Under the pieces are notes generated by a model. That model worked only from the letters and a program-made list of their open reading frames with translations. It did not search any database and was not told the DNA's origin. From Acidimicrobiia bacterium (GTDB lineage: Bacteria > Actinomycetota > Acidimicrobiia > UBA2766): 64,000 bases of DNA. This document shows, piece after piece, positions 1 through 64,000 of the stretch. Positions within the stretch are counted from its first letter, which is position 1, and each line of letters begins with the position of its first letter. The stretch covers positions 1 to 64,000 of the forward strand of contig JADZDR010000022.1 of assembly GCA_020850945.1 (NCBI GenBank), written 5' to 3'. A program made the translations under genes and the position numbers.

Positions 1-17
1 AGAGAGGACAGCCACGC

Positions 18-1148
18 ATGACAGAGGCACCGACGCCGGTCGTGATCCCGCCGGAGCTGCGCCCCGCGGATGGTCGCTTCGGCTCCGGCCCGTCCAAGGT
101 CCGATCCGAGGCCCTCGTCGACCTGGCCGCGGCTGCGCCCGGACTCCTCGGCACGAGCCACCGCCAGACCCCCGTCCGGGATCTCGTGCGGCGTGTGCGT
201 GAGGGTGTGTCGGCCCTGCTGGAACTGCCAGACGGGTACGAGGTCGTGCTGGGCAACGGCGGTACGACCGCCTTCTGGGACGCTGCAGCCTTCTGTCTCG
301 TCCGGGCCCTCAGCCAGCACGTCGTCTGCGGCGAGTTCAGCGCCAAGTTCGCGTCGGTGATCGAGGCCTGTCCCCATCTCGAGTCGCCTTTGCTTGTCGA
401 GGCCGCCCCCGGCGAACGACCCGTCCTGAGTGGTGACGCTGACGCGGACACGATCGCCCTCATCCAGAACGAGACGTCGACGGGCGTGCAGATGGACGTC
501 GTCAGACCGGAGGGCGCACATGAGAGCGCCCTCGTCCTCGTGGACGCGACCTCGGCGGCCGGCGGCCTGCGTGTCGAGGCCAGCGAGTTCGACGTCTACT
601 ACTTCGCACCCCAGAAATGCCTCGCCTCCGAGGGGGGTCTCTGGCTGGCCGCCCTCTCGCCGCCGGCGCTGGAGCGCATCGCGGCGATGACGGCGACGCG
701 GGCGGTGCCGGCATCCCTCGACCTCTCGATCGCGCTCGAGAACTCGCGCAAGGACCAGACGTACAACACGCCGGCGATCGCAACGCTGTTCCTCACGGCA
801 CACACGCTCGACTGGATCAACGACCACGGTGGCCTCGCGTGGGCGGCCGCGCGCTGCGACACCTCCGCGGACGTCGTGTACCGGTGGGCGGAGAAAGCAC
901 CTTTCGCCACTCCGTTCGTGAAGGAGTCGCGTGCGCGCTCGCACACGGTCGCCACGATCGACTTCGACACCTCCGTCGATGCGAGCGCAATCGCAGCGGT
1001 ACTGCGCGCGAACGGCATCGTCGACGTCGAGCCCTACCGCAAGCTGGGTCGCAACCAGTTGCGCATCGCCCTCTACCCCGCGATCGACCCGGCGGACGTA
1101 GAGGTGCTCACGCGCGCCATCGATTTCGTCGTGGCCGAGATCGAGTGA
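18..1148 (+). CDS. serC: Phosphoserine aminotransferase
   Basis: PLP-dependent enzyme that converts 3-phosphohydroxypyruvate and glutamate into phosphoserine, the second step of serine biosynthesis. The 376-residue protein starts with the GSGPSKVR motif typical of the actinobacterial SerC type (residues 22-29). It has a GNGGTTAFWD phosphate-binding region and the PLP lysine in FAPQKCLAS at Lys200. The ATG at 18 follows a purine-rich AGAGAGGA at the extreme left edge. The length is normal for the actinobacterial family. The acylphosphatase gene follows 7 nt downstream and may be co-transcribed. The class V aminotransferase fold is certain; phosphoserine specificity rests on the overall motif pattern. 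Confidence 0.93.
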   Translation: MTEAPTPVVIPPELRPADGRFGSGPSKVRSEALVDLAAAAPGLLGTSHRQTPVRDLVRRVREGVSALLELPDGYEVVLGNGGTTAFWDAAAFCLVRALSQHVVCGEFSAKFASVIEACPHLESPLLVEAAPGERPVLSGDADADTIALIQNETSTGVQMDVVRPEGAHESALVLVDATSAAGGLRVEASEFDVYYFAPQKCLASEGGLWLAALSPPALERIAAMTATRAVPASLDLSIALENSRKDQTYNTPAIATLFLTAHTLDWINDHGGLAWAAARCDTSADVVYRWAEKAPFATPFVKESRARSHTVATIDFDTSVDASAIAAVLRANGIVDVEPYRKLGRNQLRIALYPAIDPADVEVLTRAIDFVVAEIE

Positions 1149-1155
1149 CGACCAC

Positions 1156-1443
1156 GTGAGCGGCGGGGACGACACGCCCATCCGGGTCCTGGTCAGGATC
1201 AGGGGCCGCGTGCAAGGAGTGTTCTTCCGGGACTCCACGCGGCGCGAGGCCCTCACGCACGGTGTATGCGGATGGGTGCGCAATCTCCCGGACGGGAGCG
1301 TGGAGGTCGCCCTCGAGGGGCGTCGTGATGCAGTCGACGCTGTCCTGGCCTTCTGCGAGGTGGGGCCCCCCCGTGCATTCGTGGCCGGGGTGGAGATCAG
1401 CGAGACGGAGCCTCTGGGCGAGGAGGGCTTCCGTATCGTCTGA
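1156..1443 (+). CDS. acyP: Acylphosphatase
   Basis: Small cytosolic hydrolase of acyl phosphates. The 95-residue product carries the family signature: VRIRGRVQGVFFRDSTRREA holds the catalytic Arg in GxVQGVxFR, and GWVRNLPDGSVEVALEG holds the catalytic Asn in the GxVxNxxDG motif. Length is typical (about 90-100 residues). It starts at GTG 1156, 7 nt after serC, and ends 1 nt before the stop of the convergent xseB. Confidence 0.93.
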   Translation: MSGGDDTPIRVLVRIRGRVQGVFFRDSTRREALTHGVCGWVRNLPDGSVEVALEGRRDAVDAVLAFCEVGPPRAFVAGVEISETEPLGEEGFRIV

Positions 1444-1444
1444 C

Positions 1445-1729
1445 TCAGGTCGGGGGTGTCTCCCACGGGTCGGCATCGCCGGCGCGCGGTGCCTCGGGCA
1501 CCACGGGCTCGAGGTCCGCCACGACACGCTCGATCTCGAACCTCGTGTCGGTGATCCGCGTCCGGCAGAAGGTGAGGAGTTCGGCGGCGCGGCGCACTCT
1601 CTCGGCGAGCCGGTCGACGTCGACGTCGTCGTGCTCGATCTCGGCGAGGATCTGCTCGAGTTCGGCAATCGCCTCCCCGTAGCCACGCGGAGTCGGCCCC
1701 GCCTCGAATGTGCCGTCCGTACCGCTCAT
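1445..1729 (-). CDS. xseB: Exodeoxyribonuclease VII small subunit
   Basis: Accessory subunit of exonuclease VII, which degrades single-stranded DNA in both directions. The 94-residue acidic helical protein contains the XseB pattern GYGEAIAELEQILAEIE followed by VDVDRLAERVRRAAELLTFCRTRI. Its ATG overlaps the xseA stop as ATGA (1726-1729), so it is translationally coupled and probably made together with the large subunit. Confidence 0.92.
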   Translation of the reverse strand: MSGTDGTFEAGPTPRGYGEAIAELEQILAEIEHDDVDVDRLAERVRRAAELLTFCRTRITDTRFEIERVVADLEPVVPEAPRAGDADPWETPPT

Positions 1730-3057
1730 CTCGCCTCCTCGTCCAGCACTACCTCCTGGACGACCGCCGTCACGCTACCTCCCTTGAGACGCATTGTGAT
1801 CCTGTCGCCGGTCTCGACGGATGCGGCCTCCACCACCACGCGGCCGTCGGGGGTGCGCACCATCGCCCATCCGCGTTGCGTGAGACGCTCGGGGTCCGCC
1901 ATCGTGATCGCACTCTGCATCGCGTCGACGCGCATCCGCGCCTGACCGAGGATGGCGCGTGCCTGACGTTCGAGCTGAGGTTGTACGGCACGAAGGATCG
2001 TGTCCTCTCGTGCCAGGTCGAGACGAGCCCTACCGGTGATGCCGGCCCACCGGTCGCCGAGACGCCGCTCCTGGCGGTCCGTCGCCTCACGCACTGCAAC
2101 AGCAAGCGCCCTGCCGGTCCGGGTGACATCGGTGTCCGCGGACCGCAAGGAAGCGTCGACGCGGCGGCCGATGCGACCGAACCCACCTGCGAGTCTCCCG
2201 AGGTACCCATCCACGGCCGCCACGAGGGCACGGGCGCACGCGGTCGGTGTCTTGTGGGCGTTGTGGGAAACTCGGTCGGCAATCGTCTCGTCGACCTCGT
2301 GGCCTATGCCTGTTATGACGGGAACGGGACACGTGGCAATTGCCCGTGCCACGGTCTCGGAATCGAACACCGCCAATTCGGTTCTCGCCCCACCGCCCCG
2401 CACGACGGCGATCACATCGGGTCGTTCGTCTCCCAAGACCCGCACGGCTGCCGCGATACGCCTCTCCGCGTCTCCTCCCTGCACGGGCGTGTGCAGGGCA
2501 CGCACACTGAAGCCGAAACCGGAGCCGCGCAGCTCGTGCTCGAAATCCGCCGCAGCCGCGCTCTGCGCCGACGTGACGAGCCCCACCCGGAGCGGACACG
2601 CCGGGAATCCGAGGCTGCTGTTCGCGTCCAGCAGCCCTTCGGTGCCGAGGCGGCGCAACACACGGTCACGATTCCTCGCGAAGTGGCCGAGTGTGTAGGC
2701 CGTGTCGATTCCGGTCATGGTGAGCTGGAGGCGGCCGCGGGGGCGGTAGACATCGACACGTCCCCGCAGACGCACCGCCATGCCGTCCTCGAGCTCGACC
2801 CGGTCCGAGTCGAGATCCCGCTGCACGCGAGTCCGGTGCGAGTCGAGGAGCACGACGGACAGGCGGGCATGACGGGCGGGATCGCGGGCATCGGGCTCCA
2901 CGAGGTCGAAGAAGAGGTTGCCACGGCCGCTGGCCTGGCTGAGGCCCCAGATCTCCCCCCCCACCCAGACTTCCGCGCGAAACGTGCGGTACAGTGCCTG
3001 TTGGATGCTGCGGTTCAACTCGTAGACGCCGTATGTGCGCTCGTCGGACTCCACCAT
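1726..3057 (-). CDS. xseA: Exodeoxyribonuclease VII large subunit
   Basis: Catalytic subunit of exonuclease VII. From the ATG at 3057 the product has 443 residues: an N-terminal OB-fold (TYGVYELNRSIQQAL, then VWVGGEIWGLSQASGRGNLFFDL) and the XseA nuclease core with AVVRGGGARTELAVFD, VPVITGIGHEVDETIAD and HKTPTACA. The frame is open further upstream (to 3198), but those residues are low-complexity and unlike XseA. A second possible start is ATG 3087, which has a slightly better purine-rich leader. It overlaps xseB by 4 nt. Confidence 0.92.
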   Translation of the reverse strand: MVESDERTYGVYELNRSIQQALYRTFRAEVWVGGEIWGLSQASGRGNLFFDLVEPDARDPARHARLSVVLLDSHRTRVQRDLDSDRVELEDGMAVRLRGRVDVYRPRGRLQLTMTGIDTAYTLGHFARNRDRVLRRLGTEGLLDANSSLGFPACPLRVGLVTSAQSAAAADFEHELRGSGFGFSVRALHTPVQGGDAERRIAAAVRVLGDERPDVIAVVRGGGARTELAVFDSETVARAIATCPVPVITGIGHEVDETIADRVSHNAHKTPTACARALVAAVDGYLGRLAGGFGRIGRRVDASLRSADTDVTRTGRALAVAVREATDRQERRLGDRWAGITGRARLDLAREDTILRAVQPQLERQARAILGQARMRVDAMQSAITMADPERLTQRGWAMVRTPDGRVVVEAASVETGDRITMRLKGGSVTAVVQEVVLDEEAR

Positions 3058-3233
3058 CCACACGAGGGTAAACCCGCGATGCGACATGCCCGGCCTGCAG
3101 GCAGGTACCCGGCCCGACGAAGCGAAGGTGTAGTGGTGGCAAACGCCTGCAGAGGTGATTCCTCCTGGTCTGCCGCGACCGGCGGGGAACGTGACCATGT
3201 TGGTCCCTGCGCGACTCTGTCAGGTGGGCCGGG

Positions 3234-4286
3234 ATGACGTCGAGAACGCGCCGCATCCTGGCCAACACCCTGATCGCCTGTGGCATCCTCGCGATCGCGC
3301 TCTGGCAGACAGGGAACTGGCTGCGATCCAGCATCCTCGACGAGGAGGGCTTCACGAGCTCGATTGCCGAGATGCTCGGGAATCCCACGATCCAGTCGGC
3401 GATCGCGGAGGCTCTCGCCACCCGCCTGAACGCCGACGGACTCCCCGGCGGCCAGGTCACGCCCGAAGTGCAGAGGGCGATGGAGCGGTTCGTGGCTTCG
3501 CCCGACTTCCAGTCCACTCTGTCGAAGTCGTTCGTCGCGATCCACGTCGCCGTGCTCGGCACAGCCCGGGCAGACGCCCCCGAAGCGATCGTCATCGACC
3601 TCGACGAGTATCAACCCGAGCTCGAACAGCTCTTGGCGAACATGGACCCACCCGCACCGAATGCGCTGCCGCCGGACGGGCTTGGCGTCGTACAGGTCCC
3701 CGTCGACTCCCTCCCGTCACTTGCCGGACAGGCGGAAGTCTTCAAGGCCATGCCGATCGTCGCGCTCGTCGTGGGCATCCTCCTCTTCGCCCTCGCCCTC
3801 ACGGTGACGAACGATCGACCCTCCTCCCTGATACGGATCGGGGTCGGCCTCATCATGATCACGATCATCCCCCTCCTGATTCGTGTGCTCGTGCCCAAGC
3901 TCGCCCTCGGCAAGGTCTCGGATACAACCGCCCGCGAGATCGGCGACACCGTACTCGGATCTCTCCTCGGCAGCCTCGTCACGACGGCCGTGACCGTGGC
4001 CGTGATCGGGGCTGTCTGTCTCGGGGCCGGGGTGGGACTCAAGTACTTCCTGCGCTGGAAGCAGGAACACGACTTCATGAAGGACGTGCCGGTCGCCGAC
4101 TACGATCCGTCGTCCGTCCCGTGGGAGGTGCAGCATCCTGGAGAGACGTACAGGATCGGACCGGCCGAACCCGCGAGGGTGCCGGCAGCGCCGTACCCCT
4201 CGACTCCACCGGCTCCACCGGCCTCCCCGCCGATGCCACCGTCCGGTGACGGGGGCGGCTGGGGTCAGGCCGGCCGCGGGTACTGA
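3234..4286 (+). CDS. Multi-spanning membrane protein, function unknown
   Basis: A 350-residue protein that I do not assign to a characterised family. It has an N-terminal hydrophobic segment (about residues 8-25) and an extracytoplasmic-looking domain of about 150 residues containing EGFTSSIAEMLGNPTIQSAI. Three more hydrophobic segments follow (about 175-192, 202-225 and 240-268), with a charged and then proline-rich cytoplasmic tail (PPAPPASPPMPP). The layout resembles large actinobacterial conserved membrane proteins of unknown role. The ATG at 3234 is divergent from xseA, with 176 nt between them that should hold both promoters. Confidence 0.8.
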   Translation: MTSRTRRILANTLIACGILAIALWQTGNWLRSSILDEEGFTSSIAEMLGNPTIQSAIAEALATRLNADGLPGGQVTPEVQRAMERFVASPDFQSTLSKSFVAIHVAVLGTARADAPEAIVIDLDEYQPELEQLLANMDPPAPNALPPDGLGVVQVPVDSLPSLAGQAEVFKAMPIVALVVGILLFALALTVTNDRPSSLIRIGVGLIMITIIPLLIRVLVPKLALGKVSDTTAREIGDTVLGSLLGSLVTTAVTVAVIGAVCLGAGVGLKYFLRWKQEHDFMKDVPVADYDPSSVPWEVQHPGETYRIGPAEPARVPAAPYPSTPPAPPASPPMPPSGDGGGWGQAGRGY

Positions 4287-4310
4287 GGGAGGCGGCGTGG
4301 TGACGCCTTC

Positions 4311-4988
4311 ATGACCTCCCCGGACCGCGAACGTGAGCATCTCACCTTGGCCACCCCCGACGGCGTGCACCTCGACGCTGTATGGACCGCCCCCACGAGC
4401 GCATGCAGTGTCGTCTGCGTGCTGTGCCATCCACACCCCGAACACGGCGGATCCATGCACAACCCGCTTCTCCTCACGCTCGAGGACGCTGTCTGCAGCC
4501 GAGGCGGGGCAGTCCTGCGCTTCGACTTCCGCGGTGTGGGTTGCAGCACGGGGTGGCACAGTGGTGGGCGTGACGAGGTCCTCGACGTCGCAGCCGCTGT
4601 GGGCACCGTGTTCGACCGTGCCCGAGGTGCTCGACTCGGTCTGGGTGGCTGGTCCTTCGGAGGCGGCGTGAGCTTTGCGTGGGTTCGAGCACACACACGT
4701 CCGCGTTACCCCGTCGACCTCAGGTGGTTCGGCGTGGCACCGGTCCTGGAGTTCGGCAGCGAGTCCCCGACTGGAGCTCCCTCGGCCGGAGTCCGCGACG
4801 AGGTGCCCCGCATGGCGATCGTGGGCTCGGCCGACCCCTTGGTCTCGACCGAGACGCTGCGTTCCCTCCTCGGACCCCGTGCCGAACTGGTCGTGCTCGA
4901 CGGTTGTGATCACTTCTTCGCCGGCGCCTGCGGCGTAGAGGCTGCGGACCACGTAGCCGAGTTCGTGACGGCCGATGTCCATCCGTAG
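4311..4988 (+). CDS. Alpha/beta hydrolase, dienelactone-hydrolase-like
   Basis: A 225-residue single-domain hydrolase. The oxyanion-side motif CHPHPEHGGSMHN is typical of the small alpha/beta hydrolases annotated as CocE/NonD-like or dienelactone-hydrolase-like. The nucleophile lies in GGWSFGGG (GxSxG type), and the C-terminal acid and His are in VVLDGCDHFFAG. The substrate cannot be inferred. Its last 14 nt overlap the start of the first crcB. Confidence 0.85.
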   Translation: MTSPDREREHLTLATPDGVHLDAVWTAPTSACSVVCVLCHPHPEHGGSMHNPLLLTLEDAVCSRGGAVLRFDFRGVGCSTGWHSGGRDEVLDVAAAVGTVFDRARGARLGLGGWSFGGGVSFAWVRAHTRPRYPVDLRWFGVAPVLEFGSESPTGAPSAGVRDEVPRMAIVGSADPLVSTETLRSLLGPRAELVVLDGCDHFFAGACGVEAADHVAEFVTADVHP

Positions 4989-5400
4989 GAGGTTCGAACG
5001 CGAGCACGTTGCCGGCCACCACCTCCACAGACTCACGCCCCGCGTCATCATGGGAGTTGCCCTCGGGGCTGCCGTTGGAGCCGAGCTGCGTTACCTCGTG
5101 CTCTCGAGCCTCGATTGGGGCTTGTGGCCGACACTCGCCGTGAACGTGGCGGGTTCCATGCTGCTCGGTGGACTTGCGGCCCGGAGCCGACGCAGGCGTA
5201 CACAAGTGCCACCCTGGCTGGGCGCGGGTCTCATCGGAGCCTTCACGACCTTTTCCACCTTCCTGCTCGACGTCTACGAGCTCGCAGAACGGGACGGGGT
5301 GGGGCTTGCCCTGGTGTTCGCCGCCTTCTCCCTCTCGGTTGGAATCGGCGCGACCGCACTCGTCCTCATGGCGGGTCGAGAAGGGGGGCAACGCGCGTGA
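4975..5400 (+). CDS. crcB: Fluoride ion channel CrcB, first of a tandem pair
   Basis: Dual-topology Fluc-type channel that exports fluoride. The 141-residue product has four hydrophobic segments and the CrcB signatures GVALGAAVGAELRYLV, NVAGSMLLGG and GLIGAFTTFSTFLLD (the pore-lining TTFSTF stretch). The N-terminus is about 25 residues longer than usual, so the true start may lie downstream of ATG 4975. It overlaps the next crcB by GTGA. No fluoride riboswitch was recognised upstream. Tandem crcB genes usually form a heterodimeric channel. Confidence 0.92.
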   Translation: MSIRRRFEREHVAGHHLHRLTPRVIMGVALGAAVGAELRYLVLSSLDWGLWPTLAVNVAGSMLLGGLAARSRRRRTQVPPWLGAGLIGAFTTFSTFLLDVYELAERDGVGLALVFAAFSLSVGIGATALVLMAGREGGQRA

Positions 5401-5783
5401 TCCACGTGGCAGTCCTCGCGGGTGGTGCCCTGGGTGGCCTTCTGCGCTTCGTCACGACTGCGGTATCGCAGCGCCTCATCGACGAAGGCGACGCTCTTCC
5501 GTGGTGGACACTCCTGGCCAACCTGACGGGAAGCTTCGTGCTCGGGCTGCTTGGCGGCTCGCTCGCGCACGGCCTGGTGCTCTCCCCATCGGTAGTCGCA
5601 GGTATCGGCGCAGGCTTCGCAGGAGGCCTCACGACCTTCTCGACCTTCAGTGTCGAAACAGTCCTCCTCGGACGCGAGCGAAGCGTGTACGCGGCGGCCG
5701 CCTACGTCGTGCTCAGCTTCACGTTGGGGCTCCTCGCGATCGTCGGCGGGATCGCGGCCGGGGCCGGGATCGCCGGAATGTGA
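5397..5783 (+). CDS. crcB: Fluoride ion channel CrcB, second of a tandem pair
   Basis: Partner channel subunit of 128 residues, read from GTG 5397, which overlaps the stop of the first crcB (GTGA). It shows the family motifs GGALGGLLRFVTT, NLTGSFVLGLLGG and GFAGGLTTFSTFSVE, and four membrane segments. A longer open frame from 5115 exists, but it runs antiphase through the first crcB and has no CrcB features. The two subunits are only moderately alike, as expected for a heteromeric pair with opposite topologies. Confidence 0.92.
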   Translation: MIHVAVLAGGALGGLLRFVTTAVSQRLIDEGDALPWWTLLANLTGSFVLGLLGGSLAHGLVLSPSVVAGIGAGFAGGLTTFSTFSVETVLLGRERSVYAAAAYVVLSFTLGLLAIVGGIAAGAGIAGM

Positions 5784-5834
5784 AGGGACCGCCAGCCTGG
5801 CTTAGCCTGCCGGAATGCCTGGGGGAGCTTGCCC

Positions 5835-6920
5835 GTGACCGCATCGAGACGTAGAAGGGTCGGAGTCCCCGCATCTCTCGGCGCGGTGGGAGCCGTGGCC
5901 GGTGCCCTCGGACTCAAGGCGTGGTACGGCTCCTTCGACTGGTGCACCACCGAGGACGAGGTGTGCTCCGTGCCGACCGAGGACGGCTGGCACATCGTGC
6001 TGCACAGGTACCGGCCGACACGGCGGACTCACAGCCATCCGCTCGTCATCGGTCACGGTTTCGCCGGCAGCCATTACCTGCACGACCTCGGGGCGGGACT
6101 CGGCATGGCCCGCTTCCTTGCCGACCACGGCTGGGAGACCTTCACGGTCGACCTGCGCGGTCGAGGTGACAGCTTCCCGGACAGGGGGGACCGGTCGAGT
6201 CTCCAATGGAGCTTCGACGACCTCGCCCTCACGGATCTGCCGAGCGCTGCCGCTGCAGCATGTGAGGCCACTGGAGCGGAGTCCTGCCTGTGGGTCGGTC
6301 ACGAGATGAGCGGCCAGGCCTTGTACGCGGCCGCCGTGTCCGGACGGGCGGAGAACGTCCACGCAGCCGTCACGATCGGTGCCCCGGCCGTGACACCCCC
6401 CTATGCGGCCGTGCCGGGCGTGACCGCACCACCGCGGGGGCGCAAGGCGGGACGTGTACCGTTCCGGGCAGGTGCACGTCTGGCGGGCCCGGTTCTGGCC
6501 TTCACGCGCAGCAGGATGTTGGAGTCGTCCTTCCGGGCAGGCATTGCCGACCCTCGTGCCGTCGCGCGCTATTTCCGAAACGGTGTCCCCGACGAGTCCG
6601 AGTTGCTCGCCGAGCAGTTCGCGGCGTGGATCGAGTCGGCAGCGATGACTAGTGACGACGGCTCCCTCGTCTACTCGGATCACCTCGACGCGGTCACGCT
6701 GCCGGTCCTCGTCGTAGCCGCCGCAGCCGATCTCCAGCGACCGCCCGAGGCCGTCGAAGCCACCTATCGGGCTCTCGGCAGCAGTGACAAGACATTCCTC
6801 CGGGCAGGAATCGAGGGTGGGATGTCAGTCGACTTCGGCCACGACGACGTCGTGACCAGCATCCCCGCCACGCGGGAGGTCCTCCCGCGGCTCGAGGCGT
6901 GGCTCTCGGCACACGACTGA
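5835..6920 (+). CDS. Alpha/beta-hydrolase-fold protein with atypical nucleophile elbow
   Basis: A 361-residue protein with an N-terminal hydrophobic segment (VGVPASLGAVGAVAGALGL), possibly a signal or anchor, then an alpha/beta hydrolase core: VIGHGFAGSHYLHD near the oxyanion site and DLRGRGDSFP after strand 4. The nucleophile elbow reads VGHEMSGQ, where most hydrolases have GHSMGG, so the expected serine is replaced by glutamate. A late Asp (VAAAADLQRP) and His (DFGHDDV) remain. GTG 5835 is preferred because a GGGGGAG lies about 8 nt upstream; TTG 5829 in the same frame is the alternative. It could be a non-catalytic member or use unusual chemistry. Confidence 0.8.
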   Translation: MTASRRRRVGVPASLGAVGAVAGALGLKAWYGSFDWCTTEDEVCSVPTEDGWHIVLHRYRPTRRTHSHPLVIGHGFAGSHYLHDLGAGLGMARFLADHGWETFTVDLRGRGDSFPDRGDRSSLQWSFDDLALTDLPSAAAAACEATGAESCLWVGHEMSGQALYAAAVSGRAENVHAAVTIGAPAVTPPYAAVPGVTAPPRGRKAGRVPFRAGARLAGPVLAFTRSRMLESSFRAGIADPRAVARYFRNGVPDESELLAEQFAAWIESAAMTSDDGSLVYSDHLDAVTLPVLVVAAAADLQRPPEAVEATYRALGSSDKTFLRAGIEGGMSVDFGHDDVVTSIPATREVLPRLEAWLSAHD

Positions 6921-6942
6921 CATGACACCCCCACCCCCCTCC

Positions 6943-6989
6943 ACGTGGGCGTATCCAACCACGCTGACCGTGGTTCAGTACGCCCACGT
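6943..6989. repeat. Hairpin repeat, copy 1 of 4
   Basis: A 47-nt imperfect palindrome: an outer 11-bp arm (ACGTGGGCGTA / TACGCCCACGT), a 3x3 internal loop (TCC/CAG), an inner arm AACCAC / GTGGTT extended by a G-C pair, and a 5-nt loop CTGAC. It lies just after the stop of the hydrolase at 6920. Copies 2, 3 and 4 share exactly the same lengths and outer sequence. It could act as a bidirectional terminator between convergent genes or as a REP-like dispersed element. Confidence 0.9.
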
Positions 6990-7003
6990 AACGGCTCCCC
7001 CCC

Positions 7004-7050
7004 ACGTGGGCGTAACCAACCACACTGGCTGTGGTTCAACACGCCCACGT
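7004..7050. repeat. Hairpin repeat, copy 2 of 4
   Basis: The second 47-nt hairpin starts 61 nt after copy 1. The outer arm is ACGTGGGCGTA / CACGCCCACGT (one outer-arm change), the internal loop ACC/CAA, the inner arm AACCAC / GTGGTT closed by an A-T pair, and the loop CTGGC. It sits between the convergent hydrolase gene and gcvT, 24 nt from the gcvT stop codon. Confidence 0.9.
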
Positions 7051-7074
7051 AACGGCTCCCGTTCACAGGGAGGG

Positions 7075-8160
7075 TCAGGGGAGGTCGACGAAAGGAGGGT
7101 CGACGACCTCGACGGGGAGATGCCGACCGCGGAGCTCTACCGACGCGGGCTGGGCGTCCCGCGCGACGAGCGCGAGCGCAATACCGCGCTCGAGGAGCGG
7201 CGAGTAGCCACCGCTCGTCACGACACCCACAGCCTGTGCCGCGGTGTCGAGGACGGGGCTTGCGTCGCGCAGGGGGCGTCGGTCCCGTCCCACGAGTCCG
7301 ACAAGCCTCCGCGGCACACCGTCCTCCTTCTGGCGGCGCAGAGCGGCGGCCCCGGGGAAGTCGGCGGAGTCGAGCGCCACGGTCCAGCCGAGACCGGCTT
7401 CGAGCGGCGAGATGTCAGGCGAGATGTCGTGCCCGTGCAGGGGATAGCCCATCTCGAGACGCAGCGTGTCGCGAGCACCGAGCCCGGCAGGCTTGCCGCC
7501 CACGTCGGCGAGCGGTCCCCCCAGCGCATCCCAGATACCCACGATCGTGTCGTTCGGGGCGACGATCTCGATTCCCGGCGATCCCGTGTATCCGGTCCCC
7601 GAGACGATGCCCTGCCCGAGACGCGACTCGAAGCGTGCGACGCCGAACCGTGCCGGCGCCGCGTCGGTGAGGACATCCTCCACGACATCACTCCAGCGCG
7701 GCCCCTGCAGGGCGAGGATCCCCCATGCAGAGCTCAGATCCGTGACTTCCACACCGTCGCTCCGCTCCGCCTCCGAGTCCAGGATCGCCACGACCGTGGT
7801 GACGTTCGCGGCATTCGGCACCACCATCCACTCGTCCTCCGCCACGTGGCTGATGATGAGGTCGTCCACGACACCGCCTCTGTCGTTGAGGAGCATCGTG
7901 TACTGCGCCCGGCCCGGCCCCACCTTCGTCACGTCGTTCGTGAGGGTGCGCTGGAGGAGATCCGCCGTGTCGGGGCCGCGCACGAAGACCGTGCCCATGT
8001 GGCCCACGTCGAAGAGGCCGCACGCCTCGCGTACGGCAAGATGCTCGGCTACGGTGCCCTCGTACTGGATCGGCATACGCCAGCCGGCGAACGGAACCAT
8101 CTTCGCGCCGAGGGCGACGTGCCGGCTGCCGAGCACCGTCTCACGCAGAACTTCGGACAT
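7075..8160 (-). CDS. gcvT: Aminomethyltransferase (glycine cleavage T protein)
   Basis: Tetrahydrofolate-dependent T protein of the glycine cleavage system. From ATG 8160 the product has 361 residues. Conserved T-protein segments are visible: KMVPFAGWRMPIQYEGTVAEHLAVREACGLFDVGHMG, VDDLIISH, GYTGSPGIEI and LGARDTLRLEMGYPLHGHDI, plus a C-terminal OB-like barrel (GYSPLLERGIALALV). The frame is open to 8232 but the extra residues are unlike GcvT. No glycine riboswitch was seen upstream. gcvH lies about 4.7 kb away on the same strand; gcvP is not in the window. Confidence 0.94.
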   Translation of the reverse strand: MSEVLRETVLGSRHVALGAKMVPFAGWRMPIQYEGTVAEHLAVREACGLFDVGHMGTVFVRGPDTADLLQRTLTNDVTKVGPGRAQYTMLLNDRGGVVDDLIISHVAEDEWMVVPNAANVTTVVAILDSEAERSDGVEVTDLSSAWGILALQGPRWSDVVEDVLTDAAPARFGVARFESRLGQGIVSGTGYTGSPGIEIVAPNDTIVGIWDALGGPLADVGGKPAGLGARDTLRLEMGYPLHGHDISPDISPLEAGLGWTVALDSADFPGAAALRRQKEDGVPRRLVGLVGRDRRPLRDASPVLDTAAQAVGVVTSGGYSPLLERGIALALVARDAQPASVELRGRHLPVEVVDPPFVDLP

Positions 8161-8191
8161 GGGGGCGGAGCCTAGCGGCGGACCCCGGTGC

Positions 8192-8554
8192 TCATGTGAG
8201 TCCGTACTTCGTGATGAGCGCCTCGAAGTCACGCTGATAAAAGAGCTTGCAGTTGACCTCTGGGTACAGCTCGGCGAGACGGCGCAGCTTCTTGTTCTTG
8301 CGCCGCACCAGCTTCTGGTTCATCGTCGTGATCTCGATGTAGAGGTCCTGATCGGGTAGGTAGAAGTCGGGCGCGAACGCCTCCTTCGGGTTGCCGTCGT
8401 CGTCACGGCTGAAGACGAACGTGCGCGGTTCGTACTCCCAGCGCACCTTGTAGAAGTCGAGGAGCTCGGCGAACTGCTGTTCCGACCCGTGTTGGAAGCG
8501 GACGGTGCGGGACGGCAGGTCACGTGCAGCCCCGTCTCCCGCTTCCCCGTTCAG
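8192..8554 (-). CDS. Conserved actinobacterial protein with probable CTG start
   Basis: A 120-residue protein. Its conserved core runs RTVRFQHGSEQQFAELLDF, then WEYEPRTF, APDFYLPDQDLYIEITTMNQ and VRRKNKKLRRLAELYP. The D-F-Y-L-P-D plus E-I/L-T-T pattern resembles small restriction-endonuclease-fold proteins found beside hpt in actinobacteria, but the function is unknown. No ATG, GTG or TTG covers the full conserved region; the first is GTG 8446, inside it. CTG 8554 has GGGAG 8 nt upstream and overlaps the MerR stop codon, so I take it as the start. An alternative is CTG 8518. Confidence 0.75.
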   Translation of the reverse strand: MNGEAGDGAARDLPSRTVRFQHGSEQQFAELLDFYKVRWEYEPRTFVFSRDDDGNPKEAFAPDFYLPDQDLYIEITTMNQKLVRRKNKKLRRLAELYPEVNCKLFYQRDFEALITKYGLT

Positions 8555-9048
8555 GGCATTATCTCCCGCACGTCGGCACCGTCGTCGCTCTCGGGACGGA
8601 TCACCTCGATCGACCCCGACAGCTCGGCATGGATCGGATCGAGCGCGAAGGCGAAGACGACCTGGCCCGCATTGAGGAGGTCGAGGATCTCGTCGTTGGA
8701 CCGGCTCGCGAAGACCTTCTGGCCGTCGGAGAAGATCCGCAGGCCGGCAGGTTCCTCGTCCAACTGCTCGCGGATGTACGCGAAGGCACGTTCGATGCGC
8801 TGCAGCGAAAGGCCGGCCTCCCGCAGGCTCTTGATGATCTTGAGCTCCACGAGATCCTGGTACGAGTAGCGACGTTGCGAACCCGAGCCCGACGCAGATG
8901 CGACGGACGGCAGGACGAGCCCCTTGCGGGCCCAGTGGTCGAGCTGGCGGTAGCTGATACCGGCGAGCTTGGCTGCCTCCGGCCCGCCAAACGACTGCTT
9001 GACCGCGCCGTCATCGCGCATCTGTCTGCGCCTCTCGCCGTCGCTCAC
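8551..9048 (-). CDS. MerR-family transcriptional regulator
   Basis: A 165-residue regulator whose winged-helix region (about residues 22-95) reads AAKLAGISYRQLDHWARKGLVLPS, then RRYSYQDLVELKIIKSLREAGLSLQRIERAF. The C-terminal part (DGQKVFASRSNDEILDLLNAGQVVFAFALDPI) is a conserved actinobacterial extension without metal-binding cysteines, so it is not a classical metal-sensing MerR. In actinobacteria this gene often lies near ftsR, the FHA gene and the bifunctional-nuclease gene, as here. The stop codon overlaps the next gene's CTG start. Confidence 0.88.
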   Translation of the reverse strand: MSDGERRRQMRDDGAVKQSFGGPEAAKLAGISYRQLDHWARKGLVLPSVASASGSGSQRRYSYQDLVELKIIKSLREAGLSLQRIERAFAYIREQLDEEPAGLRIFSDGQKVFASRSNDEILDLLNAGQVVFAFALDPIHAELSGSIEVIRPESDDGADVREIMP

Positions 9049-9181
9049 GCCGTCTCCTCATTCGGTCTCCTCGCTCGGTCTCCCCGCGAGCTCTCTGCTG
9101 TGCACACACACGCCCCGACAGGAGTTACACGAGTGAGATTCCAACGTAGTCTCTCTGTCCGAGGGGGTCAACGGATTGGTC

Positions 9182-9658
9182 TCAGCCTTCGAAGTCCTCC
9201 GGGCTCACCTCGTCGAGGAACTCGCGGAACTTCTCGACCTCCGCCTCCTCCTCGTCGTCCGTGATGATGATCGCCGCCTCGTCGAGCACGTCCTCCGCCG
9301 CGAAGATCGCCGTGCCGATACGCACGGCGAGGGCAATCGCATCCGACGGTCGTGCCGAGACCACGATCTCCTCTCCGCCACGTTCGAGGACGAGGTCGGC
9401 GTAGAACGTGCCATCGCGCAGCTCGACGATGACAACACGGCGCACGGTCACGTCGAGAGCCGCGATCACGTCCCGGAAAAGGTCGTGTGTCAGGGGCCGC
9501 GGCGTGGACATGCCCTGGAGGGCGAAGGCGATCGCCTGCGCTTCGACACCGCCGATCCAGATCGGCAGGAAGCGCTCCCCTTCGGCTTCGCGGAGCAGCA
9601 CTATCGGCTGGTTGGTGGGGAGCTCGACTCGGACACCTACGAGCGACATCTCGATCAC
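9182..9658 (-). CDS. Bifunctional-nuclease-domain (DUF151) protein
   Basis: A 158-residue protein of the BFN/DUF151 family. Recognisable segments are VGVRVELPTNQPIVLLREAEGERFLPIWIGGVEAQAIAFALQG, TFYADLVL and VSARPSDAIALAVRIGTAIFAAEDVLDEA, followed by a short acidic tail. Plant and some bacterial members have DNase/RNase activity; the activity here is inferred. GTG 9658 is chosen because GGGAGG precedes it by about 7-8 nt; ATG 9649 is the alternative, and the longer frame to 9778 is not conserved. It lies between a MerR gene and hpt. Confidence 0.87.
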   Translation of the reverse strand: MIEMSLVGVRVELPTNQPIVLLREAEGERFLPIWIGGVEAQAIAFALQGMSTPRPLTHDLFRDVIAALDVTVRRVVIVELRDGTFYADLVLERGGEEIVVSARPSDAIALAVRIGTAIFAAEDVLDEAAIIITDDEEEAEVEKFREFLDEVSPEDFEG

Positions 9659-9701
9659 GCAGTGCACCTCCCTCGGCCGACCGCTGGAGCGTATCACAGC
9701 G

Positions 9702-10310
9702 TCATCGCGACTGATTCGGGCCGCCGGCGTCAGGAAAGAAGGACCCCACGTAGCGCTGTGGCACGGCCACGAGGGCATTGACGTCGGTCACGGAGTAGAG
9801 GGAGTCGAGGTTGCGGTACACCTCGTCGTGATCGAGCCCGTAGCCGATCACGAAGGTGTCGGGGATCGAGAAGCCGCGGTAGGCGATGTCGAGATCCACG
9901 ATCCGGCGCACATCCTTGTCGAAGAGGGCACACACCTCGAGGGAGGCGGGCCGTCGCGCCTCGAGCACCCGCATCAGGTACTGGAGGGTGAGGCCGGTGT
10001 CGACGATGTCCTCGACCACGACCACGTCGCGACCTTCGATGTTCCCGGACAGATCCTGCTCGATGCGCACCACACCCGATGCTCCACCCGCCCCGAAGGA
10101 CGAGATCGACATGAAGTCGACCTCACAGTCGATCTCGAGATGCCGCGCCAGGTCGGCGAGGAAGAGTGTCGCGCCCTTGAGCACGGACACGAGGACAGGG
10201 CATCTGCCCGCGTAGTCCCGTGTCAGGTCAGCCCCGAGCTCGGCCACACGCTGCGACAGGGTCGCGGCGTCGATGAGCAGTTCGAGGCCCTCTGGTGTCA
10301 CGCCACTCAT
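9702..10310 (-). CDS. hpt: Hypoxanthine phosphoribosyltransferase
   Basis: Purine salvage enzyme converting hypoxanthine (and guanine) with PRPP to nucleotides. The 202-residue product contains the PRPP-binding loop VVVVEDIVDTGLTLQYL, the flexible-loop region MSISSFGAGG and the purine-binding FVIGYGLDHDEVYRNL. Length is at the upper end of the usual range. ATG 10310 overlaps the stop of the carboxypeptidase gene (ATGA). The frame is open further upstream but without family similarity. Confidence 0.94.
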   Translation of the reverse strand: MSGVTPEGLELLIDAATLSQRVAELGADLTRDYAGRCPVLVSVLKGATLFLADLARHLEIDCEVDFMSISSFGAGGASGVVRIEQDLSGNIEGRDVVVVEDIVDTGLTLQYLMRVLEARRPASLEVCALFDKDVRRIVDLDIAYRGFSIPDTFVIGYGLDHDEVYRNLDSLYSVTDVNALVAVPQRYVGSFFPDAGGPNQSR

Positions 10311-11566
10311 TCCACCTCCACGGATGCGAGCTCGGTGCCGTCGAGCACGGCCACGACGCGTCCCTTCGCGACGTCTGTCTCGACGTCCCGGGCACGGCCG
10401 CGGGGTACCGTGACGACCAGCGGCGCGGCTGTGCGTCCTCTCACCCCGTCCACACGCGCGCCGGTGGGTAGCACTTCGACACTCGAGTAGTTGCGGAACG
10501 CCCACTCGAGCAGCGCCATGTCGTCAGCGGTCGGATCGCCGGACGCGAGGGAGACCGCGATGAAAGTCTGCCCGTCTCGCCGCGCCGCACCGACGAGGCA
10601 GTTCCCGGCCTGCCTCGTACCCCCGGTCTTGACACCGATCCCGCCGGGGAGCTCCCGGAGGAGTCTGTTCTTGTTCGTGGCTACCCGCGGCCCTTCGTGG
10701 CCGGGCCAGGCGAAGGCGATCTCCGGAGTCCGCACGAGCTCGGCGAGGAGCGGGTCGGCAAGGGCGGCACGCGCAAGGACAGCGAGATCGTACGCAGTCG
10801 ACACCTGTCCCTCCTGATCGAGCCCGTGCGCGTTCACGACGTGCGTGTCCCGCGCGCCGAGCTCCGCCGCGACCCAGGTCGCGAGGCGGCCGAACCCCTC
10901 CTCTGTTCCACCGACGTGGAACGAGAGTGCGGCGGCGGCGTCGTTCGCCGATCCCACCAGCATCGCCCCGAGGAGGTCCTTCACAGACCACACCTCACCC
11001 GGATCGAGGTAGATCTCGCGCTCTCCCACCGCGGCCGCGGCTTCAACCACGGTCACAGCCTCGGAGTCGTCTGCGAAACGGCGCACGGTGAGCGCAGTGA
11101 GGATCTTGATCGTGGACGCGACGGGAGCCGGTTCGTGCTCGTTCATGCCCCACAGGACCGCACCTGTCGTCGCGTCCACGATGACGGCACGCCGCGCCGT
11201 GGCAGCCGGTGGAGGCTCGGGCACAGGTACGGCGCGTTCGGTCGACAACGGTACGGCCGGAGCGGGCCGGTCGCGCCACACGACAGGCCTGCCGATCTCG
11301 GGGATGGACGGCGTGAACGGAACCGGTTCCGCGAGGTGCATCTCATCGGTGGCGAGGCCCGCCTCACCGGCCGTGAAAGCGGCCGGCTCGCTCGTCCCTC
11401 CGTGACCGTGAAGCACGACGAGTCCCGTGGCCACCGTCGCGATGATGGCGGCGAGGAGGGCGACACGGACGGCGATGTGCGCTCCAGACGGCCGCGGTGT
11501 CGCCCGATGCCTTCCGCGTCGGCGAGAGGTTCGCGACCCCTGAATGCGTGTCTGCGTCACGTTCAT
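10307..11566 (-). CDS. D-alanyl-D-alanine carboxypeptidase (PBP type, S11-like)
   Basis: Penicillin-binding-protein-type peptidase that trims peptidoglycan stem peptides outside the membrane. From ATG 11566 there are 419 residues: a basic N-terminus, one membrane segment (about 31-51), a proline-rich linker, then the catalytic domain with the three active-site motifs STIK (151-154), SAN (206-208) and KTG (313-315). It follows the ftsR-like gene by 7 nt and overlaps hpt, so it is probably part of the garA-ftsR operon. DacB/DacC-type naming is uncertain. Confidence 0.9.
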   Translation of the reverse strand: MNVTQTRIQGSRTSRRRGRHRATPRPSGAHIAVRVALLAAIIATVATGLVVLHGHGGTSEPAAFTAGEAGLATDEMHLAEPVPFTPSIPEIGRPVVWRDRPAPAVPLSTERAVPVPEPPPAATARRAVIVDATTGAVLWGMNEHEPAPVASTIKILTALTVRRFADDSEAVTVVEAAAAVGEREIYLDPGEVWSVKDLLGAMLVGSANDAAAALSFHVGGTEEGFGRLATWVAAELGARDTHVVNAHGLDQEGQVSTAYDLAVLARAALADPLLAELVRTPEIAFAWPGHEGPRVATNKNRLLRELPGGIGVKTGGTRQAGNCLVGAARRDGQTFIAVSLASGDPTADDMALLEWAFRNYSSVEVLPTGARVDGVRGRTAAPLVVTVPRGRARDVETDVAKGRVVAVLDGTELASVEVE

Positions 11567-11573
11567 GGCTACT

Positions 11574-12299
11574 TCACGGTGAGCGGCTCCGCAGATACTG
11601 CACCAAGAGCGCCTGATGGAGGTGTTTTCCGAGGGTGGACAGCTCGACGAGCGCCTTCTGCGTGCGGACCGCGGCGTCCGCACCCGCCTGCGCGGCGAGG
11701 GGGGCGACAGCCCGGTCGAAGAGGTCGGACTCGCGATCGGCGGCCTGGCGGAAGATGCGCAGATGCCGCGCGCGGATGCCGTATGTCCCGAACTTGTGGG
11801 CGATCTTGGCTATCACGAGGTCGGTCTCGTCGTAGACCGCCTCGTCCGTCGACGTGTCCGGCGAGACGAGACCGAACGCCACGAGCTCGTCGACCATGGC
11901 TTCGGGCACATTCGCGGCCTCGGCGAGTCCCCCCCGATCGAGACGCACCGGCCGCAGGGGTGTCCCGAGATCCGGCTTCTCTGCGGGAGCCTCGTCACGG
12001 CTCACCGGCCCCTCCGTGGCCTCGTCGTCGAGCTCACCTCGTTCCCACTGCTCGACACGGGCCTTGATCACCTTCAGGGGCAGATACCGGTCCCGCTGTT
12101 CGGAGAGCACGAAGCGGAGTCTCTCGATGTCCGCGTGTGTGAACTTCCTGTAGCCCGACGGTGTGCGTTCGGGGGAGATGAGCCCCTGCGATTCGAGATA
12201 GCGGATCTTGGAGATGGAGATGTCGGGGAACTCGGGCCGGAGCAGCGTGAGGACCTCTCCGATGGTGCGGCGCCCGGGCTCTCGTGTCGCGTTCACCAC
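11574..12299 (-). CDS. ftsR: FtsR-like MerR-family regulator
   Basis: A 241-residue MerR-like protein. The N-terminal winged helix reads TIGEVLTLLRPEFPDISISKIRYLESQGLISPERTPSGYRKFTHADIERLRFVL, which matches the FtsR type. A linker and a helical C-terminal domain (VAKIAHKFGTYGIRARHLRIFRQAADRE) follow. In Corynebacterium, FtsR activates the cell-division gene ftsZ. The gcvH-FHA-ftsR gene order is conserved in actinobacteria, which supports the assignment; the target here is inferred. Start is GTG 12299 or the next codon, GTG 12296. Confidence 0.85.
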   Translation of the reverse strand: MVNATREPGRRTIGEVLTLLRPEFPDISISKIRYLESQGLISPERTPSGYRKFTHADIERLRFVLSEQRDRYLPLKVIKARVEQWERGELDDEATEGPVSRDEAPAEKPDLGTPLRPVRLDRGGLAEAANVPEAMVDELVAFGLVSPDTSTDEAVYDETDLVIAKIAHKFGTYGIRARHLRIFRQAADRESDLFDRAVAPLAAQAGADAAVRTQKALVELSTLGKHLHQALLVQYLRSRSP

Positions 12300-12312
12300 G
12301 AGCCCACCCCAG

Positions 12313-12774
12313 TCAGGCGTGCACGAACGCGATGACGTACTTGCCGATGCGCAGCTCGTCCCCCGAGCTCAGCTCGGCGCTCTCGACGCGTTCGTCGTTG
12401 ACGTAGGTGCCGTTCAGGCTCCCCGCGTCCTTGACGACATAGCCGCCTCCGACACGGCTCAGCTCGGCATGGCGCCTGCTCACCGTCACGTCGTCGAGGA
12501 AGAACTCCGAATCGGGATGCCGTCCCACTCTCACCCTGTCCTCGGTGAGGACGTACTTCGTGCCGGCGTTGGGGCCACGCCGTACGATCAACACCGCCTG
12601 GTCCGACGGGAGCTCCCCGAACGCGGCCTCGAGCTCCTCGCGGGCGGCGTCGAGCTCGCCAGTGGCGATGAGCTGTGTCGTCTCGTGTTCGACGACCTGC
12701 TCGACGCGCGCGCCGCAGTGCATGCAGAACCGGGCGTCCACCGGGTTCTCGAAGCCGCAGACCTCACAGACCAT
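12313..12774 (-). CDS. garA: FHA-domain regulator, GarA/OdhI-like
   Basis: A 153-residue phosphopeptide-binding protein. Residues 1-22 hold a CxxC...CxxC zinc ribbon (CEVCGF and CMHCGA), an addition compared with mycobacterial GarA. An ETTQ phospho-acceptor-like motif (31-34) is followed by the FHA domain with GRHPDSEF (83-90), SRRHAEL (98-104) and GSLNGTYVN (117-125). GarA/OdhI controls 2-oxoglutarate metabolism after phosphorylation on an ETT motif by Ser/Thr kinases such as PknB/PknG. Same function is inferred from the motif and from the gcvH/ftsR neighbours. Confidence 0.85.
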   Translation of the reverse strand: MVCEVCGFENPVDARFCMHCGARVEQVVEHETTQLIATGELDAAREELEAAFGELPSDQAVLIVRRGPNAGTKYVLTEDRVRVGRHPDSEFFLDDVTVSRRHAELSRVGGGYVVKDAGSLNGTYVNDERVESAELSSGDELRIGKYVIAFVHA

Positions 12775-12827
12775 CGGGCAAGCCTACGCGAACGGGGGGT
12801 TTGGCGGTCACAGGAGCGGACCGGGAG

Positions 12828-13217
12828 TCATGGAGCCGCCTCGTCGAGGTAGGACCGGTAGGCGGCTGCCGACAGGAGCCTGTCGAGGTCGGCGCTGTCG
12901 TCGGGTCTCACCACGATCAGCCAGCCGTCACCGTAGGGGTCCGAGTTCACGAGCTCCGGAGAGTCCTCGAGCAGTTCGTTCACGGACTCGACGGCACCGC
13001 TCACGGGCGCGTAGAGATCCGACACGGACTTGGTCGATTCGACCTCTCCGAACGCGTCGTCCGCTGTCACGACGCTGCCCGCCTCGGGCAGCTGGACGAA
13101 GACGACGTCTCCGAGTGCGTCCTGGGCGTAGTCCGTGATACCGACCCGCACGAGGTCACCTTCGAGGCGCACCCACTCGTGCTCCTTCGTGTAGGTCAGC
13201 TCTTCCGGGATGTTCAT
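12828..13217 (-). CDS. gcvH: Glycine cleavage system H protein
   Basis: Lipoyl carrier of the glycine cleavage system. The 129-residue product shows the lipoyl-domain pattern ITDYAQDALGDVVFVQLPEAG and FGEVESTKSVSDLYAPVSG, with the lipoylated lysine at Lys63. Length is normal. It is 53 nt upstream of the FHA gene on the same strand. Its link with the aminomethyltransferase at 7.1-8.2 kb suggests the pathway is complete elsewhere in the genome. Confidence 0.95.
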   Translation of the reverse strand: MNIPEELTYTKEHEWVRLEGDLVRVGITDYAQDALGDVVFVQLPEAGSVVTADDAFGEVESTKSVSDLYAPVSGAVESVNELLEDSPELVNSDPYGDGWLIVVRPDDSADLDRLLSAAAYRSYLDEAAP

Positions 13218-13256
13218 CGATCCTCCGTCGGCAGCCCGCCCACGATAGTGGGTGGA

Positions 13257-15743
13257 TCACTCGTGCACGACCGCGTCGATGCGCTCGCGCAGGTCCCTGA
13301 GGATCGTGCGGGCCGCGTCGGCGCTGCGGGCCTCGGCTGTCACATGGCTGAGAGGCTCCTCGGGGTCGGGCAGGACGAGTCCCCACGAATCCGGCCCGGC
13401 GAGACCGGTGATCTTCACGCCGTCGATGAGGACAGCCCGGTCCGGATCGGCCTGCTCGACGAGGGTGCGCATCACAGCGCCCTTGCGTTCCCACGGGGTC
13501 GGAATGACGTCATGGGCCATGTGCACGGGGGGAAGGGCGTCGATGAGCGACGAGAGGCGGTCGGCTCCACGCGCCACGAGCTCCATCGTGAGGAGGCACT
13601 GGGCGACCGCGTCGTATCCCGACTGGAACCTGGGAACGATCAGGCCCGTGCCGTCCACGGCGAGAACGACCTCTTCGGAGGTGGCGGCAGCCATGAGAGC
13701 AGGAGCCGAGGTCTGGCTCCATACGACCGTGCAGCCGGCCGCGAGCGCGATCCGCTCTGCGTGCACCGATGCGTCGACGGGCAGGACGATCGTGCCGCCT
13801 GCATGTGCCTCGCTCATGAGCTGCACGTAGAGGAGCATCGCCTGCGGGGGCGGAACGGCCCGGCCGAAGTCGTCGACGAGGACGGCTGTCTCGGCCGCGT
13901 CGTCGAAGGCCATGCCGAACGCGGAGCCCGAGGTGCGTACGAGCTCGCCGAGGCGGGCGAGATCGACCTCGGGGTGGAAGGTGCGGGTGCGCTCCGTGGT
14001 GTAGGGGTTGATGGCGAGGACGTCGGCCTCGAGGCGGGCGAGCACTTCGGGCAGGAGGAGCGAGGCCGTGCCGTACGCGTAGTCGAGCACGACCTTGGGC
14101 CGTGCGGCCGTGATCGCCGCAGCATCGACTCCCCGCACGAGGCTGTTCGCGTAGAACTCGGGGACGCGGGGTGGGTAGAGGATCTCGCCCATCTCGTCGT
14201 GGAGAGCCCGCCTGTAGTCCTCGCGGTCGAAGTTGCGCTCGATCTTGCGCTGCTCCGCCTCGGCGAGGTCGATGCCGTCCCGGTCGAAGAAGCGGATCTC
14301 GATGATCTCGGGCTCCGACGGGTCGGCGCGAAGGGTGATGCCGCCCGACGTGCGTGCAGCCTGGAATCGTGTGAGGGGAACGGCCGCGATCTCTAGGTCG
14401 TCGACGCTGACTCCGGCTGCATTCAGGCCCGCCATGAAGGCCCGCTTCAGCGCTCGTGCGGCGCGGCTCGCGTTCCTGCTGCAGGTGACCGTGGCGTCCT
14501 TGTCGAGCGTGGATGCGTATGCCATCGCGAGGCGTACGGCGAGCTCGGGTGTGATGTCGACGTTCGCGATGCCGCGCACACCGCGACGCCCGAAGAGGCT
14601 CCGCGCCGCGCGTGACTCCCACACGACCGACGTGTTGACGATCGCCGCCGGTTCCACGCGTTTGAACGGATACACCCTCACGGCCGGGTTGAGGACGGCA
14701 CCCGCACCGATAGAGCAGCCGTCGCCGACGACGACATCCGGCTCGAGGCGGGCGTGCTCCCTCACGTCGGCACCCTTGCCGATGATTCCACCGCGGCTCT
14801 GCACCTGGCGGCCGATGTAGGCGTTGTCGAAGACGAGCGTGCGCGTGAGGATCGAGTCCTCGCCGACGACGACGTTGTCCCCGATGACCGAGTACTCCCG
14901 GATCCGCGTTCCCGACCGGATCCGGCAGTTGCGTCCGATCAACGCCGGACCCTCGACCCGCACATCCGACCCGAGCTCGACGCCTTCCCCCTGCCACACG
15001 CCGTCGCTCACCTCGAAGCCGGGGATGTCGACGTCGACGCGTCCGTCGAGCACGTCGCGTTGCGCCTTCATGAACGCCTCGATCGTGCCCACGTCCTCCC
15101 AGTACCCCTCGGCGACGTGCCCGTTGACGGTCTCCCCGGCTGCCAGCAGCCCGGGGAATACGTCCTGGGAGAAGTCCACGACCTCGCCGGGCGGTATGAG
15201 ATCGAAGACCGCCGGATCGAGCACGTAGATGCCGGTGTTCACGGTGTCGGAGAACACCTGGCCCCACGTGGGTTTCTCGAGGAACCGTTCGACGCTGCCG
15301 TCCTCGCGGGTGATCACTATGCCGAACTCGAGCGGGTTCTCGGCGTTGTAGAGGACGATGGTCGCGATCGACCCGCTCTCCTCGTGGGCACGCAGGACGA
15401 CTCCGAGATCGAAGTCGCAGAGAGCGTCGCCGGAGATCACGAGGAACGGCTCCCGCAGGAGATCCCGCGCGTTGCCGACCGACCCTGCCGTTCCGAGCGG
15501 TGATTCCTCGACCGCGTACGCGAGCGAGACGGCGAAGTCCGCCCCGTCACCGAAGTACTTCTGGATGCTGCCGGCGAGGAACTGCACGGTGACGACGAAG
15601 TCACCGATCCCGTGCCGTGTGCAGAGGCGGATGATGTGCTCCATCATGGGGACGTTCGCGATCGGCAGCATCGGCTTCGGGGTGTTCGAGGTGAGGGGCC
15701 TGAGCCGCGTTCCCGCCCCGCCGGCCATGATGACAGCCTTCAC
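13257..15743 (-). CDS. Nucleotidyltransferase-phosphomannomutase-like fusion
   Basis: An 828-residue fusion. The N-terminal sugar-phosphate nucleotidyltransferase domain begins KAVIMAGGAGTRLRPLTSNTPKPMLPI and includes GDALCDFDLG. A left-handed beta-helix hexapeptide region (about 250-360) follows, then a phosphohexomutase-like domain from about residue 380. The usual mutase serine loop (TASHNP) is absent; the segment reads ARTSGGITLRADPSEPEI, as in the actinobacterial fusion proteins annotated mannose-1-phosphate guanylyltransferase. GTG 15743 overlaps the pgsA stop (GTGA) and has GGAGG upstream. The product is probably GDP-mannose or another NDP-sugar. Confidence 0.87.
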   Translation of the reverse strand: MKAVIMAGGAGTRLRPLTSNTPKPMLPIANVPMMEHIIRLCTRHGIGDFVVTVQFLAGSIQKYFGDGADFAVSLAYAVEESPLGTAGSVGNARDLLREPFLVISGDALCDFDLGVVLRAHEESGSIATIVLYNAENPLEFGIVITREDGSVERFLEKPTWGQVFSDTVNTGIYVLDPAVFDLIPPGEVVDFSQDVFPGLLAAGETVNGHVAEGYWEDVGTIEAFMKAQRDVLDGRVDVDIPGFEVSDGVWQGEGVELGSDVRVEGPALIGRNCRIRSGTRIREYSVIGDNVVVGEDSILTRTLVFDNAYIGRQVQSRGGIIGKGADVREHARLEPDVVVGDGCSIGAGAVLNPAVRVYPFKRVEPAAIVNTSVVWESRAARSLFGRRGVRGIANVDITPELAVRLAMAYASTLDKDATVTCSRNASRAARALKRAFMAGLNAAGVSVDDLEIAAVPLTRFQAARTSGGITLRADPSEPEIIEIRFFDRDGIDLAEAEQRKIERNFDREDYRRALHDEMGEILYPPRVPEFYANSLVRGVDAAAITAARPKVVLDYAYGTASLLLPEVLARLEADVLAINPYTTERTRTFHPEVDLARLGELVRTSGSAFGMAFDDAAETAVLVDDFGRAVPPPQAMLLYVQLMSEAHAGGTIVLPVDASVHAERIALAAGCTVVWSQTSAPALMAAATSEEVVLAVDGTGLIVPRFQSGYDAVAQCLLTMELVARGADRLSSLIDALPPVHMAHDVIPTPWERKGAVMRTLVEQADPDRAVLIDGVKITGLAGPDSWGLVLPDPEEPLSHVTAEARSADAARTILRDLRERIDAVVHE

Positions 15744-16381
15744 GTGACCTCCACCTCCGTGCGCTGTCGCACTGTCGCCGCCCGCGCGTCCTGCACGTAC
15801 AGGAACACCGTCCACCAGCCGAGGCCGGCACCGGACACGCCGCAGGCCCAGGCTGCTACGTCGAGCAGTGTCGGGACCCAGTCCCAGAGCCCGTCGGTCC
15901 AGGCCACCCCCAGGAAGAGCCCGAACGAGAACATCACGAGTGTTGCCGCCCACTTGCCTGCGTAGCGCACCTCGAGTTGCACACCGTGCGCCTTGTACCA
16001 GATGGCAACGGCAGACACCGCCACCTCTCGCCCCGCGATCACGAGGACGAGGGGCCAGGGCATGATCCCCCGGATCGTCACGGCCACCGCGACTGCGAGC
16101 AGGAGCACGCGGTCGGCCACGGGGTCCAGCATCTTGCCGAGAGCGCTCACCTGCCCGAGGCGGCGGGCGATACGGCCGTCCACGAAGTCGCTGCCGGCGA
16201 TGACCACGAAGGTGAAGACGGCGGCGAGGTCGCGTTCGGCCAGGATGAGCCAGACGAGGCCGGGGATCGCGGCGATCCGCACGATGGTGATCAGATTCGG
16301 GATCGTGACGACACGGTTCGAGACGACCTCGGATTGGAGGGTGGTCTCGACATGAGTCGTGTGCGTGTCACGGCGCGCCAT
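15740..16381 (-). CDS. pgsA: CDP-diacylglycerol-glycerol-3-phosphate 3-phosphatidyltransferase-like
   Basis: Membrane phospholipid synthase of the CDP-alcohol phosphatidyltransferase family. From ATG 16381 there are 213 residues with several membrane segments. The full catalytic signature DGX2ARX8GX3DX3D is present in DGRIARRLGQVSALGKMLDPVAD. The leader TIPNLITIVRIAAIPGLVWLI is typical of PgsA. The frame stays open to 16465, but those residues are charged and unlike the family. Phosphatidylinositol-phosphate synthase is a less likely alternative. Confidence 0.9.
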   Translation of the reverse strand: MARRDTHTTHVETTLQSEVVSNRVVTIPNLITIVRIAAIPGLVWLILAERDLAAVFTFVVIAGSDFVDGRIARRLGQVSALGKMLDPVADRVLLLAVAVAVTIRGIMPWPLVLVIAGREVAVSAVAIWYKAHGVQLEVRYAGKWAATLVMFSFGLFLGVAWTDGLWDWVPTLLDVAAWACGVSGAGLGWWTVFLYVQDARAATVRQRTEVEVT

Positions 16382-16478
16382 CTGCCACACGATAGGCAAG
16401 CCGTCGGCATGCGTCGGCCTCCGACCGCAGACGCGGGTATACGACCGTTCCGCGGGAGCGACCACTAGATTGCGTCGG

Positions 16479-17138
16479 ATGCCTCACCCTCACCGCGGTC
16501 ACGTCCGGACATGCTTCGCGGTCCTCGCGTGTTGTGTCGCCCTGCTCGCGTGCGGGAACGGAGACACCTCCACGGCCGGTGACGAGAGCGGCACGGAGTC
16601 CACGTCGTCCACGACCACGGGCGCAGCCGCAACGACGACAACCACGGATCCGTCCCGGGCCGACGAGGCTCGGCCCGCGGACGCATCGTTCGACTGCAAC
16701 GAGCAGACCGGCGGGAACGACGGATCGTGGCATCTCGTGAGCGTGCGCGAAGCCGCCCACACCGGATACGACAGGGTGGTCTTCGAGTTCCGAGCCACGG
16801 ACTCCGCACCGACAGGCGTGCCCCGCTATGTGGTGAGCCTGCGTGACCCGCCGTATACGGAGGATCCTTCGGACGAACCACTCGACGTGCCCGGCACGAC
16901 GGCGATCGGCGTCACGTTCCTGAACGCGTCCGGTGTCGACCTGAGCGGGTCTGAGCCCGTCGTCGTGTACACGGGTGCACGCGAGATCGTCACGGACCGC
17001 ACCCCCCTCAGCTCCGTCGTCGAGGCCGGTGACTTCGAGAACACGATGACCTGGCTCCTCGGCCTCGACGCGCGACACTGCTTCGACGTCATGACGCTCG
17101 ACGACCCGCCCCGCATCATCGTCGACATCGAGCACTGA
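16479..17138 (+). CDS. Putative lipoprotein with AMIN-like domain
   Basis: A 219-residue exported protein. Residues 1-25 form a lipoprotein signal ending LLACG (lipobox cysteine about residue 24), followed by a Ser/Thr/Ala-rich linker. The C-terminal domain (about 65-219) has HTGYDRVVFEFRATDS near its start, a conserved tail ARHCFDVMTLDDPPRIIVDI, and beta-rich segments, resembling the AMIN-like domains of actinobacterial lipoproteins. The role is unknown; envelope attachment is inferred. ATG 16479 is preferred over upstream in-frame starts because the signal sequence begins there. Confidence 0.8.
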   Translation: MPHPHRGHVRTCFAVLACCVALLACGNGDTSTAGDESGTESTSSTTTGAAATTTTTDPSRADEARPADASFDCNEQTGGNDGSWHLVSVREAAHTGYDRVVFEFRATDSAPTGVPRYVVSLRDPPYTEDPSDEPLDVPGTTAIGVTFLNASGVDLSGSEPVVVYTGAREIVTDRTPLSSVVEAGDFENTMTWLLGLDARHCFDVMTLDDPPRIIVDIEH

Positions 17139-17154
17139 CGCTCGGGTGCATGAG

Positions 17155-17229
17155 TCGGGCTGGCGGGATTTGAACCCGCGACCTCTGGTCCCCCAGACCA
17201 GCGCGCTAACCAACCTGCGCCACAGCCCG
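17155..17229 (-). tRNA. tRNA-Pro (anticodon GGG)
   Basis: A full cloverleaf on the minus strand: acceptor arm CGGGCTG/CAGCCCG, D arm GCGC...GCGC, anticodon stem CTGGT/ACCAG with loop CTGGGGG (anticodon GGG), and T arm GCGGG-TTCAAAT-CCCGC. The discriminator base is A at 17155. CCA is not encoded. It lies between the lipoprotein gene and a small basic-protein gene. Confidence 0.95.
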
Positions 17230-17383
17230 GCAACGGGGCATCGTAGCATCCGCCCTTCTCCCTCCCCCGCTCGGGAACGGGACTACAGGACGCCGAGACG
17301 GACACCCCGGCCCCGTTCAACTATGTTGTGCGCACGCCCGGCCGCCGGGCGCAGCACAGGGGACAAGCAGGGAGATCAGAGAC

Positions 17384-17710
17384 ATGGGCCGTAGATCAAA
17401 GGGCGGGGCCGCCGTCATCGAAGCCGACGAAGCCGAGGCACCCACCGAGGCCACAGAGGGAAGCCTCTCCCGCAAGGAGCGCAAGAAGGCCGCGAAGACA
17501 GCCGCACGTGCCGAGGCTGCGGCACCCGCCGAGACTCCGACCGACACCCCCTCCGGCCGCAAGGCGAAGAAGGCCGCCCGCAAGATGCGCCGCGAGGCGA
17601 AGCGGATCAAGAAGGACGCGAAGCACCAGTCCAAGGACATCCGCAAGTCCGCCAAGGTCCGCGCGAAGGCGCTGCGCAAGGAGGCCAAGGAGCTGCGCAA
17701 GGGAGCCTGA
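17384..17710 (+). CDS. Small Lys/Ala-rich basic protein
   Basis: A 108-residue protein with an acidic/Ala-rich first third and a strongly basic C-terminal half (KAKKAARKMRREAKRIKKDA, then RKSAKVRAKALRKEAKELRK), likely a long charged helix. It resembles histone-H1-like or other nucleic-acid-binding low-complexity proteins, but no specific family is recognised. The ATG has a GGGAGATCAGAGAC leader. Codon use is consistent with its neighbours and the basic composition is not shared by any other frame, so I regard it as real. Confidence 0.7.
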   Translation: MGRRSKGGAAVIEADEAEAPTEATEGSLSRKERKKAAKTAARAEAAAPAETPTDTPSGRKAKKAARKMRREAKRIKKDAKHQSKDIRKSAKVRAKALRKEAKELRKGA

Positions 17711-17731
17711 GGCGCCCCGGCCGCACGGCGC

Positions 17732-17965
17732 TCAGAACTTCGCGACGAGCCACGCGACGCCCTGCACAATGCGCCAGCCGAGGTAGATCGCGAAGGCGAC
17801 GGCGAGGATCACCAGCGTGACAGGCGGGCGCGACGCCGGTGTCGCAACCGCCCTCGTCTCCCGCCCGGCGAGATCGACCTCGGGGGCTGCATCGCTCCCA
17901 CACCGCGGGCACACACCCCGCGGGTTGGGCCAGACCCACCCACAGTCGGGACAAGTTCTGGGCAT
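17732..17965 (-). CDS. Zinc-ribbon membrane protein
   Basis: A 77-residue protein from ATG 17965. The zinc ribbon is CPDCGWVWPNPRGVCPRCG (two CxxC knuckles), followed by a short linker and a single membrane helix VTLVILAVAFAIYLGWRIVQGVAWLV near the C-terminus. It may be a small membrane-anchored accessory protein. No family function is known. It converges with the basic protein, and its start lies 40 nt before the carboxyltransferase stop. Confidence 0.7.
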   Translation of the reverse strand: MPRTCPDCGWVWPNPRGVCPRCGSDAAPEVDLAGRETRAVATPASRPPVTLVILAVAFAIYLGWRIVQGVAWLVAKF

Positions 17966-18005
17966 TCTCGCGGCTCCGCTCTCGACCCGACCCGACCTCA
18001 CGGTC

Positions 18006-19529
18006 CTAGACGGGGGGAACCCCGTGGCGCCGGTCGGAGAAACGCCTCTCCTTCCAGGCGGCCGCGGCCAGCCGGAGGATCAGCTCGTCGCGCAGGTCGG
18101 CAGGCTCGACGACGGCATCGACCACGTTCTCCGACGCGAGCCGGAGGAGGTCGATGTCCTCAGCGTACTCCCGGCGCATCTCCTCGACGAAGGCCTCACG
18201 CTCGGACTCTGGCAGGGCCTGGATCTGGTTGTAGAAGACCGCGTTGACGGCCGCCTCGGGCCCCATGACGGCGATCTCGGCCGTGGGCAGCGCGAGTGTC
18301 GCGTCCGGCTCGAAGCCAGGGCCCGCCATGGCGTAGAGGCCGGCGCCGAACGCCTTGCGCACGACGACGCAGATCTTGGGTACGGTCGCCTCGCTCACAG
18401 CCGAGATCATCTTGGCGCCGTGACGGATGATCCCCTCGCGGTCGACCGCCGTCCCGATCATGAAGCCCGGCACGTCGGCGAGGAAGAGGAGCGGGAGGTT
18501 GAAGGCGTCGCACAGCCAGATGAACCGAGCGGCCTTGTCGGCGGAGTCCACGAAGAGAACCCCGCCCTTGTTCCGGGGCTGATTGGCCACGATGCCGATC
18601 GCCTCGCCGTCGAGGCGGGCGAAGCCGATGAGGAGCTCCGGCGCCCACTCGGGTTTGATCTCCAGAAACGAATCGGCGTCGACGACGGCCGTGATGACCT
18701 CGTGCATGTCGTACGACGCCTTGTCGTCGGCCGGGACTATCGCGCCGATGTCTGCAGGGGGACGCGAGGGCGTCGCCGCCGGCACGGCCAGGGGCCGCAG
18801 TCGCCAGTTCTGCGGCAGGTAGGACAGGAACTCCTTCGCGAGCTCGATCGCGTCCTCGTCCGAGTCGACCCTGAAGTCGCCGCAGCCCGACACCTGCGTG
18901 TGCACGCGGGCGCCCCCCATCTCCTCGAGGGTCGTCTTCTCCCCCACCACCATCTCGGCCATGCGCGGTGACCCGAGGTACATCGAGGCATTGCCGTCCA
19001 CCATCACGACGACGTCGCAGAAGGCGGGGATGTAGGCGCCGCCGGCGGCAGACGGGCCGAAGAGGCAGCAGATCTGGGGAACCCGTCCGGACAGCTTCAC
19101 CTGATTGTGGAAGATCCGCCCCGCCCCGCGCCGGCCGGGGAAGAGGTCGATCTGGTCGGTGATGCGCGCCCCGGCCGAGTCGACGAGGTAGATGAGGGGG
19201 ATCGCCTGCCGATCGGCGAGCTCTGTGACCCGCACGATCTTCTCGACGGTGCGGGCACCCCACGAGCCTGCTTTCACAGTCGGGTCGTTGGCCATGAGAG
19301 CCACGACGCGGCCGTCTATCCGGCCCGTCCCCGTCACGACACCGTCGGCCGGCAGGTCCCCCGCCTGCGCGTTGGCGTAGAGGCCGTCCTCGGCGAAGCT
19401 CCCCGGATCGAGGAGGAGCTCGAGCCGGTCACGGACGAACAGCTTGCCTTGCGACCTGAGCTTGGCGTGCGCCTGGGGCGAGCCACCGGCGTGGATCCGT
19501 TCGGCGAGCTCGTGCCACTTCTTCGTCAT
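18006..19529 (-). CDS. Acyl-CoA carboxylase carboxyltransferase (beta) subunit
   Basis: Biotin-dependent carboxyltransferase of 507 residues, of the propionyl/acetyl/methylcrotonyl-CoA carboxylase beta family. Conserved features are RDRLELLLDPGSFAEDGLYA, VDSAGARITDQ, FGPSAAGGAYIPAFCDVVVMV, the second carboxyltransferase half ADVPGFMIG and ICVVVRKAFGAGLYAMAGPGFEPD. The HMG-CoA lyase-like gene follows in the same operon, which points to branched-chain (leucine) or acyl-CoA carboxylation. The biotinylated alpha subunit is not in the window. Confidence 0.93.
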   Translation of the reverse strand: MTKKWHELAERIHAGGSPQAHAKLRSQGKLFVRDRLELLLDPGSFAEDGLYANAQAGDLPADGVVTGTGRIDGRVVALMANDPTVKAGSWGARTVEKIVRVTELADRQAIPLIYLVDSAGARITDQIDLFPGRRGAGRIFHNQVKLSGRVPQICCLFGPSAAGGAYIPAFCDVVVMVDGNASMYLGSPRMAEMVVGEKTTLEEMGGARVHTQVSGCGDFRVDSDEDAIELAKEFLSYLPQNWRLRPLAVPAATPSRPPADIGAIVPADDKASYDMHEVITAVVDADSFLEIKPEWAPELLIGFARLDGEAIGIVANQPRNKGGVLFVDSADKAARFIWLCDAFNLPLLFLADVPGFMIGTAVDREGIIRHGAKMISAVSEATVPKICVVVRKAFGAGLYAMAGPGFEPDATLALPTAEIAVMGPEAAVNAVFYNQIQALPESEREAFVEEMRREYAEDIDLLRLASENVVDAVVEPADLRDELILRLAAAAWKERRFSDRRHGVPPV

Positions 19530-19545
19530 CTCGGATCGCAGGAGC

Positions 19546-20484
19546 CTACCGGCCCGCTCGGTCGGGTACGTCCGCGGGTACGGCGGTCAGGCGCGTCCGT
19601 GGCCCTGCCCGCAGCACCTGACTCGCCAGGGGGCGACCGACCATGCCCTCGGCCCGGGCCGCACACCCGATGAGCGCGTCGAGATCGACACCGCAATCGA
19701 CACCCATGTCCTGGAGCATGTGCACTGCGTCCTCCGTCACGATGTTGCCCGACGCGCCAGGGGCGTAAGGACACCCGCCCAGCCCTCCCACCGATGCGTC
19801 GAAGTGCGTGATCCCGGCCTGAAGCGCCCAGAGGAGGTTGGCGAGCCCCGTGCCCCGCGTGTCGTGCAGGTGCACGGCGATGACGTCGACCGGCACGTCC
19901 GCGACCGCGTCGAGCACGGCCCCGATCCGGGTGGGTGTCGCCATGCCGGTCGTGTCGCCCAAGGCGACGCTGCCACACCCGGCGTCGAGGAGTGCCCGCA
20001 CGAGGCGGCCGACCTCGCGCGGCTCGATGTCCCCCTCGTAGGGACAGCCGAACGCCGTCGCGACGACGCCGTCCACATCGATCTGCGCATCCCGCGCAAC
20101 CTGCACAATCGCGGGAATGCCGGCGAGGGACTCGTCGGTGCTGCGACGCACGTTGCGGCGGTTGTGCGTGTCAGACGCGGAGAGGACGACCTCGGCTCGA
20201 TCGGCGCCGGCCGCCACGGCCCGTTCCATGCCCCGCACGTTCGGTACGAGCGCGGAGTAGCAGACCCCGGGGACACGCCGGATGCCCGCGAACACGTCTT
20301 CGCTGCCGGCCATGGCCGGGATCGCGTCCGGATGTACGAACGCGCCCGCCTCGATGTGTGTGAGGCCGGTTCCGCTCAGGCAGTCGATGAGGCGCACGCG
20401 AGCCTCGACCGGGACGGGCTGCTCGTTCTGGAGGCCGTCGCGGGGACCCACCTCACGGATCGTGACGTTGGCGGGAAGGGACAT
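19546..20484 (-). CDS. Hydroxymethylglutaryl-CoA lyase
   Basis: A 312-residue TIM-barrel lyase of the HMGL-like family. Key motifs: REVGPRDGLQNE (catalytic Arg and metal-binding Asp), HIEAGAFVHP, VALGDTTGMATP, IAVHLHDTRGTGLANLLWALQ (metal-binding HxH) and the C-terminal GGCPYAPGASGN loop with the catalytic Cys. It splits HMG-CoA to acetyl-CoA and acetoacetate in leucine breakdown. Its start lies immediately after the der stop, with ATG 20484 sharing one base. The carboxyltransferase gene is 16 nt downstream. Confidence 0.92.
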   Translation of the reverse strand: MSLPANVTIREVGPRDGLQNEQPVPVEARVRLIDCLSGTGLTHIEAGAFVHPDAIPAMAGSEDVFAGIRRVPGVCYSALVPNVRGMERAVAAGADRAEVVLSASDTHNRRNVRRSTDESLAGIPAIVQVARDAQIDVDGVVATAFGCPYEGDIEPREVGRLVRALLDAGCGSVALGDTTGMATPTRIGAVLDAVADVPVDVIAVHLHDTRGTGLANLLWALQAGITHFDASVGGLGGCPYAPGASGNIVTEDAVHMLQDMGVDCGVDLDALIGCAARAEGMVGRPLASQVLRAGPRTRLTAVPADVPDRAGR

Positions 20485-21839
20485 CAGTCCGCCCCCTTCC
20501 GCTTGCTCCGCACGCGGACCTGCACGGGTGAACCTTCGAACCCGAATGCCTCGCGGAGGCTGCGCTCCATGTAGCGAAGGTATCCCGTCGGCAGTTTCCG
20601 GTTCGAGAAGAGGACGAACGTGGGGGGTGAGTGCTTCACCTGCGTGGCATAGCGGACGCGGCCGCGGCCTCCGGCGGAGACCGGAGCCGGGTGCCTGTCC
20701 TGTGCTTCTTCCACGACCCTGGTGATGGCCGCCGTCGGCACTCGCGTGCGATACGAGTCGAGCACGGCGAGGAGGAGCTCGTTGAGGCGGTGCAGGTTGT
20801 GGCCTGTCCGGGCCGAGACGCGCAGCACCGGCGCCCAGCCGAGGAAGTGGAGGCGGTCGGCCACCTGGGAGACGACGGCGAGCTTGTCGTCCTGCCCGAG
20901 CAGATCCCACTTGTTGAGGAGGATCACCACGGCGCAGCCGGCAGCAGCGACCTCCTCGGCGACCTTCTGGTCGGCGAACGTAACCCCCTCCGTCGCATCG
21001 ACGAGCAGGAGCGCGATCTCGGCCCGCCCCAGGGCGTGGAGTGCACGCACGCGGCTGTAGTACTCCGTGCGATCGTCGACCTTCGCCCGTCGTCGCAAGC
21101 CTGCCGTGTCGACGAAGCGCCAGCGCGTGCCTTCGAACTCGACGACCGTGTCGATCGAGTCCCGCGTCGTGCCCGGTGCATCGTGCACGATCGAGCGCTC
21201 GTCGCCGCAGAGGCGGTTGAAGAGCGTCGACTTGCCGACGTTGGGCCTACCCACGATGGCCACCGACGCCTCGGCGAGCGCGCCCGGATCCGGTTCGGAG
21301 ACGTCGGGCTCTTCGGGCAGTGATGCGACGATCGCGTCGAGCAGGTCGCCGGATCGGCGTCCGTGCAGCGCCGAGATCGGCATCGGCTCTCCCAGACCGA
21401 GCTGCCAGAACTCGGCGAGGCCCACCTCTGCGCCGGCTCCGTCGACCTTGTTCACGGCGAGGACGGCCGGGATGCCGGCCCGGAGGACGACACGTGCCGC
21501 CTCGACGTCCTCGCCCGTCGGGCCGACAGCTCCGTCACACACGAGGACGATCACGTCCGATTCGCTGATCGCCCGTTCCGCCTGCTTGCGCACTGCCATG
21601 CCGATCGAGTCGTGGGGATCGACCTCCCAACCTCCTGTGTCCACGACACGGAAGGCGACACCGTTCCAGTCCACCGTGTGCTCACGGCGGTCACGGGTCA
21701 CACCCGGCTTCTCCTCGACGATCGCCTCGCGACGGCCCACGATCCGGTTCATGAGAGTCGACTTGCCCACGTTGGGCCGGCCGACGATCGCGACACGGGG
21801 CAGGGTCGAGGCAATCGTCGTACCCGTGGGGCCGCTCAT
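20484..21839 (-). CDS. der: GTPase Der (EngA)
   Basis: Ribosome-assembly GTPase of 451 residues. Two tandem G domains are visible, each with G1 (GRPNVGKSTLMN and GRPNVGKSTLFN), G3 (DTGGWE and DTAGLRR) and G4 (NKVD and NKWD). A C-terminal KH-like domain contains RYATQVKHSPPTFVLFSNR. Length fits the family. ATG 21839 overlaps the stop of the upstream DUF512 gene by ATGA, indicating coupling. Confidence 0.96.
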   Translation of the reverse strand: MSGPTGTTIASTLPRVAIVGRPNVGKSTLMNRIVGRREAIVEEKPGVTRDRREHTVDWNGVAFRVVDTGGWEVDPHDSIGMAVRKQAERAISESDVIVLVCDGAVGPTGEDVEAARVVLRAGIPAVLAVNKVDGAGAEVGLAEFWQLGLGEPMPISALHGRRSGDLLDAIVASLPEEPDVSEPDPGALAEASVAIVGRPNVGKSTLFNRLCGDERSIVHDAPGTTRDSIDTVVEFEGTRWRFVDTAGLRRRAKVDDRTEYYSRVRALHALGRAEIALLLVDATEGVTFADQKVAEEVAAAGCAVVILLNKWDLLGQDDKLAVVSQVADRLHFLGWAPVLRVSARTGHNLHRLNELLLAVLDSYRTRVPTAAITRVVEEAQDRHPAPVSAGGRGRVRYATQVKHSPPTFVLFSNRKLPTGYLRYMERSLREAFGFEGSPVQVRVRSKRKGAD

Positions 21840-23137
21840 CTACTCGTCGCCTCTCTCAGGCCGGCGGCGTCTGTCGTCACGATGCGCACGGTCCGTTCCG
21901 TCTCGGCTTCGATCCTCTCGATCGAGTAGTCGTCCAGGGTGCGGCCGTCGGCGAACAGCACGTCGGGCAGGACGGCTGTCACGTCCGCATCGAGTCCACG
22001 CAGGGCCTCCACAACGTCGACGCCTGTGAGCAGTCCCGTCACGGAGACGTTGCCCCCGAAATAGCGGTTCGCGACAGGCACGATGTCGGCATCGGAACCT
22101 AGGGCACGCACGAGTGGTGCGATGACTCGGGCGCCGAGCTCCCCGGTCACGATGGCCCCGCGCCCGCCCCGCGTCGCCGTCGGTGCGTCCGGGGCCCGTA
22201 CCGGCCTGTAGCCCCACGCCGGCGCACCCCGTGCCCGTGTCGGCTCCGGAGTCAGGTCGCCCTCCAGGGCACGTGCCATGCCGATCCCGTTCTCGTGCTG
22301 CGGGAACCCTTCGTAGGTGTCGGCAGGTGGGAACGGCTCGTCGGCGAGCAGGTAGAGCTCGTCGGCTGCGAAGACGAAACGCCGCCCGACCTCCCGTAGG
22401 GCACGCTCCTGCCACAGGTGCACAGCGTCGACCGTCGCGCGTGCCTCTTCCCGTGTCGCGACCCGGAGGTCCGTCTCCGTGTTGAAGCGACTCAGGCCGA
22501 GCGGCACGACTCCGATCGACAGGATCTCGGGCCACCCCGCGAGCAGATCTGCGAGAGTCGCGTCGAGGGTGCCGCCGTCGTTCACGCCGGGACAGAGGAC
22601 TATCTGCCCGTGCAGGTCGATCCCGCCGTCGAGGAGGGCCCGCATCCACCGCAGGCTCGTCGCCCCCTTCGGATTCCTCAACATGCGGGCCCGCACGCCG
22701 GGATCCGTGGCGTGGATGCTCACGTGGAGCGGGGAGATCCGCTCGTCCAACACACGCTCGAGATCGAGCTCCGTGAAACGGGTGAGGGTCGTGAAGTTCC
22801 CGTACATCGCGGACAGCCGGTAGTCGTCGTCCCGCAGGTAGAGGGAGCGACGCATGCCCTTGGGAAGCTGATGGATGAAGCAGAACTCGCAGTGGTTGTC
22901 GCACGTCTGTACGCCGTCGAAGGCCGATGCGTCGAGCGTCGCCCCGCTCAGGCCCGCGACGGGGACTTCGCGGCCGTCGGCGAGACGGGCGACGGCGTTG
23001 GGCTCGGCGGCAAGGCGCGCGTAGTCCAGGACGTCTCGCGGAGTGACGTCGTCGATTGCCACCACCTCGTCACCGGGACCGAGTCCGACATGGGCGGCGG
23101 GTGAGGCAGCCTGCACCGAGGAGATGCGTACATGCAT
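21836..23137 (-). CDS. PDZ/radical-SAM-like DUF512 protein
   Basis: A 433-residue protein. An N-terminal PDZ-like module (AASPAAHVGLGPGDEVVAIDDV) leads into a radical-SAM-like core whose cysteines lie in CDNHCEFCFIHQLPKGMR. The DUF512 core continues with PLHVSIHATDP, GQIVLCPGVND and SIGVVPLGLSRFN; the C-terminal part has LYLLADEPFPPADTYEGFPQHENGIGM. The function is unknown; these genes typically sit next to der and are conserved with it. ATG 23137 is chosen at the PDZ boundary. Confidence 0.88.
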   Translation of the reverse strand: MHVRISSVQAASPAAHVGLGPGDEVVAIDDVTPRDVLDYARLAAEPNAVARLADGREVPVAGLSGATLDASAFDGVQTCDNHCEFCFIHQLPKGMRRSLYLRDDDYRLSAMYGNFTTLTRFTELDLERVLDERISPLHVSIHATDPGVRARMLRNPKGATSLRWMRALLDGGIDLHGQIVLCPGVNDGGTLDATLADLLAGWPEILSIGVVPLGLSRFNTETDLRVATREEARATVDAVHLWQERALREVGRRFVFAADELYLLADEPFPPADTYEGFPQHENGIGMARALEGDLTPEPTRARGAPAWGYRPVRAPDAPTATRGGRGAIVTGELGARVIAPLVRALGSDADIVPVANRYFGGNVSVTGLLTGVDVVEALRGLDADVTAVLPDVLFADGRTLDDYSIERIEAETERTVRIVTTDAAGLREATSR

Positions 23138-23234
23138 GGGCTCGACCGAGTGTACGCATACCCGGCTGCCTCCTCCCGTTCGGGTGTATGTCGCGGCCCG
23201 CAGATCCCGCCTGTCCACTGGGTACTCTGGGCAC

Positions 23235-24272
23235 ATGGCGGTGGAGACTGTCGTCCTGGCCGAACCGCGCGGCTTCTGTGCCGGTGTGGAGATGGCGATC
23301 AAGGCACTCGGCTGGATGCTGCGCATCCACGGCCCGCCCGTCTACTGCTTCCACGAGATCGTCCACAACAAGGACATCGTCGAACGCTTCCGGGACGCCG
23401 GGGTCGTGTTCGTCGAGGATCCCGACGCCGTCCCGGCCGGAGCGCCGCTCATGCTCTCTGCGCACGGCTCCGCGCCCGAGATCGGCGAGCAGGCCCGCCG
23501 GCACGAGCGCACCGTGATCGACGCCGTCTGTCCTCTCGTCACGAAGGTCCACCACGAAGCGCGTGTCAGGAGCCGCAAGGGCTACGACATCGTCTACGTC
23601 GGACACGCCGGACACGACGAAACGGTCGGTACCCTCGCCGAGGCACCCGACGCGATGCATCTCGTCGAATCCGTCGCGGACGTCGAGGCCCTCGATCTGA
23701 CCGGGCCGCAGGTGGCCCTCCTCGCCCAGACGACGCTTGCCCACACCGAGTGGGCCGACATCCGTGCCCGGGCCGAAGAGCTGTACCCGGAGATCTGGAC
23801 GCCCGGTCGCTCGGATCTCTGCTTCGCCACGACGCACCGTCAGGCAGCGGTCGTCGAGATCGCGCGGCGTGTCGACCTCCTCCTCGTGATCGGTAGCGAG
23901 AACTCCTCGAACACGCAGGCTCTCGTCCGCACTGCCAAGGCTGCGGGCTGCCCGAACGCAGTCCGTATCGACGGTCCGGCCGACGTCGTGGGCGAGATCG
24001 TCGCGGATGCGCGCATCGTCGGAGTCACCGCCGGCGCGTCTGCCCCCGAGGGAATCGTCGCGGCCGTCGTCGACCGCCTCTCACCCCGAACGGTCGAACG
24101 GCTTCGGGTCACGGACGAGAACGAGTACTTCCCGCTCCCCCGCGAGCTGCGTGAGACGATTCGTGCTCTCATGACCGTCGTGTGCTTCTCGATGGGCCTC
24201 CCCATCGAGGCTGCCAGCGGCGACCGCACGGACCGGGACACACCTGCCTCGACTGTGCTCGATTCCCTCTGA
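23235..24272 (+). CDS. ispH: 4-hydroxy-3-methylbut-2-enyl diphosphate reductase
   Basis: Last enzyme of the MEP isoprenoid pathway, producing IPP and DMAPP at an iron-sulfur cluster. The 345-residue product keeps the three cluster cysteines Cys15 (GFCAGV), Cys99 (AVCPLV) and Cys196 (DLCFATT). It also has His-containing HEIVHN and SAHGSAP, catalytic Glu129 (DETVG), and the SENSSNT phosphate loop at about 221-227. ATG 23235 is divergent from the DUF512 gene. Confidence 0.96.
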   Translation: MAVETVVLAEPRGFCAGVEMAIKALGWMLRIHGPPVYCFHEIVHNKDIVERFRDAGVVFVEDPDAVPAGAPLMLSAHGSAPEIGEQARRHERTVIDAVCPLVTKVHHEARVRSRKGYDIVYVGHAGHDETVGTLAEAPDAMHLVESVADVEALDLTGPQVALLAQTTLAHTEWADIRARAEELYPEIWTPGRSDLCFATTHRQAAVVEIARRVDLLLVIGSENSSNTQALVRTAKAAGCPNAVRIDGPADVVGEIVADARIVGVTAGASAPEGIVAAVVDRLSPRTVERLRVTDENEYFPLPRELRETIRALMTVVCFSMGLPIEAASGDRTDRDTPASTVLDSL

Positions 24273-24379
24273 CGGCACCCGCACACGAGATCCTCCTGAC
24301 GGGAATCAGGGTCGGAGGCTAAGGATGCGAGGACTCGCGCCGATGGGATCAGTGACCCGGCAGAGTCCGAGGAGTCGAC

Positions 24380-25405
24380 GTGCGTTCGTGCCCGACGTGT
24401 GGGATGGCCGTCTTCGGTGATGCGACCACTTGCCCGCGCTGCCAGACCCCCGTTCCCCTCACGGCACCCATCCCCCCGGCGACACTCCCCGCAAGCCCTC
24501 CGGCCCGGGTCGCGGCGGCGACCCCCGTCGGCGGGACGGCTGGAGTACCGAACCCGCCGACGCCTGCCGCCTGGCCGCCTCCTCCGGTGACGACCCCTCC
24601 CCCGCAGGGAGCAGCCCGCCCATACCCCGCGGCAGGGCCGCCCTGGACCGCCCCAGCCGGCCAGTCCGCACACGCAGCCCCCGTCCTCGGCCCGACCGGC
24701 GCCCAGCCCGGGTTCGGGCCGCCCGGACTCGCCCCCCCTCCCCTTCCCGATCCGGGAGGTGACTTCTTCGGTGGGCCCGTATCAGCACGGCCGTTCGACC
24801 CTCGCATGGCGGCGACCGCGGGGAAGGCGGCCCGGAAGAAGGGCTTGTCCGGAGGTGCCGTCCTCGCGATCTTCGGCGCGATCGCCCTCCTCGTCGCGGC
24901 CGTGGTCCTCGTCCCCAAGCTCCTCGTGCGCACAGGTGCCGAGACGGGCCTCGAGATCGGCGACTCCGGCTACCTCCTCGACAAACCGGCCGGATGGGCG
25001 AGCGGAAGCATCAACGACATGGCTGCCAACCTCGGGTACATGAGCGAGGGGGGTATCCCCGGCACGAACCTCGAGGGAATCCGGGCCTTCTCGAAGGGTG
25101 AGACGGCCCTCGCGGTTGCCGTGATCGCAGTTCCACCCGAGATGGCCGCAGGCATGGTGCAGGGAATCGAGTCGGGTACTCCCGTTCCCGGCCTCGCACC
25201 CGTCGGCCAGGCCTACGACCACACGCTCGGACCGGCAGTCGAGTTCGACGTGACCGAGATGGGCGCATCCGGGCGCCTCACGATGATCGCGGGGGAAGGC
25301 GTCCTCGTGATCGCGGTCGTCGCGACCGATGCGGGCGAGGTGACCGAGAAGGACATCTCCGACTACGGCGCGATGGTCGAGTCCCTCCGCCCGGCCGGCT
25401 CCTGA
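24380..25405 (+). CDS. Zinc-ribbon, proline-rich membrane protein
   Basis: A 341-residue protein from GTG 24380, with GAGGAG 6 nt upstream. Domains in order: a zinc ribbon (CPTCGMAVFGDATTCPRC), a proline-rich linker (about 25-135), a membrane helix (GGAVLAIFGAIALLVAAVVLVPKLL, about 155-180) and an extracytoplasmic domain of about 160 residues with no recognised family. This layout is common in actinobacterial envelope proteins. The function is unknown. Confidence 0.78.
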   Translation: MRSCPTCGMAVFGDATTCPRCQTPVPLTAPIPPATLPASPPARVAAATPVGGTAGVPNPPTPAAWPPPPVTTPPPQGAARPYPAAGPPWTAPAGQSAHAAPVLGPTGAQPGFGPPGLAPPPLPDPGGDFFGGPVSARPFDPRMAATAGKAARKKGLSGGAVLAIFGAIALLVAAVVLVPKLLVRTGAETGLEIGDSGYLLDKPAGWASGSINDMAANLGYMSEGGIPGTNLEGIRAFSKGETALAVAVIAVPPEMAAGMVQGIESGTPVPGLAPVGQAYDHTLGPAVEFDVTEMGASGRLTMIAGEGVLVIAVVATDAGEVTEKDISDYGAMVESLRPAGS

Positions 25406-25416
25406 CATCGCCCCGT

Positions 25417-26064
25417 TCAGGACCGACTGCACGCGCGGTCGAACACGTCCTGCAGGGCAGCGCGGACGAGTTCGGTGTGCTCTTCGAGATCGACGCGGGC
25501 AGGCGACGAGGGTGGCGGGACCGGGGGCCCACACTGCAACGTGACAGGGACGAGCCGCACCGTCTTGGAACCCTTCGGCTGCACTCCTTCGCTCCCGCCG
25601 ATCCCGACGGGCACGATCGGGACCCCCGCCTTGGCGGACAGCCAGGACGTCCCCCGGTGCAGGTCCGCGATCTTGTCGCCGGACCTGCGCGTGCCCTCGG
25701 GATAGATCCCCAGGACCGCCCCCGCCGCGAGGACCTCCACGGCCCGTGACAGCGCGTGCCGATCCGGTTCCCCCCGGGCGACCGGAAAGGCGCCGAGATG
25801 CCTGAAGAGGATCGCGGCCGGCCGGTAGTCGAAGAACTCGCGCTTCGCCATGAAGTTCACCTGACGGCGCGTGACGAGGGGGAGGACCACCGACTCCAGG
25901 TTCGAACGGTGACTCCCGGCGAGGATCACCGCCCCCTCCTCGGGAATCCGGGCGGCATCGAAGACCCGCACGCGAAACAGGGCACGGACGAGCGGCGCCA
26001 CCGTGAAGCGCCCGATCCGATACGTCGTGCCCATCCGCACGTAGGGAGGAGGCTCACCCCTCAC
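25417..26064 (-). CDS. plsC: 1-acyl-glycerol-3-phosphate acyltransferase (PlsC-like)
   Basis: Phospholipid acyltransferase. From GTG 26064 there are 215 residues; the start overlaps the cmk stop as GTGA, the pattern seen in this operon. GTG 26100 would add 12 residues overlapping cmk. The motif I region is SHRSNLES, in which the usual HX4D acid is Glu; motif III is YPEGTRRSGD, and VPIVPVGI follows. Two membrane-associated segments are plausible. It sits with cmk and tyrA. Confidence 0.85.
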   Translation of the reverse strand: MRGEPPPYVRMGTTYRIGRFTVAPLVRALFRVRVFDAARIPEEGAVILAGSHRSNLESVVLPLVTRRQVNFMAKREFFDYRPAAILFRHLGAFPVARGEPDRHALSRAVEVLAAGAVLGIYPEGTRRSGDKIADLHRGTSWLSAKAGVPIVPVGIGGSEGVQPKGSKTVRLVPVTLQCGPPVPPPSSPARVDLEEHTELVRAALQDVFDRACSRS

Positions 26065-26723
26065 GAGGCCGGATCGTCGTGGCGTGTCCTGTCGTGCCAC
26101 AGTGCCTCGATCCTATCCGCGACCTCGGTGAGCGTGAGTTCGCTCGTGTCCACCTCGACGGCGTCGGCCGCCGGGCACAGGGGCGAGTCGCTTCGCGACG
26201 AGTCGAGGGTGTCACGCCGTGAGATCTCCCCTTCGACCTCGGCCAGGTCGAGACGTCCCGTCTCGGCCGCCCGCCGCCTCGCCCGCTCCGACACCGCCGC
26301 CACCAGGAACACCTTGAGCGCGGCGTCCGGGAAGACCACCGTCCCGATGTCCCGGCCTTCGACGATCCAGAGGCCCCGCGAGGCCACGCGACGCTGCTGC
26401 TCGCGCATGACGTCCCTGACACCCGTGTGGGCGCTCACGACGGACACAGCGGCCGTGACGTGATCCGAGCGGATCTCGCGCGTGACGTCCTCCCCGTCGA
26501 CGAGCACGCGCCCGTCATGCGTGAGGTCGACCTCGACAGTCGCCGCGATCCTGTTGCAGGCGTCGACATCCGCAGGATCGATGTCCTCGCGCAGGACAGC
26601 CACGGTCACGGCCCGGTACAGGGCGCCGGTGTCGAGGCGCTTGGCGCCGAGGCGATCCGCGAGCGCGGTCGCGACGCTCGTCTTGCCTGCACCCCCCGGA
26701 CCGTCGATCGCGATCACGGTCAC
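26061..26723 (-). CDS. cmk: Cytidylate kinase
   Basis: Phosphorylates CMP/dCMP with ATP. The 220-residue product has the P-loop GPGGAGKTS (8-16), the acceptor-site segment LDTGALYRAVT and the RGLWIVEGRDIGTVVFPDAALKVFL region, with RRDTLDSSRSDSPL in the lid. GTG 26723 overlaps the tyrA stop (GTGA). cmk next to plsC, tyrA and der is frequent in actinobacteria. Confidence 0.95.
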   Translation of the reverse strand: MTVIAIDGPGGAGKTSVATALADRLGAKRLDTGALYRAVTVAVLREDIDPADVDACNRIAATVEVDLTHDGRVLVDGEDVTREIRSDHVTAAVSVVSAHTGVRDVMREQQRRVASRGLWIVEGRDIGTVVFPDAALKVFLVAAVSERARRRAAETGRLDLAEVEGEISRRDTLDSSRSDSPLCPAADAVEVDTSELTLTEVADRIEALWHDRTRHDDPAS

Positions 26724-27817
26724 TCCGCGAGCTCCTCTGTGTGGACGGGGTAGCCCTTCGCGGCGAGAACGGCCCGTGCCGTCTCGGCCGCGCCTGCCCC
26801 GACCACATCGAGTGTGAGCAACCCGCCCCCACCCTCGGGGCTGTGGCGCAACTCCACATCCACGATGTTCACGCCTGCCTCCCCCACAGCCGTCGTCACG
26901 TCGGCGAACACCCCCGGTGCGTCTGTGACGACAACGACCACCGCATGGCGGCCCTGCATCTCCGCAGACACCGGCAGGGCATGCCTCCCCGCCTGCGCGC
27001 GTGCGAGGAGGACGCGCAGCCGCTCCCGGTCGTCGAGGGAGTCCCGGAACTCGGCGAGCGCGTCGCTGTAGTCGTCGAGCATCGCCCGCACGGCGCTCGC
27101 GTTCTCGTGCAGGATGTCCTCCCACACGTGGGGGTCACCCGCCGCGATACGCGTCATGTCGCGAAACCCTCCTGCCGCCATGCGGAGAACGGGCGGAGCC
27201 TCCGCGGCATGCCGGGACGCCACGTTCATCAGCGACGACGAGGCGACCTGGGGGAGGTGGCTCACGACGGCGACGACGGCATCGTGCACGTCGGGATCGA
27301 GAGTGAGGGGCGCGGCCCCTGTGGCCGAGGCGAGCCTGTGCACCGCCGCCACCGCTTCCGGATCGGACTCGGCGGTCGGTGTGATCGCCCAGCAGGCGTT
27401 CACGAAGAGGCCCGCCGTCGCGGCTTCGAATCCGTGCTGCTCCGAGCCGGCCATGGGGTGACCGCCGACGAAATGGACTCCCGGCGGGACGAGGGGCACT
27501 GCGCGGCGCACGACCGGGCCCTTCACGGACCCCACGTCGGTTATGACGGCACCGGGCGCGACGCCCGGCAGGGCGGCTTCGACGGCCGGCGCGATCGAGG
27601 ACACGGGAACCGCGACCACGATCATCTCGGCTTCCTCGGCCGCCGCGGCCGCTGACGCGGCGGCGCGGCGCGCGGCGCCGGCAGCCACTGCCTGCATGGC
27701 CCTGTCCGGGGCCGGGTCGAATGCCGCCACGACCTCGTATCCCTCCGCCGCGGCCAGGGCGAGACCGACCGAGCCGCCCACGAGGCCACAGCCGATGAGG
27801 GCGACACGCACCGTCAT
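26720..27817 (-). CDS. tyrA: Prephenate dehydrogenase
   Basis: NAD(P)-dependent step of tyrosine biosynthesis (prephenate to 4-hydroxyphenylpyruvate). The 365-residue product has the dinucleotide motif IGCGLVGGSVGLAL, DVGSVKG, the substrate-binding VGGHPMAGSEQHG, and VSHLPQVASSSLMNV. A C-terminal ACT domain (VVVTDAPGVFADVTTAVGEAGVNIVDVELRHS, about 290-365) suggests allosteric control by tyrosine. Together with aroH just upstream (4-nt ATGA overlap) it completes chorismate-to-arogenate-side chemistry. Confidence 0.94.
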   Translation of the reverse strand: MTVRVALIGCGLVGGSVGLALAAAEGYEVVAAFDPAPDRAMQAVAAGAARRAAASAAAAAEEAEMIVVAVPVSSIAPAVEAALPGVAPGAVITDVGSVKGPVVRRAVPLVPPGVHFVGGHPMAGSEQHGFEAATAGLFVNACWAITPTAESDPEAVAAVHRLASATGAAPLTLDPDVHDAVVAVVSHLPQVASSSLMNVASRHAAEAPPVLRMAAGGFRDMTRIAAGDPHVWEDILHENASAVRAMLDDYSDALAEFRDSLDDRERLRVLLARAQAGRHALPVSAEMQGRHAVVVVVTDAPGVFADVTTAVGEAGVNIVDVELRHSPEGGGGLLTLDVVGAGAAETARAVLAAKGYPVHTEELAE

Positions 27818-28182
27818 GCGTCGCCGGCCAGGTCGGGTCGCAGTCTCTGCGCGTCCCGCAGGTAGACGTGCTGCACATCCGACCGTGTGCCGTGCACCTC
27901 GGCATGCACGAGACAGCGCACGCACAGGGGCATCGCCCCGGGCACCGCCATCTCGGTGGCGCACAGGAGGGGGATCTGCGTGTGGCCGAGGTCACGGACC
28001 GCCATCGCCGGGAACTCGGCTGTGACGTCCGGTGTCGCCGTGAACATGATGCTCACGACGTCGTCGGGGTGAAGGGCGTTGCGCTCGAACACCGCCTCGA
28101 CGAGCTCTCGCGTGCGCCGCACGACCTCGTCCCGGCTGTCTGAGTCCAGTGTCGTTGCCCCTCGGATTGCGGCCAGTGGCAT
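27814..28182 (-). CDS. aroH: Chorismate mutase (AroH type)
   Basis: Monofunctional chorismate mutase of the trimeric Bacillus-type AroH fold, converting chorismate to prephenate. The 122-residue product shows IRGATTLDSDSRDEVVRRTREL, ALHPDDVVSIMFTATPDVTAEFPA, and ETxAVPGAMPLCVRCLVH-like segments ending with the C-terminal YLRDAQRLRPDL motif. It overlaps tyrA, so the two successive enzymes are translationally coupled. Confidence 0.94.
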   Translation of the reverse strand: MPLAAIRGATTLDSDSRDEVVRRTRELVEAVFERNALHPDDVVSIMFTATPDVTAEFPAMAVRDLGHTQIPLLCATEMAVPGAMPLCVRCLVHAEVHGTRSDVQHVYLRDAQRLRPDLAGDA

Positions 28183-28224
28183 GCGCCGGTCACCCCTCCT
28201 GTCAGTGCGGCCCGCCCGTGGATC

Positions 28225-29049
28225 TCATGCTCGTCTTCCACGCCGTGCCGGTGCCTCGGAGGCCGCGAGGGTACCCGCGCGGCGTCGCCTCCTCTTGTTG
28301 GGGGTGACGGTGGCGCTCTCGAGTGCGGTGACCTCGGCCTGGGAGAGGCGCCGCCACTTGCCGGGTGCGAGCTTGTCGTCACGGATCGGCCCGATCGCCA
28401 CGCGTACGAGTCGGCGCACAGGATGGCCTACCGCGTCGAGAAGGCGGCGCACGATCCGGTTCCGCCCCTCGGAGATCACCACTTCGACGAGCGTCGATGC
28501 CTTGCGGCGGGCGAGGATCCGCACGCGTATCGGGTTGGCCGGCCCGTCCGCGAGCTGTACGCCGGCTCGGAGCCTCCGCAGCGTCGCATCGCGGATGACC
28601 CCGTCCACGGTCGCGACGTAGGTCTTCTCCAGCTCCCAGCGGGGATGCGCGACCCGCTCGGACAGGTCGCCGTCGTTGGTGAGCAGGATCAGCCCTTCCG
28701 TGTCCCGGTCGAGGCGCCCCACGGGAAAGACACGCGGCTGCGCCGGAACCAGTGACGTGACCGTCGGTCTCCCCGCCTCGTCCTTCGTGGTCGTGACGTG
28801 CCCGCGGGGCTTGTTCAGCAGATAGACAAGCGTGCGGGTCGGTGGGCGCACTCTCACGCCGTCGACTTCGACGCTCTGCGCGCGGGGGTCGGCCGTGTCA
28901 CCGAGGCATGCTTCGTGCCCGTCCACGGTGACGCGGCCTGCCCGGATCATCTCCTCGCAGGCGCGCCGCGAGCCGAGGCCGGCTGCCGCCATGATCTTCT
29001 GGATGCGCTGCCCCGTCCGTGGCGGACTCCGGTCCTCGCTGCTCGTCAC
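28225..29049 (-). CDS. rluB: Ribosomal large-subunit pseudouridine synthase (RluB/RsuA type)
   Basis: RNA modification enzyme of 274 residues. An S4 domain (RIQKIMAAAGLGSRRACEEMIRAGRVTVDG, about 15-44) precedes the RsuA-family catalytic core with GRLDRDTEGLILLTNDG, catalytic Asp114, and YVATVDG and EGRNRIVRRLL. The C-terminal tail is Arg-rich. GTG 29049 overlaps the scpB stop (GTGA). In actinobacteria, this gene downstream of scpA-scpB is typical. Confidence 0.93.
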   Translation of the reverse strand: MTSSEDRSPPRTGQRIQKIMAAAGLGSRRACEEMIRAGRVTVDGHEACLGDTADPRAQSVEVDGVRVRPPTRTLVYLLNKPRGHVTTTKDEAGRPTVTSLVPAQPRVFPVGRLDRDTEGLILLTNDGDLSERVAHPRWELEKTYVATVDGVIRDATLRRLRAGVQLADGPANPIRVRILARRKASTLVEVVISEGRNRIVRRLLDAVGHPVRRLVRVAIGPIRDDKLAPGKWRRLSQAEVTALESATVTPNKRRRRRAGTLAASEAPARRGRRA

Positions 29050-29681
29050 GAGCGCTGCAGGTCGCGGCGCAGAGCTGCGATGCGGTCCTTCACGCGGGCG
29101 GCGAGCTCGCCGTCCGCGGGTTCCTGCCCGCCCAGGACCGCGTCGAAGTCGGCGACATCACCGGCGGCCGGGACGAAATCGGCGAGGGGCGGCAGATCGT
29201 CGATGGTCTTGAGGCCGAGGCGCTCGAGGAAGGCCCGCGTCGTCCCATACAGTGTCGCCTGCCCCGGCCCCGGATCGGCGCCGACGGGTTCGACGAGGCC
29301 GCGCAGGACGAGTGTCCGCATCACGGCGTCGCTGTTCACGCCGCGCAGCTCGGCGACCTGGCCGCGACTCACCGGCTGGCGGTAGGCGACTATCGCCAGC
29401 GTCTCGAGGGCCGCCTTCGAGAGCCGCGGGTTCTCGTCGGCGAGCACGAATCGCTCCACATAGGGGGCGCTGTCGGGATGGCTGTAGTACCGCCAACCAC
29501 CCGCGACTTCACGCAGGCAGAAGCCGCTCGCCCGTTCCTCGTAGACACGGGCGAGGGCGGCGAGTCCCTCCCGCACCTCGGCCACGGGGAGCTCGAGGAC
29601 CTGGGCGAGGAGGCCTGCCGGCACGGGTTCCTCGGCTACGAGGAGGATCGCCTCGACATGACGCACCGATTCGGGGTTCAC
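29046..29681 (-). CDS. scpB: Segregation and condensation protein B
   Basis: Winged-helix partner of ScpA in the SMC condensin complex. The 211-residue product has VEAILLVAEEPVPAGLLAQVLELP, LREVAGGWRYYSHPD and LSKAALETLAIVAYRQPVSRGQVAELRGVNSD, the signature region. GTG 29681 has a GGGAGGGGGG leader and overlaps the scpA stop. The frame stays open to 29795 but without family similarity. Confidence 0.95.
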   Translation of the reverse strand: MNPESVRHVEAILLVAEEPVPAGLLAQVLELPVAEVREGLAALARVYEERASGFCLREVAGGWRYYSHPDSAPYVERFVLADENPRLSKAALETLAIVAYRQPVSRGQVAELRGVNSDAVMRTLVLRGLVEPVGADPGPGQATLYGTTRAFLERLGLKTIDDLPPLADFVPAAGDVADFDAVLGGQEPADGELAARVKDRIAALRRDLQRS

Positions 29682-30592
29682 AACACCCCCCTCCCGACAG
29701 ACACGGTCGCTGCTGAATCCGGCCCGGTGGGAGATGGCCCCGCACCTGCAGGGATCTCGCCGAGACGGCCCGCCACGTCCGAGGACGGTGCCCAACCGTC
29801 CTCACCGATCCATGTGAGCACGATGTCATCCGTGGGTGAGTCCTGCTCGACCCGGACCACACCGGCCATGAGCAGCTCGAGGACGGCGAGGAAGTGGACG
29901 ACGGCTTCGAGCATCGTCTTGTGCCGGCACAGCGCCCGGTAGCTCGCGGTACGCACGCGGGGCAGGATGGCGGCGAGCTCGACGATGGTCGCGCGCAGGG
30001 AGACCTTGATCGGCTCGACATGGGCCATGACGGGCACGGTCTCGTCCTCACGGTTGAGGGCCGCCGCGGCGAGGCGCGCAAGGTCCGTGATCGTGACCTG
30101 GCGCAGGAGGTCGGGTACGACGTTGCTGACGGCCTCCTCGGGCTGCACCGCGCGGGGCACGTAACGCGTTCCGTCCTCCAACGATTCACACAAGACCTCG
30201 GCCACCTCCGCGAACGTGCGGGCACCGATGAGCCGCCACAGCAAGGTGTCGCGCTCTGCGTCGGCAAGCAGATCCTCGTCGATCTCGGGCATCTCGCCCA
30301 GAGGCAGGAGCCACTGCGTCTTGAGATGGAGGAGAGTGGCCGCGACGAGCAGGAACCTGCTGGCAGCATCGAGATCGAGCTGCGTCACGCTGTTCACGGT
30401 GGTGAGGTAGTCGTCGACGATGGCTGCGACCGAGACCGCCGTGATCTCCATCTTCCGTGCGCGGATGAGCTCGAGGAGGAGGTCGATCGGCCCGTCGAAG
30501 TCCTCCACGCGGACGCGCGGTCCGGCGCAGCCCGTCGGTGTGGTGGTCACCTCCACCTCGGCAGGCAAGCTCGCGTGCTCCGGGACGGTCAC
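29678..30592 (-). CDS. scpA: Segregation and condensation protein A
   Basis: Kleisin subunit of the bacterial condensin. The 304-residue product has the N-terminal kleisin motif VRVEDFDGPIDLLLELIRARKMEITAVSVAAIVDDYL, FLLVAATLLHLKTQWLLP, and a C-terminal winged helix (TMLEAVVHFLAVLELLMAGVVRVEQDSP). GTG 30592 overlaps the trpS stop by GTGA. smc itself is elsewhere. Confidence 0.95.
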   Translation of the reverse strand: MTVPEHASLPAEVEVTTTPTGCAGPRVRVEDFDGPIDLLLELIRARKMEITAVSVAAIVDDYLTTVNSVTQLDLDAASRFLLVAATLLHLKTQWLLPLGEMPEIDEDLLADAERDTLLWRLIGARTFAEVAEVLCESLEDGTRYVPRAVQPEEAVSNVVPDLLRQVTITDLARLAAAALNREDETVPVMAHVEPIKVSLRATIVELAAILPRVRTASYRALCRHKTMLEAVVHFLAVLELLMAGVVRVEQDSPTDDIVLTWIGEDGWAPSSDVAGRLGEIPAGAGPSPTGPDSAATVSVGRGVL

Positions 30593-31617
30593 AGCCTGAT
30601 CCCCCTCCTCACTCGCTCGATCGTCTTCGTGGCGACGGGCCGCACGCGCCGCGCGCCTTCGGCGAGGATGTCGCCTATCTCGTCCTCGCCGAGCTCGGCT
30701 TTGCGGGTCCGGATCGGATCGAGCATCGCGTTCACGTTCTGAGCGAGCTCGGCCTTGCACGCCACGCAGCCCCGCTCGCCCGCCCGGCACTCCGCATCGA
30801 CGACAGCGACATCCGCGGCGGGCGTGAACAGCCCGTGCAGGGCGAACACGCTGCAGATCTCGGGCCGGCCCGGATCCTTGAGCCGGATCTTCTCGGGATC
30901 CGTGATGTACTGGCGCAGCTTCTCGGCAACGGTCTCGGCCGCATCGTCGAGGAACACGGCGTTGCCGTAGGACTTCGACATCTTGCGCCCGTCCCACCCG
31001 AGGACACGGGCACCGCCGCTGACGAGCGCCGACGGCTCGAGGAGGAGACCTTCCCCGTAGATGTGCGCGAGGCGCCGCACGATCTCGCGTGCGATCTCGA
31101 GATGCGGCAACTGGTCCTCCCCGACCGGTACGACCTCGCCGTCCACGAGCGTGATGTCAGCCGTCTGGAGGACCGGGTAGCCGAGGTTGCCGATCGTGTT
31201 GATCTGGCGTGTGCTCAGCTCGCGGAGCTGCTCCTTGTGCGTCGGGTTCCGCTCGAGCCAGCCGAGTGGGGTGATCATGGACAGGTAGAGGTTGAGCTCA
31301 GCAACCTCGGGCAGGTCGCTCTGGCGGTAGATCGTGGCCCGCTCGGGTTCGAGTCCGGCCGCGACCAGGTCGGCCACGAGCTCCACCACGTTGGCATGCA
31401 GGTCGGAGGTGTCCTCGTACCCGGACGTGAGTGCGTGCCAGTCGGCGACGAAGAAGTAGCACTCGTTCGTCTCCTGCAAGGCGAGGTTGGCCTGGATGTT
31501 GCCCAGCAGGTGGCCGAGGTGCAGCTTTCCCGTGGGTCGGTACCCCGTGAGAACACGCCGCCCGCGCGCATCCGCTGGTGAGGACAGCACTGCCGGCAGC
31601 GATGAGGTGGGGTTCAC
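30589..31617 (-). CDS. trpS: Tryptophanyl-tRNA synthetase
   Basis: Class I synthetase charging tRNA-Trp. From GTG 31617 there are 342 residues. The HIGH motif is in YRPTGKLHLGHLLG, KMSKS is KMSKSYGNAVFL, and Trp-pocket segments such as NLYLSMITPLGWLERNP are present. No good Shine-Dalgarno precedes any candidate (GTG 31617, GTG 31590), and the frame is open to 31758, but the extra N-terminal residues are unlike TrpS and read through the palindrome. First gene of the scpA-scpB-rluB operon. Confidence 0.93.
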   Translation of the reverse strand: MNPTSSLPAVLSSPADARGRRVLTGYRPTGKLHLGHLLGNIQANLALQETNECYFFVADWHALTSGYEDTSDLHANVVELVADLVAAGLEPERATIYRQSDLPEVAELNLYLSMITPLGWLERNPTHKEQLRELSTRQINTIGNLGYPVLQTADITLVDGEVVPVGEDQLPHLEIAREIVRRLAHIYGEGLLLEPSALVSGGARVLGWDGRKMSKSYGNAVFLDDAAETVAEKLRQYITDPEKIRLKDPGRPEICSVFALHGLFTPAADVAVVDAECRAGERGCVACKAELAQNVNAMLDPIRTRKAELGEDEIGDILAEGARRVRPVATKTIERVRRGIRL

Positions 31618-31697
31618 GGGGCCCGATCGTAGTGGTGGCTGCGTCGCACATCTCGCTTTTCGAGGTCTCGCGGCTGCGACACGCACACCCTCACGTG

Positions 31698-31743
31698 GTC
31701 TGGGTACCTGAGCGGCGATATATCGCCGCTCAGGTACCCAGAC
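31698..31743. repeat. Perfect 46-bp palindrome upstream of trpS
   Basis: Twenty-three bases on each side of the centre at 31720/31721 pair without mismatch and without a loop; arms begin GTCTGGGTACCT and meet at GATATATC. Outer imperfect extensions (CGTGG at 31694, CCACG at 31755) flank it. It lies in the 201-nt gap between the J-domain-like gene and trpS, both on the minus strand. No T-run follows either end, so a classical intrinsic terminator is doubtful. Candidates: dimeric-regulator operator, mRNA leader hairpin, or a site for DNA cruciform binding. Confidence 0.9.
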
Positions 31744-31818
31744 AGACGGAATCACCACGCGGATGGTGAGACATCCGTTCTGAACGAGGCCGAGTCAATC
31801 GAGCGCACCCGACTCCCC

Positions 31819-32787
31819 TCAGGCGCCGTGCCAGTAGCCGACGAGCTTCCAGGCGTCCCCGTCCGTGCGGAACTCGAGGTCGTCGATCAGATCGGCCGGT
31901 ACGGCCACGGCGCAGCGCGACTGGCCGGTGCCGGGACCGCCGCCCAGATCACATGTGACGTTACGGGCCGCGAGCTGCACCTCCCCGTCTGTCACTGACG
32001 TGTCCGTGAGGCGGAGGAGTATGTCCTGCACCTCCACGGGACGTGCGCGGGGGTGGACGAAGGTGTGCTGCCAGGCCGGGCCCGTCGGGTTCTCACGTGC
32101 CGTCGCGATGAAGTCGGCCGCGTAGGGCGCGGCACCGAGGGTGATGTCCGACGGAGGCGTGGCCGTGTCGCCGGGGCGGGTCGGAACCGGCCGTACCCCC
32201 GGAGCCGGCGGCGCCGTTGTCCCCGGCGTGTCGATGCGTGACCCTCCCGAACCCACGTCCCTGGTGAGGGCGACGACCGCGAGCGCGAGGAGGCAGGCCA
32301 CGACGAGGGCCGCGACCAGGAGCCAGCGTCCTTCGGCAGGTGTCCACCGTGGGGTGGCAGGGACGTGCACGCGGGACACGTGCCCGCTACGAGGCGGCCA
32401 CGCTGTGGCGGCCCCTGCAGACGGCGTGTGGGATGCGGCGCTCCCCCCTCGACCAGTTGCAGGACCCCGGCCTCCCGCGGCAGCCCCCTTCCGGCCTGCA
32501 CTCGGGGGCTGCGCCGGGCGGGCCCCGTTCCGCGCGCCGGCCGGCCTCAACCCGTCGGGGAACCCCCGGTCCAGGGCCTCGATCAGCGTCTGCTTCGCCT
32601 CGTTGATCGCCTTCGTGCGTTCCTCGGCAACCGCCTTCAGGCTCGCCTCGACCGTATCGGGATGCGTGACCCGCAGGGCGGCCTTCCAGGCGGCGACGAC
32701 GCCGCTGCGTCCGGTCTCACCGTTGACCCCCAGCACACGCCGGGCGGCAGCGACCTCGGCGGTGCTCGGGGGAAGTCGACGTGGCAT
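31819..32787 (-). CDS. J-domain-like membrane protein
   Basis: A 322-residue protein with an N-terminal DnaJ-like segment (STAEVAAARRVLGVNGETGRSGVVAAWKAALRVTHPDTVEASLKAVAEERTKAINEAKQTL). The HPD tripeptide of J-domains is at 42-44. A Pro/Gly/Ala-rich linker leads to one membrane helix (about 154-174) and an extracytoplasmic domain (about 200-322) with a Cys pair. The architecture suggests a cytoplasmic co-chaperone module tethered to the membrane; partner and role are unknown. Divergent from hemF. Confidence 0.75.
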   Translation of the reverse strand: MPRRLPPSTAEVAAARRVLGVNGETGRSGVVAAWKAALRVTHPDTVEASLKAVAEERTKAINEAKQTLIEALDRGFPDGLRPAGARNGARPAQPPSAGRKGAAAGGRGPATGRGGSAASHTPSAGAATAWPPRSGHVSRVHVPATPRWTPAEGRWLLVAALVVACLLALAVVALTRDVGSGGSRIDTPGTTAPPAPGVRPVPTRPGDTATPPSDITLGAAPYAADFIATARENPTGPAWQHTFVHPRARPVEVQDILLRLTDTSVTDGEVQLAARNVTCDLGGGPGTGQSRCAVAVPADLIDDLEFRTDGDAWKLVGYWHGA

Positions 32788-32831
32788 CAGAGGCCTCGGT
32801 GATAGGGGGACTGGCCTGCCACACTCCTGGC

Positions 32832-33716
32832 ATGGACGATCACCTCTTCGACCGCATGCGCGAGTTCACCTCCGCCCTCCAAGACGACATCTGCGCCGCT
32901 CTTTCGGAGTGCGACGGTGCCGCAGCCTTCGAGGAGCTCGTCTGGGAAAGGCCGGGTGGCGGCGGGGGCCGGGCCCGGATCATCCAGGGTGGCGACGTCA
33001 TCGAGCGGGGCGGCGTGAACGCCTCTGTCGTCCACGGGCCTCTCCCCCCCGGACTCGGGGACGAACTGCCAGGTCAGGGGGCCACGTTCCGGGCGGCAGG
33101 GATCTCCGTCGTGCTCCACCCGCTGAACCCGAAGGCCCCGTCCGTGCACGCGAACTTCCGACGCATCGAACGCGGCGAGACCGCGTGGTACGGAGGCGGC
33201 GCCGACCTCACACCCCACTACCTCTTCGAGGACGACGCGCGTCATTTCCACGGGGTCTGGAAGGCCGTCTGCGATCGGCATGCCCTCGCCGACCATGCGG
33301 CGTGGAAGCAGGCATGCGACGACTACTTCTACGTCGCGCACAGGCGCGAGCACCGCGGGATCGGTGGCATCTTCTTCGATCACGTCATGGGAGACGAGCA
33401 TGGCGGGGCAGACCTCGTCGAGGACGCGGGCCGAGCCTTCGTCGAAGCCTACGTCCCCATCATGCGTCGCCGCGCGTCGTCGCCCTGGTCGGAGGAGGAG
33501 CGCATGTGGCAACTCGTGCGACGCGGCCGATACGTCGAGTTCAACCTCGTCTACGACCGGGGGACCGCCTTCGGCCTGCGCACCGAGGGGAACGTCGAGG
33601 CGATCCTCATGTCCCTGCCGGACCCGGTTCGCTGGGTCTACGCGCCCGAGCCGGAATCCGACTCGTGGGAGGCGCGCACCCTCGACGTCCTGCGCAATCC
33701 CCGCAACTGGGTGTGA
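32832..33716 (+). CDS. hemF: Oxygen-dependent coproporphyrinogen III oxidase
   Basis: Aerobic heme biosynthesis enzyme decarboxylating coproporphyrinogen III. The 294-residue product has the HemF landmarks GGGGGRARIIQGGDVIERGGVNASVVHG, PKAPSVHANFRRIE, TAWYGGGADLTPHYLFEDDARHFH and GIGGIFFDHVMGD, and a C-terminal EFNLVYDRGTAFGLRTEGNVEAILMSLPD. ATG 32832 is selected because family similarity starts there. Length is normal. Confidence 0.95.
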   Translation: MDDHLFDRMREFTSALQDDICAALSECDGAAAFEELVWERPGGGGGRARIIQGGDVIERGGVNASVVHGPLPPGLGDELPGQGATFRAAGISVVLHPLNPKAPSVHANFRRIERGETAWYGGGADLTPHYLFEDDARHFHGVWKAVCDRHALADHAAWKQACDDYFYVAHRREHRGIGGIFFDHVMGDEHGGADLVEDAGRAFVEAYVPIMRRRASSPWSEEERMWQLVRRGRYVEFNLVYDRGTAFGLRTEGNVEAILMSLPDPVRWVYAPEPESDSWEARTLDVLRNPRNWV

Positions 33717-33775
33717 GATCCTGCCCACCCGCGCGGTACCGGCCGGCCGTGGCGGGCCGAGTACGCTCGACACAC

Positions 33776-34870
33776 ATGCCTGCCGACCCACCTCCGGCGC
33801 AGCACGACGAGCCGCTCCCGGCGCCGGGCCACGACCCGCTGCGACTCGATGCGCGCACGCAGCGCGTCGCCCAGTGGTTCATCGCCGCCCTCGTGATCGG
33901 CGGTCTCACATGGTTCGTCGCCTCGAACTGGGACGACTTCGTGCATGCCGACTGGGAGATCGACCTCACGGCATTCTCGATCGCCTTGGTCCTGTACCTC
34001 CTGTCAGAGGGGATGCGTCCCTTCGCGTGGCGCCAACTCATGCACAGTGCCGGCACCCGGGCCCCCGTACCGCAGACGCTGTTCGTCTGGTTCAGCGTCG
34101 AACCCACGCAGTACCTGCCCATACCCGTCGGTCCGTTCATCGGCCGCTTCGTCCTCGCCGATCGTGTGGGCCTCTCCCCCGCCGTCGCGATCGTCACGCT
34201 CGCCTACGAGTGGACGATGCTCATCCTCCTCCCCGTGGTCGTCGCCTACCCGGCCCTCATCTGGATCGCGATCAAGGTCGCACCCGAGTACCGCTGGTCC
34301 GTCTACGTGGTCGCCGCATTCCTCCTCCTCTTCGGCTGGTCCATGCTGCGCCGAGGCGGCATCTCACGCACGATCTCGGACATGATGCGGGGATTCGACG
34401 CGAGGGACGAGGGCCGCATGGCCGAGGCCCGGGCCGAGATGCAGGGAGTGGCGATCCCCCGCCGCGCGCTGATCGCGCCGGCCGTCGTGACCTTCGTCTC
34501 CTTCCTCGTCCGTGTCACTGCAGCAGGCGTCCTCCTCGGATCGCTCACGCCGATTCCCTGGTGGCAGACGCCGTTCTACGGCCTCGTGTTCGCTGCCGGG
34601 GCGACGATGCCGTTCGGGCGGTTCGGCACGCGGGAGGCGTTCATCATCGCCGGCTTGAGTGCACTCGGTGTCGGCACAGGCCCCGCCACGGTCGCAGCGA
34701 TCACGAGCCGGGCACTCGGACTCCTCGCCTCTCTGCTCCTCCTCGGCCTGAGCGTCCTCCTCGGCGGCGCGAAGCGCCCCCCCCCCCCCGACGCCGCCGA
34801 CGGGGACGCCGAACCGCCCCCGCAGGCGCCGCTCCCCCTCGACACGACCCGCGAATCCCTCGCCGAGTGA
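33776..34870 (+). CDS. Flippase-like / LPG-synthase-type membrane protein
   Basis: A 364-residue integral membrane protein from ATG 33776 with six to eight predicted hydrophobic segments. Segments such as ALVLYLLSEGMRPFAWRQLM, YLPIPVGPFIGRFVLADRVGLSPAVAIVT and GATMPFGRFGTREAFIIAGLSALG match the UPF0104/lysylphosphatidylglycerol-synthase transmembrane family (flippase-like). The soluble lysyl-transferase domain is absent. The proline-rich C-terminus is cytoplasmic. The substrate is unknown. Confidence 0.82.
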   Translation: MPADPPPAQHDEPLPAPGHDPLRLDARTQRVAQWFIAALVIGGLTWFVASNWDDFVHADWEIDLTAFSIALVLYLLSEGMRPFAWRQLMHSAGTRAPVPQTLFVWFSVEPTQYLPIPVGPFIGRFVLADRVGLSPAVAIVTLAYEWTMLILLPVVVAYPALIWIAIKVAPEYRWSVYVVAAFLLLFGWSMLRRGGISRTISDMMRGFDARDEGRMAEARAEMQGVAIPRRALIAPAVVTFVSFLVRVTAAGVLLGSLTPIPWWQTPFYGLVFAAGATMPFGRFGTREAFIIAGLSALGVGTGPATVAAITSRALGLLASLLLLGLSVLLGGAKRPPPPDAADGDAEPPPQAPLPLDTTRESLAE

Positions 34871-34932
34871 CCGGTCCGCCACACAGGAAATCGAGGCGGC
34901 GAACTGGAAGTTTTCCCCATCCGAGTGCCAGG

Positions 34933-35568
34933 ATGTCTCGAATGAGCGGAACCCCCCATCGTCTCCGTCGCGCGACCAATGCGCTGGCCGTCCTGTCACG
35001 CCCCGACCCGGCCGACCTGCCGCCCGATGCAGCCGTCGCGCTCGATGATCCTGCCGGTCGATTCCTCGAGAGCGTCCTCTCGAACCTCGGTGACCTCCGG
35101 ATCTACTCGATGCTCGACGTGACGGCCAAGGACGACCCCCGCCTCGGTCTCGACACGAACGTGTCCCGTCGCTACAGCGTCACACTCCCGCGTGGCGACG
35201 GCCCCTACGAGGTGTGGGCATGCTGCGAGATGCCGGTCGCGGGGGCGGCGACACACTTCGCGAAGCTGCGCGAGCGGGAAGAGGTGCTGGCGCAAGCCCT
35301 ACAGACACAACGCCTGGCGTGGCATCAGGATGCAGGGGACTCAGGCTGGATCGGCCTCCCCGTCGCCCTCGCCAAGGACCACGTCGAGCTCGACGACGCC
35401 CTCGGGCAGCGCGCGGCCGACGCCCTCCGCCGGCTCTTCTTCACGGTCGAACGGATCTGCTCGGCTCTCGACGAGCGCGAGGCAGCGCGGCGGCGCCGCC
35501 GTGACCTGCACAGGCCCACGCCCTACCACCGGCCGGGCCGTACGATCAGCTCACACGTCGCCGTCTGA
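34933..35568 (+). CDS. Hypothetical soluble protein
   Basis: A 211-residue protein from ATG 34933; not recognised. Visible features are DDPAGRFLESVLSNLGDLRIYSMLDV, LPRGDGPYEVWACCEMP, and a C-terminal region RRLFFTVERICSALDEREAARRRRRD with a charged helix and basic tail. No membrane segment. It overlaps the end of the convergent Nudix gene by 18 nt, which is unusual for two real genes but common here. Codon use is typical of the neighbours. Confidence 0.65.
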   Translation: MSRMSGTPHRLRRATNALAVLSRPDPADLPPDAAVALDDPAGRFLESVLSNLGDLRIYSMLDVTAKDDPRLGLDTNVSRRYSVTLPRGDGPYEVWACCEMPVAGAATHFAKLREREEVLAQALQTQRLAWHQDAGDSGWIGLPVALAKDHVELDDALGQRAADALRRLFFTVERICSALDEREAARRRRRDLHRPTPYHRPGRTISSHVAV

Positions 35569-35991
35569 GCGGCTTGGCCACGCGTATACGTCGAGGAACC
35601 GGCCGAGTCCCGTCGTGGTCTCGAGCCTGGCGAGTCCGGATCTGCCCACCCAGCGCGCGTCCGTCGCGTCGTCGCCCGCTGTCGGGAGGATCGCCGCCCG
35701 CACGTCGACACGATGACACACGATGACGTGATGTGAGTCGCGACCGATCCGCTCGAAGACCCCCACGCACTCGCCGACATCCCGCGCCTCCACACCCGTC
35801 TCCTCCGCGAGCTCACGGGTGGTCGCGTCACCGAGCCGTTCACCGGTGTGCACCCTGCCACCCGGCAGGCTCCAGAGGCCCTCACCGGGCGGCTTCCCCC
35901 GCCGCACAAGGAGCACCTCGACATGATCGCCCTGCTCGCGGGTCACGAGAGCACTCACGGCGAGTTGGATTCGGTCCGGAGGGCCGCTCAT
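35551..35991 (-). CDS. Nudix hydrolase
   Basis: A 146-residue pyrophosphohydrolase. The Nudix box GRVHTGERLGDATTRELAEETGV matches GX5EX7REUXEEXGU, including the metal-binding REXXEE glutamates. Preceding LLVRRGKPPGEGLWSLPGG is typical of MutT/ADP-ribose-type Nudix enzymes. The substrate is not predictable. ATG 35991 overlaps the GNAT stop (ATGA). Confidence 0.92.
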   Translation of the reverse strand: MSGPPDRIQLAVSALVTREQGDHVEVLLVRRGKPPGEGLWSLPGGRVHTGERLGDATTRELAEETGVEARDVGECVGVFERIGRDSHHVIVCHRVDVRAAILPTAGDDATDARWVGRSGLARLETTTGLGRFLDVYAWPSRSDGDV

Positions 35992-36461
35992 GCCGGCCAG
36001 TGTGCGAACATAGTGATCCTTCTCGCGACGAAGCCGTTCTGCTCGAGGAAGTTCTTCGCCGCCCGGTGGCCGGGCAGAACGGAGATGTCGGCGGCATGGA
36101 TCCCCTGCTCGCTCAGCCATCCCACCGCCGCCGAGAGGAGCGCCTCCCCCACCCCGACCTCTCGCGCGTCGACTTCGACATAGAGGTCCCGCACGCGCCC
36201 CACACGGCGGCTCCGGGACTGAGGGAGGGCAGCCCGTGTCTCCACGACCACGTAGCCGACGACGTAGCCGTCGATGGTTCCCACCATCACGCACATCCCC
36301 GAATCGGCAACTGCTCCGGCCAGGGCGGTCTCGGCGGGTTCGGGCCAGGCATCGAGCTCGAACCACCGCCCCCGGTACTCGCTGAACTCGAGCTTCAGCT
36401 CCTCGTAGAGCGCGAGGATGCGGGGCAGGTCATCCGCTGTGGCGGTGCGAATTCCCTCCAC
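35988..36461 (-). CDS. GNAT-family N-acetyltransferase
   Basis: A 157-residue acetyltransferase. The acetyl-CoA-binding region reads VGYVVVETRA, then RDLYVEVDAREVGVGEALLSAAVGWLSEQGIHAADISVLPGHRAAKNFLEQNGFVARRITM, which fits motif A/B of the GNAT fold (the Q/RxxGxG/A loop is VGVGEA, with a Val in place of the usual Arg). Acceptor substrate unknown. Coupled to the Nudix gene. Confidence 0.85.
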   Translation of the reverse strand: MEGIRTATADDLPRILALYEELKLEFSEYRGRWFELDAWPEPAETALAGAVADSGMCVMVGTIDGYVVGYVVVETRAALPQSRSRRVGRVRDLYVEVDAREVGVGEALLSAAVGWLSEQGIHAADISVLPGHRAAKNFLEQNGFVARRITMFAHWPA

Positions 36462-36473
36462 GCCGAGGGTGCT

Positions 36474-37052
36474 TCAGCCCTCGAGCAGGGCGTTGATCTT
36501 GCTGATGATCGTCTTGCGGCCTCGGTGCGACGCCTCGTAGTCACGCACCTCGGACAGCTCCCCGGAGTCGAGCCCGTTCAGGCGCTGCGCGATCTGGGTC
36601 GCCGAGAGCGTGTCGTAGTCGGGTATTGCCAGGTGGGCACCTTCGGATCCGTCGGAGTCGCCGTTCACGCCACTCGACTCGAATGCCGAGTCCCCGTTGC
36701 CGGCCGACTCGGGTCGTGCGCCCGCCGTCCCACGGAGTGCTGAGACGATGGTTCCACCGGGTGGGGTGTCGAATCCCTGAACCACCTTCAGACCCGACTC
36801 CGCCGCCGTCTTCACGCGGTCGGTCCGCTTGCGTGCCTCCGTCTGGGCCTGACCGACGCGCATCTGGGCGACCGAGCGGGCGAGAACGTATACGTTGTTG
36901 GCCGCGTTGTGCATCTGTTCGACCTGGGTTCGACCACGCGAGGACAGTGCCTCGACGATGCTGGGCATGAGGTCCTTGAGCGTCATCGCCATCCCGATCG
37001 GCGCGTAGAAGAGGACGTCTTTCGGGTCGTACTTGGGCTTCTCGTCAGTCAT
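36474..37052 (-). CDS. Conserved hypothetical helical protein
   Basis: A 192-residue protein. The N-terminal half (KDVLFYAPIGMAMTLKDLMPSIVEALSSRGRTQVEQMHNAANNVYVLARSVAQM) looks like a coiled/helical segment. After a low-complexity linker, the C-terminal 40 residues (IPDYDTLSATQIAQRLNGLDSGELSEVRDYEASHRGRKTIISKINALL) form a conserved helical module seen in actinobacterial proteins of unknown role. It overlaps lnt by ATGA at 37049-37052. Confidence 0.72.
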   Translation of the reverse strand: MTDEKPKYDPKDVLFYAPIGMAMTLKDLMPSIVEALSSRGRTQVEQMHNAANNVYVLARSVAQMRVGQAQTEARKRTDRVKTAAESGLKVVQGFDTPPGGTIVSALRGTAGARPESAGNGDSAFESSGVNGDSDGSEGAHLAIPDYDTLSATQIAQRLNGLDSGELSEVRDYEASHRGRKTIISKINALLEG

Positions 37053-38632
37053 GACTCGATCCTCGTGGCTTCATCCGCCCTCACTGTAGCGCCTGCGCCT
37101 CGCGACGGTCCCGGCGACGTGCCCCTCCCTCGCCCCCACAGGGCGAATCCGGTTCCGATGAGGGCCGCCCCGGCAACCCACACGAACCAGTCACCCCAAC
37201 GCACGTACAGGGTCTTGTCGTCGTGGAGTGGCATCGTCCACTCGACGGTCTCTGTATCGAAGAGCCCCGTGACCGTACGTAGCGTGCCGTCTGCGTCGAT
37301 GAGGGCGGACCGACCCGAGACGGCGGCCACGACCTCTGACCTGTGAGTCTCGACGGCACGGAGCCGAGTCAGGGCGAGATACTGCTCCGAGAGAGAGGAC
37401 CGGCCGAAAGAGGCGTTGTTGGTCAGCACGAAGATCCCCTCCGCGCCGGCCCGCACCGTGTCCCGCACCGGATCCGGGAAGGCGGACTCGAAGCAGATCA
37501 CGGATCCGACGGTGTGGCCGTCCACCTCGAACGTCCCCACCTCGTCCCCGGGAACGGCGTCGCGTGGCACCTGATCGAGCTGGCGCACAAAGCCGAGGGC
37601 AGACCGCCACGGCACACGCTCGCCGAAGGGGACGACGTGACGCTTCACGTATTCGTCACGAACGTCACCGTCCGCTCCGATCAGGACGTTCGTGTTCTCG
37701 TACGTGTCGTCACCTGCTCCGACGACGTAGGCATTTGCCAGGACGGAGGCTCCACCTGCCGAGTCGGCGATGTCCTGTGTGAGCTGCGGGGTGACGGGCT
37801 GCTCCCAGATCGACGATTCACCCCACACGACGAGATCGAGTCCGTCGCCGAGCGTGCGCGTGACTCGGATGTGCTCGTCCGACATCTCCTCCGGAGTCAC
37901 CTCACCATCCTCGAAGCGGTTCGCCTGCACGAGACCGATGTCGAGCACTCCGACAGGTGCGGCGCGGGGGTGGAAGGCGTACGCGGCGGTGCACACCCCG
38001 ACAGCCACGACGAGAGCTCCCACCACGGGCACGACACGGTCCCGCCACGAGCCATGCGTCAGGACAGAGTCGACCGCTACGGCCAAGGCGCTGTTCACGA
38101 GAGCGACGACCCAAGTGAGGAGGGCGACGCCTCCGATCGCGACGACATACCTCGTCGCCGTGATGCCGTGCTGCGTGGCACCGAGCTCACCCCAGGCGAA
38201 GCCGCCCAGCGGCCAGTGCCCGCGCACCCATTCGGCGACAGTGAGGCTCGCAGGCACGGCGAGCAGCCACCACGCCGGCCCGAGGCGTTGGTACACGATG
38301 CCGGCAACCCAGCCGACGATCACGAACTCGAGCATGAGGGTCGCGACGAGGGCGACCCAGCCGAACCAGGCGAACGGGAACACCCACGCGAGCAACATGC
38401 CGAAGAAGACGGCGCCGGCAGCAGCCCCGGCGGAGGCGCCGCGGGCCGGCGTGCGGGACACGAGAAGCAATGGCACGAGCGCGACGAAACCCGCGGCGCC
38501 CCAGTCGACGGGCGGGTGGGAAACCCAGAGGAGGAGGCCGCAGACGAGTCCGGCCACCGCCGGGATCCAGGTCTGGCGCCGCGATCCCTTCTCAGTGGTG
38601 AGTGTGGACGACGAGGACGTCGCAGTGAGCAT
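37049..38632 (-). CDS. lnt: Apolipoprotein N-acyltransferase
   Basis: Adds the third acyl chain to lipoproteins. The 527-residue product has about six N-terminal membrane segments, a nitrilase-like periplasmic domain and a final membrane segment. Catalytic triad residues are visible: Glu in VVWGESSIWE, Lys in DEYVKRHVVPFGERVP, and Cys in VGSVICFESAFPDPV. The start ATG 38632 lies inside the end of the universal-stress gene (41-nt overlap), so a later start is possible. Confidence 0.93.
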   Translation of the reverse strand: MLTATSSSSTLTTEKGSRRQTWIPAVAGLVCGLLLWVSHPPVDWGAAGFVALVPLLLVSRTPARGASAGAAAGAVFFGMLLAWVFPFAWFGWVALVATLMLEFVIVGWVAGIVYQRLGPAWWLLAVPASLTVAEWVRGHWPLGGFAWGELGATQHGITATRYVVAIGGVALLTWVVALVNSALAVAVDSVLTHGSWRDRVVPVVGALVVAVGVCTAAYAFHPRAAPVGVLDIGLVQANRFEDGEVTPEEMSDEHIRVTRTLGDGLDLVVWGESSIWEQPVTPQLTQDIADSAGGASVLANAYVVGAGDDTYENTNVLIGADGDVRDEYVKRHVVPFGERVPWRSALGFVRQLDQVPRDAVPGDEVGTFEVDGHTVGSVICFESAFPDPVRDTVRAGAEGIFVLTNNASFGRSSLSEQYLALTRLRAVETHRSEVVAAVSGRSALIDADGTLRTVTGLFDTETVEWTMPLHDDKTLYVRWGDWFVWVAGAALIGTGFALWGRGRGTSPGPSRGAGATVRADEATRIES

Positions 38633-39029
38633 GATGTGCCACGTGGTCGGGAACCGAACCGAGCATGAATCGCCTCGTGCCGGTCATGCCGAGGTTCCCC
38701 ACGACGATGAGGTCCACACCCTCGGCCTCCGCCGTGTCCACCAGTCCCGGACCCGGGCGCGATGCCGGTGCTGTCAGACCCCTGCTCTCCACGCCCTTTT
38801 GGGCGGCGATCTCCCGACCGCGGACCACCACGTCCTCCGCCTGTCCCGCCGTCGTGTCGTGCCAGGAGTCCTGGTCGAGCGCGAAGTCGACCTCGGCTCG
38901 AGGATACGAGGACGACACGATCAGTTCGGCGCCGACCGCACGGGCAAGTTCGGCTGCTTCGGCCACGGCACGCTGCGCTCCATCCGAGCCGTCCGTGCCG
39001 ACGAGGATCCGCTCATAAGTCGTCATCAC
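38592..39029 (-). CDS. Universal stress protein
   Basis: A 145-residue UspA-family nucleotide-binding protein. Typical signatures: YERILVGTDGSDGAQRAVAEAAELARAVGAELIV at the N-terminus and the ATP-binding G-2x-G-9x-G(S/T) motif in GNLGMTGTRRFMLGSVPDHVAHHAHCDVLVV. The role is stress-linked; no specific partner. It starts MM at 39029, 4 nt after the DUF4193 stop region (overlap). Confidence 0.92.
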   Translation of the reverse strand: MMTTYERILVGTDGSDGAQRAVAEAAELARAVGAELIVSSSYPRAEVDFALDQDSWHDTTAGQAEDVVVRGREIAAQKGVESRGLTAPASRPGPGLVDTAEAEGVDLIVVGNLGMTGTRRFMLGSVPDHVAHHAHCDVLVVHTHH

Positions 39030-39373
39030 GCACAGTCTACGCAGAGCATGTTCTCTTCATCTGCGAGCTGCGCGGACGGCTTGATGAGAAAGCACTCGAG
39101 GCACTGGAACTCGCCCGAGGCACGCGGCCGGACCTTGGTCGTCAGCGTCTCCGTCGGCTCCTCACCGGCTGACTCCATTGCCTTGGCGAGGTACTCCTCG
39201 TCCTCTTCGACCGCGCCGCCCGCCGCCTGCTCGGCAACCATCTCGTGCTCGTACAGGTCGTCGAGCGAAGCCTCTTCGGCTTCCGGCTCCTCGTCCGCTT
39301 CGACGTCGAGGTCCTCTTCGTCCTCGAGGGCCTCGGGCACCTCATCGGTGTCAACGTCGGAGATGTCCGCCAC
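39026..39373 (-). CDS. DUF4193-family acidic zinc-ribbon-like protein
   Basis: A 115-residue actinobacterial protein. A very acidic N-terminal region (SDVDTDEVPEALEDEEDLDVEADEEPE) is followed by a C-terminal metal-binding-like module with CLECFLIKP and CVDC. The function is unknown. GTG 39373 has GGAGGGG about 6-7 nt upstream and removes an N-terminal extension lacking conservation. Overlaps the universal-stress gene. Confidence 0.8.
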   Translation of the reverse strand: MADISDVDTDEVPEALEDEEDLDVEADEEPEAEEASLDDLYEHEMVAEQAAGGAVEEDEEYLAKAMESAGEEPTETLTTKVRPRASGEFQCLECFLIKPSAQLADEENMLCVDCA

Positions 39374-39421
39374 GTCTGGCCCCTCCGCTGCTGTGTGGGC
39401 ACGATGCCCAAGTTGTGACAA

Positions 39422-39597
39422 GGTTCCCGCTCGGAGCCGGGCCGGGGACCGGGGGCTCTCGAATGGGTCGCTTAGCGTAGCTCGCGCGCTGCGGCTCGCA
39501 AAGCCTTCGACACACTAGACGCGAATCTTCAGGCGCAGCGACGCAAACGTGGAGGTAGGGCCATTCCTTCTCCCGAGTCCTCCCGAGTCCTCCCGAG
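39422..39597. other. Intergenic region with a 10-bp tandem repeat
   Basis: Between the ABC ATPase stop and the DUF4193 start, both on the minus strand; it should hold the DUF4193 promoter. At 39571-39600 the decamer TCCCGAGTC(C/A) occurs three times in tandem, the last copy running into the ABC stop codon. No gene is seen. Confidence 0.7.
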
Positions 39598-40521
39598 TCA
39601 CTCGAGAGGGATACCGGGGGCCCCGGTGACGACCTGGGCGTCTCCTGGACCGTAGCCGTACATGGCAGGGTCCGCCTCGGCGTACGCGGCGTCCTCGACC
39701 TCGGCCTGCAGTTCGGACTCGGCGTCGGCGAGTTCGTCCATGCCGATCGGCCCATATGTCTCGCCGTGCAGGAACTGGCGCACGACCGGATCCGGGGATG
39801 CGAAAAGTTCGTGTTTCGACCCGAAGGCCGCGAGGCGGGAACGGAAGAGGATCGCCATGTAGTCGGCCACGCGAGTCGTGGAGTCGATGTTGTGAGTGAT
39901 CACAACGAACGTGGCATTCGTCTCGGCTTTCGTGGTGAGGATCAGCTCGTCGAGGTAGGCCACCCTGACAGGGTCGAGTCCGCTGTCGGGCTCGTCGAAG
40001 AGGACGATCTCCGGATCGAGCACGAGCGCTCGCGCAAGCCCACCCCGCTTCTTCATTCCCCCCGAGATCTCGCCCGGGTACTTGCGGAGGTGGTCCTTCA
40101 GGCCGACGAGCTCGGCCTTCTCGTGGACGATGTCACGGATCTGCGACTCGGGATAGCGCGTGTGCTCGCGCAGCGGGAAGGCGATGTTGTCGAAGAGGTC
40201 CATGGACCCGAACAGCGCGCCGTCCTGGAAGAGGACGCCCATCTTCATGCGCACCTTGTACAGGTTGCGATCGGACATGCGTACGACATCCTCACCGTCG
40301 ATGTGGATGGAGCCACGCTCGGGCTTGAGGAGACCGATGATGTTCTTGAGCAGAACCGACTTGCCGGTCCCGGACGGCCCCATGATGTTCGTGACCGCGC
40401 CGCGGGGGATGTCGAAGGAGATGCCGTCGAGGACCTGATGCGAACCGAACGCCTTCGAGACGTCACGCAGTTCGATCACTGCTCCAGAGGCGGGACCCAC
40501 GCTCTCGTCTTGTACGTACAC
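39598..40521 (-). CDS. MlaF/Mkl-type ABC transporter ATP-binding protein
   Basis: A 307-residue ATPase of the MCE/Mla lipid-transport type. Motifs: Walker A GPSGTGKS (48-55), Q-loop FQDGALFGS, signature ISGGMKKRGGLARAL, Walker B EIVLFDEPDSGLDPV and H-loop VVITHN. The last ~40 residues (ELQAEVEDAAYAEADPAMYGYGP...) are acidic and outside the family. GTG 40521 is used; upstream starts add residues without ABC similarity. No permease or MCE protein gene is adjacent. Actinobacterial Mkl ATPases are shared by several MCE systems, which may explain the isolation. Confidence 0.9.
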   Translation of the reverse strand: MYVQDESVGPASGAVIELRDVSKAFGSHQVLDGISFDIPRGAVTNIMGPSGTGKSVLLKNIIGLLKPERGSIHIDGEDVVRMSDRNLYKVRMKMGVLFQDGALFGSMDLFDNIAFPLREHTRYPESQIRDIVHEKAELVGLKDHLRKYPGEISGGMKKRGGLARALVLDPEIVLFDEPDSGLDPVRVAYLDELILTTKAETNATFVVITHNIDSTTRVADYMAILFRSRLAAFGSKHELFASPDPVVRQFLHGETYGPIGMDELADAESELQAEVEDAAYAEADPAMYGYGPGDAQVVTGAPGIPLE

Positions 40522-40957
40522 CGAAACACCACCACGACACTCGCACACCCGCGACCGATACAGGATATCCGGACAAGTAGACGTTCGACCTCCACCCCGC
40601 CTCTTCCCTGCCTCGCGCGGGGTGGCTGCCCGGCCGGCCGGTCGACCAGCCGGCCGGGCCGGTGTCGACGAGACGCACTCCCGCGAAGGCCTCGCCCGCC
40701 GGAATCGGACCTTTGGCGCCGAACCGGGCGGTCCACATCGGTCCACCGCCCGGCCGTTATCTACTCGGTCCGGCCCTTGCCCCTGGTATCCCTCCGTGTG
40801 GGGAACCAAATCAGGGTGCATCGTGACACGGTCCACGGGTCGCGTCAAGGTCCCGCCCGGGGCACCTCCGCCGCCGTGACCTGCGGGTGAGCCGAACGCA
40901 TGGCGCTGACCTGCAGCGTTCACATTCGGGGATTTCTCGCCGGTGGACGGCGCCCCC
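40522..40957. other. 436-nt intergenic region without a recognised gene
   Basis: Between the ABC ATPase start and the LysM transglycosylase stop. It should contain the ABC promoter near 40530-40600 on the minus strand and the end of the transglycosylase transcript. Short frames exist but none resemble proteins. A GC-rich inverted repeat lies at 40629-40658, and a weak GAACGC/GCGTTC hairpin at 40894-40921 could end the transglycosylase transcript. Confidence 0.6.
40629..40658. repeat. GC-rich inverted repeat
   Basis: CCCGGCCGGC at 40629-40638 pairs perfectly with GCCGGCCGGG at 40649-40658 around a 10-nt loop CGGTCGACCA that itself contains GGTCGACC. Its very high G+C makes chance formation more likely. 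It could be a hairpin in the leader of the ABC gene. No T-tract. Confidence 0.5.
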
Positions 40958-42247
40958 CTAGCGGTAGCGCCTCCGGGCCCCCTGTACCTTCGAGACGTAG
41001 ACCTCGCTCTCCGCGTACACGCCGTTGCGGCGCACGGCACCCAAGCCCTGGGAGTAGGCGGCGATGGCGAGGCGTTCGTTCCCGCCGGTCTGGTCGAGGA
41101 GCCACCTCAGGTAGGCCGACCCACCCTGGACGTTCTGGTTCGCGTCCCAGCGGTTGATGGGACGGCCGATGAGAGCGGAACCCACCCACTCCGCCGTGCC
41201 CGGCATGAGCTGCATGACGCCGACGGCCCCCGCACTCGACACGACGTCGGGCTGCCATCCCGATTCGACCGTGGCAACTCCCTTCACGAGATCCGGCGGG
41301 AGCCCGTAATAGCGTGCCCAGTGATCGAGGGCGGCACCCACACCTCCGGTGGGGGCCGGACTTCCGCCGGGGGGCGGCGTCGCCTGGTCGGCGGGAACGA
41401 TGCGGATGCGTTGCCCGATCCAGACGCGGTTCGGGTCGGACATGCCGTTCGCCCGGGCAAGGGCATCGACCGACGTCCCGTAGGCACGCGCGATCTGGCC
41501 GAGCGTCTCACCCTTGCGCACTGTGTGGACGCCGGGCTGCACAGCCTGTGGTGCCGGTGCCGGGGTGCCGGCCCCGCCGCCCGTGTCGGAGGTCCCCTCA
41601 CCTGGGATCTGCAGGGTCTGGCCGGGACGGATGAGATAGGGCGGGCCGAGGCCGTTCGCGTCGGCGACCGCCCGCCACGACACACCCGCCCGCGCCGCGA
41701 TCTTCCACACCGAATCCCCCTTCACCACCCTGTAGGGCCCGGAACCCACGCTGCCGTTCGCGGCACCGCCTCTCGCCCCCGCGCCCCCACTGCCCGCAGC
41801 CGGGATCACGAGCGTGCGGCCCACGACGATGATGTAGGGCGGGCCGAGGCCGTTCGCGTCGGCGACCGCCCGCCACGACACACCCGCCCGCTGCGCGATC
41901 TTCCACACCGAATCCCCCTTCACCACCACGTACGAACCCGGTCCGATGCGTCCTCCGCCGCCGCCCGATCCGCCGCTCGATCCGGTAGCGGCTTGGCCTG
42001 CACTCGGGATCTGCAGAGTGCGTCCCACGACGATGGTGTAGGGCGGGCCGAGGCCGTTCGCGGACGCGAGTGCCTTCCAGGGCACACCGAACCGCTTCGC
42101 TATCCCCTGAACGGTGTCACCCGCCTTCACCGTGTACGTCGTGTCCGCGGATGCGACGGCAGCCGGCAGGATGCCCAAGAGCACCGCCGTCACAAGCGTC
42201 ACAACCGAGATGCGGCGGAACCCCCTTGCGCGCAGACACTTCTGCAT
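40958..42247 (-). CDS. Secreted LysM lytic transglycosylase
   Basis: A 429-residue cell-wall enzyme. Signal peptide about 1-34 (TAVLLGILPAAVASA). Four LysM peptidoglycan-binding domains at about 36-81, 105-149, 171-215 and 240-284, joined by Gly/Ser/Pro linkers. An SLT domain (about 300-429) has the catalytic Glu328 in ATVESGW, then AGAVGVMQLMPGTAEWVG and AIAAYSQGLGAV. LysM2 and LysM3 are nearly identical in DNA. ATG follows GGAAGGGG. No c-di-AMP riboswitch recognised upstream. Likely role: peptidoglycan cleavage in growth. Confidence 0.92.
   Translation of the reverse strand: MQKCLRARGFRRISVVTLVTAVLLGILPAAVASADTTYTVKAGDTVQGIAKRFGVPWKALASANGLGPPYTIVVGRTLQIPSAGQAATGSSGGSGGGGGRIGPGSYVVVKGDSVWKIAQRAGVSWRAVADANGLGPPYIIVVGRTLVIPAAGSGGAGARGGAANGSVGSGPYRVVKGDSVWKIAARAGVSWRAVADANGLGPPYLIRPGQTLQIPGEGTSDTGGGAGTPAPAPQAVQPGVHTVRKGETLGQIARAYGTSVDALARANGMSDPNRVWIGQRIRIVPADQATPPPGGSPAPTGGVGAALDHWARYYGLPPDLVKGVATVESGWQPDVVSSAGAVGVMQLMPGTAEWVGSALIGRPINRWDANQNVQGGSAYLRWLLDQTGGNERLAIAAYSQGLGAVRRNGVYAESEVYVSKVQGARRRYR
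41637..41729. repeat. LysM-coding direct repeat, copy A
   Basis: 93 nt within LysM3 of the transglycosylase gene, matching 41835-41927 at all but two positions in my alignment. A recent internal duplication or gene conversion within the gene is likely. It encodes the block from VVKGDSVWKIA to ANGLGPPY. Confidence 0.85.
41835..41927. repeat. LysM-coding direct repeat, copy B
   Basis: 93 nt within LysM2, partner of 41637-41729, 198 nt apart start to start. The only differences seen lie in the codons for the residues just before RAGVS (QRAG versus ARAG). Such repeats can allow slippage or recombination changing LysM copy number. Confidence 0.85.
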
Positions 42248-42404
42248 CGTGATCAGCCCCTTCCATCAAACGCCCGCTTCGCGCGCGCCGATCCGGCGAG
42301 ATCGGCGCCGGATGACTCATCGGCTTGATCCGCGTCTGCCTTGAACGATTCGTCCGGATTGCGAGAGTGGTGCGCCGGCGACAGCGCCGGGGTCCGTCGT
42401 CAGG

Positions 42405-43274
42405 TCAGACGGCCACGAGGAGACGGCCCGGCTGCACGGTGAACTGCGCCGGCAGTCGTCCCACGCCGTGTCCGTCGGCGAAGAGCGGGCCGCGACCCAG
42501 GATGTGCACCGCGACCGGATGAAAGGACTTCACCCGCGGGTGGGGCAGGTGCGTACCCAACCCGAGCCGGGGCAGCATCGCCCACACGTCCCAGGCCGGA
42601 CCCTCGAAGACGAGAACGTCGAGCTTGCCGTCTCCCGGATGCGCATGCGGGACGATGCTCAGACCACCGAGGAACTGGCCGTTGGCGACGTAGACACCGG
42701 ACGCGAGGACTTCGTGACACACGTCTCCCATCGACAGACACAGGTCCTCGCGGTACAGGGACGTCCCGCCCACAGCCAGTCCTACCTTCCAGCTTCCCGC
42801 GGCCCGGGCCCAGAGACCGGCCCGGCGCCCGAACCCCGCCCACACGCCGTTGGCGACTTCCACGGCGGTGCCGTCCTCGGGGATCACGCGAATCGTGTCG
42901 AGGGCGAGGCGCGCCGGTTCGGGATCGGCGAGGCGGGCCGTATTGCGTTCGGGTTCAGACGCGAGCCCGAAGTTCCTCGGGATGCTCGCCGGTCCCCCGC
43001 CGTGACGCACCAGGACCGCCTCGTGTCCCGCCGTGCCGGCGGTGACCGCGAGCCACACCTCGTCCCCACCTACGCAGACGAAATGCCTGACTCCGTCTTC
43101 CGCGGCGTGACGCACATCGTTGGCCAGCAACCACGGATCGGACGACACGCAGACGTCCAGGGGCTCCCACGGCAGGAGGCGGATCACCTCGGGCAGCAGC
43201 CTGCGTCCCACGGCATCGACGATCACGAGGGGCACGCCCGGCGTGGGGTGACGCATGTCCTCATCGAAGGTCAT
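42405..43274 (-). CDS. Diacylglycerol/lipid kinase-like protein
   Basis: A 289-residue protein of the DAGK/lipid-kinase fold. The nucleotide-binding segment reads HFVCVGGDEVWLAVTAG, where most members have GGDGT; the C-terminal half has YVANGQFLGGLSIVPHAHPGDGKLDVLVFEGP and FADGHGVGRLPAQFTVQPGRLLVAV, as in the YegS/DgkB family. The GGDGT change to GGDEV may affect ATP binding. ATG 43274 overlaps the helY stop (ATGA). Confidence 0.8.
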   Translation of the reverse strand: MTFDEDMRHPTPGVPLVIVDAVGRRLLPEVIRLLPWEPLDVCVSSDPWLLANDVRHAAEDGVRHFVCVGGDEVWLAVTAGTAGHEAVLVRHGGGPASIPRNFGLASEPERNTARLADPEPARLALDTIRVIPEDGTAVEVANGVWAGFGRRAGLWARAAGSWKVGLAVGGTSLYREDLCLSMGDVCHEVLASGVYVANGQFLGGLSIVPHAHPGDGKLDVLVFEGPAWDVWAMLPRLGLGTHLPHPRVKSFHPVAVHILGRGPLFADGHGVGRLPAQFTVQPGRLLVAV

Positions 43275-45508
43275 GGTGCGACGCGTGCCCCGTTCACTGC
43301 CGGGTTCTCGCCCGGGGAGTCCTCGACTGACGAGAGGGCGACGACCCCACGATTGAGCAGGTCTGCCGCGCGACGTGCCTGCCTGCCCAACTCGACGTGC
43401 ACTCCCACTTCTCTCGTCGCGTCGGCAATCTGGCGGCAGGCATCGATGAGCTGCTTCACATTCCGCACGAAATCGCCCCCACCCGCCGCCGAATCGAGGA
43501 GGTCGTCGAGACCGCATCCCGAGGCCCAGCCGTAGGCGGTACCCGCGAAGCCGTCATCGAGCTCGCGTGTGACATCCAACCCCCGCTCGGCCTCGATGTC
43601 AGCGACCCTGTCCGCCACGTCCAGGAGTTCCGAGATGGCGCGTCTGATCGTCTTCGACGGCGGCAAGGGCTCGACCGGACCTTCGCGCCGCGCCTCGAAC
43701 GTGAGGACTGCCACCGCCGCTGCAAGCGCGGCCGGCTCGAGTGAGTCGAGCAGCCCCGCCTCGATCACCTCGGCGGTCACGAGGTCGGCCTCCGAGTAGA
43801 GGCGGCGCAGTAGCTCACCCTTGCGGGTCGGCACGAGGCGGCCGGTCCCCTCTGGTGACGGGACGAGGTAGTCGAGATCCACGAGGAGGTCGCAGATCGA
43901 ATCGAATCGATGCCCGAGAGCATCCGCGCGCCGCTGCGCCCTCCTCTGCAGCTTCTCGATGCGGCGTTCGGTGTCCTTCGCCCGCAACTCCCAGCGCTTG
44001 CGCCCCGCACCCGCGGACTCACCGGCTTTGCGCCGGTACTCGTCGGCAGCCCCCCGTAGCTCGTCGCACTTGCGCTGCAGCCGCACGACCTCGCTGTCCA
44101 CACGGAACTGGGCGAAGGAGGCGCCGACGACGTCGCGTGCCGCCTCGAGATCCATTCGTGCGACAAGGTTCGCGACCATGTTGTAGTTCGGCTCGAAGGA
44201 CGACTCGAGAAGGTACGAGCGTGCCGCAGCGAGCTCGTACATCTGCTCGGCGAACACGAACGGCGACCAGAGAACGACTGCGTTGCCGACATCGTCGGTC
44301 CCGCGCCGGCCGGCACGCCCCGCCAACTGCGTGTACTGGCCTGGGGTGAGGGCTTCGTGACGTTCCCCACCGAACTTCGTGAGCTTTTCGACCACGACCG
44401 TCCGGGCCGGCATGTTGACACCCAGGGACAACGTCTCCGTCGCAAACGTGACCTTGACCACACCGGCGATGAACAGCTCCTCGACCAGCTCCCGGAACGC
44501 AGGGACCATGCCCGCATGGTGCGGTGCGATCCCACAGAGGAGACCCTCGGCCAGCTCGGGGAAACCGAGTGCCGTGAGATCCCTGTCCCCTATCCCGACG
44601 ATGCTGCGGTCGAGCGCCTCCCTGATCCTGTGCCGCTCCTTCGCCGTGGTGAGGGATACGCCCGCTCCGAGTAGCTGGCGCACCGCGCGCTCGCACCCGG
44701 CACGACTGAAGATGAAGTAGATGGCAGGGAGGAGGTCTCGTCTGCCCAGCTGCTCGATCACACCATGGCGGCGCGGTGCGCGCGGTCCACCCCGCCCCTT
44801 GTGACGCTCGAGGCGTACGACCTTCGGATTGGGGCCGTTCGCGTCGGGGGCAAAGAGCGGTAGGAGCCGCACGGCACGCCCCGACTCGACCCCCACCCAG
44901 TGCTCCAGGGGAACAGGCCGATGCTCCTCCACAACCACGTCGGTCGGCCCCCGCAGGGTCTCGATCCACGCACCGAACTCCTCGCTGTTGCTCACGGTCG
45001 CCGACAGGCAGACGAGCTGCACGGTCCGGGGCAGGTGGATGATGACCTCCTCCCAGACCCCGCCTCTGTAAGGGTCCTGCAGGTAGTGGACTTCGTCGAG
45101 GACCACGACACCGACTTGCGCAACCGCCTCCGCGTCGGTGTAGAGCATGTTGCGCAGCACCTCCGTCGTCATCACGACGACCGGCGCAGTGCCTCGCACG
45201 GAGTTGTCACCTGTGAGCAGCCCGACCTGGGACGGCCCCAGCAACTCCCCCAAGTCGTGGACCTTCTGGTTGGAGAGGGCCTTGAGTGGTGTCGTGTACA
45301 GGGCACGTCCCCCGGACGCGAGGGCGAGGTCGACCGCGTACTCGGCCACGAGCGTCTTGCCCGAACCAGTCGGAGCAGACACCACGACCGACCTCCCGTC
45401 GTCGAGGGCGGACATCGCTCGGATCTGGAAGGCGTCGGCCTCGTAACCCCGTGCCCTCGCGTACGCGACGGCACGATCCCTGGCGCTCTCCTGCTCTGCT
45501 TCCCTCAT
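43271..45508 (-). CDS. helY: DEAD/DEAH-box helicase, HelY/Ski2-like
   Basis: A 745-residue superfamily 2 helicase. Motif I APTGSGKT (45-52), motif II DEVH (138-141), motif III SATVSN, motif VI QLAGRAGRRG and a long helical C-terminal part with KRWELRAKDTERRIEKLQRRA. The helY-tatC-tatA neighbourhood is conserved in actinobacteria (as in mycobacteria). The natural substrate is unclear (RNA or DNA). ATG 45508 overlaps the stop of the upstream membrane protein. Confidence 0.9.
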   Translation of the reverse strand: MREAEQESARDRAVAYARARGYEADAFQIRAMSALDDGRSVVVSAPTGSGKTLVAEYAVDLALASGGRALYTTPLKALSNQKVHDLGELLGPSQVGLLTGDNSVRGTAPVVVMTTEVLRNMLYTDAEAVAQVGVVVLDEVHYLQDPYRGGVWEEVIIHLPRTVQLVCLSATVSNSEEFGAWIETLRGPTDVVVEEHRPVPLEHWVGVESGRAVRLLPLFAPDANGPNPKVVRLERHKGRGGPRAPRRHGVIEQLGRRDLLPAIYFIFSRAGCERAVRQLLGAGVSLTTAKERHRIREALDRSIVGIGDRDLTALGFPELAEGLLCGIAPHHAGMVPAFRELVEELFIAGVVKVTFATETLSLGVNMPARTVVVEKLTKFGGERHEALTPGQYTQLAGRAGRRGTDDVGNAVVLWSPFVFAEQMYELAAARSYLLESSFEPNYNMVANLVARMDLEAARDVVGASFAQFRVDSEVVRLQRKCDELRGAADEYRRKAGESAGAGRKRWELRAKDTERRIEKLQRRAQRRADALGHRFDSICDLLVDLDYLVPSPEGTGRLVPTRKGELLRRLYSEADLVTAEVIEAGLLDSLEPAALAAAVAVLTFEARREGPVEPLPPSKTIRRAISELLDVADRVADIEAERGLDVTRELDDGFAGTAYGWASGCGLDDLLDSAAGGGDFVRNVKQLIDACRQIADATREVGVHVELGRQARRAADLLNRGVVALSSVEDSPGENPAVNGARVAP

Positions 45509-46710
45509 GGGCCGCTGTCCGGAACGGAGTCGCCGGCCTCGGGGGTCTCCTCCGTCCCCGGAGGGCGGCGGTCGGGATCGACGAGCATGGGATCGAAGCC
45601 GGACGGTGGCGGCCCGGGCAGTTCCTCGCCCGTGACCCGTTCCGTGCGCCCCGCGGCGGCCGCCCAGAGCTCCTCGGACGTGAGGCGCAACGCCGCGCCC
45701 ACACGCATCAGGCCCATCGTCTGCATCGGGATTCCCGGGACAGCGGCGAACGCACGGGCCGATTCCTCCAGCAACCACATCGTGTCACGCAGAGCGACGT
45801 CTGCGTCCTGGAGGGTGTCCGGCCGGCGCGCCTCGGACAGGCGGGCGAGGGCCCCGGCGGCCGCGTCGAACCAGACCGCGGCGTCCTGCTCGAGGATCGT
45901 GGCATCCTCGGTCACCTCGAAGCCACGCACGGCCTCACCTGTCCCCGCGAGTGCCGTGTCCGCATCTCCGAGAGGAACACGTATCTCCTCGACCCAGGCC
46001 CCGTCCTCCTGGATCTCGCGTGTCACCTCGAAGGCCGGTGCCCGCGTCGCAGGCAGGATATCGGCGGGGAATTGGTCCATCTCGGGTTGTGCCGGCACGT
46101 CTTGGGGGAGGGCGACAAACGTGTCGCCTCGCTCGAGTGCCGCGAAGCTCTCATCCGCAGAGACACGCAGCGCCGTCCCGATCGCGGCGATCCGACCTGC
46201 CGAGTTCACGAGCCGGTCGTCCTGGACCGGGTCGGTCGTGATCGCGAGCGACAGGGAGCGGGCACCCTCGGTCAAGGAGCGGGCCGCCGCCACATACAAC
46301 TGCTTCGTCAGGGCCAGGTCGTCGCCTACCGGTACCGAGAGGAAGGCCCCCGTGAGCGCAGTCGCCCGCTCTGCAACATCGGGCGCGGCCTCGACGGCGA
46401 AGACCGCCGGTTCACCGTCACCTTGTGCCGTGAGCGTGAGGTCCTGCAGTTCGGCCGCGACATTTCCGAGCTCCGTGCGGGCGTCGGCGGTCTGCTCGCC
46501 GAAGGCCCCGATCTCGGCAGCAGCGTCCTCCTCGCCTCCACGGTCTGTGCTGATCCGCCAGACGACGAGCACGGCCACGACCAGCACCAGTCCGACTCCG
46601 AGACCGACGAAGAGCCACCTGCGGTCACGCCGCCGCACATCGGACCCCTTCGGGACACCGACGGGCTTCACGCGGCGTGCCGGCCGCCCACCTGTGCGCT
46701 TCGATCCCAA
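45505..46710 (-). CDS. Membrane-anchored hypothetical protein
   Basis: A 401-residue protein from TTG 46710 with GGAG 7 nt upstream. A short basic N-terminus, one membrane helix (WLFVGLGVGLVLVVAVLVVW, about 32-51) and a large, mainly helical extracytoplasmic domain. No known family was recognised. It separates tatC from helY, which are normally adjacent, and is coupled to helY by ATGA, so it is likely co-expressed. Confidence 0.75.
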   Translation of the reverse strand: MGSKRTGGRPARRVKPVGVPKGSDVRRRDRRWLFVGLGVGLVLVVAVLVVWRISTDRGGEEDAAAEIGAFGEQTADARTELGNVAAELQDLTLTAQGDGEPAVFAVEAAPDVAERATALTGAFLSVPVGDDLALTKQLYVAAARSLTEGARSLSLAITTDPVQDDRLVNSAGRIAAIGTALRVSADESFAALERGDTFVALPQDVPAQPEMDQFPADILPATRAPAFEVTREIQEDGAWVEEIRVPLGDADTALAGTGEAVRGFEVTEDATILEQDAAVWFDAAAGALARLSEARRPDTLQDADVALRDTMWLLEESARAFAAVPGIPMQTMGLMRVGAALRLTSEELWAAAAGRTERVTGEELPGPPPSGFDPMLVDPDRRPPGTEETPEAGDSVPDSGP

Positions 46711-46711
46711 T

Positions 46712-47500
46712 TCAGGACTCCAGGACCGTCTCGTCGGGTCTGTCCCGGAACACGATCCAGCCGAGAAGGATCGCCGCGAAGTAGAAGATGATCATCGGGA
46801 TCGCCATGACGAGGAGGCTGTAGGGATCCTGGGACGGTGTGATGATCGCGGCAAAGACCACGATGATCACCAGGGCATATCGCCAGCCCCCGAGGAGCTG
46901 GCTCCACGTCACGATGTGGGCCGCCTGCAGGATGAAGAGGATGATCGGGAACTGGAAGGTGATGCCGAAGGCGAGCATGAAGAACGCGTAGAACCCGATG
47001 TACTCGCTGGCGCTCGTGAAGATGTCGATGCTCTCACCGGCGAATCCCGCCAGGAACTCCGCCGCCTTCGGCCATGTCACGTAGCCGAGGAAGACACCCA
47101 GACAGAACATGACGAACGCCACAGGGAAGAACGGTGCCACCCACCGCCTCTCCTTCGACGTGAGCCCGGGCGCGACGAATCGCCACGCCTCCCACAGGAT
47201 GAACGGCATCGCGGCCACGAGAGCCATGTAGGTGACGACCTTGAGCTTCACCGCGACACCGGCGACCGGTCCACCGATCGCATTCAAGGCGCCCTCCCCC
47301 GTCGCCTCCAACCAGGGGGCCGAGATGATCTCCAACACCGCGTCGAAGAAGAAGAAGCACACGACGAAGGCGATGGCCAGATACACGCCTGCGCGAATGA
47401 CACGAGTGCGCAACTCGCCGAGATGGTCCCAGAGCGACATGACGGCTTCGGGGTTCTCCCGTCGCCGAGTTCTCACCTTCGGGAGACGAATGCGCGCCAT
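46712..47500 (-). CDS. tatC: Sec-independent protein translocase TatC
   Basis: Receptor subunit of the twin-arginine translocase. The 262-residue, six-segment membrane protein has MSLWDHLGELRTRVIRAGVYLAIAFVV, the conserved FHLGEL-like WDHLGELRTR motif, PFILWEAWRFVAPGLTSKERRW, FFMLAFGITFQFPIILF, and ITPSQDPYSLLVMAIPMI. It follows tatA/B by 9 nt. Confidence 0.96.
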   Translation of the reverse strand: MARIRLPKVRTRRRENPEAVMSLWDHLGELRTRVIRAGVYLAIAFVVCFFFFDAVLEIISAPWLEATGEGALNAIGGPVAGVAVKLKVVTYMALVAAMPFILWEAWRFVAPGLTSKERRWVAPFFPVAFVMFCLGVFLGYVTWPKAAEFLAGFAGESIDIFTSASEYIGFYAFFMLAFGITFQFPIILFILQAAHIVTWSQLLGGWRYALVIIVVFAAIITPSQDPYSLLVMAIPMIIFYFAAILLGWIVFRDRPDETVLES

Positions 47501-47509
47501 CGGCTGTGA

Positions 47510-47902
47510 TCAGTCCTGTTCAGCCGTCTCGGACTCAAGCGAGCGCACGCTTCCGGGCAGACTCCGCGTCTTCCCCCCGTCGGCATCGAGCGCCGACGCG
47601 TCGACCAGGGGATCAGGGTCCGCGACGCCGCCTGTCGACGCGCGGCCTGGTGGCGCAACAGACGGTGCGTCGGTGAGCACGGACCGGAAGTCGACGGCTT
47701 CCTTGAAGTCGCGCTGCATCTGTGTCACGCCGTCGATGTCGACGACGTCGCGCAACTCGGCCTTCACGTTCTCGGAATGCCGCCTCAGCTCACGTAGCGC
47801 CTTGCCGACCTGGCGGGCGGCTTTCGGCAGCTTGTCCGGCCCGAGGACTACAAGAGCGACGACGGCTATGACGAGGATTTCCATCACTCCGAGGCTGGGC
47901 AT
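47510..47902 (-). CDS. tatB: Sec-independent translocase TatA/TatB-like
   Basis: A 130-residue single-span Tat component. ATG 47902 begins MPSLGVMEILVIAVVALVVLGPDKLPKAARQVGKALRELRRH, the hydrophobic helix, PDKLP hinge and amphipathic helix. The longer tail resembles TatB more than TatA. It lies just upstream of tatC, as expected. Confidence 0.88.
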   Translation of the reverse strand: MPSLGVMEILVIAVVALVVLGPDKLPKAARQVGKALRELRRHSENVKAELRDVVDIDGVTQMQRDFKEAVDFRSVLTDAPSVAPPGRASTGGVADPDPLVDASALDADGGKTRSLPGSVRSLESETAEQD

Positions 47903-47980
47903 GTCGTCCTCACACACGATTGGTCCGACCTGCCGCATCCTACTCGGGCAGGACCCCCGCCAATCGAGCCGTCCAGACGT

Positions 47981-48295
47981 TCAGGCGAGGAGGTGCAGCA
48001 TCCAGTCGTCCTGCTGGAGCTTGAGGTGGAAGTCGAGGAGATCGTCGTGGGTGATCACGGGCCCCGAGCGCTCTTCGTAGATCTCGGCAGGCAGATGCCA
48101 TATGTCGAGCTTCACGCCTCCGGCCACGAGCAACTGCACGATCCGGTCCTCGGCGTTCTTCGCGACGGCCGTCCGGCACTGTGGGCACGTGAAGTTGTAG
48201 GCCCCCGACCGATCGTCGGCACAGATGCGCACCTGCATGGCCTCCCGCGGGAGGACCACGTCCCCGCAGTTGGGACACGTTGCCCGGATGTTCAT
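47981..48295 (-). CDS. Small zinc-ribbon protein
   Basis: A 104-residue protein from ATG 48295. It holds CPNCGDVVLP and CPQCRTAV (two CxxC pairs, treble-clef like), followed by AEDRIVQLLVAGGVKLDIWHLPAEIYEERSGPVITHDDLLDFHLKLQQ. The C-terminal half is seen in actinobacterial proteins of unknown function. It is 78 nt upstream of tatB on the same strand and divergent from the histidine kinase. Confidence 0.75.
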   Translation of the reverse strand: MNIRATCPNCGDVVLPREAMQVRICADDRSGAYNFTCPQCRTAVAKNAEDRIVQLLVAGGVKLDIWHLPAEIYEERSGPVITHDDLLDFHLKLQQDDWMLHLLA

Positions 48296-48526
48296 CCGTC
48301 GCCCCCTCGTCTTCCGAATGCCCGACTGCCGAGTTGCGGTCTGCTGGGAGCGGTGCCGGCGCGGCACCCGCCTGCCAGAAATGGATCGGGCATGTCGAGT
48401 GTGTCGGCACGTCCCCTTTGCGACTTGAGCGAAATCGCCGCGGTCCGGGGTGTCCTCGCTGCCGTCTCAAGGCGGCGCCGCACGGACCGATACATACGTT
48501 GGCCAGGTCGATCCCACGCGGTGCAC

Positions 48527-50545
48527 ATGCGCAACCCGGAGCGGCGGGGGCAGGCTCCCGCCGGTGACGAACTCACTCAGATCTCGAACGCGGTCGGGGC
48601 ACTCGGTGCCGACCCCGACAACGCCGTATCCACGCTTCTCTCCCATGCCTCCGTCCTGCTCGGAACGCGCGAAGTCGGGTTGTTCCGCGTGGGACTGACC
48701 GGAAGCGCGTCCCTCATCGCAGGCACGATCTCAGGCGACCTCGCCGGCTTCGCGTCACGCACGCGATCCTCGACGCGGCCGCTCCTCGCCCAGACAGCGG
48801 ATGCAGTCGCAGGGGCCGGCGCGACCGGCGCCCGCGCGGTTCTGGCGACACCCGTCCGGCTCCGCCACCGGCCTGTGGGGGCTCTCGTCGCCGTTGCACG
48901 CACCGGCACCTTCGAGAGCCGCCACGTCTCCTCGGTCGTCGTCCTCGCCGACCTCGCTGCCCTCGTCCTGCAGATGGCCACTGCAGCCACGGTCGAGAAC
49001 CTCGTCACAGCCGGCGAATCCCTCGGTACCGTCCTCGAGAACAAGCAACTCCTCGAAGCCCTGCTCGACGGAGCGTGTCGTGTTCTCGGAGGAAACGGCG
49101 GCTTCGTCTGTCTCCTCGAAGAGGACACGCACAAGCTCCACACCGCCCTCTTCCGGCTGCTTCCCCGGGACCAGGTCGAAGCGACACTGGCGAACCCATC
49201 CTTCGCCGCGCTCCTGCACGAGATAGCCCCGCGCGTCGATGCACCCGCGCCCCACTCCCCGTTCGCGCCCCTCGAGGGAGCATGCCAGGGAATCGTGACC
49301 ATCCCGCTGCGGGCCGAGGGCAGGCCCGTCGGGCTCGTGTGCGCCGCACTACCCGAAGACAGCCAGCCCGACGCCACGTCCCTGCGACTCGCCGCAGTGC
49401 TCGGCCAGCACGCCGCCACCGCAGTGCGGCTCCTGTGGACGCAGAGCGCGACGGCTACACGCGAGGCCGAGCTCAAGGCAATCGTCGCGTCCTTCCCCGA
49501 CCCGATCGTCGTCGCCACACTCGCAGGGGAATGTGTCCTCATCAACCCGGCAGCAGAGATGCTGTTCGGGATCTCGAACGACTTCGAGCGGGGCCGGGCC
49601 GTGATCGGCCGCCTGCCGGGGGGGCTCGACGAGATGCTCTTGACCGGCGATCACGGTCCGCGAGACGTCACGCTCGGCACGCCGACCCCGGAACACTTCG
49701 TGGCGTCCGTGTCGAAGGTGACGACCAAGGACGCACGCGAGATCGGGCGGGTCCTCGTCCTGCACAACAAGTCGAAGGAGGAGCAGGCGGAGCGGGCTCA
49801 CGCCGACTTCGTCGCGGTCATCGGCCACGAGCTGCGCACCCCGCTCACGCTCATCAAGGGTTTCGTGAAGACCCTGATCCGCCGCGCCCGCGACATGCCG
49901 ACCGAGTCCGTGCTCGAAGCCCTCCAGACGATCGACGACCAGTCCCAGAACCTCGAGCACCTCATCGAGGATCTCCTCTTCCTCTCGCAGTCCGATCGGG
50001 CGGAATCACGCCTCTACTGCGAGTGGAGTGACATGGTGGCGTTCGTCCGCGACTTCGCGACGGCGGCGAGTGCTCGGCTCGGCCAGCGCTCCACACCTCG
50101 CGAGGTCCTGTTCCGGGCGCACACGATGGAGATCCCCCTCCACTTCGACCGCACGAAGGTCGAGCAGGTGCTCTCACATCTCCTCGACAACGCCCTCAAG
50201 TACTCGCAGGACAAGGTCCTCATCGAGGTGCAGCGCCATCCGGACCACGCCGAGGTCACCGTCACTGACTTCGGCATCGGCATCTACTCAGGAGACCTCG
50301 ACGCGATCTTCGAGCGCTTCACGCAGGTGAACTCCACATCGACTCGCGAACACGGCGGGACCGGAGTCGGCCTCTACATCTGCCGGCGTCTCGTGGAAGC
50401 CCACGGAGGCAGGATCTGGGTCGAATCCACGCTGGGACGCGGGTCGACGTTCCACTTCACGATTCCGTTGGACCTCGCCGTCGACGGCACGCCCCCTGGA
50501 GGGGCGAACCCACTCGGCGAAGCCGCTGCCGGCCTCCGCCCCTGA
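48527..50545 (+). CDS. Sensor histidine kinase with GAF and PAS domains
   Basis: A 672-residue kinase without clear membrane helices, so probably cytosolic. N-terminal GAF-like regions (about 20-150 and 165-300), a PAS-like region (AELKAIVASFPDPIVVATLAGECVLINPAAEMLFG), then the kinase core: H-box FVAVIGHELRTPLTLIKG with phospho-acceptor His434, N-box LLDNALKYS, G1 DFGIGI and G2 GGTGVGLYI. No response-regulator gene is adjacent, so it is an orphan here. ATG 48527 is the start; GTG 48521 is possible. Confidence 0.9.
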   Translation: MRNPERRGQAPAGDELTQISNAVGALGADPDNAVSTLLSHASVLLGTREVGLFRVGLTGSASLIAGTISGDLAGFASRTRSSTRPLLAQTADAVAGAGATGARAVLATPVRLRHRPVGALVAVARTGTFESRHVSSVVVLADLAALVLQMATAATVENLVTAGESLGTVLENKQLLEALLDGACRVLGGNGGFVCLLEEDTHKLHTALFRLLPRDQVEATLANPSFAALLHEIAPRVDAPAPHSPFAPLEGACQGIVTIPLRAEGRPVGLVCAALPEDSQPDATSLRLAAVLGQHAATAVRLLWTQSATATREAELKAIVASFPDPIVVATLAGECVLINPAAEMLFGISNDFERGRAVIGRLPGGLDEMLLTGDHGPRDVTLGTPTPEHFVASVSKVTTKDAREIGRVLVLHNKSKEEQAERAHADFVAVIGHELRTPLTLIKGFVKTLIRRARDMPTESVLEALQTIDDQSQNLEHLIEDLLFLSQSDRAESRLYCEWSDMVAFVRDFATAASARLGQRSTPREVLFRAHTMEIPLHFDRTKVEQVLSHLLDNALKYSQDKVLIEVQRHPDHAEVTVTDFGIGIYSGDLDAIFERFTQVNSTSTREHGGTGVGLYICRRLVEAHGGRIWVESTLGRGSTFHFTIPLDLAVDGTPPGGANPLGEAAAGLRP

Positions 50546-50563
50546 GCGGCGCCTCGCTCCCCG

Positions 50564-51778
50564 CTACCGGTCGAGGCCGCGCAGCATGAGGTTCCAGTAG
50601 AGGAAGGGCAGGCCGTACTTCTTGAGGTACCACATGTCCCGGCGGGGGCGTGTGGTGTCGATGAACGGGATCGTCGGCGTCGGGCGCATGCTGTAGTCGA
50701 ACTCCGCGAGGAGCATCTTGCCGCGGCCGGTCACGATGGGACAGGCCGAGTACCCGTCGTATGTCGCCGTGGGCTCACGACCCTCCATGGCGGCGAGGAG
50801 GTTCTCGGTGACCACCGGTGCCTGCTTGCGGACCGCCGCGCCCGTCTTCGAGTTGGGGCTGCTCGACGCGTCCCCGAGCGCGAAGACCTCCGGGTACTCG
50901 GGATGGCGCATCGTCCCCTGATCGACCTGGACCCATCCCTTCGGCTCTCCCGGGACCGCCAAGGCGGACTTCTTCACGAAATCCGGTGCACTCTGGGGCG
51001 GGGTGACGTGCATGAGGTCGTAGTCGATCGTGACCGTCGACCCTCCGCCTTCCCCCCGAACCGCGAGGACCGCCTGTCGCGACTCGGGACGAACCTCGAT
51101 CAACTCGTGTTGGTAGAGAACCTCGATCCCGTAGTCCGCGATCACGTCCTCGAGCGCGGCGGCGTACTCGGGAACGCCGAAGATGCCTCCCAGAGGTGTC
51201 GCGAAGATGACACGGGCGTCGCTGATGCCCTGGCGGCGGAAGTGGTCCGCGGCCATGTAGGCGATCTTCTGCGGGGCGCCCGCGCACTTGATCGGTCCGG
51301 CCGGCATCGTGAAGAGCGCCGTGCCGCCTTTGAACTCGCTGATGAACTGCCAAGTCCGTGGGGCGAGGTCGAAACGGTAGTTGCTCGACACGCCGTCGTG
51401 TCCGACAGCGCTCGCCATACCCGGGACGTCATCCCAGTCGAGCTGAATGCCGGGGCAGACGACCAGATAGTCGTAACCGACCTTGACGCCGGATCGGGTC
51501 GTGATCACACGGTTGGGGGCATCGATGTCCTCCGCCTCCTCCTGAAGCCAGCGCACCCCTTTGGGCATGACACTCGCCTCAGGTCGGGCGGTCTTGTCGA
51601 CCTGGGCCTCACCTGCCCCGACCAGGGTCCACAGCGGCTGGTAGAAGTGCGTCGCGGCAGGCTCGATCACCGCGACGTCATCCTCGCCCCGCCGTCGCAG
51701 GCGGGCGGCGACAGAGATCCCCGCCGATCCGCCTCCCACGATGACGATTCTGTGATGCAGGTTCTCCGCTCCGTTCAT
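50564..51778 (-). CDS. Sulfide:quinone oxidoreductase-like flavoprotein
   Basis: A 404-residue FAD enzyme of the SQR/FCSD family. FAD-binding GxGxxG in IVIVGGGSAGISVAA, an ATG-like motif near VVCPGI, and the second FAD contact VFALGDASSSPNSKTGAAVR. Cysteines at 165 (PIKCAGAPQ) and 346 (SACPIVTGRGKM) correspond to the catalytic pair of SQOR; the third cysteine of type I SQR is not in its usual place. A C-terminal amphipathic tail suggests membrane association. Oxidation of sulfide to the quinone pool is inferred. Confidence 0.87.
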   Translation of the reverse strand: MNGAENLHHRIVIVGGGSAGISVAARLRRRGEDDVAVIEPAATHFYQPLWTLVGAGEAQVDKTARPEASVMPKGVRWLQEEAEDIDAPNRVITTRSGVKVGYDYLVVCPGIQLDWDDVPGMASAVGHDGVSSNYRFDLAPRTWQFISEFKGGTALFTMPAGPIKCAGAPQKIAYMAADHFRRQGISDARVIFATPLGGIFGVPEYAAALEDVIADYGIEVLYQHELIEVRPESRQAVLAVRGEGGGSTVTIDYDLMHVTPPQSAPDFVKKSALAVPGEPKGWVQVDQGTMRHPEYPEVFALGDASSSPNSKTGAAVRKQAPVVTENLLAAMEGREPTATYDGYSACPIVTGRGKMLLAEFDYSMRPTPTIPFIDTTRPRRDMWYLKKYGLPFLYWNLMLRGLDR

Positions 51779-51839
51779 GCCTTCTCCTCTCCTCGCCCCC
51801 GCCGTCTGCCCGTCGATCGTCCACAGGCGGGTGAGCGTG

Positions 51840-52796
51840 TCACACGGACGACTCGCCGCGAGGGAGTCTTGCGGCTTCGTCTGTGAGTTGCCAAAGCGCT
51901 TCGGCCCTCGCTGCGACATCTTCGCGCAACCAGGCCGGTTCGACAGATCGGAGTGCCGAACCGACCTGGAGCACGAGCCGCACGAGGAACTCCCTGTCGG
52001 GGCTCGCCACGACCACCCGGTAACCGTCCCCGGCCGGCGCGACTTGCTCCAGGGGCACGCCGCGTACCACCCAGGCAGCCTCGGGTCCGAGCTCGAGGGT
52101 GGCCCTGAGGTCGTCGCGAGCAGCGGCATAACCGATCGAGATGTCCGCGTCGACGCGTTTCGCCTCCTCCTCGAGGAGGACCACCTCGCGGATGCGATCC
52201 GTGCGGAAACTGCGCATGGCGCCGGCATTGCGACACCACGCGGCGAGGTAGGTGCGTCCTGACATCGTCGCGAGCCGGCACGGGTCCACGACACGGACCG
52301 TCTCCTCGTTCCGGGCCGCCGACAGGTACGTGATCTCGATCGCCTTGCCGGCGGCGAGCGCGCGTTCGAGTGAGCCGAGCACGAAGTCGGGCTCGCGTTC
52401 GATCACGAGTGGCTCCTCGCCGACGGCCGCCTCGAGCTTCTCGGCCGCCCCGGCGAGCTCGGGAGTTCCCTCTCCACCCGGGAGGCCGAGCACGATGCGA
52501 GCCGCCGCCAGGGATCTGATCGCCTCGTACCTCGACATGCCGAAGGGCTGCTCCAGCGGTTCGGCACCCGTGAGCCAGATGCTCTCCCCGTCCACGTAGA
52601 CCTCGAAGAGGTCAGTCGGCGTGTACGGGGGGAGGCCGCACAGGAACAGCAGGTCGAGATCACGCAGGATCTCACCGGGGTCTGCGTCCATTTGGCGAGC
52701 CGCCTCGTCGACCGTCACGCCGGGGCGCGCCATGAGGAACGACGCGAGATCGAGCACGCGGCGCAGGCGCACGGTCGTCTTGTTCGCATCACTCAT
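51840..52796 (-). CDS. pafC: PafC-like WYL-domain transcriptional regulator
   Basis: A 318-residue protein with a WYL-type domain: ALAAGKAIEITYLSAARNEETVRVVDPCRLATMSGRTYLAAWCRNAGAMRSFRTDRI. The N-terminal winged helix begins TTVRLRRVLDLASFLMARPGVTVDEAARQM. PafB and PafC form a heterodimeric activator of DNA-damage genes in mycobacteria and are named for proteasome accessory factors. Overlaps pafB (ATGA), as in most actinobacteria. Confidence 0.9.
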   Translation of the reverse strand: MSDANKTTVRLRRVLDLASFLMARPGVTVDEAARQMDADPGEILRDLDLLFLCGLPPYTPTDLFEVYVDGESIWLTGAEPLEQPFGMSRYEAIRSLAAARIVLGLPGGEGTPELAGAAEKLEAAVGEEPLVIEREPDFVLGSLERALAAGKAIEITYLSAARNEETVRVVDPCRLATMSGRTYLAAWCRNAGAMRSFRTDRIREVVLLEEEAKRVDADISIGYAAARDDLRATLELGPEAAWVVRGVPLEQVAPAGDGYRVVVASPDREFLVRLVLQVGSALRSVEPAWLREDVAARAEALWQLTDEAARLPRGESSV

Positions 52797-53695
52797 GCGA
52801 CGACTTGCCTCGTGTGCGTGAGCTCTGCCCGCATCTCGGCGACGGCGCTGTCCGGACTCGTCACGACACCGTCACCACCGAGGCCCTGCACCCACACCAC
52901 GAACGCGGTCATGTCCCGGACCGCGACGGCCAGACACGGCCATTCGGTCCCGTCCAGGCTGACGGAATCGACGCGGGTTCCCTGTGTCTCCCGCTCGACC
53001 CACCACAGGCGTTCCGGCCTGACCGCGACCACGACTTCGACCGGGTCGCGACGCCCGACTTCCCAAGGGCGACGCGGGACGGGTTGCCCCGATCGGGACT
53101 CCGGACGCGCGAACCCGCCTGCTCCACCGACGGAGACCCCACCCACGATGCGGTCGACACGGAAGCTCCGCTCATCGGCCGCGTCGAGATCGCGCCCCAC
53201 GATGTACCACGTGCCGGCACGGAACACGAGGGTGCGCGGCTCCACGCGTCGCACTTCGCCTGGTCCGGACAGACCCCCGTATTCGAACGACATGCTGCGA
53301 CGACCCGTGACGGCGACGAGGAGCGTCGCGACGAGCGGGTCGACGAGTCCTCCCCCGCTGTCCTCATCGCCGTCCTCACCCCAGACGAGGCCCGAGGCAA
53401 CCGCGACCGCCGACCGCTCTGCAACCGTCAGGCCGGGATCAGGGATGGTCGCATCCTTGGGAATGCGGTAGCCGGGTCTCGCGCCCTGCGTCCCGAGGGC
53501 GTCACGCGATTCCGCCCGCACGTCGATTCCCATCTCGCGCAGCGCCTTCTTGTCCCGCTCGAAGGATCGTCTCACGGCCTCCTCTGTCGATCCGGCGTAA
53601 CCGGGCACGCTCCCCACGATCTCCTCCAAGCCGAGGGGATGATCCGTGTCGGCGAGGAGGGCGACGAGGTTCACGAGACGCTCGAGCCGATCCAT
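52793..53695 (-). CDS. pafB: PafB-like WYL-domain transcriptional regulator
   Basis: A 300-residue partner of PafC. ATG 53695 begins MDRLERLVNLVALLADTDHPLGLEEIVGSVPGY, the winged helix, followed by VRRSFERDKKALREMGIDV. The WYL region is TGRRSMSFEYGGLSGPGEVRRVEPRTLVFRAGTWYIVGRDLDAADERSFRVDRI. The frame is open to 53923 without family similarity. Confidence 0.9.
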   Translation of the reverse strand: MDRLERLVNLVALLADTDHPLGLEEIVGSVPGYAGSTEEAVRRSFERDKKALREMGIDVRAESRDALGTQGARPGYRIPKDATIPDPGLTVAERSAVAVASGLVWGEDGDEDSGGGLVDPLVATLLVAVTGRRSMSFEYGGLSGPGEVRRVEPRTLVFRAGTWYIVGRDLDAADERSFRVDRIVGGVSVGGAGGFARPESRSGQPVPRRPWEVGRRDPVEVVVAVRPERLWWVERETQGTRVDSVSLDGTEWPCLAVAVRDMTAFVVWVQGLGGDGVVTSPDSAVAEMRAELTHTRQVVA

Positions 53696-53756
53696 CGGGC
53701 GAGTGTAATTCGGGCCCGGAATCCACTCGGGGGATGCATCTGCAATACACTCCGCG

Positions 53757-54671
53757 GTGGTGAAGGACGACCTCGACACCGACGCTGAGATCGACGTCAT
53801 CGGGAAGCTCGCCGAGGACGCGGGCGCGTTGCTCCCGGCCCTGCGCGACCCCGAGACGGATTCCGAACCGCGCCTCCAGGACGTCGACCATTGGGGACGC
53901 AGCGAGCACATGCGCGAGTTCATACGCCGCGCGTACGACCCGGTCTACCGTTACTGGTTCCGGGCCGAGCTCGACGGGCTCGAGAACGTGCCCCGTGACG
54001 GCGGGGCCCTCCTCGTCGCCAACCATGCCGGATCGGTTCCGTCGGATGCACCCGTGATCATGCACGGCATCGAGGAGGAGTTGGGGCGCCCCCTGTACGG
54101 CCTCGCCGAGCACCTCTTTCGCACCATCCCCGTGATAGGGACCCTCTGGGCAAGGGGTGGCGGTGTCGCGGCCCACCCCGACAACGCCCACCGTCTCCTC
54201 CACGACGAGGGTCAACTCGCCCTCGTGTTCCCCGAGGGGGCGAAGGGCCCGGGCAAGACGTACGCAGAGCGTTACCGGCTGCGCCGATTCGGGCGCGGCG
54301 GGTTCATCGAGGTCGCGATGCGAGCCGGTGTCCCCGTCGTTCCCATCGCCGTGATGGGAGCGGAGGAGTCGATGCCCAACCTCACGACTATCCCCGGGCT
54401 CGCCAAGGCGTTCGGCCTGCCGTACGTCCCGATCACCCCGCAGATGCTCGCAGCCCCGTTCTTCGGGCCGCTCGCACCCGTGGCGACGATGCTGTACCTG
54501 CCGGCGAAGTTCCGTGTGAAGTTCCTCCCACCGGTGCACTTCCCCGACAAGCCGAACATGCCCCGCTACTCCAAGGCGCGGATCATGGAGTATGCGGACC
54601 TCGTCCGCGACATGATCCAGGCGGAGCTCTTCGAGATGCTGCGCGCGCGGCGATCGGTCTGGTTCGGATGA
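53757..54671 (+). CDS. Lysophospholipid acyltransferase family protein
   Basis: A 304-residue acyltransferase, read from GTG 53757. The active-site block is VANHAGSVPSDAPVIM (the NHxG...D pattern typical of this mycobacterial-type branch), with FPEGAKGPGKTYAERYRLRRFGRGGFIEVAM and VPVVPIAVMGAEESMP downstream. The next gene (SDR) overlaps by ATGA, matching the Rv0502/Rv0501-like pair of mycobacteria. Substrate unknown. Confidence 0.87.
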   Translation: MVKDDLDTDAEIDVIGKLAEDAGALLPALRDPETDSEPRLQDVDHWGRSEHMREFIRRAYDPVYRYWFRAELDGLENVPRDGGALLVANHAGSVPSDAPVIMHGIEEELGRPLYGLAEHLFRTIPVIGTLWARGGGVAAHPDNAHRLLHDEGQLALVFPEGAKGPGKTYAERYRLRRFGRGGFIEVAMRAGVPVVPIAVMGAEESMPNLTTIPGLAKAFGLPYVPITPQMLAAPFFGPLAPVATMLYLPAKFRVKFLPPVHFPDKPNMPRYSKARIMEYADLVRDMIQAELFEMLRARRSVWFG

Positions 54672-55696
54672 AACGGATCCTCATCACCGGACTCGCCACG
54701 TATTGGGGTGGGCGCCTCGCCCAGGTCCTCGAGGAACAGCCCGCCGTCGACCTGATCGTCGGCGTCGACCGCCACGCACCGACCGTCGAGCTCGACCGCA
54801 CCGAGTTCGTCCGGGTACGGGAGGACTACGGCGCGCTGCGCCGCATCGTGGAGGCGGCGGAGATCGACACGATCCTGCACACGCATCTTCTCGTCGATTC
54901 CACGGCTGCATCGAGCAGGCAAGTCCACGAGCTCAACGTGATCGGGACGATGAATCTCCTCGCCGCAGCCGCGACGACCGATTCGCCCGTGCGGCGTCTG
55001 ATCGTGAAGTCATCGACCCTGGTCTACGGGGCGGGTCGAGGCGACCCGCAGATATTTCGCGAGACGGCCCGACGCTCGAACTCGCCCCGGACCCAGGTCG
55101 AGCGGAGCCTTCTCGAGGTCGAGGACTACGTGCGCGACTTCGCCGAGGACAACCCCCACGTGTCGGTCACGCTCCTCCGCGTCGCGAACGTGATCGCGCC
55201 GGATTTCGACACGCCGATGCTGAACGCTCTCCACATGCCTGCCGTTCCCGCCGTGTTCGGCTTCGATCCCCTCGTTCAGTTCGTCCACGTCGAGGATTGC
55301 GTCTCCGCCCTCGCCTACGCGGTCGAGAACGATCTGCCCGGCATATTCAACGTCGCCGCCGACGGTGTCATCCCCTGGAGCGAGGTACGGGGGATCATCG
55401 GCAAGCCCGCCATGTGGCTGCCGCCGCTAGGTACACAGGCGGCCGCCGGCATGTTGCGCCGGTCGCACATCGTCGACCTCCCCGACGAGTTCCTCTCGCT
55501 CCTGCGGTTCGGACGCGGAGTCGACAACGTCCGCCTGAAGCAGGTCGGTTTCAGGTATCGCTATTCGACGGTCGGCTGCCTGTACGACTTCGCCGAGGGT
55601 CTCCGCCTCCGCCGGGTCATCGGTGCCGCCGAGCAGCCCACCTACGAATATCAGGAGGACCTCGAGCAGTTCCTCCACCGACACACGGTCAGCTGA
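54668..55696 (+). CDS. Atypical extended SDR (NAD-dependent epimerase-like)
   Basis: A 342-residue Rossmann protein of the extended SDR group. The N-terminal ITGLATYWGGRLAQ lacks the middle glycine of TGxxGxxG. The usual YxxxK catalytic pair is not evident: the region after VYGAGRGDPQIF reads ETARRSNSPRTQVERSLLEVEDYV. QFVHVEDCVSAL and FNVAADGVIPWSEV match epimerase-like substrate regions. Possibly a non-catalytic or NAD-sensing lipid protein. Coupled to the acyltransferase. Confidence 0.85.
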   Translation: MKRILITGLATYWGGRLAQVLEEQPAVDLIVGVDRHAPTVELDRTEFVRVREDYGALRRIVEAAEIDTILHTHLLVDSTAASSRQVHELNVIGTMNLLAAAATTDSPVRRLIVKSSTLVYGAGRGDPQIFRETARRSNSPRTQVERSLLEVEDYVRDFAEDNPHVSVTLLRVANVIAPDFDTPMLNALHMPAVPAVFGFDPLVQFVHVEDCVSALAYAVENDLPGIFNVAADGVIPWSEVRGIIGKPAMWLPPLGTQAAAGMLRRSHIVDLPDEFLSLLRFGRGVDNVRLKQVGFRYRYSTVGCLYDFAEGLRLRRVIGAAEQPTYEYQEDLEQFLHRHTVS

Positions 55697-56900
55697 CGGC
55701 TTCGGGCTCGAATCCGATACCGGAGAGGAACTCGCCGAGCCGGACACGGTAGGCCCTGCGATTGAGGTGGATCTGGTGCGACCCACGGCGCCAGGCCACC
55801 GCTGCCCCCTTCCAGTGCTCCCCGAGGAGGTGGGCGTGATACGGGCGCACGAGACGGTCGTCCTGTGTCGCAACGATCAAGTGGCGCTTGCTGTCGAGCC
55901 GGGACGGGTACTGCAGGGGTGTGTGACATGCCATGTGGCGGCGCAGGTCGTCGAGATCCCAGCCGATTCCACGCAGGAGGAGGGTCAGGACATGGCCGAA
56001 CGGAGAGAGATCCGCGATGAGATCGGGGAGGCTGGCCGGGGCCGCAACCGGGATCGAGAACGCGAGACGCGCATCGACCGCGGCCAGAAGCGCGGCCAGA
56101 TAACCGCCGAGGCTCACTCCCTTCACCCCCGCTTGGGGGACGCCACTCTCGAACAGGTGCGACAGGAGCGCACGCACGTCCGAGACCGAGTGGGCGATGA
56201 CCTCGGCGAGATGCGCGACATCGAGGCTCAGGTAACTCCAACCGTCGATGAACTCCGCCCGCGGGCCGTGAAAAGGAAGCTGGATCAGAGCCACGTCGTA
56301 ACCGTCGACGTAGAGGCTGCGCACATCGAAGAACTCGACGTTGATGAGATGGCTGCCCGCCTGAAAGCCGTGGATGCACACGATCGTGGGGCGAGGACCG
56401 GCCGCGTGCCGCCACCACCTGGCATGCACGGTTCTGTTGCGAACGCCGGCCACGTAGCCGTCGCGCAGGGCCGGGTTGACAGGCACGAACGTGCTCGGGA
56501 ACCTCACGTCGACGACGGTGCCCCGCTCCGGCGTGGCCAAGATGTGGCGAGCAGGCGAGACCTCAACTGCGGCGGGCGACGGAGGCATGTGGAAGAACGC
56601 GGAGGTGTCGGAGGCGAAGCGGGGTGAGGCATAGAACGACCATCGCTCGAGGAGGCTCTCCGCCTTCGTCATGCCGTACAGGATCGTGTCCGGGGAGCTC
56701 GCGAGCAGAATGGCGGACAGGGGCAGGCTGAGCACTCTCTCGAGACCGGCTGCGAGCCGCGCCGGCCCTGAACGATCGGATCTTGCGGCCTCCGGCGGGC
56801 GGACCTGGCGGACGGCGTCCACGTCCAGGCGCGCCAACCACATACGCTCGCGTTGCGCGCGTTCCCGGGCAGATATGGGCACCTCGGCCGTCCCGTTCAT
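55689..56900 (-). CDS. Alpha/beta hydrolase, likely esterase
   Basis: A 403-residue hydrolase. ATG 56900. Long N-terminal helical part, then IVCIHGFQAGSHLINVEFF, the nucleophile in KGVSLGGYLAALLAAVDARLAFSIPV (GxSxG) and the C-terminal His in RRGSHQIHLNRRAYR. An Asp (TQDDRLVRP) completes the triad. It sits between SDR and WS/DGAT genes, so lipid-ester hydrolysis is a plausible role. Overlaps the SDR end by 8 nt (convergent). Confidence 0.87.
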   Translation of the reverse strand: MNGTAEVPISARERAQRERMWLARLDVDAVRQVRPPEAARSDRSGPARLAAGLERVLSLPLSAILLASSPDTILYGMTKAESLLERWSFYASPRFASDTSAFFHMPPSPAAVEVSPARHILATPERGTVVDVRFPSTFVPVNPALRDGYVAGVRNRTVHARWWRHAAGPRPTIVCIHGFQAGSHLINVEFFDVRSLYVDGYDVALIQLPFHGPRAEFIDGWSYLSLDVAHLAEVIAHSVSDVRALLSHLFESGVPQAGVKGVSLGGYLAALLAAVDARLAFSIPVAAPASLPDLIADLSPFGHVLTLLLRGIGWDLDDLRRHMACHTPLQYPSRLDSKRHLIVATQDDRLVRPYHAHLLGEHWKGAAVAWRRGSHQIHLNRRAYRVRLGEFLSGIGFEPEAVS

Positions 56901-56984
56901 GGTCGCTTGCCCCTCGAGGATGCGGATGTCACCCCGTATCGTTGCACACAGCCCGATCGACAGCCATGTCCAGAGGTGGACCAG

Positions 56985-58352
56985 ATGGACCGTCTCAGCC
57001 CGCTCGATGCCTCGTTCCTGTTCGTCGAGGGTGCAGGGACTCCCATGCACATCGCGTGCGTGGCCGTCTGTGCCGGACCACCTCCGTCCTATGACGAGAT
57101 CTCGGCGAGCATCGCCGCGAAGCTGGCGTTCATACCCCGCTACCGCCAGAAGGTGCGCTTCGTCCCCTTCGGGCTCATGCGGCCCGTGTGGGTCGACGAC
57201 CCGCACTTCAACCTCGACTACCACCTCCGCCACACCGCTCTGCCGCCCCCGGGCGGGCGAGACGAGCTGCGTGCGCTAGTCGGACGTGTCATGGCGCAAC
57301 ACCTCGACCGCCACAAGCCACTCTGGGAGGTGTGGGTCGTCGAAGGCCTCGGGGACGACACATGGGCGATCCTCACGAAGGTTCACCACTGCATGGTCGA
57401 CGGGATCGCGGGGAGTGACCTCATGGCCGTCCTGTTCGATCTCACGCCGGATGCACCCCGAGCGGAACCGGGGAGTTGGGAACCAGACACTGAGCCGGAC
57501 GATGCCCGACTCCTCCTCGAGGCAGTGCGCGATATCGGCTTCCTCCCCCGTGAACAGATCCGTGTGCTCCGCACCCTCTCTCGCATGCCCGCCAAGACAC
57601 TCGCCGAGGTGGGCAAGGGTGTCCGGAACTGGCTCCGCGTGGTGGAACGCACTCCGCCCACGTCACTCACGGGGCCGTCCGGGCCGCATCGCCGCTGGGA
57701 CTTCGCTCACGTGTCGCTCCCCCGCGTGAAGGACATAGCCCACGCGGCGGGCGTCACGGTCAACGATGTCGTCATGACGGCCGTGACGAAGGGCTTCCGC
57801 GATCTCCTCCTCGCGCGGGACGAGGATCCGACTGAGGCCCGGATCCGATCGTTCGTCCCTGTGTCGCTGCGCCGCCCGGACGAGCGCAACCGCCTCGACA
57901 ACCGCGTGGCGGGCATGATCGCTGTCCTGCCCGTTGACGTGGACGATCCCGTGGGGCGCCTCGACCGCGTCCGTGAGCAGATGGGAGCGCTGAAGCAGTC
58001 CGGGGAGCCCCGTGCCGCCGCGCTCGTGGAGGAGCTCGCCGTGTTCGCTCCACCCGCCATCCTCGCGTGGGGGGAGAGAGCGGCAGCACGCCTCGGGCAG
58101 GGGCCGATGACGACCGTGACGACCAACGTTCCCGGACCCCAGCTCCCCCTGTACGTCTGCGGGCGTCGCCTCGTCGAGCTGTATCCCTACGTCGGGATCG
58201 GGGGTGGGACCCGTCTCAACGTCGCGGTCTTCTCCTACGACGGGCACCTCGGCTTCGGCATCACAGGCGACTGGGAGTCGGCCCCTGACATCGGGATCCT
58301 CACGCGAGGAATCACGTCTGCTGTCGACGAGCTCGAGTCGGCGCTCTTGTAG
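56985..58352 (+). CDS. Wax ester synthase / diacylglycerol acyltransferase
   Basis: Bifunctional acyltransferase making triacylglycerol and wax esters for storage. The 455-residue product has the active site HHCMVDG (134-140), the N-terminal SPLDASFLFVE, RPVWVDDPHFNLDYHLR, and the C-terminal family block MTTVTTNVPGPQLPLYVCGRRLVELYPYVGI. Length is typical. The following DUF3866 gene converges and overlaps by 41 nt. Confidence 0.93.
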   Translation: MDRLSPLDASFLFVEGAGTPMHIACVAVCAGPPPSYDEISASIAAKLAFIPRYRQKVRFVPFGLMRPVWVDDPHFNLDYHLRHTALPPPGGRDELRALVGRVMAQHLDRHKPLWEVWVVEGLGDDTWAILTKVHHCMVDGIAGSDLMAVLFDLTPDAPRAEPGSWEPDTEPDDARLLLEAVRDIGFLPREQIRVLRTLSRMPAKTLAEVGKGVRNWLRVVERTPPTSLTGPSGPHRRWDFAHVSLPRVKDIAHAAGVTVNDVVMTAVTKGFRDLLLARDEDPTEARIRSFVPVSLRRPDERNRLDNRVAGMIAVLPVDVDDPVGRLDRVREQMGALKQSGEPRAAALVEELAVFAPPAILAWGERAAARLGQGPMTTVTTNVPGPQLPLYVCGRRLVELYPYVGIGGGTRLNVAVFSYDGHLGFGITGDWESAPDIGILTRGITSAVDELESALL

Positions 58353-59421
58353 CGGCGGCGGCATGTGCCCCCGCTGCCGCCGCCGTGAGCCAGAAGACGG
58401 GGTCGGCGCTGACGGGACGGCCCATCGACGTCGGCTCGATGCCGCCCGCATCGAGCAGGGAGAGGGCGGCACCTGGGTCGGCCGTCACGATGCTGTGCAC
58501 ACCCTCGAGCGTGGTGAGCTGCTCTCGCATCGCGGCCTCGCGGACGGGGTCGCCTTGCGGGAGGACGATCTCGGCGAGGGGGTCGAGGGGCGGCGTCGCC
58601 CGGAGGCTCTCGAGGGAGTGGTGGCTGATCCCCCTGTGTCTCGTGCGCGAGTCAGCGTCCGAGCAGCGCAGGCAGGCGATCGGCACACCGCCGAGTGCGG
58701 CCGTCTCCGTGAGGACGTGGGAGACCTCGCGGGCGGTCGTCGCCGTCGACAGGCCGGTGCCCACGATCCCCGGGCCCATCGCGACGACGGCGACGTCGGC
58801 TCCGGCATGCCTCGCCGCGAGCAGTGCAGATGCGACCGTGACCGCTTCCAGGTCGCCTCCGAACGCGTGACCTGCCGTCACGGTCATGTCGACGAAACCG
58901 GCGGCCGTGAGGTCCGCGCACAGATCGGACAAGGCGAGGGGCAGGGCGGCACCGTCGGTCATCACGTAGGCGACGACCAGGTCGCCTCCTGCGGACGACG
59001 CGCGGATTCCGGCAGTCACAGCCGCGAGCTGGGAATGGAGGCTTGCCGCCACGACCGGCATCCCGCCCAGATGCTCCTCCTGCATGTGAGTGTGCAGGGG
59101 CGAGGCAGCCTCGGAGGCGACGAGGACGTCTGTCTGCAGCGAGGTGTATCGCAGCTTCATGATGTGGCCACCGGAGAGGGAGCTGAACTCACGGCGGCCG
59201 TTGACCCAGTGCACGACGTGCCAGCCACCTGTACCGAGTCCGAGGTCGACGGCTGTCGTGTTGCACACGACCTCGTCCCCGACCTCGACGCTGCCGATGA
59301 GGTCGGGGTAGTTGACGGCGGCGCTGGATTCGCCGGCGCCGTCGAGCACGACTCTCACACGCTGCAGGCCGCGCCGCTCCGAGATGATCTCGCTCACCCG
59401 ACCCGTGTGGAAGCTCGGCAC
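58312..59421 (-). CDS. DUF3866-family protein
   Basis: A 369-residue actinobacterial protein of DUF3866, starting at GTG 59421. Characteristic segments are HIMKLRYTSLQTDVLVASEAASPLH, VVAYVMTDGAALPLALSDLCADLTAAGF, VTAGHAFGGDLEAVTVASALLAARHAGADVAVVAMGPGIVGTG and LRCSDADSRTRHRGISHHSLESL. Function unknown; often near proteasome genes in this phylum. Downstream of pafA on the same strand. Confidence 0.88.
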   Translation of the reverse strand: MPSFHTGRVSEIISERRGLQRVRVVLDGAGESSAAVNYPDLIGSVEVGDEVVCNTTAVDLGLGTGGWHVVHWVNGRREFSSLSGGHIMKLRYTSLQTDVLVASEAASPLHTHMQEEHLGGMPVVAASLHSQLAAVTAGIRASSAGGDLVVAYVMTDGAALPLALSDLCADLTAAGFVDMTVTAGHAFGGDLEAVTVASALLAARHAGADVAVVAMGPGIVGTGLSTATTAREVSHVLTETAALGGVPIACLRCSDADSRTRHRGISHHSLESLRATPPLDPLAEIVLPQGDPVREAAMREQLTTLEGVHSIVTADPGAALSLLDAGGIEPTSMGRPVSADPVFWLTAAAAGAHAAAATRAPTRARRQQT

Positions 59422-59457
59422 GAACCGACCCTAGTAGGGGGTCACGCCTCGACCGAC

Positions 59458-59504
59458 ACGTGGGCGTACTCAACCACGACAATTGTGGTTCAGTACGCCC
59501 ACGT
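59458..59504. repeat. Hairpin repeat, copy 3 of 4
   Basis: 47 nt with the same architecture as the 6.9-kb pair: ACGTGGGCGTA / TACGCCCACGT outer arm, CTC/CAG internal loop, AACCAC/GTGGTT inner arm closed by a G-T pair, loop ACAAT. Downstream of pafA. Confidence 0.9.
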
Positions 59505-59528
59505 AAGTCGGGCAACAGCCAGAAGGTC

Positions 59529-59575
59529 ACGTGGGCGTATCCAACCACACCAGATGTGGTTCAGTACGCCCACGT
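59529..59575. repeat. Hairpin repeat, copy 4 of 4
   Basis: 47 nt, 71 nt after copy 3. Outer arm ACGTGGGCGTA / TACGCCCACGT, internal loop TCC/CAG, inner arm AACCAC/GTGGTT closed by A-T, loop CCAGA. It lies 22 nt beyond the pafA stop codon and may form part of its transcript end. Confidence 0.9.
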
Positions 59576-59596
59576 GCGGGGCGGGGAGGGGTCGGG

Positions 59597-60952
59597 TCAG
59601 AGGGATGCGATGAGGCGTTCCACACGCTCGTCGTGGGCGCGGAAGGGATCCTTGCAGAGGACCGTGCGCTGCGCCTGGTCGTTCAGCTTGAGGTGGACCC
59701 AGTCCACCGTGAAGTCGCGTCGACGTTCCTTGGCCCGCTTGATGAACTCGCCCCGCAGACGGGCCCGGGTCGTCTGCGGGGGCGCGAGGACGGCCTCCTC
59801 GATGTCGGCGTCGTGCACGACACGGTCGACGAGACCCTTGCGCTCGAGCAGGTAGTAGATCCCGCGTTTGCGGTTCACGTCGTGATATGCCAGATCCATC
59901 ATCGCGATCTTGGGATCGAGCAGGTTCAGGCCATCCCGCTCACGGGCAGCCTCGATGATGCGGTGCTTCGCCACCCAGTCGCACTCCCGATAGAGCGAGA
60001 ACGGATCCTTCTCGAGGCCCCGCACGACGTGCTCCCACATACCCAACGCCTTCTCCTCCAACGGCCCGAGTCCCCGATGGTCCGCGTACTTGAGGGCACG
60101 TTCGAGATACTCGATCTGGATGTCGAGCGCCGACGCCTCACGACCACTCGCCATGCGGATCTTGCGCCGGCACGTGATGTCGTGACTGATCTCGCGGATC
60201 GCGCGGATCGGGTTCTCGAGCGTCATGTCCCGCATGACCGTGTCCTCTTCGAGCATCCGCAAGAGGATGGAGGTTGATCCGACCTTCAGGAACGTGACGT
60301 ACTCGCTCATGTTGGAGTCACCGACGATCACGTGCAGGCGCCGAAAGCGCTCGGCGTCGCTGTGCGGCTCGTCGCGGGTGTTGATGATCGGCCTGCTCCG
60401 CGTCGTAGCTGACGACACACCCTCCCAGATGTGCTCGGCCCGCTGGCTCAGGCAGAACATGGCGCCACGCGCGGTCTGGAGGACCTTGCCCGCTCCCGCC
60501 CACACCTGGCGTGTCACGAGGTACGGGATGAGGGTGTCGGCATACTGCTGGAACTCGCCGTGCCGGCTCATGAGGTAGTTCTCGTGGCACCCGTAGGAGT
60601 TCCCGGCGGAGTCCGTGTTGTTCTTGAAGAGGTAGATCTCGCCTCGGATCCCCTCCTCCTGGAGCCGGGCCTCGGCGCTTGCGAGGAGGCGCTCGAGGAT
60701 GCGTTCCCCCGCCTTGTCGTGGCACACGAGGTCGTAGATGGAGTCGCACTCGGGGGTTGCGTACTCGGGGTGGCTCCCCACATCCAGGTAGAGGCGGGCA
60801 CCGTTCTCCAGGAATACGTTCGACGAGCGACCCCACGACACGACGCGCCGGACGAGGTAGCGGGCGACCTCGTCCGGGCTCAGCCTGCGTTGCCCGCGCA
60901 GCGTGCACGTGACGCCGTACTCGTTCTCCAGGCCGAAGATCCGCCGTTCCAA
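59597..60952 (-). CDS. pafA: Pup--protein ligase PafA
   Basis: ATP-dependent ligase that attaches Pup through its C-terminal Glu to substrate lysines. The 451-residue product, read from TTG 60952, begins [20 protein letters not shown], the PafA hallmark with catalytic Glu in FGLENEYG. Further conserved parts: [53 protein letters not shown] and [18 protein letters not shown]. The larger frame to 61543 has no PafA similarity. Weak leader GGACC before TTG. Confidence 0.95.
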
Positions 60953-61063
60953 TGCGGGTCCAGTGTAGGTGTCGCCCGGGCAGGGCGACCGCGGTGTCCG
61001 GGATCGGGACTCGGTGAGCCCCACGTCGGGGTGTCGTGGGGTGGGCGCCGCTACGATGAATCC

Positions 61064-61414
61064 ATGCTCAAGGCCGTGATCCTGCTGCGGCGCCGGGCCG
61101 GTGTCTCGCCGGACGAGTTCGCGATGCACTTCCGGGTGCACATGCGTCCCCTGATCGGAAGCCTCCCCGGCGTGTCGCGAATCGTCGTCTCCGACGCGAT
61201 CGCAGGCCCGGGCGGGACACCCGCCTACGACGGAATGGCCGAGTTCTGGTTCGAGAGCATCGAGGCCGTGCAGCGCCTCGTCGAATCGGCAGAGGCACGT
61301 GAGATCGAGGCACGCCTCGCCGATTTCGTCGACATGGACACCTACGAGACCTTCCTCACGGTCGAGCACGAGGTCGCCGTAGATCCCATGCCCCGCACCC
61401 CGACGCAGGCATGA
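61064..61414 (+). CDS. EthD-like dimeric alpha-beta barrel protein
   Basis: A 116-residue protein from ATG 61064. The EthD-like pattern is [43 protein letters not shown], followed by [19 protein letters not shown]. This fold occurs in degradation-linked and monooxygenase accessory proteins. The role is unknown. It lies divergently between pafA and prcA, and this placement inside a proteasome cluster is probably incidental. Confidence 0.85.
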
Positions 61415-61442
61415 CATCCACCTGCGCCTGATTCGGCCCTCG

Positions 61443-62183
61443 TCAGGCCTCGGAGTCCTTCTCCTCCGCCTGTGCCACAGGCTCGATCTCGTCGCCCCCG
61501 AGCATCTCGGCGAGCTCGTCGTGGCCCATGCGACTGAAGGCACGCCCCGGGTCGCTCCGATCGAGACGGGCGACCTCGAGGGTCTTCACGCCGAGGGGGT
61601 TACCCATCTGGTCGGCCATGGCCTGCACGGCGGTTCGGAGCGCCTCCCGATCGCCCATGCCGGGTGAGAAGTGGTCCTTCACCTTCTCCAGCAGCTCGTC
61701 GGCTGCACCTCCCATCGTCACGACGTCCCCCTCGTCGGAGATCTGGCCGTCGAACGTGACCCGGTACAGCCGATCGTCGCTGCCGTCCGACTCCGGGCTG
61801 CCCACCTCGGCCACGAGGAGCTCGACCTCCATCGGCTTGAGCTCGTGCGTGAAGATCTGGCCCAGCGTCTGGGAGTAGACCCCGGCGAGCGCCCGCGCGT
61901 TCACGTCCTCACGGGAATAGGCGTAGCCCGTGAGGTCCGCCCGGCGCACACCGGCTACACGGAGGGCCTCGAACTCGTTGTAGCGACCCACGGCCGCGAA
62001 GGCGATGCGGTCGTAGATCTCGGAGACCTTGTGGAGCGTCGGCATCGGGTTCTCGGCCACGAAGAGGATGCCCGTGTCGGTCTGCCAGACCACGATGGAC
62101 CGGCCCCGGGCTATGCCCTTGCGGGCGTACTCGGCACGGTCTGCGAGGACCTGCTGCGGTGAGACGTAGAACGGGGTGGTCAT
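61443..62183 (-). CDS. prcA: Proteasome alpha subunit
   Basis: Outer-ring subunit of the 20S proteasome, 246 residues. Conserved parts: [31 protein letters not shown] (gate and helix H0), [62 protein letters not shown]-terminal acidic tail. ATG 62183 overlaps the prcB stop by ATGA. Confidence 0.96.
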
Positions 62184-62998
62184 CGCACCTCACCTCCGTA
62201 ACGCTCCCGCAGGCCTTCGACCGCGCTCTCGAAGATCGAGCGGATCGTCGCATCGTCGACCGGGCGGAAACCGTCGGGGTCGACGACGGCCACGTTCGGG
62301 TAGATGCCCCGCACGACGTCAGGGCCGCCCGTCGCGGCGTCCTCGTCGGCTGCCTCGAACAGTGCCTCGAGGCCGATCGAGACGGCGGCGTCCTCGGTCA
62401 GTCCCTCGCTCCAGCGGCCCTTGATGAAGCTGCGGGCGTCCCTGCCGCCCGAGCCGGTGGCGTGGAAGTCCCCCTCCTCGTAACGTCCGCCCGTCATGTC
62501 GTACTTGAAGATGCGCCCGGTCGCGTGCAGGACGTCATACCCGGCGAAGAGAGGGATGACTCCGAATCCCTGCATCGCGGCCGGCATGTTCTGGCGGATC
62601 ATCTCGGCGAGTCGGTTCGCCTTGCCCGTCAGGGAGAGGCTCCGCCCCTCGATCTTCTCGTAGTGCTCGAGCTCGACCTGGAAGAGACGCACCATCTCGA
62701 CGGCGGGCCCCGCTGCTCCCGCGATCGCGACGGCGGCGTGGGCGTCGGCTCTGAAGACCTTCTGGATGTTGCGGCTCTCGATGGCCATGCCCATCGTCGC
62801 CCGCCGGTCGCCGGCCATCACGATGCCCGACTCGTACCTGAGTGCGAGGATCGTCGTCGCATGTGGGCCGAGGTCTTCGGCCAGAGGGGCGGCGAACCGC
62901 CGGTCGAGGACCTCCGGATTCGTTGCTCTCAGGTGGGCGACGAAGGAGGAACCGAGTCCCCAACGTGTCGCGTCGCCCAGCCCGCCCGTGTCAGTCAC
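62180..62998 (-). CDS. prcB: Proteasome beta subunit (catalytic)
   Basis: Inner-ring peptidase with an N-terminal threonine nucleophile. The 272-residue precursor starts at GTG 62998 (AGTAGGAC leader). The propeptide (about 47 residues) ends HA|TT, and the mature chain begins TTILALRYESGIVMAGDRRATMG with Thr48. Other conserved parts: IESRNIQKVFRADAHAAVAIAG, GYDVLHATGRIFKYDMTGG and ATGSGGRDARSFIKGRW. Immediately follows pup. Confidence 0.96.
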   Translation of the reverse strand: MTDTGGLGDATRWGLGSSFVAHLRATNPEVLDRRFAAPLAEDLGPHATTILALRYESGIVMAGDRRATMGMAIESRNIQKVFRADAHAAVAIAGAAGPAVEMVRLFQVELEHYEKIEGRSLSLTGKANRLAEMIRQNMPAAMQGFGVIPLFAGYDVLHATGRIFKYDMTGGRYEEGDFHATGSGGRDARSFIKGRWSEGLTEDAAVSIGLEALFEAADEDAATGGPDVVRGIYPNVAVVDPDGFRPVDDATIRSIFESAVEGLRERYGGEVR

Positions 62999-63005
62999 TG
63001 CAGTC

Positions 63006-63203
63006 CTACTCCCCACCCTTCTGGATGTAGTTGCGCACGAACTCCTCGGCGTTCTCCTCGAGGACCGCGTCGATCTCGTCGAGGAGCTCGTCTGTCTCCT
63101 CCTTGAGCTTCTCCGCCCTCTCGACGCCGGAGTCGTCGAGATCCTCGATGTCCTCGGCCGGTTCCTCTCTGCGGGATACCTGCCGCCTCTCCTGCTCAGC
63201 CAT
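63006..63203 (-). CDS. pup: Prokaryotic ubiquitin-like protein Pup, GGE terminus
   Basis: 65-residue disordered protein modifier. AEQERRQVSRREEPAEDIED at the N-terminus, the coiled-coil ATPase-binding part ERAEKLKEETDELLDEIDAVLEENAEEFVRNYIQKGG, and the C-terminal Glu (GAG codon) instead of the Gln found in many species. Ending in Glu means that Dop deamidation is not required before PafA ligation. ATG 63203 has ACGGAG upstream; 149 nt separate it from dop. Confidence 0.96.
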   Translation of the reverse strand: MAEQERRQVSRREEPAEDIEDLDDSGVERAEKLKEETDELLDEIDAVLEENAEEFVRNYIQKGGE

Positions 63204-63352
63204 GATTCTCCGTCCCTAGGCTCGACCTGCTCGGTGACCCTGGTGCAGGCGGGGTGCAATTATGCCGCCGCCCGCCGCGTCCGGTGTGCACTCCATTATG
63301 CAGTCGTATCGGCACTGTTCTCCGCCCGCTGTCGCGAATCCACCCTCGACGC
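63204..63352 (-). promoter_or_regulatory. pup leader region with candidate -10 elements
   Basis: 149 nt upstream of pup. On the minus strand two CATAAT hexamers occur (plus 63295-63300 and 63259-63264), 36 nt apart in similar surroundings (GCATAATGG, GCATAATTG). They resemble -10 boxes for pup-prcB-prcA, but a well-spaced -35 is not obvious. Possibly two promoters. Confidence 0.3.
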
Positions 63353-64000
63353 CTATTGCCCGAGGGCTTCGAGCAGGGCCTCGGGTGATTCGCTCGACTC
63401 GAGGAGATCCCCCACGATCTCCTTCGTGCCGCGGCGCGGTTCGAGCATGGGCACACGACGCAGCGAGTCCTCGCCCACGTCGAAGACGATGGAATCCCAG
63501 TTCGCAGCGACGATGGAGTTCGGGAAGCGCTCGAGGCACCGACCGCGGAACCACGCCCGCGTGTCGGCGGGCGGGGTTACGGCCGCTTCTTCGATCTCCG
63601 CCTCCCCCAGGATGCGCTCGAGCCGGCCCGAGTCCATGAGCTTGTGGGCGATGCTGCGGCGGGGGTCGACGTCGTGGTACTGGAGGTCGATCAGTTTGAG
63701 TCTGGGAGACGACCAGTCGAGCTCGTTCTTGTGCCTGTAGGACTCGAGGAGGCCGAGCTTCGTCGGCCAGTCGAGGACCCCGTCGAGTTGCATGGGGTCT
63801 GCCTCGAGAGCAGTCAGCACGCTCTCCCACCTGTCGAGGACGTCGTCGTACACGGCATCGAGTTGGATGTCGGCCTCGTGCAGGTACTTGCGGACCCGGT
63901 CGTGGTACTCCCACTGGATCTCGACCGGCGTCGCCCGCGTGCCGTCGGTGAGCTGGAGGAGCTTGCGGCATGTCGGGTCGTGGCTCACCGCATGGATGGC
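63353..64000 (-). CDS. dop: Depupylase/deamidase Dop (3' part, partial)
   Basis: C-terminal part of Dop, about 215 codons; the gene continues beyond 64000. The visible sequence AVSHDPTCRKLLQLTDGTRATPVEIQWEYHDRVRKYL, LDWPTKLGLLESYR, LKLIDLQYHDVDPRRSIAHKLMDSGRLERILGEAEIEEA and TRAWFRGRCLERFPNSIVAANWDSIVFD is typical of Dop (paralogous to PafA). GTG 63988 is an internal codon, not the start. Dop removes Pup from substrates. Confidence 0.93.
   Translation of the reverse strand, partial: AIHAVSHDPTCRKLLQLTDGTRATPVEIQWEYHDRVRKYLHEADIQLDAVYDDVLDRWESVLTALEADPMQLDGVLDWPTKLGLLESYRHKNELDWSSPRLKLIDLQYHDVDPRRSIAHKLMDSGRLERILGEAEIEEAAVTPPADTRAWFRGRCLERFPNSIVAANWDSIVFDVGEDSLRRVPMLEPRRGTKEIVGDLLESSESPEALLEALGQ

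Follow-up and report, generated by a model that had tools for sequence, protein, structure and literature searches.

The window, by which we mean the whole 64,000-nucleotide stretch of contig JADZDR010000022.1 that was analysed, contains two tandem pairs of a palindrome that is a member of a new genus-restricted, REP-like family, unusual in that its tandem copies are set in phase with the helix. As to what these elements do, we give roughly an even chance to the reading that they are genus-restricted REP-like palindromes serving as phased double-stranded DNA sites of a putative protein behind genes. Below, the host genome is G000 and the sister is G001, the only other species of the genus examined.

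Copies 1 to 4 (Table 1) belong to one 47-nt palindrome family, and each has a stem of about 20 bp that is interrupted near positions 12–14. The first-pass annotation had described two 47-nt hairpins between a hydrolase gene and gcvT, with terminal loops CTGAC (copy 1) and CTGGC (copy 2) closed by a G-C and an A-T pair, and had placed two more copies near 59.5 kb. The hairpins are real, their loops and closing pairs are as claimed, and the second pair was located. Two other details did not hold. The outer arm was said to be an identical 11-bp sequence, but one base is changed in the right outer arm of copy 2, where the outer stem is 10 bp, extended to 11 by a G.U on the minus strand. The 3x3 internal loop was said to be preserved, but its sequence differs (TCC/CAG in copy 1, ACC/CAA in copy 2), and in other copies these columns read CTC/GAG (paired), CTC/CAG, TCC/GAG and others. 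Compared with dinucleotide shuffles, the fold of copy 1 has a z of -6.8 on the plus strand and -7.2 on the minus strand, and that of copy 2 has -4.3 and -5.5. The terminal ACGT of the element is paired in the fold. The spacer of the first pair is repeated beyond copy 2, so the duplicated unit is the element plus its spacer. Rfam had no match to the palindromes; its sole match in the window is a tRNA at 17155-17229.

Table 1. Palindrome copies, spacers and neighbouring genes in the window.
Feature	Position	Strand	Remarks
Palindrome copy 1	6943..6989	none	A-arm first on +: ACGTGGGCGTATCCAACCAC...
Spacer, copies 1/2	6990..7003		14 nt, locus-specific; start-to-start 61
Palindrome copy 2	7004..7050	none	single outer-arm base changed
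Spacer repeat beyond copy 2	7051..7064		AACGGCTCCCGTTC vs AACGGCTCCCCCCC; read from sequence
Palindrome copy 3	59458..59504	none	
Spacer, copies 3/4	59505..59528		24 nt; start-to-start 71 = 61 + one helical turn
Palindrome copy 4	59529..59575	none	
Alpha/beta hydrolase gene	5829..6920	+	Pfam PF12146/PF00561; stop 22 nt before copy 1
gcvT (aminomethyltransferase)	7075..8232	-	Pfam PF01571/PF08669; stop 24 nt from copy 2; start at 8232 from longest ORF, at 8160 in our gene calling
DUF3866 gene	58312..59421	-	Pfam PF12982; start 36 nt from copy 3
Pup-ligase family gene	59597..61417	-	Pfam PF03136; stop 21 nt from copy 4

The first-pass annotation had proposed a whole-genome search for further members, and these are far above chance. 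The exact pattern GTGGGCGT-N20-45-ACGCCCAC has 53 matches in the genome and one for the reversed control, and a longer pattern with at most three mismatches has 66 matches and none in the control. A covariance model gave 130 matches, which are 65 copies found on both strands, each spanning all 43 model positions. There are 65–66 copies in the host genome at 42 loci; the stretches around all 65 were retrieved and read, and the copies group into 42 clusters. Their consensus (65 copies) is ACGTGGGCGTA[CT][TC]CAACCAC-N7-GTGGTTSAGTACGCCCACGT. Each copy is about 47 bp and has two arms, A (..ATCCARNCAC) and B (..AYTGARNCAC), both beginning with ACGTGGGCG. The length was 47 nt in 65 of 65 host copies and in 57 of 57 sister copies, all scanned at 47 nt.

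The copies typically lie 10–50 nt past stop codons, including between convergent genes. The 42 host loci comprise 16 convergent, 24 co-directional and 2 divergent gene pairs, and the 45 sister clusters that were fetched comprise 19, 20 and 5, with one unknown; the background in the same stretches (412 gene pairs) is 77, 267 and 68. The fetched sister stretches contain 57 copies, compared with 83 counted genome-wide. At co-directional loci, the copy is closer to the upstream stop than to the downstream start in 39 of 44 cases, as read from the context rows. Genes were called with our own codon model, which is approximate, and a few copies seem to run into the end of a gene. The polarity of the copies is random relative to the direction of transcription, with 17 A-first and 19 B-first copies in the host and 10 and 16 in the sister.

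Among the genomes of 60 relatives (host included), the covariance model was positive only in the host and the sister. A search of 84,980 named species for the 47-nt frame found only Actinobacteria bacterium ATB1, apparently the sister; the window's own record may have been excluded from that scan. We also tried a generic word, CGTGGGCG-N25-33-CGCCCACG, on 296 genomes of the class. It occurs 54 times in G000, 16 times in G001 and 1–3 times in each of 39 others, close to the 0–2 per genome of the control column. We therefore rejected presence in other genera: 41 of the 296 genomes match, but those outside the genus are near the control, and the inner arms are not shared by the sequences listed for them. 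The pattern is thus not above chance in the other 294 class genomes tried. G002 and G003 have no such hairpin at their gcvT and Pup-ligase loci. Searches of viral contigs, plasmids and phages gave no match, and carriage by any of these was rejected. We found no Y1 (RAYT) transposase (PF01797, E 0.01) in any of the four family genomes (G000–G003), while the control genomes were positive in 6 of 14 cases, and mobility by RAYTs was rejected on that basis. A literature search, which was not exhaustive, found no description of this palindrome family.

The sister has the same element in a changed dialect. The pattern ACGTGGGCGGAT-N23-ATCCGCCCACGT with at most three mismatches finds 83 copies there and none in the control. 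The 47-nt length, the outer ACGTGGGCG and the common loop ACAG are unchanged, and the difference between the arms is kept (A TCCARNCAC, B YTGARNCAC), while virtually every copy reads GGAT in its two arms where the host has GTAC. We searched G001 for the C-terminal ends of 29 genes next to host copies and also compared the adjoining proteins with the element stretches. Of the 22 orthologs found, three carry the element at the corresponding gene end (L096, L143 and L147, with L096 coming from the adjacent-protein comparison) and 19 have none. Three loci known beforehand and outside the 29-gene test, C2/C483, gcvT and the Pup-ligase locus, bring the shared loci to 6 of 25, and the aroC-side locus (L061/L020) would make seven of 26; the count omits ten clusters that had no suitable adjacent gene, the aroC-side ones included. 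By chance we would expect about 1 of 25, a rough figure from about 65 loci over a guessed 1,700 or so non-operonic ends. With 6 of 25 tested loci shared, most copies are dispensable or young.

The proteins that adjoin the shared positions have diverged, mostly to about 50–90% identity. At C2/C483 the flanks of host and sister stay recognisably alike until the element's first base, with differing dialects. Copies at six of the seven shared loci have the same polarity in both species, although at two of these, L052 and L061, one copy is nearly symmetric; at gcvT the polarity is opposite. Syntenic sites lacking the element are present in the sister at several places; at L077/L153 there is a 10-nt gap between convergent genes where the host has a tandem pair. 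The neighbours of one host locus, L052 (G000:C22:160235), sit on two sister contigs (L096 and L098), each beside elements, which suggests that a rearrangement may have taken place at element sites.

The spacing of tandem copies follows the DNA helix. Start-to-start spacings in the host are 61 (n = 15), 62 (4), 71 (1) and 72 (3), and in the sister 62 (6), 72 (2), 73 (1), 83 (2) and 94 (1); overall the classes are 60–62, 71–73, 83, 91/94 and 104, which step by about 10.6 bp. For the phase test we took 33 loci with one spacing each and scored the ten above the 61–62 mode. All ten are within 1.1 nt of 61.4+10.5k, and none of 1,000,000 random sets was as good. A scan of periods from 6 to 16 put the best at 10.8, reached by none of 20,000 null sets. 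Six spacings found later were 62, 62, 60, 71, 91 and 104, the last measured to a 48-nt copy. The three non-modal ones among them (71, 91 and 104) alone gave P = 0.028 at 10.5 bp, with 91 off by about 2 bp. All 13 non-modal spacings together have a best period of 10.6, again reached by none of 20,000 null sets; the phase rests on these 13 loci, of which five are exactly 72, and on about four independent classes if spacings are inherited with the unit.

The spacers are common only at their ends (AA.. and ..CC). Over the eight central positions, identity between loci is 0.34, compared with 0.30 from composition. Because these middles show no relationship from locus to locus, a shared spacer sequence does not by itself explain the spacing. 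We considered spacer descent and rejected it: its spread was significant (P 0.0) under an arm-based orientation but not when spacers were oriented by their ends, and the arm-oriented signal arises because at some loci the flanks and the arms differ in polarity. A helical spacing series with unrelated spacers points to protein-bound double-stranded DNA. Such phased spacing is what cooperative protein sites on double-stranded DNA have, with the caveats here of common descent and one misfit.

Within a species, the two arms of a copy do not change together. We took one copy per locus, exchanged right arms between copies and counted Watson-Crick pairs. The host has 753, compared with 750.7 ± 4.3 after swapping (P 0.34), and the sister 692, compared with 695.0 ± 5.8 (P 0.73). 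In a covariation count of 35 copies, 84.6% were paired compared with 84.4% in shuffles, and the score was matched by 92 of 500 shuffles. Neither arm swaps nor covariation score found compensatory base changes between copies above chance in either genome. The first-pass annotation had taken the G-C to A-T exchange as compensating and as a sign of selection for structure. The exchange is there in copies 1 and 2, but over all copies this pair (pair 21) covaries at chance level (P 0.32), and the argument for selected structure is not supported, because arms pair no better than swapped arms. We rejected selection for RNA structure within species, as the arms are without covariation in both genomes. 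Conservation of pairing in related species stands insofar as the palindrome persists in the sister, but covariation within species is absent. Symmetric change appears only when the two species are compared (GTAC in both host arms, GGAT in both sister arms), and a dyad-symmetric DNA site explains this as well as a hairpin does.

Published repeats resemble the family in part. According to excerpts of Di Nocera 2013 (PMC3733652), REPs of the GTAG and CGTC super-families are dispersed, species-specific palindromes with paired copies and hairpin potential that occur between convergent or unidirectional genes, near the 3' ends of the neighbouring ORFs. The 47-nt family is like them in its dispersal, species specificity, position 3' of genes, paired copies and rarity between divergent genes, and like the CGTC REPs in having no dedicated transposase. 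In the same excerpts, however, REPs are 20–40 bp long, carry an unpaired GTAG or CGTC end tag and are mainly inverted dimers, whereas our elements are 47 nt with an interrupted stem of about 21 bp, have no such tag, and form head-to-tail tandems at spacings in a series of about 10.6 bp. The first base after ACGT is A in 29, G in 27 and C in 9 host copies (n = 65), and C in 32, G in 14 and A in 11 sister copies (n = 57). The host here is actinobacterial, and the word "actinobacteria" is absent from the text of that paper (PMC3733652). REPINs, in excerpts of PMC3116915, are inverted doublets of REPs proposed to be moved by RAYTs; as in our family, some of their tandem repeats include flanking sequence and their excision leaves scars, but they are tied to RAYTs, and Y1_Tnp is missing from the four family genomes here. 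For Actinobacteria, excerpts of PMC8355165 describe U-less hairpins for M. tuberculosis and state that termination behind gyrA of M. smegmatis is better with two hairpins in tandem. These are stable hairpins, single or tandem, shortly past stops with no U-tract, as here; the difference is that our copies have a common sequence and arms without covariation. The family is filed as REP-like and not as REP because the defining tag and length fail and the Y1 transposase is missing. The first-pass suggestion of a short element that is mobile or functional, like a REP or a terminator, is supported, as the copies lie dispersed in unrelated places, at gene 3' ends, in a species-specific form.

A protein site on double-stranded DNA predicts the combination seen here: a conserved sequence whose arms do not covary, no dependence on the direction of transcription, and helical phase. 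If an RNA hairpin were the working part, one would instead expect covariation and no phase. In our proposed mechanism, copies would settle right behind stop codons, sparing promoters and coding sequence, and tandem copies would arise by local duplication of the element plus spacer. Tandems would be kept, or made, at distances that place the copies on one face of the helix, where a sequence-specific protein may bind the double-stranded site and neighbouring copies may be bound together. The protein's changing specificity, or turnover by copying, could explain the genome-wide change of dialect. The strong hairpin, the bound protein or both might limit read-through past gene ends in both directions. 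A more specific version seems to us rather unlikely: that a fast-evolving DNA-binding protein marks or seals gene 3' ends, acts cooperatively on one face, and either prevents read-through or serves as a nucleoid anchor, with the dialect (GTAC/GGAT) co-evolving and positions partly inherited.

It is possible, although we doubt it, that the copies are bidirectional terminators or mRNA 3'-end stabilisers; the RNA hairpin would then be what is selected, tandems would terminate better, and a spacer of 14–15 nt would suit RNA polymerase. The copies are GC-rich hairpins shortly past stop codons (10–50 nt) and between convergent genes, with very stable folds on both strands, as this explanation would have it. 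No U-tract follows the hairpin in the host (the 12 flank bases are about 11% T with the A-arm first and 18% with the B-arm first), and U-tract terminators in positions 1-20000 of the window are at chance (4 found, 4.3 in shuffles), so the host may not use them. Because U-less and tandem hairpins are reported as terminators in mycobacteria (excerpts of PMC8355165) and U-tract hairpins are at chance here, the explanation keeps some weight. Against it stand the missing covariation, the 19 of 22 orthologous sister gene ends without an element, and the phase, as unpaired RNA spacers need no steps of 10–11 nt. A terminator hairpin also requires no common sequence, and the arms here are nearly invariant. 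G.U pairs are barely or not enriched on the transcript strand compared with the antisense strand (36 vs 32 in the host, 54 vs 39 in the sister); we rejected a strand-specific RNA role because copy polarity and G.U pairs are independent of transcription.

Purely selfish or neutral REP-like DNA spread by a putative transposase, in which the phase would mirror the nucleoprotein complex at work during tandem copying and no function in the cell, is in our judgement unlikely. It would account for the species-specific consensus, the positions unshared with the sister, element-free syntenic sites such as the gap at L077/L153, remnants of the form ACGT-14 nt-ACGT (below), and tandem units that include flanks, as REPINs have in excerpts of PMC3116915. 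It fits poorly with the lack of a Y1 (RAYT) transposase and with some positions and most polarities being kept between species despite diverged adjacent proteins. We regard it as very improbable that these are recognition words, for DNA uptake or another purpose, which pair up by chance as inverted repeats. A short word with species-specific dialects and inverted pairs behind genes would suit that idea, but single arms are not in excess in the window, and the DNA uptake word was rejected on this count: of 14 GTGGGCGT, 8 are within the four copies, leaving 6 where 4.8 are expected.

The double-stranded site with a putative protein has difficulties of its own. Wobble-type mismatches are strongly one-sided by polarity, which a symmetric site alone does not predict. 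The sister's gcvT copy has the opposite polarity, the spacing of 91 is a misfit, and few loci are shared. For REP-like repeats behind genes, a lack of arm covariation together with helical phase would separate an RNA hairpin from a double-stranded DNA site by sequence alone. Phase without covariation makes the binding protein the target to seek, and the change of dialect at shared positions is a natural two-species test of co-evolution.

Around the arrays we also saw what appear to be remnants. ACGT is enriched 14–17 nt outside arrays, with 15 cases where about 3.7 would be expected. Two loci have, in front of the outlying ACGT, a spacer that matches the inner one at 13/14 positions, as though an entire hairpin had been lost between the ACGT repeats at its ends. 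To the right of the copy at L051 (G000:C22:128584) there is a 16-nt tandem repeat, ACGTGGATGGAGGGCC, without a hairpin, as if ACGT plus spacer were able to multiply alone. At L053 (G000:C26:6278), a shortened 24-nt palindrome, ACGTGGGTTCGGCCGCCCCCACGT, lies 61 nt after the copy, which is the usual tandem distance, and is probably a deletion derivative. The sister has a 48-nt copy at G001:C156:2025-2072, with arms of mixed dialect (GCGTAT / GCGGAT), 104 nt from its neighbour. CpG transitions in the sister are strand-asymmetric by polarity: G8->A on the B side occurs in 25/57 copies and G9->A in the A-arm in 10/57, while the opposite changes are rare (C8->T in the A-arm 4, C9->T on the B side 0; n = 57). 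C->T changes there are nearly always on the B-first strand, and they leave G.T wobbles.

Follow-up and report, generated by a model that had tools for sequence, protein, structure and literature searches.

Many bacterial families of palindromic repeats have no known mobiliser, among them the CGTC-tagged REPs, for which a dedicated transposase is not known (PMC3733652). In REP-RAYT systems, RAYT genes are flanked by their cognate REPs and co-evolve with them (PMC2817692). On the protein side, AbiEi of Streptococcus agalactiae recognises a pair of 23-bp inverted repeats separated by 3 bp, which it binds cooperatively while bending the DNA (PMC7319586), and VsrA of Caulobacter triggers the SOS response where cells lack a methyltransferase (PMC12907096).

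The palindromes described here include a pair 3′ of pafA in a 64,000-nt stretch of an Acidimicrobiia genome (the whole stretch is called the window below). In common with REP-RAYT systems (PMC2817692), these palindromes are extragenic and scattered over gene ends, a single gene is bracketed by its cognate palindrome, and palindrome and enzyme diverge together. In contrast to REPs, which use a Y1 HUH enzyme and are 20-40 in length, the present palindromes go with an AbiEi-DUF559 (Vsr/REase-fold) enzyme and measure 42-50 bp, with no GTAG tag, with direct and helically phased arrays and with a gene stop codon inside the palindrome; furthermore, the REPs flanking RAYT genes are inverted, whereas the flanking copies are direct here (for the 47-nt palindrome in ATB1 and for the 50-nt one, see below). 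The CGTC REPs are likewise REP-like palindromes without a known transposase (PMC3733652), but they have 8-9 bp stems and a CGTC tag and are mostly alphaproteobacterial, whereas the present family has arms of 20 nt, carries no tag and comes with a candidate enzyme. The operator of the type IV toxin-antitoxin system AbiE offers a geometry close to that of the 47-bp dyad with its 20-nt arms (PMC7319586), and its protein resembles the AbiEi-like N-terminal half of ours; AbiEi operators, however, are single and lie upstream of abiE, whereas the copies here number in the dozens, are dispersed and lie mainly at 3′ ends, and the protein carries a nuclease domain. VsrA belongs to the same nuclease domain class (Vsr-like/DUF559 endonucleases), and the available part of its report describes no tie to palindromes or dispersed repeats (PMC12907096).

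A 47-nt palindrome family at gene 3′ ends

The window holds four copies of the 47-nt palindrome in two pairs, with the following neighbours:

59458-59504, plus strand: 47-nt palindrome copy 3, arms ACGTGGGCGTACTCAACCAC / GTGGTTCAGTACGCCCACGT, 71 bits
59529-59575, plus strand: 47-nt palindrome copy 4, direct tandem, 71 nt from copy 3, 70 bits
59597-61417, minus strand: pafA (Pup ligase; Pup_ligase E 3e-157), its 3′ end adjoining copy 4
58312-59421, minus strand: DUF3866 gene, the next after pafA, starting 36 nt from copy 3
6943-6989, plus strand: 47-nt palindrome copy 1, between convergent genes
7004-7050, plus strand: 47-nt palindrome copy 2, direct tandem, 61 nt from copy 1, spacer repeated downstream
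5886-6920, plus strand: alpha/beta hydrolase gene, ending 22 nt before copy 1
7075-8160, minus strand: gcvT (aminomethyltransferase), ending 24 nt from copy 2

The two hairpins at 59458-59575 have the loops (ACAAT and CCAGA), the closing pairs (G-T and A-T) and the start-to-start distance of 71 nt given in the initial annotation, and copy 4 lies 21 nt from the pafA stop codon. The likeness to the 6.9-kb pair that was also claimed there holds for length, each copy being exactly 47 nt, and fails for layout, the two spacings (61 versus 71 nt) being 10 nt apart. Half-site patterns for one arm occurred 8 times in the window against 0.07 expected from shuffles, and those for the other arm 8 times against 0.00. 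Folding of single 47-nt hairpins yields -33 to -35 kcal/mol (z about -8); the pair, folded on the strand of pafA, forms one 122-nt structure of -83 kcal/mol (z -10.7).

By its PafA relatives, the source genome falls in the class Acidimicrobiia. A covariance model search of this genome (3.9 Mb in 97 contigs, 98.5% complete; labelled G000) recovered at least 65 copies at 42 loci, comprising 21 singletons, 19 pairs and 2 triples; because half of the loci are singletons, the earlier statement that the hairpin always occurs as a pair is wrong. The ATB1 MAG (G001), the sole other genome of the same genus compared, contains about 79 copies in 60 loci with shifted arms: copies of both genomes share the outer arm ACGTGGGCG as well as the inner CAC...GTG, and arm positions 10-13 differ en bloc, reading TAC/T in the source genome and GAT in ATB1. 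The covariance model found no copy in two other genera of the same family, the outer arms had no exact match in 56 further genomes of the class, and the exact arms of the 47-nt palindrome were absent beyond the source genome from GTDB genome contigs and 59 relatives; an Rfam scan returned, at gathering scores, a tRNA and nothing else.

Placement in intergenic space after gene ends, as the initial annotation had proposed, is borne out, since 38 of the 42 loci are fully intergenic and the rest overlap a gene end. By gene context the loci divide into 14 convergent, 21 codirectional, 3 divergent and 4 overlapping an open frame, and copy orientation relative to genes shows no clear bias (10:8 and 15:7). 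The median distance after the stop codon is 26 nt in the source genome and 28 nt in ATB1, these distances being approximate because genes were called with a purpose-written codon-usage script; at several ATB1 loci a palindrome arm itself apparently supplies the stop codon. The flanks of the 47-nt copies in both genomes carry a symmetric skew over some 30-40 nt, C-rich on the 5′ side and G-rich on the 3′ side, which accompanies the copies whatever the gene context and is not seen after stop codons that lack a copy; the C-rich and G-rich flanks are not mutually complementary.

Such placement, with 14 of 42 loci between convergent genes and folding energies of -33 to -44 kcal/mol, would suit a bidirectional terminator or 3′-end stabiliser that serves the host, in which hairpins after stop codons end transcripts arriving from either side. 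We regard this as quite unlikely. No terminator-like site was found in the 18 kb around the pair (window positions 46000-64000), and the flanks of the copies are C- or G-rich with no T-tract; moreover, the strict 47-nt length and the arm sequence are kept across copies, helical phasing of the repeats (see below) has no role in RNA, only about 42 of several thousand gene ends carry the palindrome, and most loci are absent from the congener.

The arms themselves bear on the same point. Pairing covariation, which had been put forward as a check on the hairpins, did not appear within either genome, where the arms show no compensatory changes, and at several positions the ATB1 arms are significantly less complementary than chance. 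The arms of the 47-nt family follow a shared half-site and not each other, as expected for protein recognition. Pair statistics taken between the two species were rejected as a measure of covariation, since they mostly reflect the arm change between these species, and a stem extending into the flanks was ruled out. The G-T pairs of the ATB1 hairpins are concentrated on one strand per copy (P=0.0002, from few independent events), which is suggestive of strand-specific folding or mismatch recognition.

Phased direct arrays and turnover between two species

Start-to-start distances between neighbouring copies took few values in the source genome, namely 61 (15 cases), 62 (4), 71 (1) and 72 (3), and a wider set in ATB1, namely 60, 62 (8 cases), 63, 71, 72 (2), 73, 83 (2), 91, 94 and 104. 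These spacings follow approximately 62 + 10.5k bp (60-63, 71-73, 83, 94, 104), indicating that the copies of an array lie on one face of the DNA. Rayleigh tests near 10.5 bp gave R values of 0.97 for the source genome and 0.89 for ATB1 (each P<1e-4 versus uniform spacing); without the 60-63 mode R was 0.89, and the 11 distinct values alone gave P=0.00015. At L010:1623-1690 the second copy is followed, at a distance of 62 nt and so again on the helical grid, by a third that is decayed and partly interrupted. The same grid recurs in other palindrome families, with spacings of 62 and, in another family, 63-64 in the genome labelled G003, of 62 in a second ATB1 family and in a third family of the source genome, and of 62, 63 and 72 in unrelated members of the phylum.

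Neighbouring copies are direct without exception (22 of 22 in the source genome and 19 of 19 in ATB1), none being alternating or inverted; as pairs are also not obligatory, the BIME-like dimer of hairpins suggested in the initial annotation is not supported as the unit. Copies are more alike within arrays than between loci (identity 0.96 versus 0.84 in the source genome), and some array spacers are partial duplications of the flanks. The arrays therefore grow by local duplication, with a period that nonetheless stays on the helical grid.

Comparison of the two species revealed turnover. Among the ATB1 loci first examined, two have a copy at the orthologous place in the source genome (pafA and the L178/L195 locus), and at the other examined loci the orthologous sites are empty or decayed. 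ATB1-type half-sites (ACGTGGGCGGAT) occur only twice in 424 kb of the source genome, at L191:12033 and L203:12955, and both coincide exactly with positions whose ATB1 orthologues hold intact pairs. Given these relics, copies at such loci are ancestral, some have decayed, and a new arm subtype has spread in the source genome.

Gain and loss of short inverted-repeat elements between species would also be seen if the palindromes were MITEs of an ordinary DDE transposon with ends ACGTGGGCG. Target-site duplications, however, gave weak signals only (best z 3.6-4.2 among 45 correlated tests; identity 0.35-0.37 versus 0.25-0.26), internal dyad motifs in the ends and phased arrays are atypical of MITEs, and in both genomes the gene between these ends encodes an AbiEi-DUF559 protein and no transposase. 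We therefore consider this reading very unlikely.

AbiEi-DUF559 genes bracketed by palindromes

In each of the two genomes one AbiEi-DUF559 gene is bracketed by the 47-nt palindrome (G000 contig C32, the L195 locus; G001 contig C224, the L247 locus). At L195 a segment of about 1 kb between palindromes at 9479 and at 10505 + 10567 encodes an AbiEi-like protein that carries a DUF559 / REase_MTES_1575 domain; aligning L195:9426-10645 with ATB1 L178:12043-12262 showed that the ATB1 site contains the palindrome pair only and is missing the AbiEi-DUF559 segment. At L247 palindromes at 137 and 1217 flank a homologous, apparently frameshifted gene. The proteins match the domains AbiEi, DUF559 and REase_MTES_1575 (Vsr/REase fold), their nuclease part resembles the solved relatives 3hrl and PvuRts1I, and the catalytic-looking residues ExD...VExDG are conserved.

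The association extends to other palindromes, the first of which is also represented in the window:

31700-31741, no strand assigned: second-family palindrome, perfect 42 bp, CTGGGTACCTGAGCGGCGATATATCGCCGCTCAGGTACCCAG, cognate of another AbiEi-DUF559 gene, on contig C35 of the source genome

This 42-bp palindrome is unrelated to the 47-nt family and has 55 copies in the source genome, about 45 of them identical, which are also found at gene 3′ ends; none was found in 20 relatives. Its cognate gene, C35:117393, lies between copies at 117300 and 118360. The outermost base pair of the family covaries (27/28; T-A 21, A-T 6), so that pairing or arm-to-arm copying may matter there. Elsewhere, the ATB1 gene on contig C434 has its own 50-nt palindrome family in tandem on both sides, and the G003 genes on C230 and C27 have GTTGGA... 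palindromes on both sides. The G003 genes on C11 and C32 have tandem palindromes on the 3′ side (the flank examined, or the other flank being cut by a contig end), and the gene on C93 of the source genome has palindromes upstream only. Of the G003 palindromes, two are dispersed over the contigs sampled. The stop codon falls within the 3′ palindrome or at its border in 12 of 15 bracketed genes, and protein identity correlates with palindrome-arm identity (Mantel r=0.66, P=0.00005; 11 genes), indicating that palindrome and protein diverge together.

The initial annotation had pictured REP-like palindromes that are dispersed outside genes, near gene ends, and served by an enzyme encoded elsewhere in the genome. 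That much stands, but the enzyme associated with the family is the AbiEi-DUF559 nuclease and not the RAYT-like transposase suggested there. REP/BIME elements moved by a RAYT (Y1 HUH) transposase would likewise be extragenic gene-end palindromes in dozens of copies with a bracketed enzyme gene in the genome, and RAYT genes are flanked by cognate REPs in the same manner (PMC2817692). Nevertheless, the PF01797 (Y1 HUH) profile had no match in this 98.5% complete genome, whereas 5 of 14 control genomes matched; of the 57 copies aligned, nearly all have the ends ACGTGGGCG...CGCCCACGT, with no GTAG or CGTC tag; the arrays are direct and never head-to-head; and the bracketed enzyme is a DUF559 nuclease. 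A RAYT mover is thus extremely improbable.

A dyad of two ~20-bp half-sites, repeated at phased tandem spacing, could instead mark where a nucleoid or regulatory protein of the host, AbiEi-like or not, binds to organise the DNA, the nuclease gene being a bystander caught in an array; the genome-wide shift of arm specificity between the species, with two loci keeping their position, would fit such sites. We judge this unlikely, since the palindrome family that brackets a nuclease gene differs from gene to gene, the stop codons of these genes lie inside the palindrome, unlike those of a bystander, and few loci are common to both species.

The 47-nt hairpins are probably the dispersed, non-autonomous end palindromes of an AbiEi-DUF559 selfish element, spread through protein binding and nuclease action. 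The element would be about 1.1 kb long and would consist of one gene, in which an AbiEi-like DNA-binding part with a winged helix is joined to a DUF559 nuclease part (Vsr-like REase fold) and which is bracketed by its own palindrome and has its stop codon inside the downstream copy. By analogy with AbiEi at its 49-bp operator, the AbiEi half would bind two ~20-bp half-sites as a cooperative pair, and neighbouring sites on the same DNA face may favour higher-order binding; helical phasing predicts such cooperativity, which is directly testable. The nuclease half would nick or cut DNA and thereby drive dispersal, palindrome copies arising locally, as tandem duplications, and at new gene 3′ ends, where a stop-providing and strongly folding palindrome would be harmless and may stabilise or terminate transcripts. 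Several observations weigh against such an element: target-site duplications gave weak signals only, 18 of 28 homologues across the phylum had no shared flank repeat under the criterion used below, the C93 gene has palindromes on its upstream side alone, the ATB1 gene looks frameshifted, and arm covariation is absent within each genome in the 47-nt family. The copies that flank AbiEi-DUF559 genes could in part be autoregulatory operators.

AbiEi-DUF559 genes across the Actinomycetota

AbiEi-DUF559 proteins were found in 104 of 296 Actinomycetota genomes, often in several copies. Among 28 loci with enough flanking sequence, 10 genes shared an exact repeat of at least 15 nt between their 400-bp left and right flanks, compared with 1 of 460 control segments, and several of these ten repeats fold into hairpins; the other 18 of the 28 homologues had no shared flank repeat under this criterion. 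A stricter test for perfect palindromic 10-mers on both sides gave 1 of 29 versus 0 of 575 controls, and the looser criterion, with its own control set, was chosen after this result. A DUF559 gene on a Tsukamurella plasmid has a flank repeat of 14 nt only.

On balance we lean towards the broader reading that the AbiEi-DUF559 proteins, present in about one third of the sampled Actinomycetota genomes, serve as the enzymes of a class of mobile elements not recognised before, each dispersing a 42-50 bp palindrome of its own to the 3′ ends of genes and building helically phased arrays, which would constitute an HUH-independent route to REP-like repeats. A search of an open-access library found no paper that ties DUF559 to palindromes or mobility. 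If correct, this reading would provide repeats that lack a known mobiliser with one from an enzyme class that has no known DNA-dispersing role, would explain the multi-copy DUF559 genes of Actinomycetota, and would offer natural pairs of a DNA-binding protein and a long dyad site for biochemistry. A further G003 family, AAACGCGGG...CCCGCGTTT, forms direct pairs and triples 63-64 bp apart (L273, L279, L281, L282, L283 and L285).
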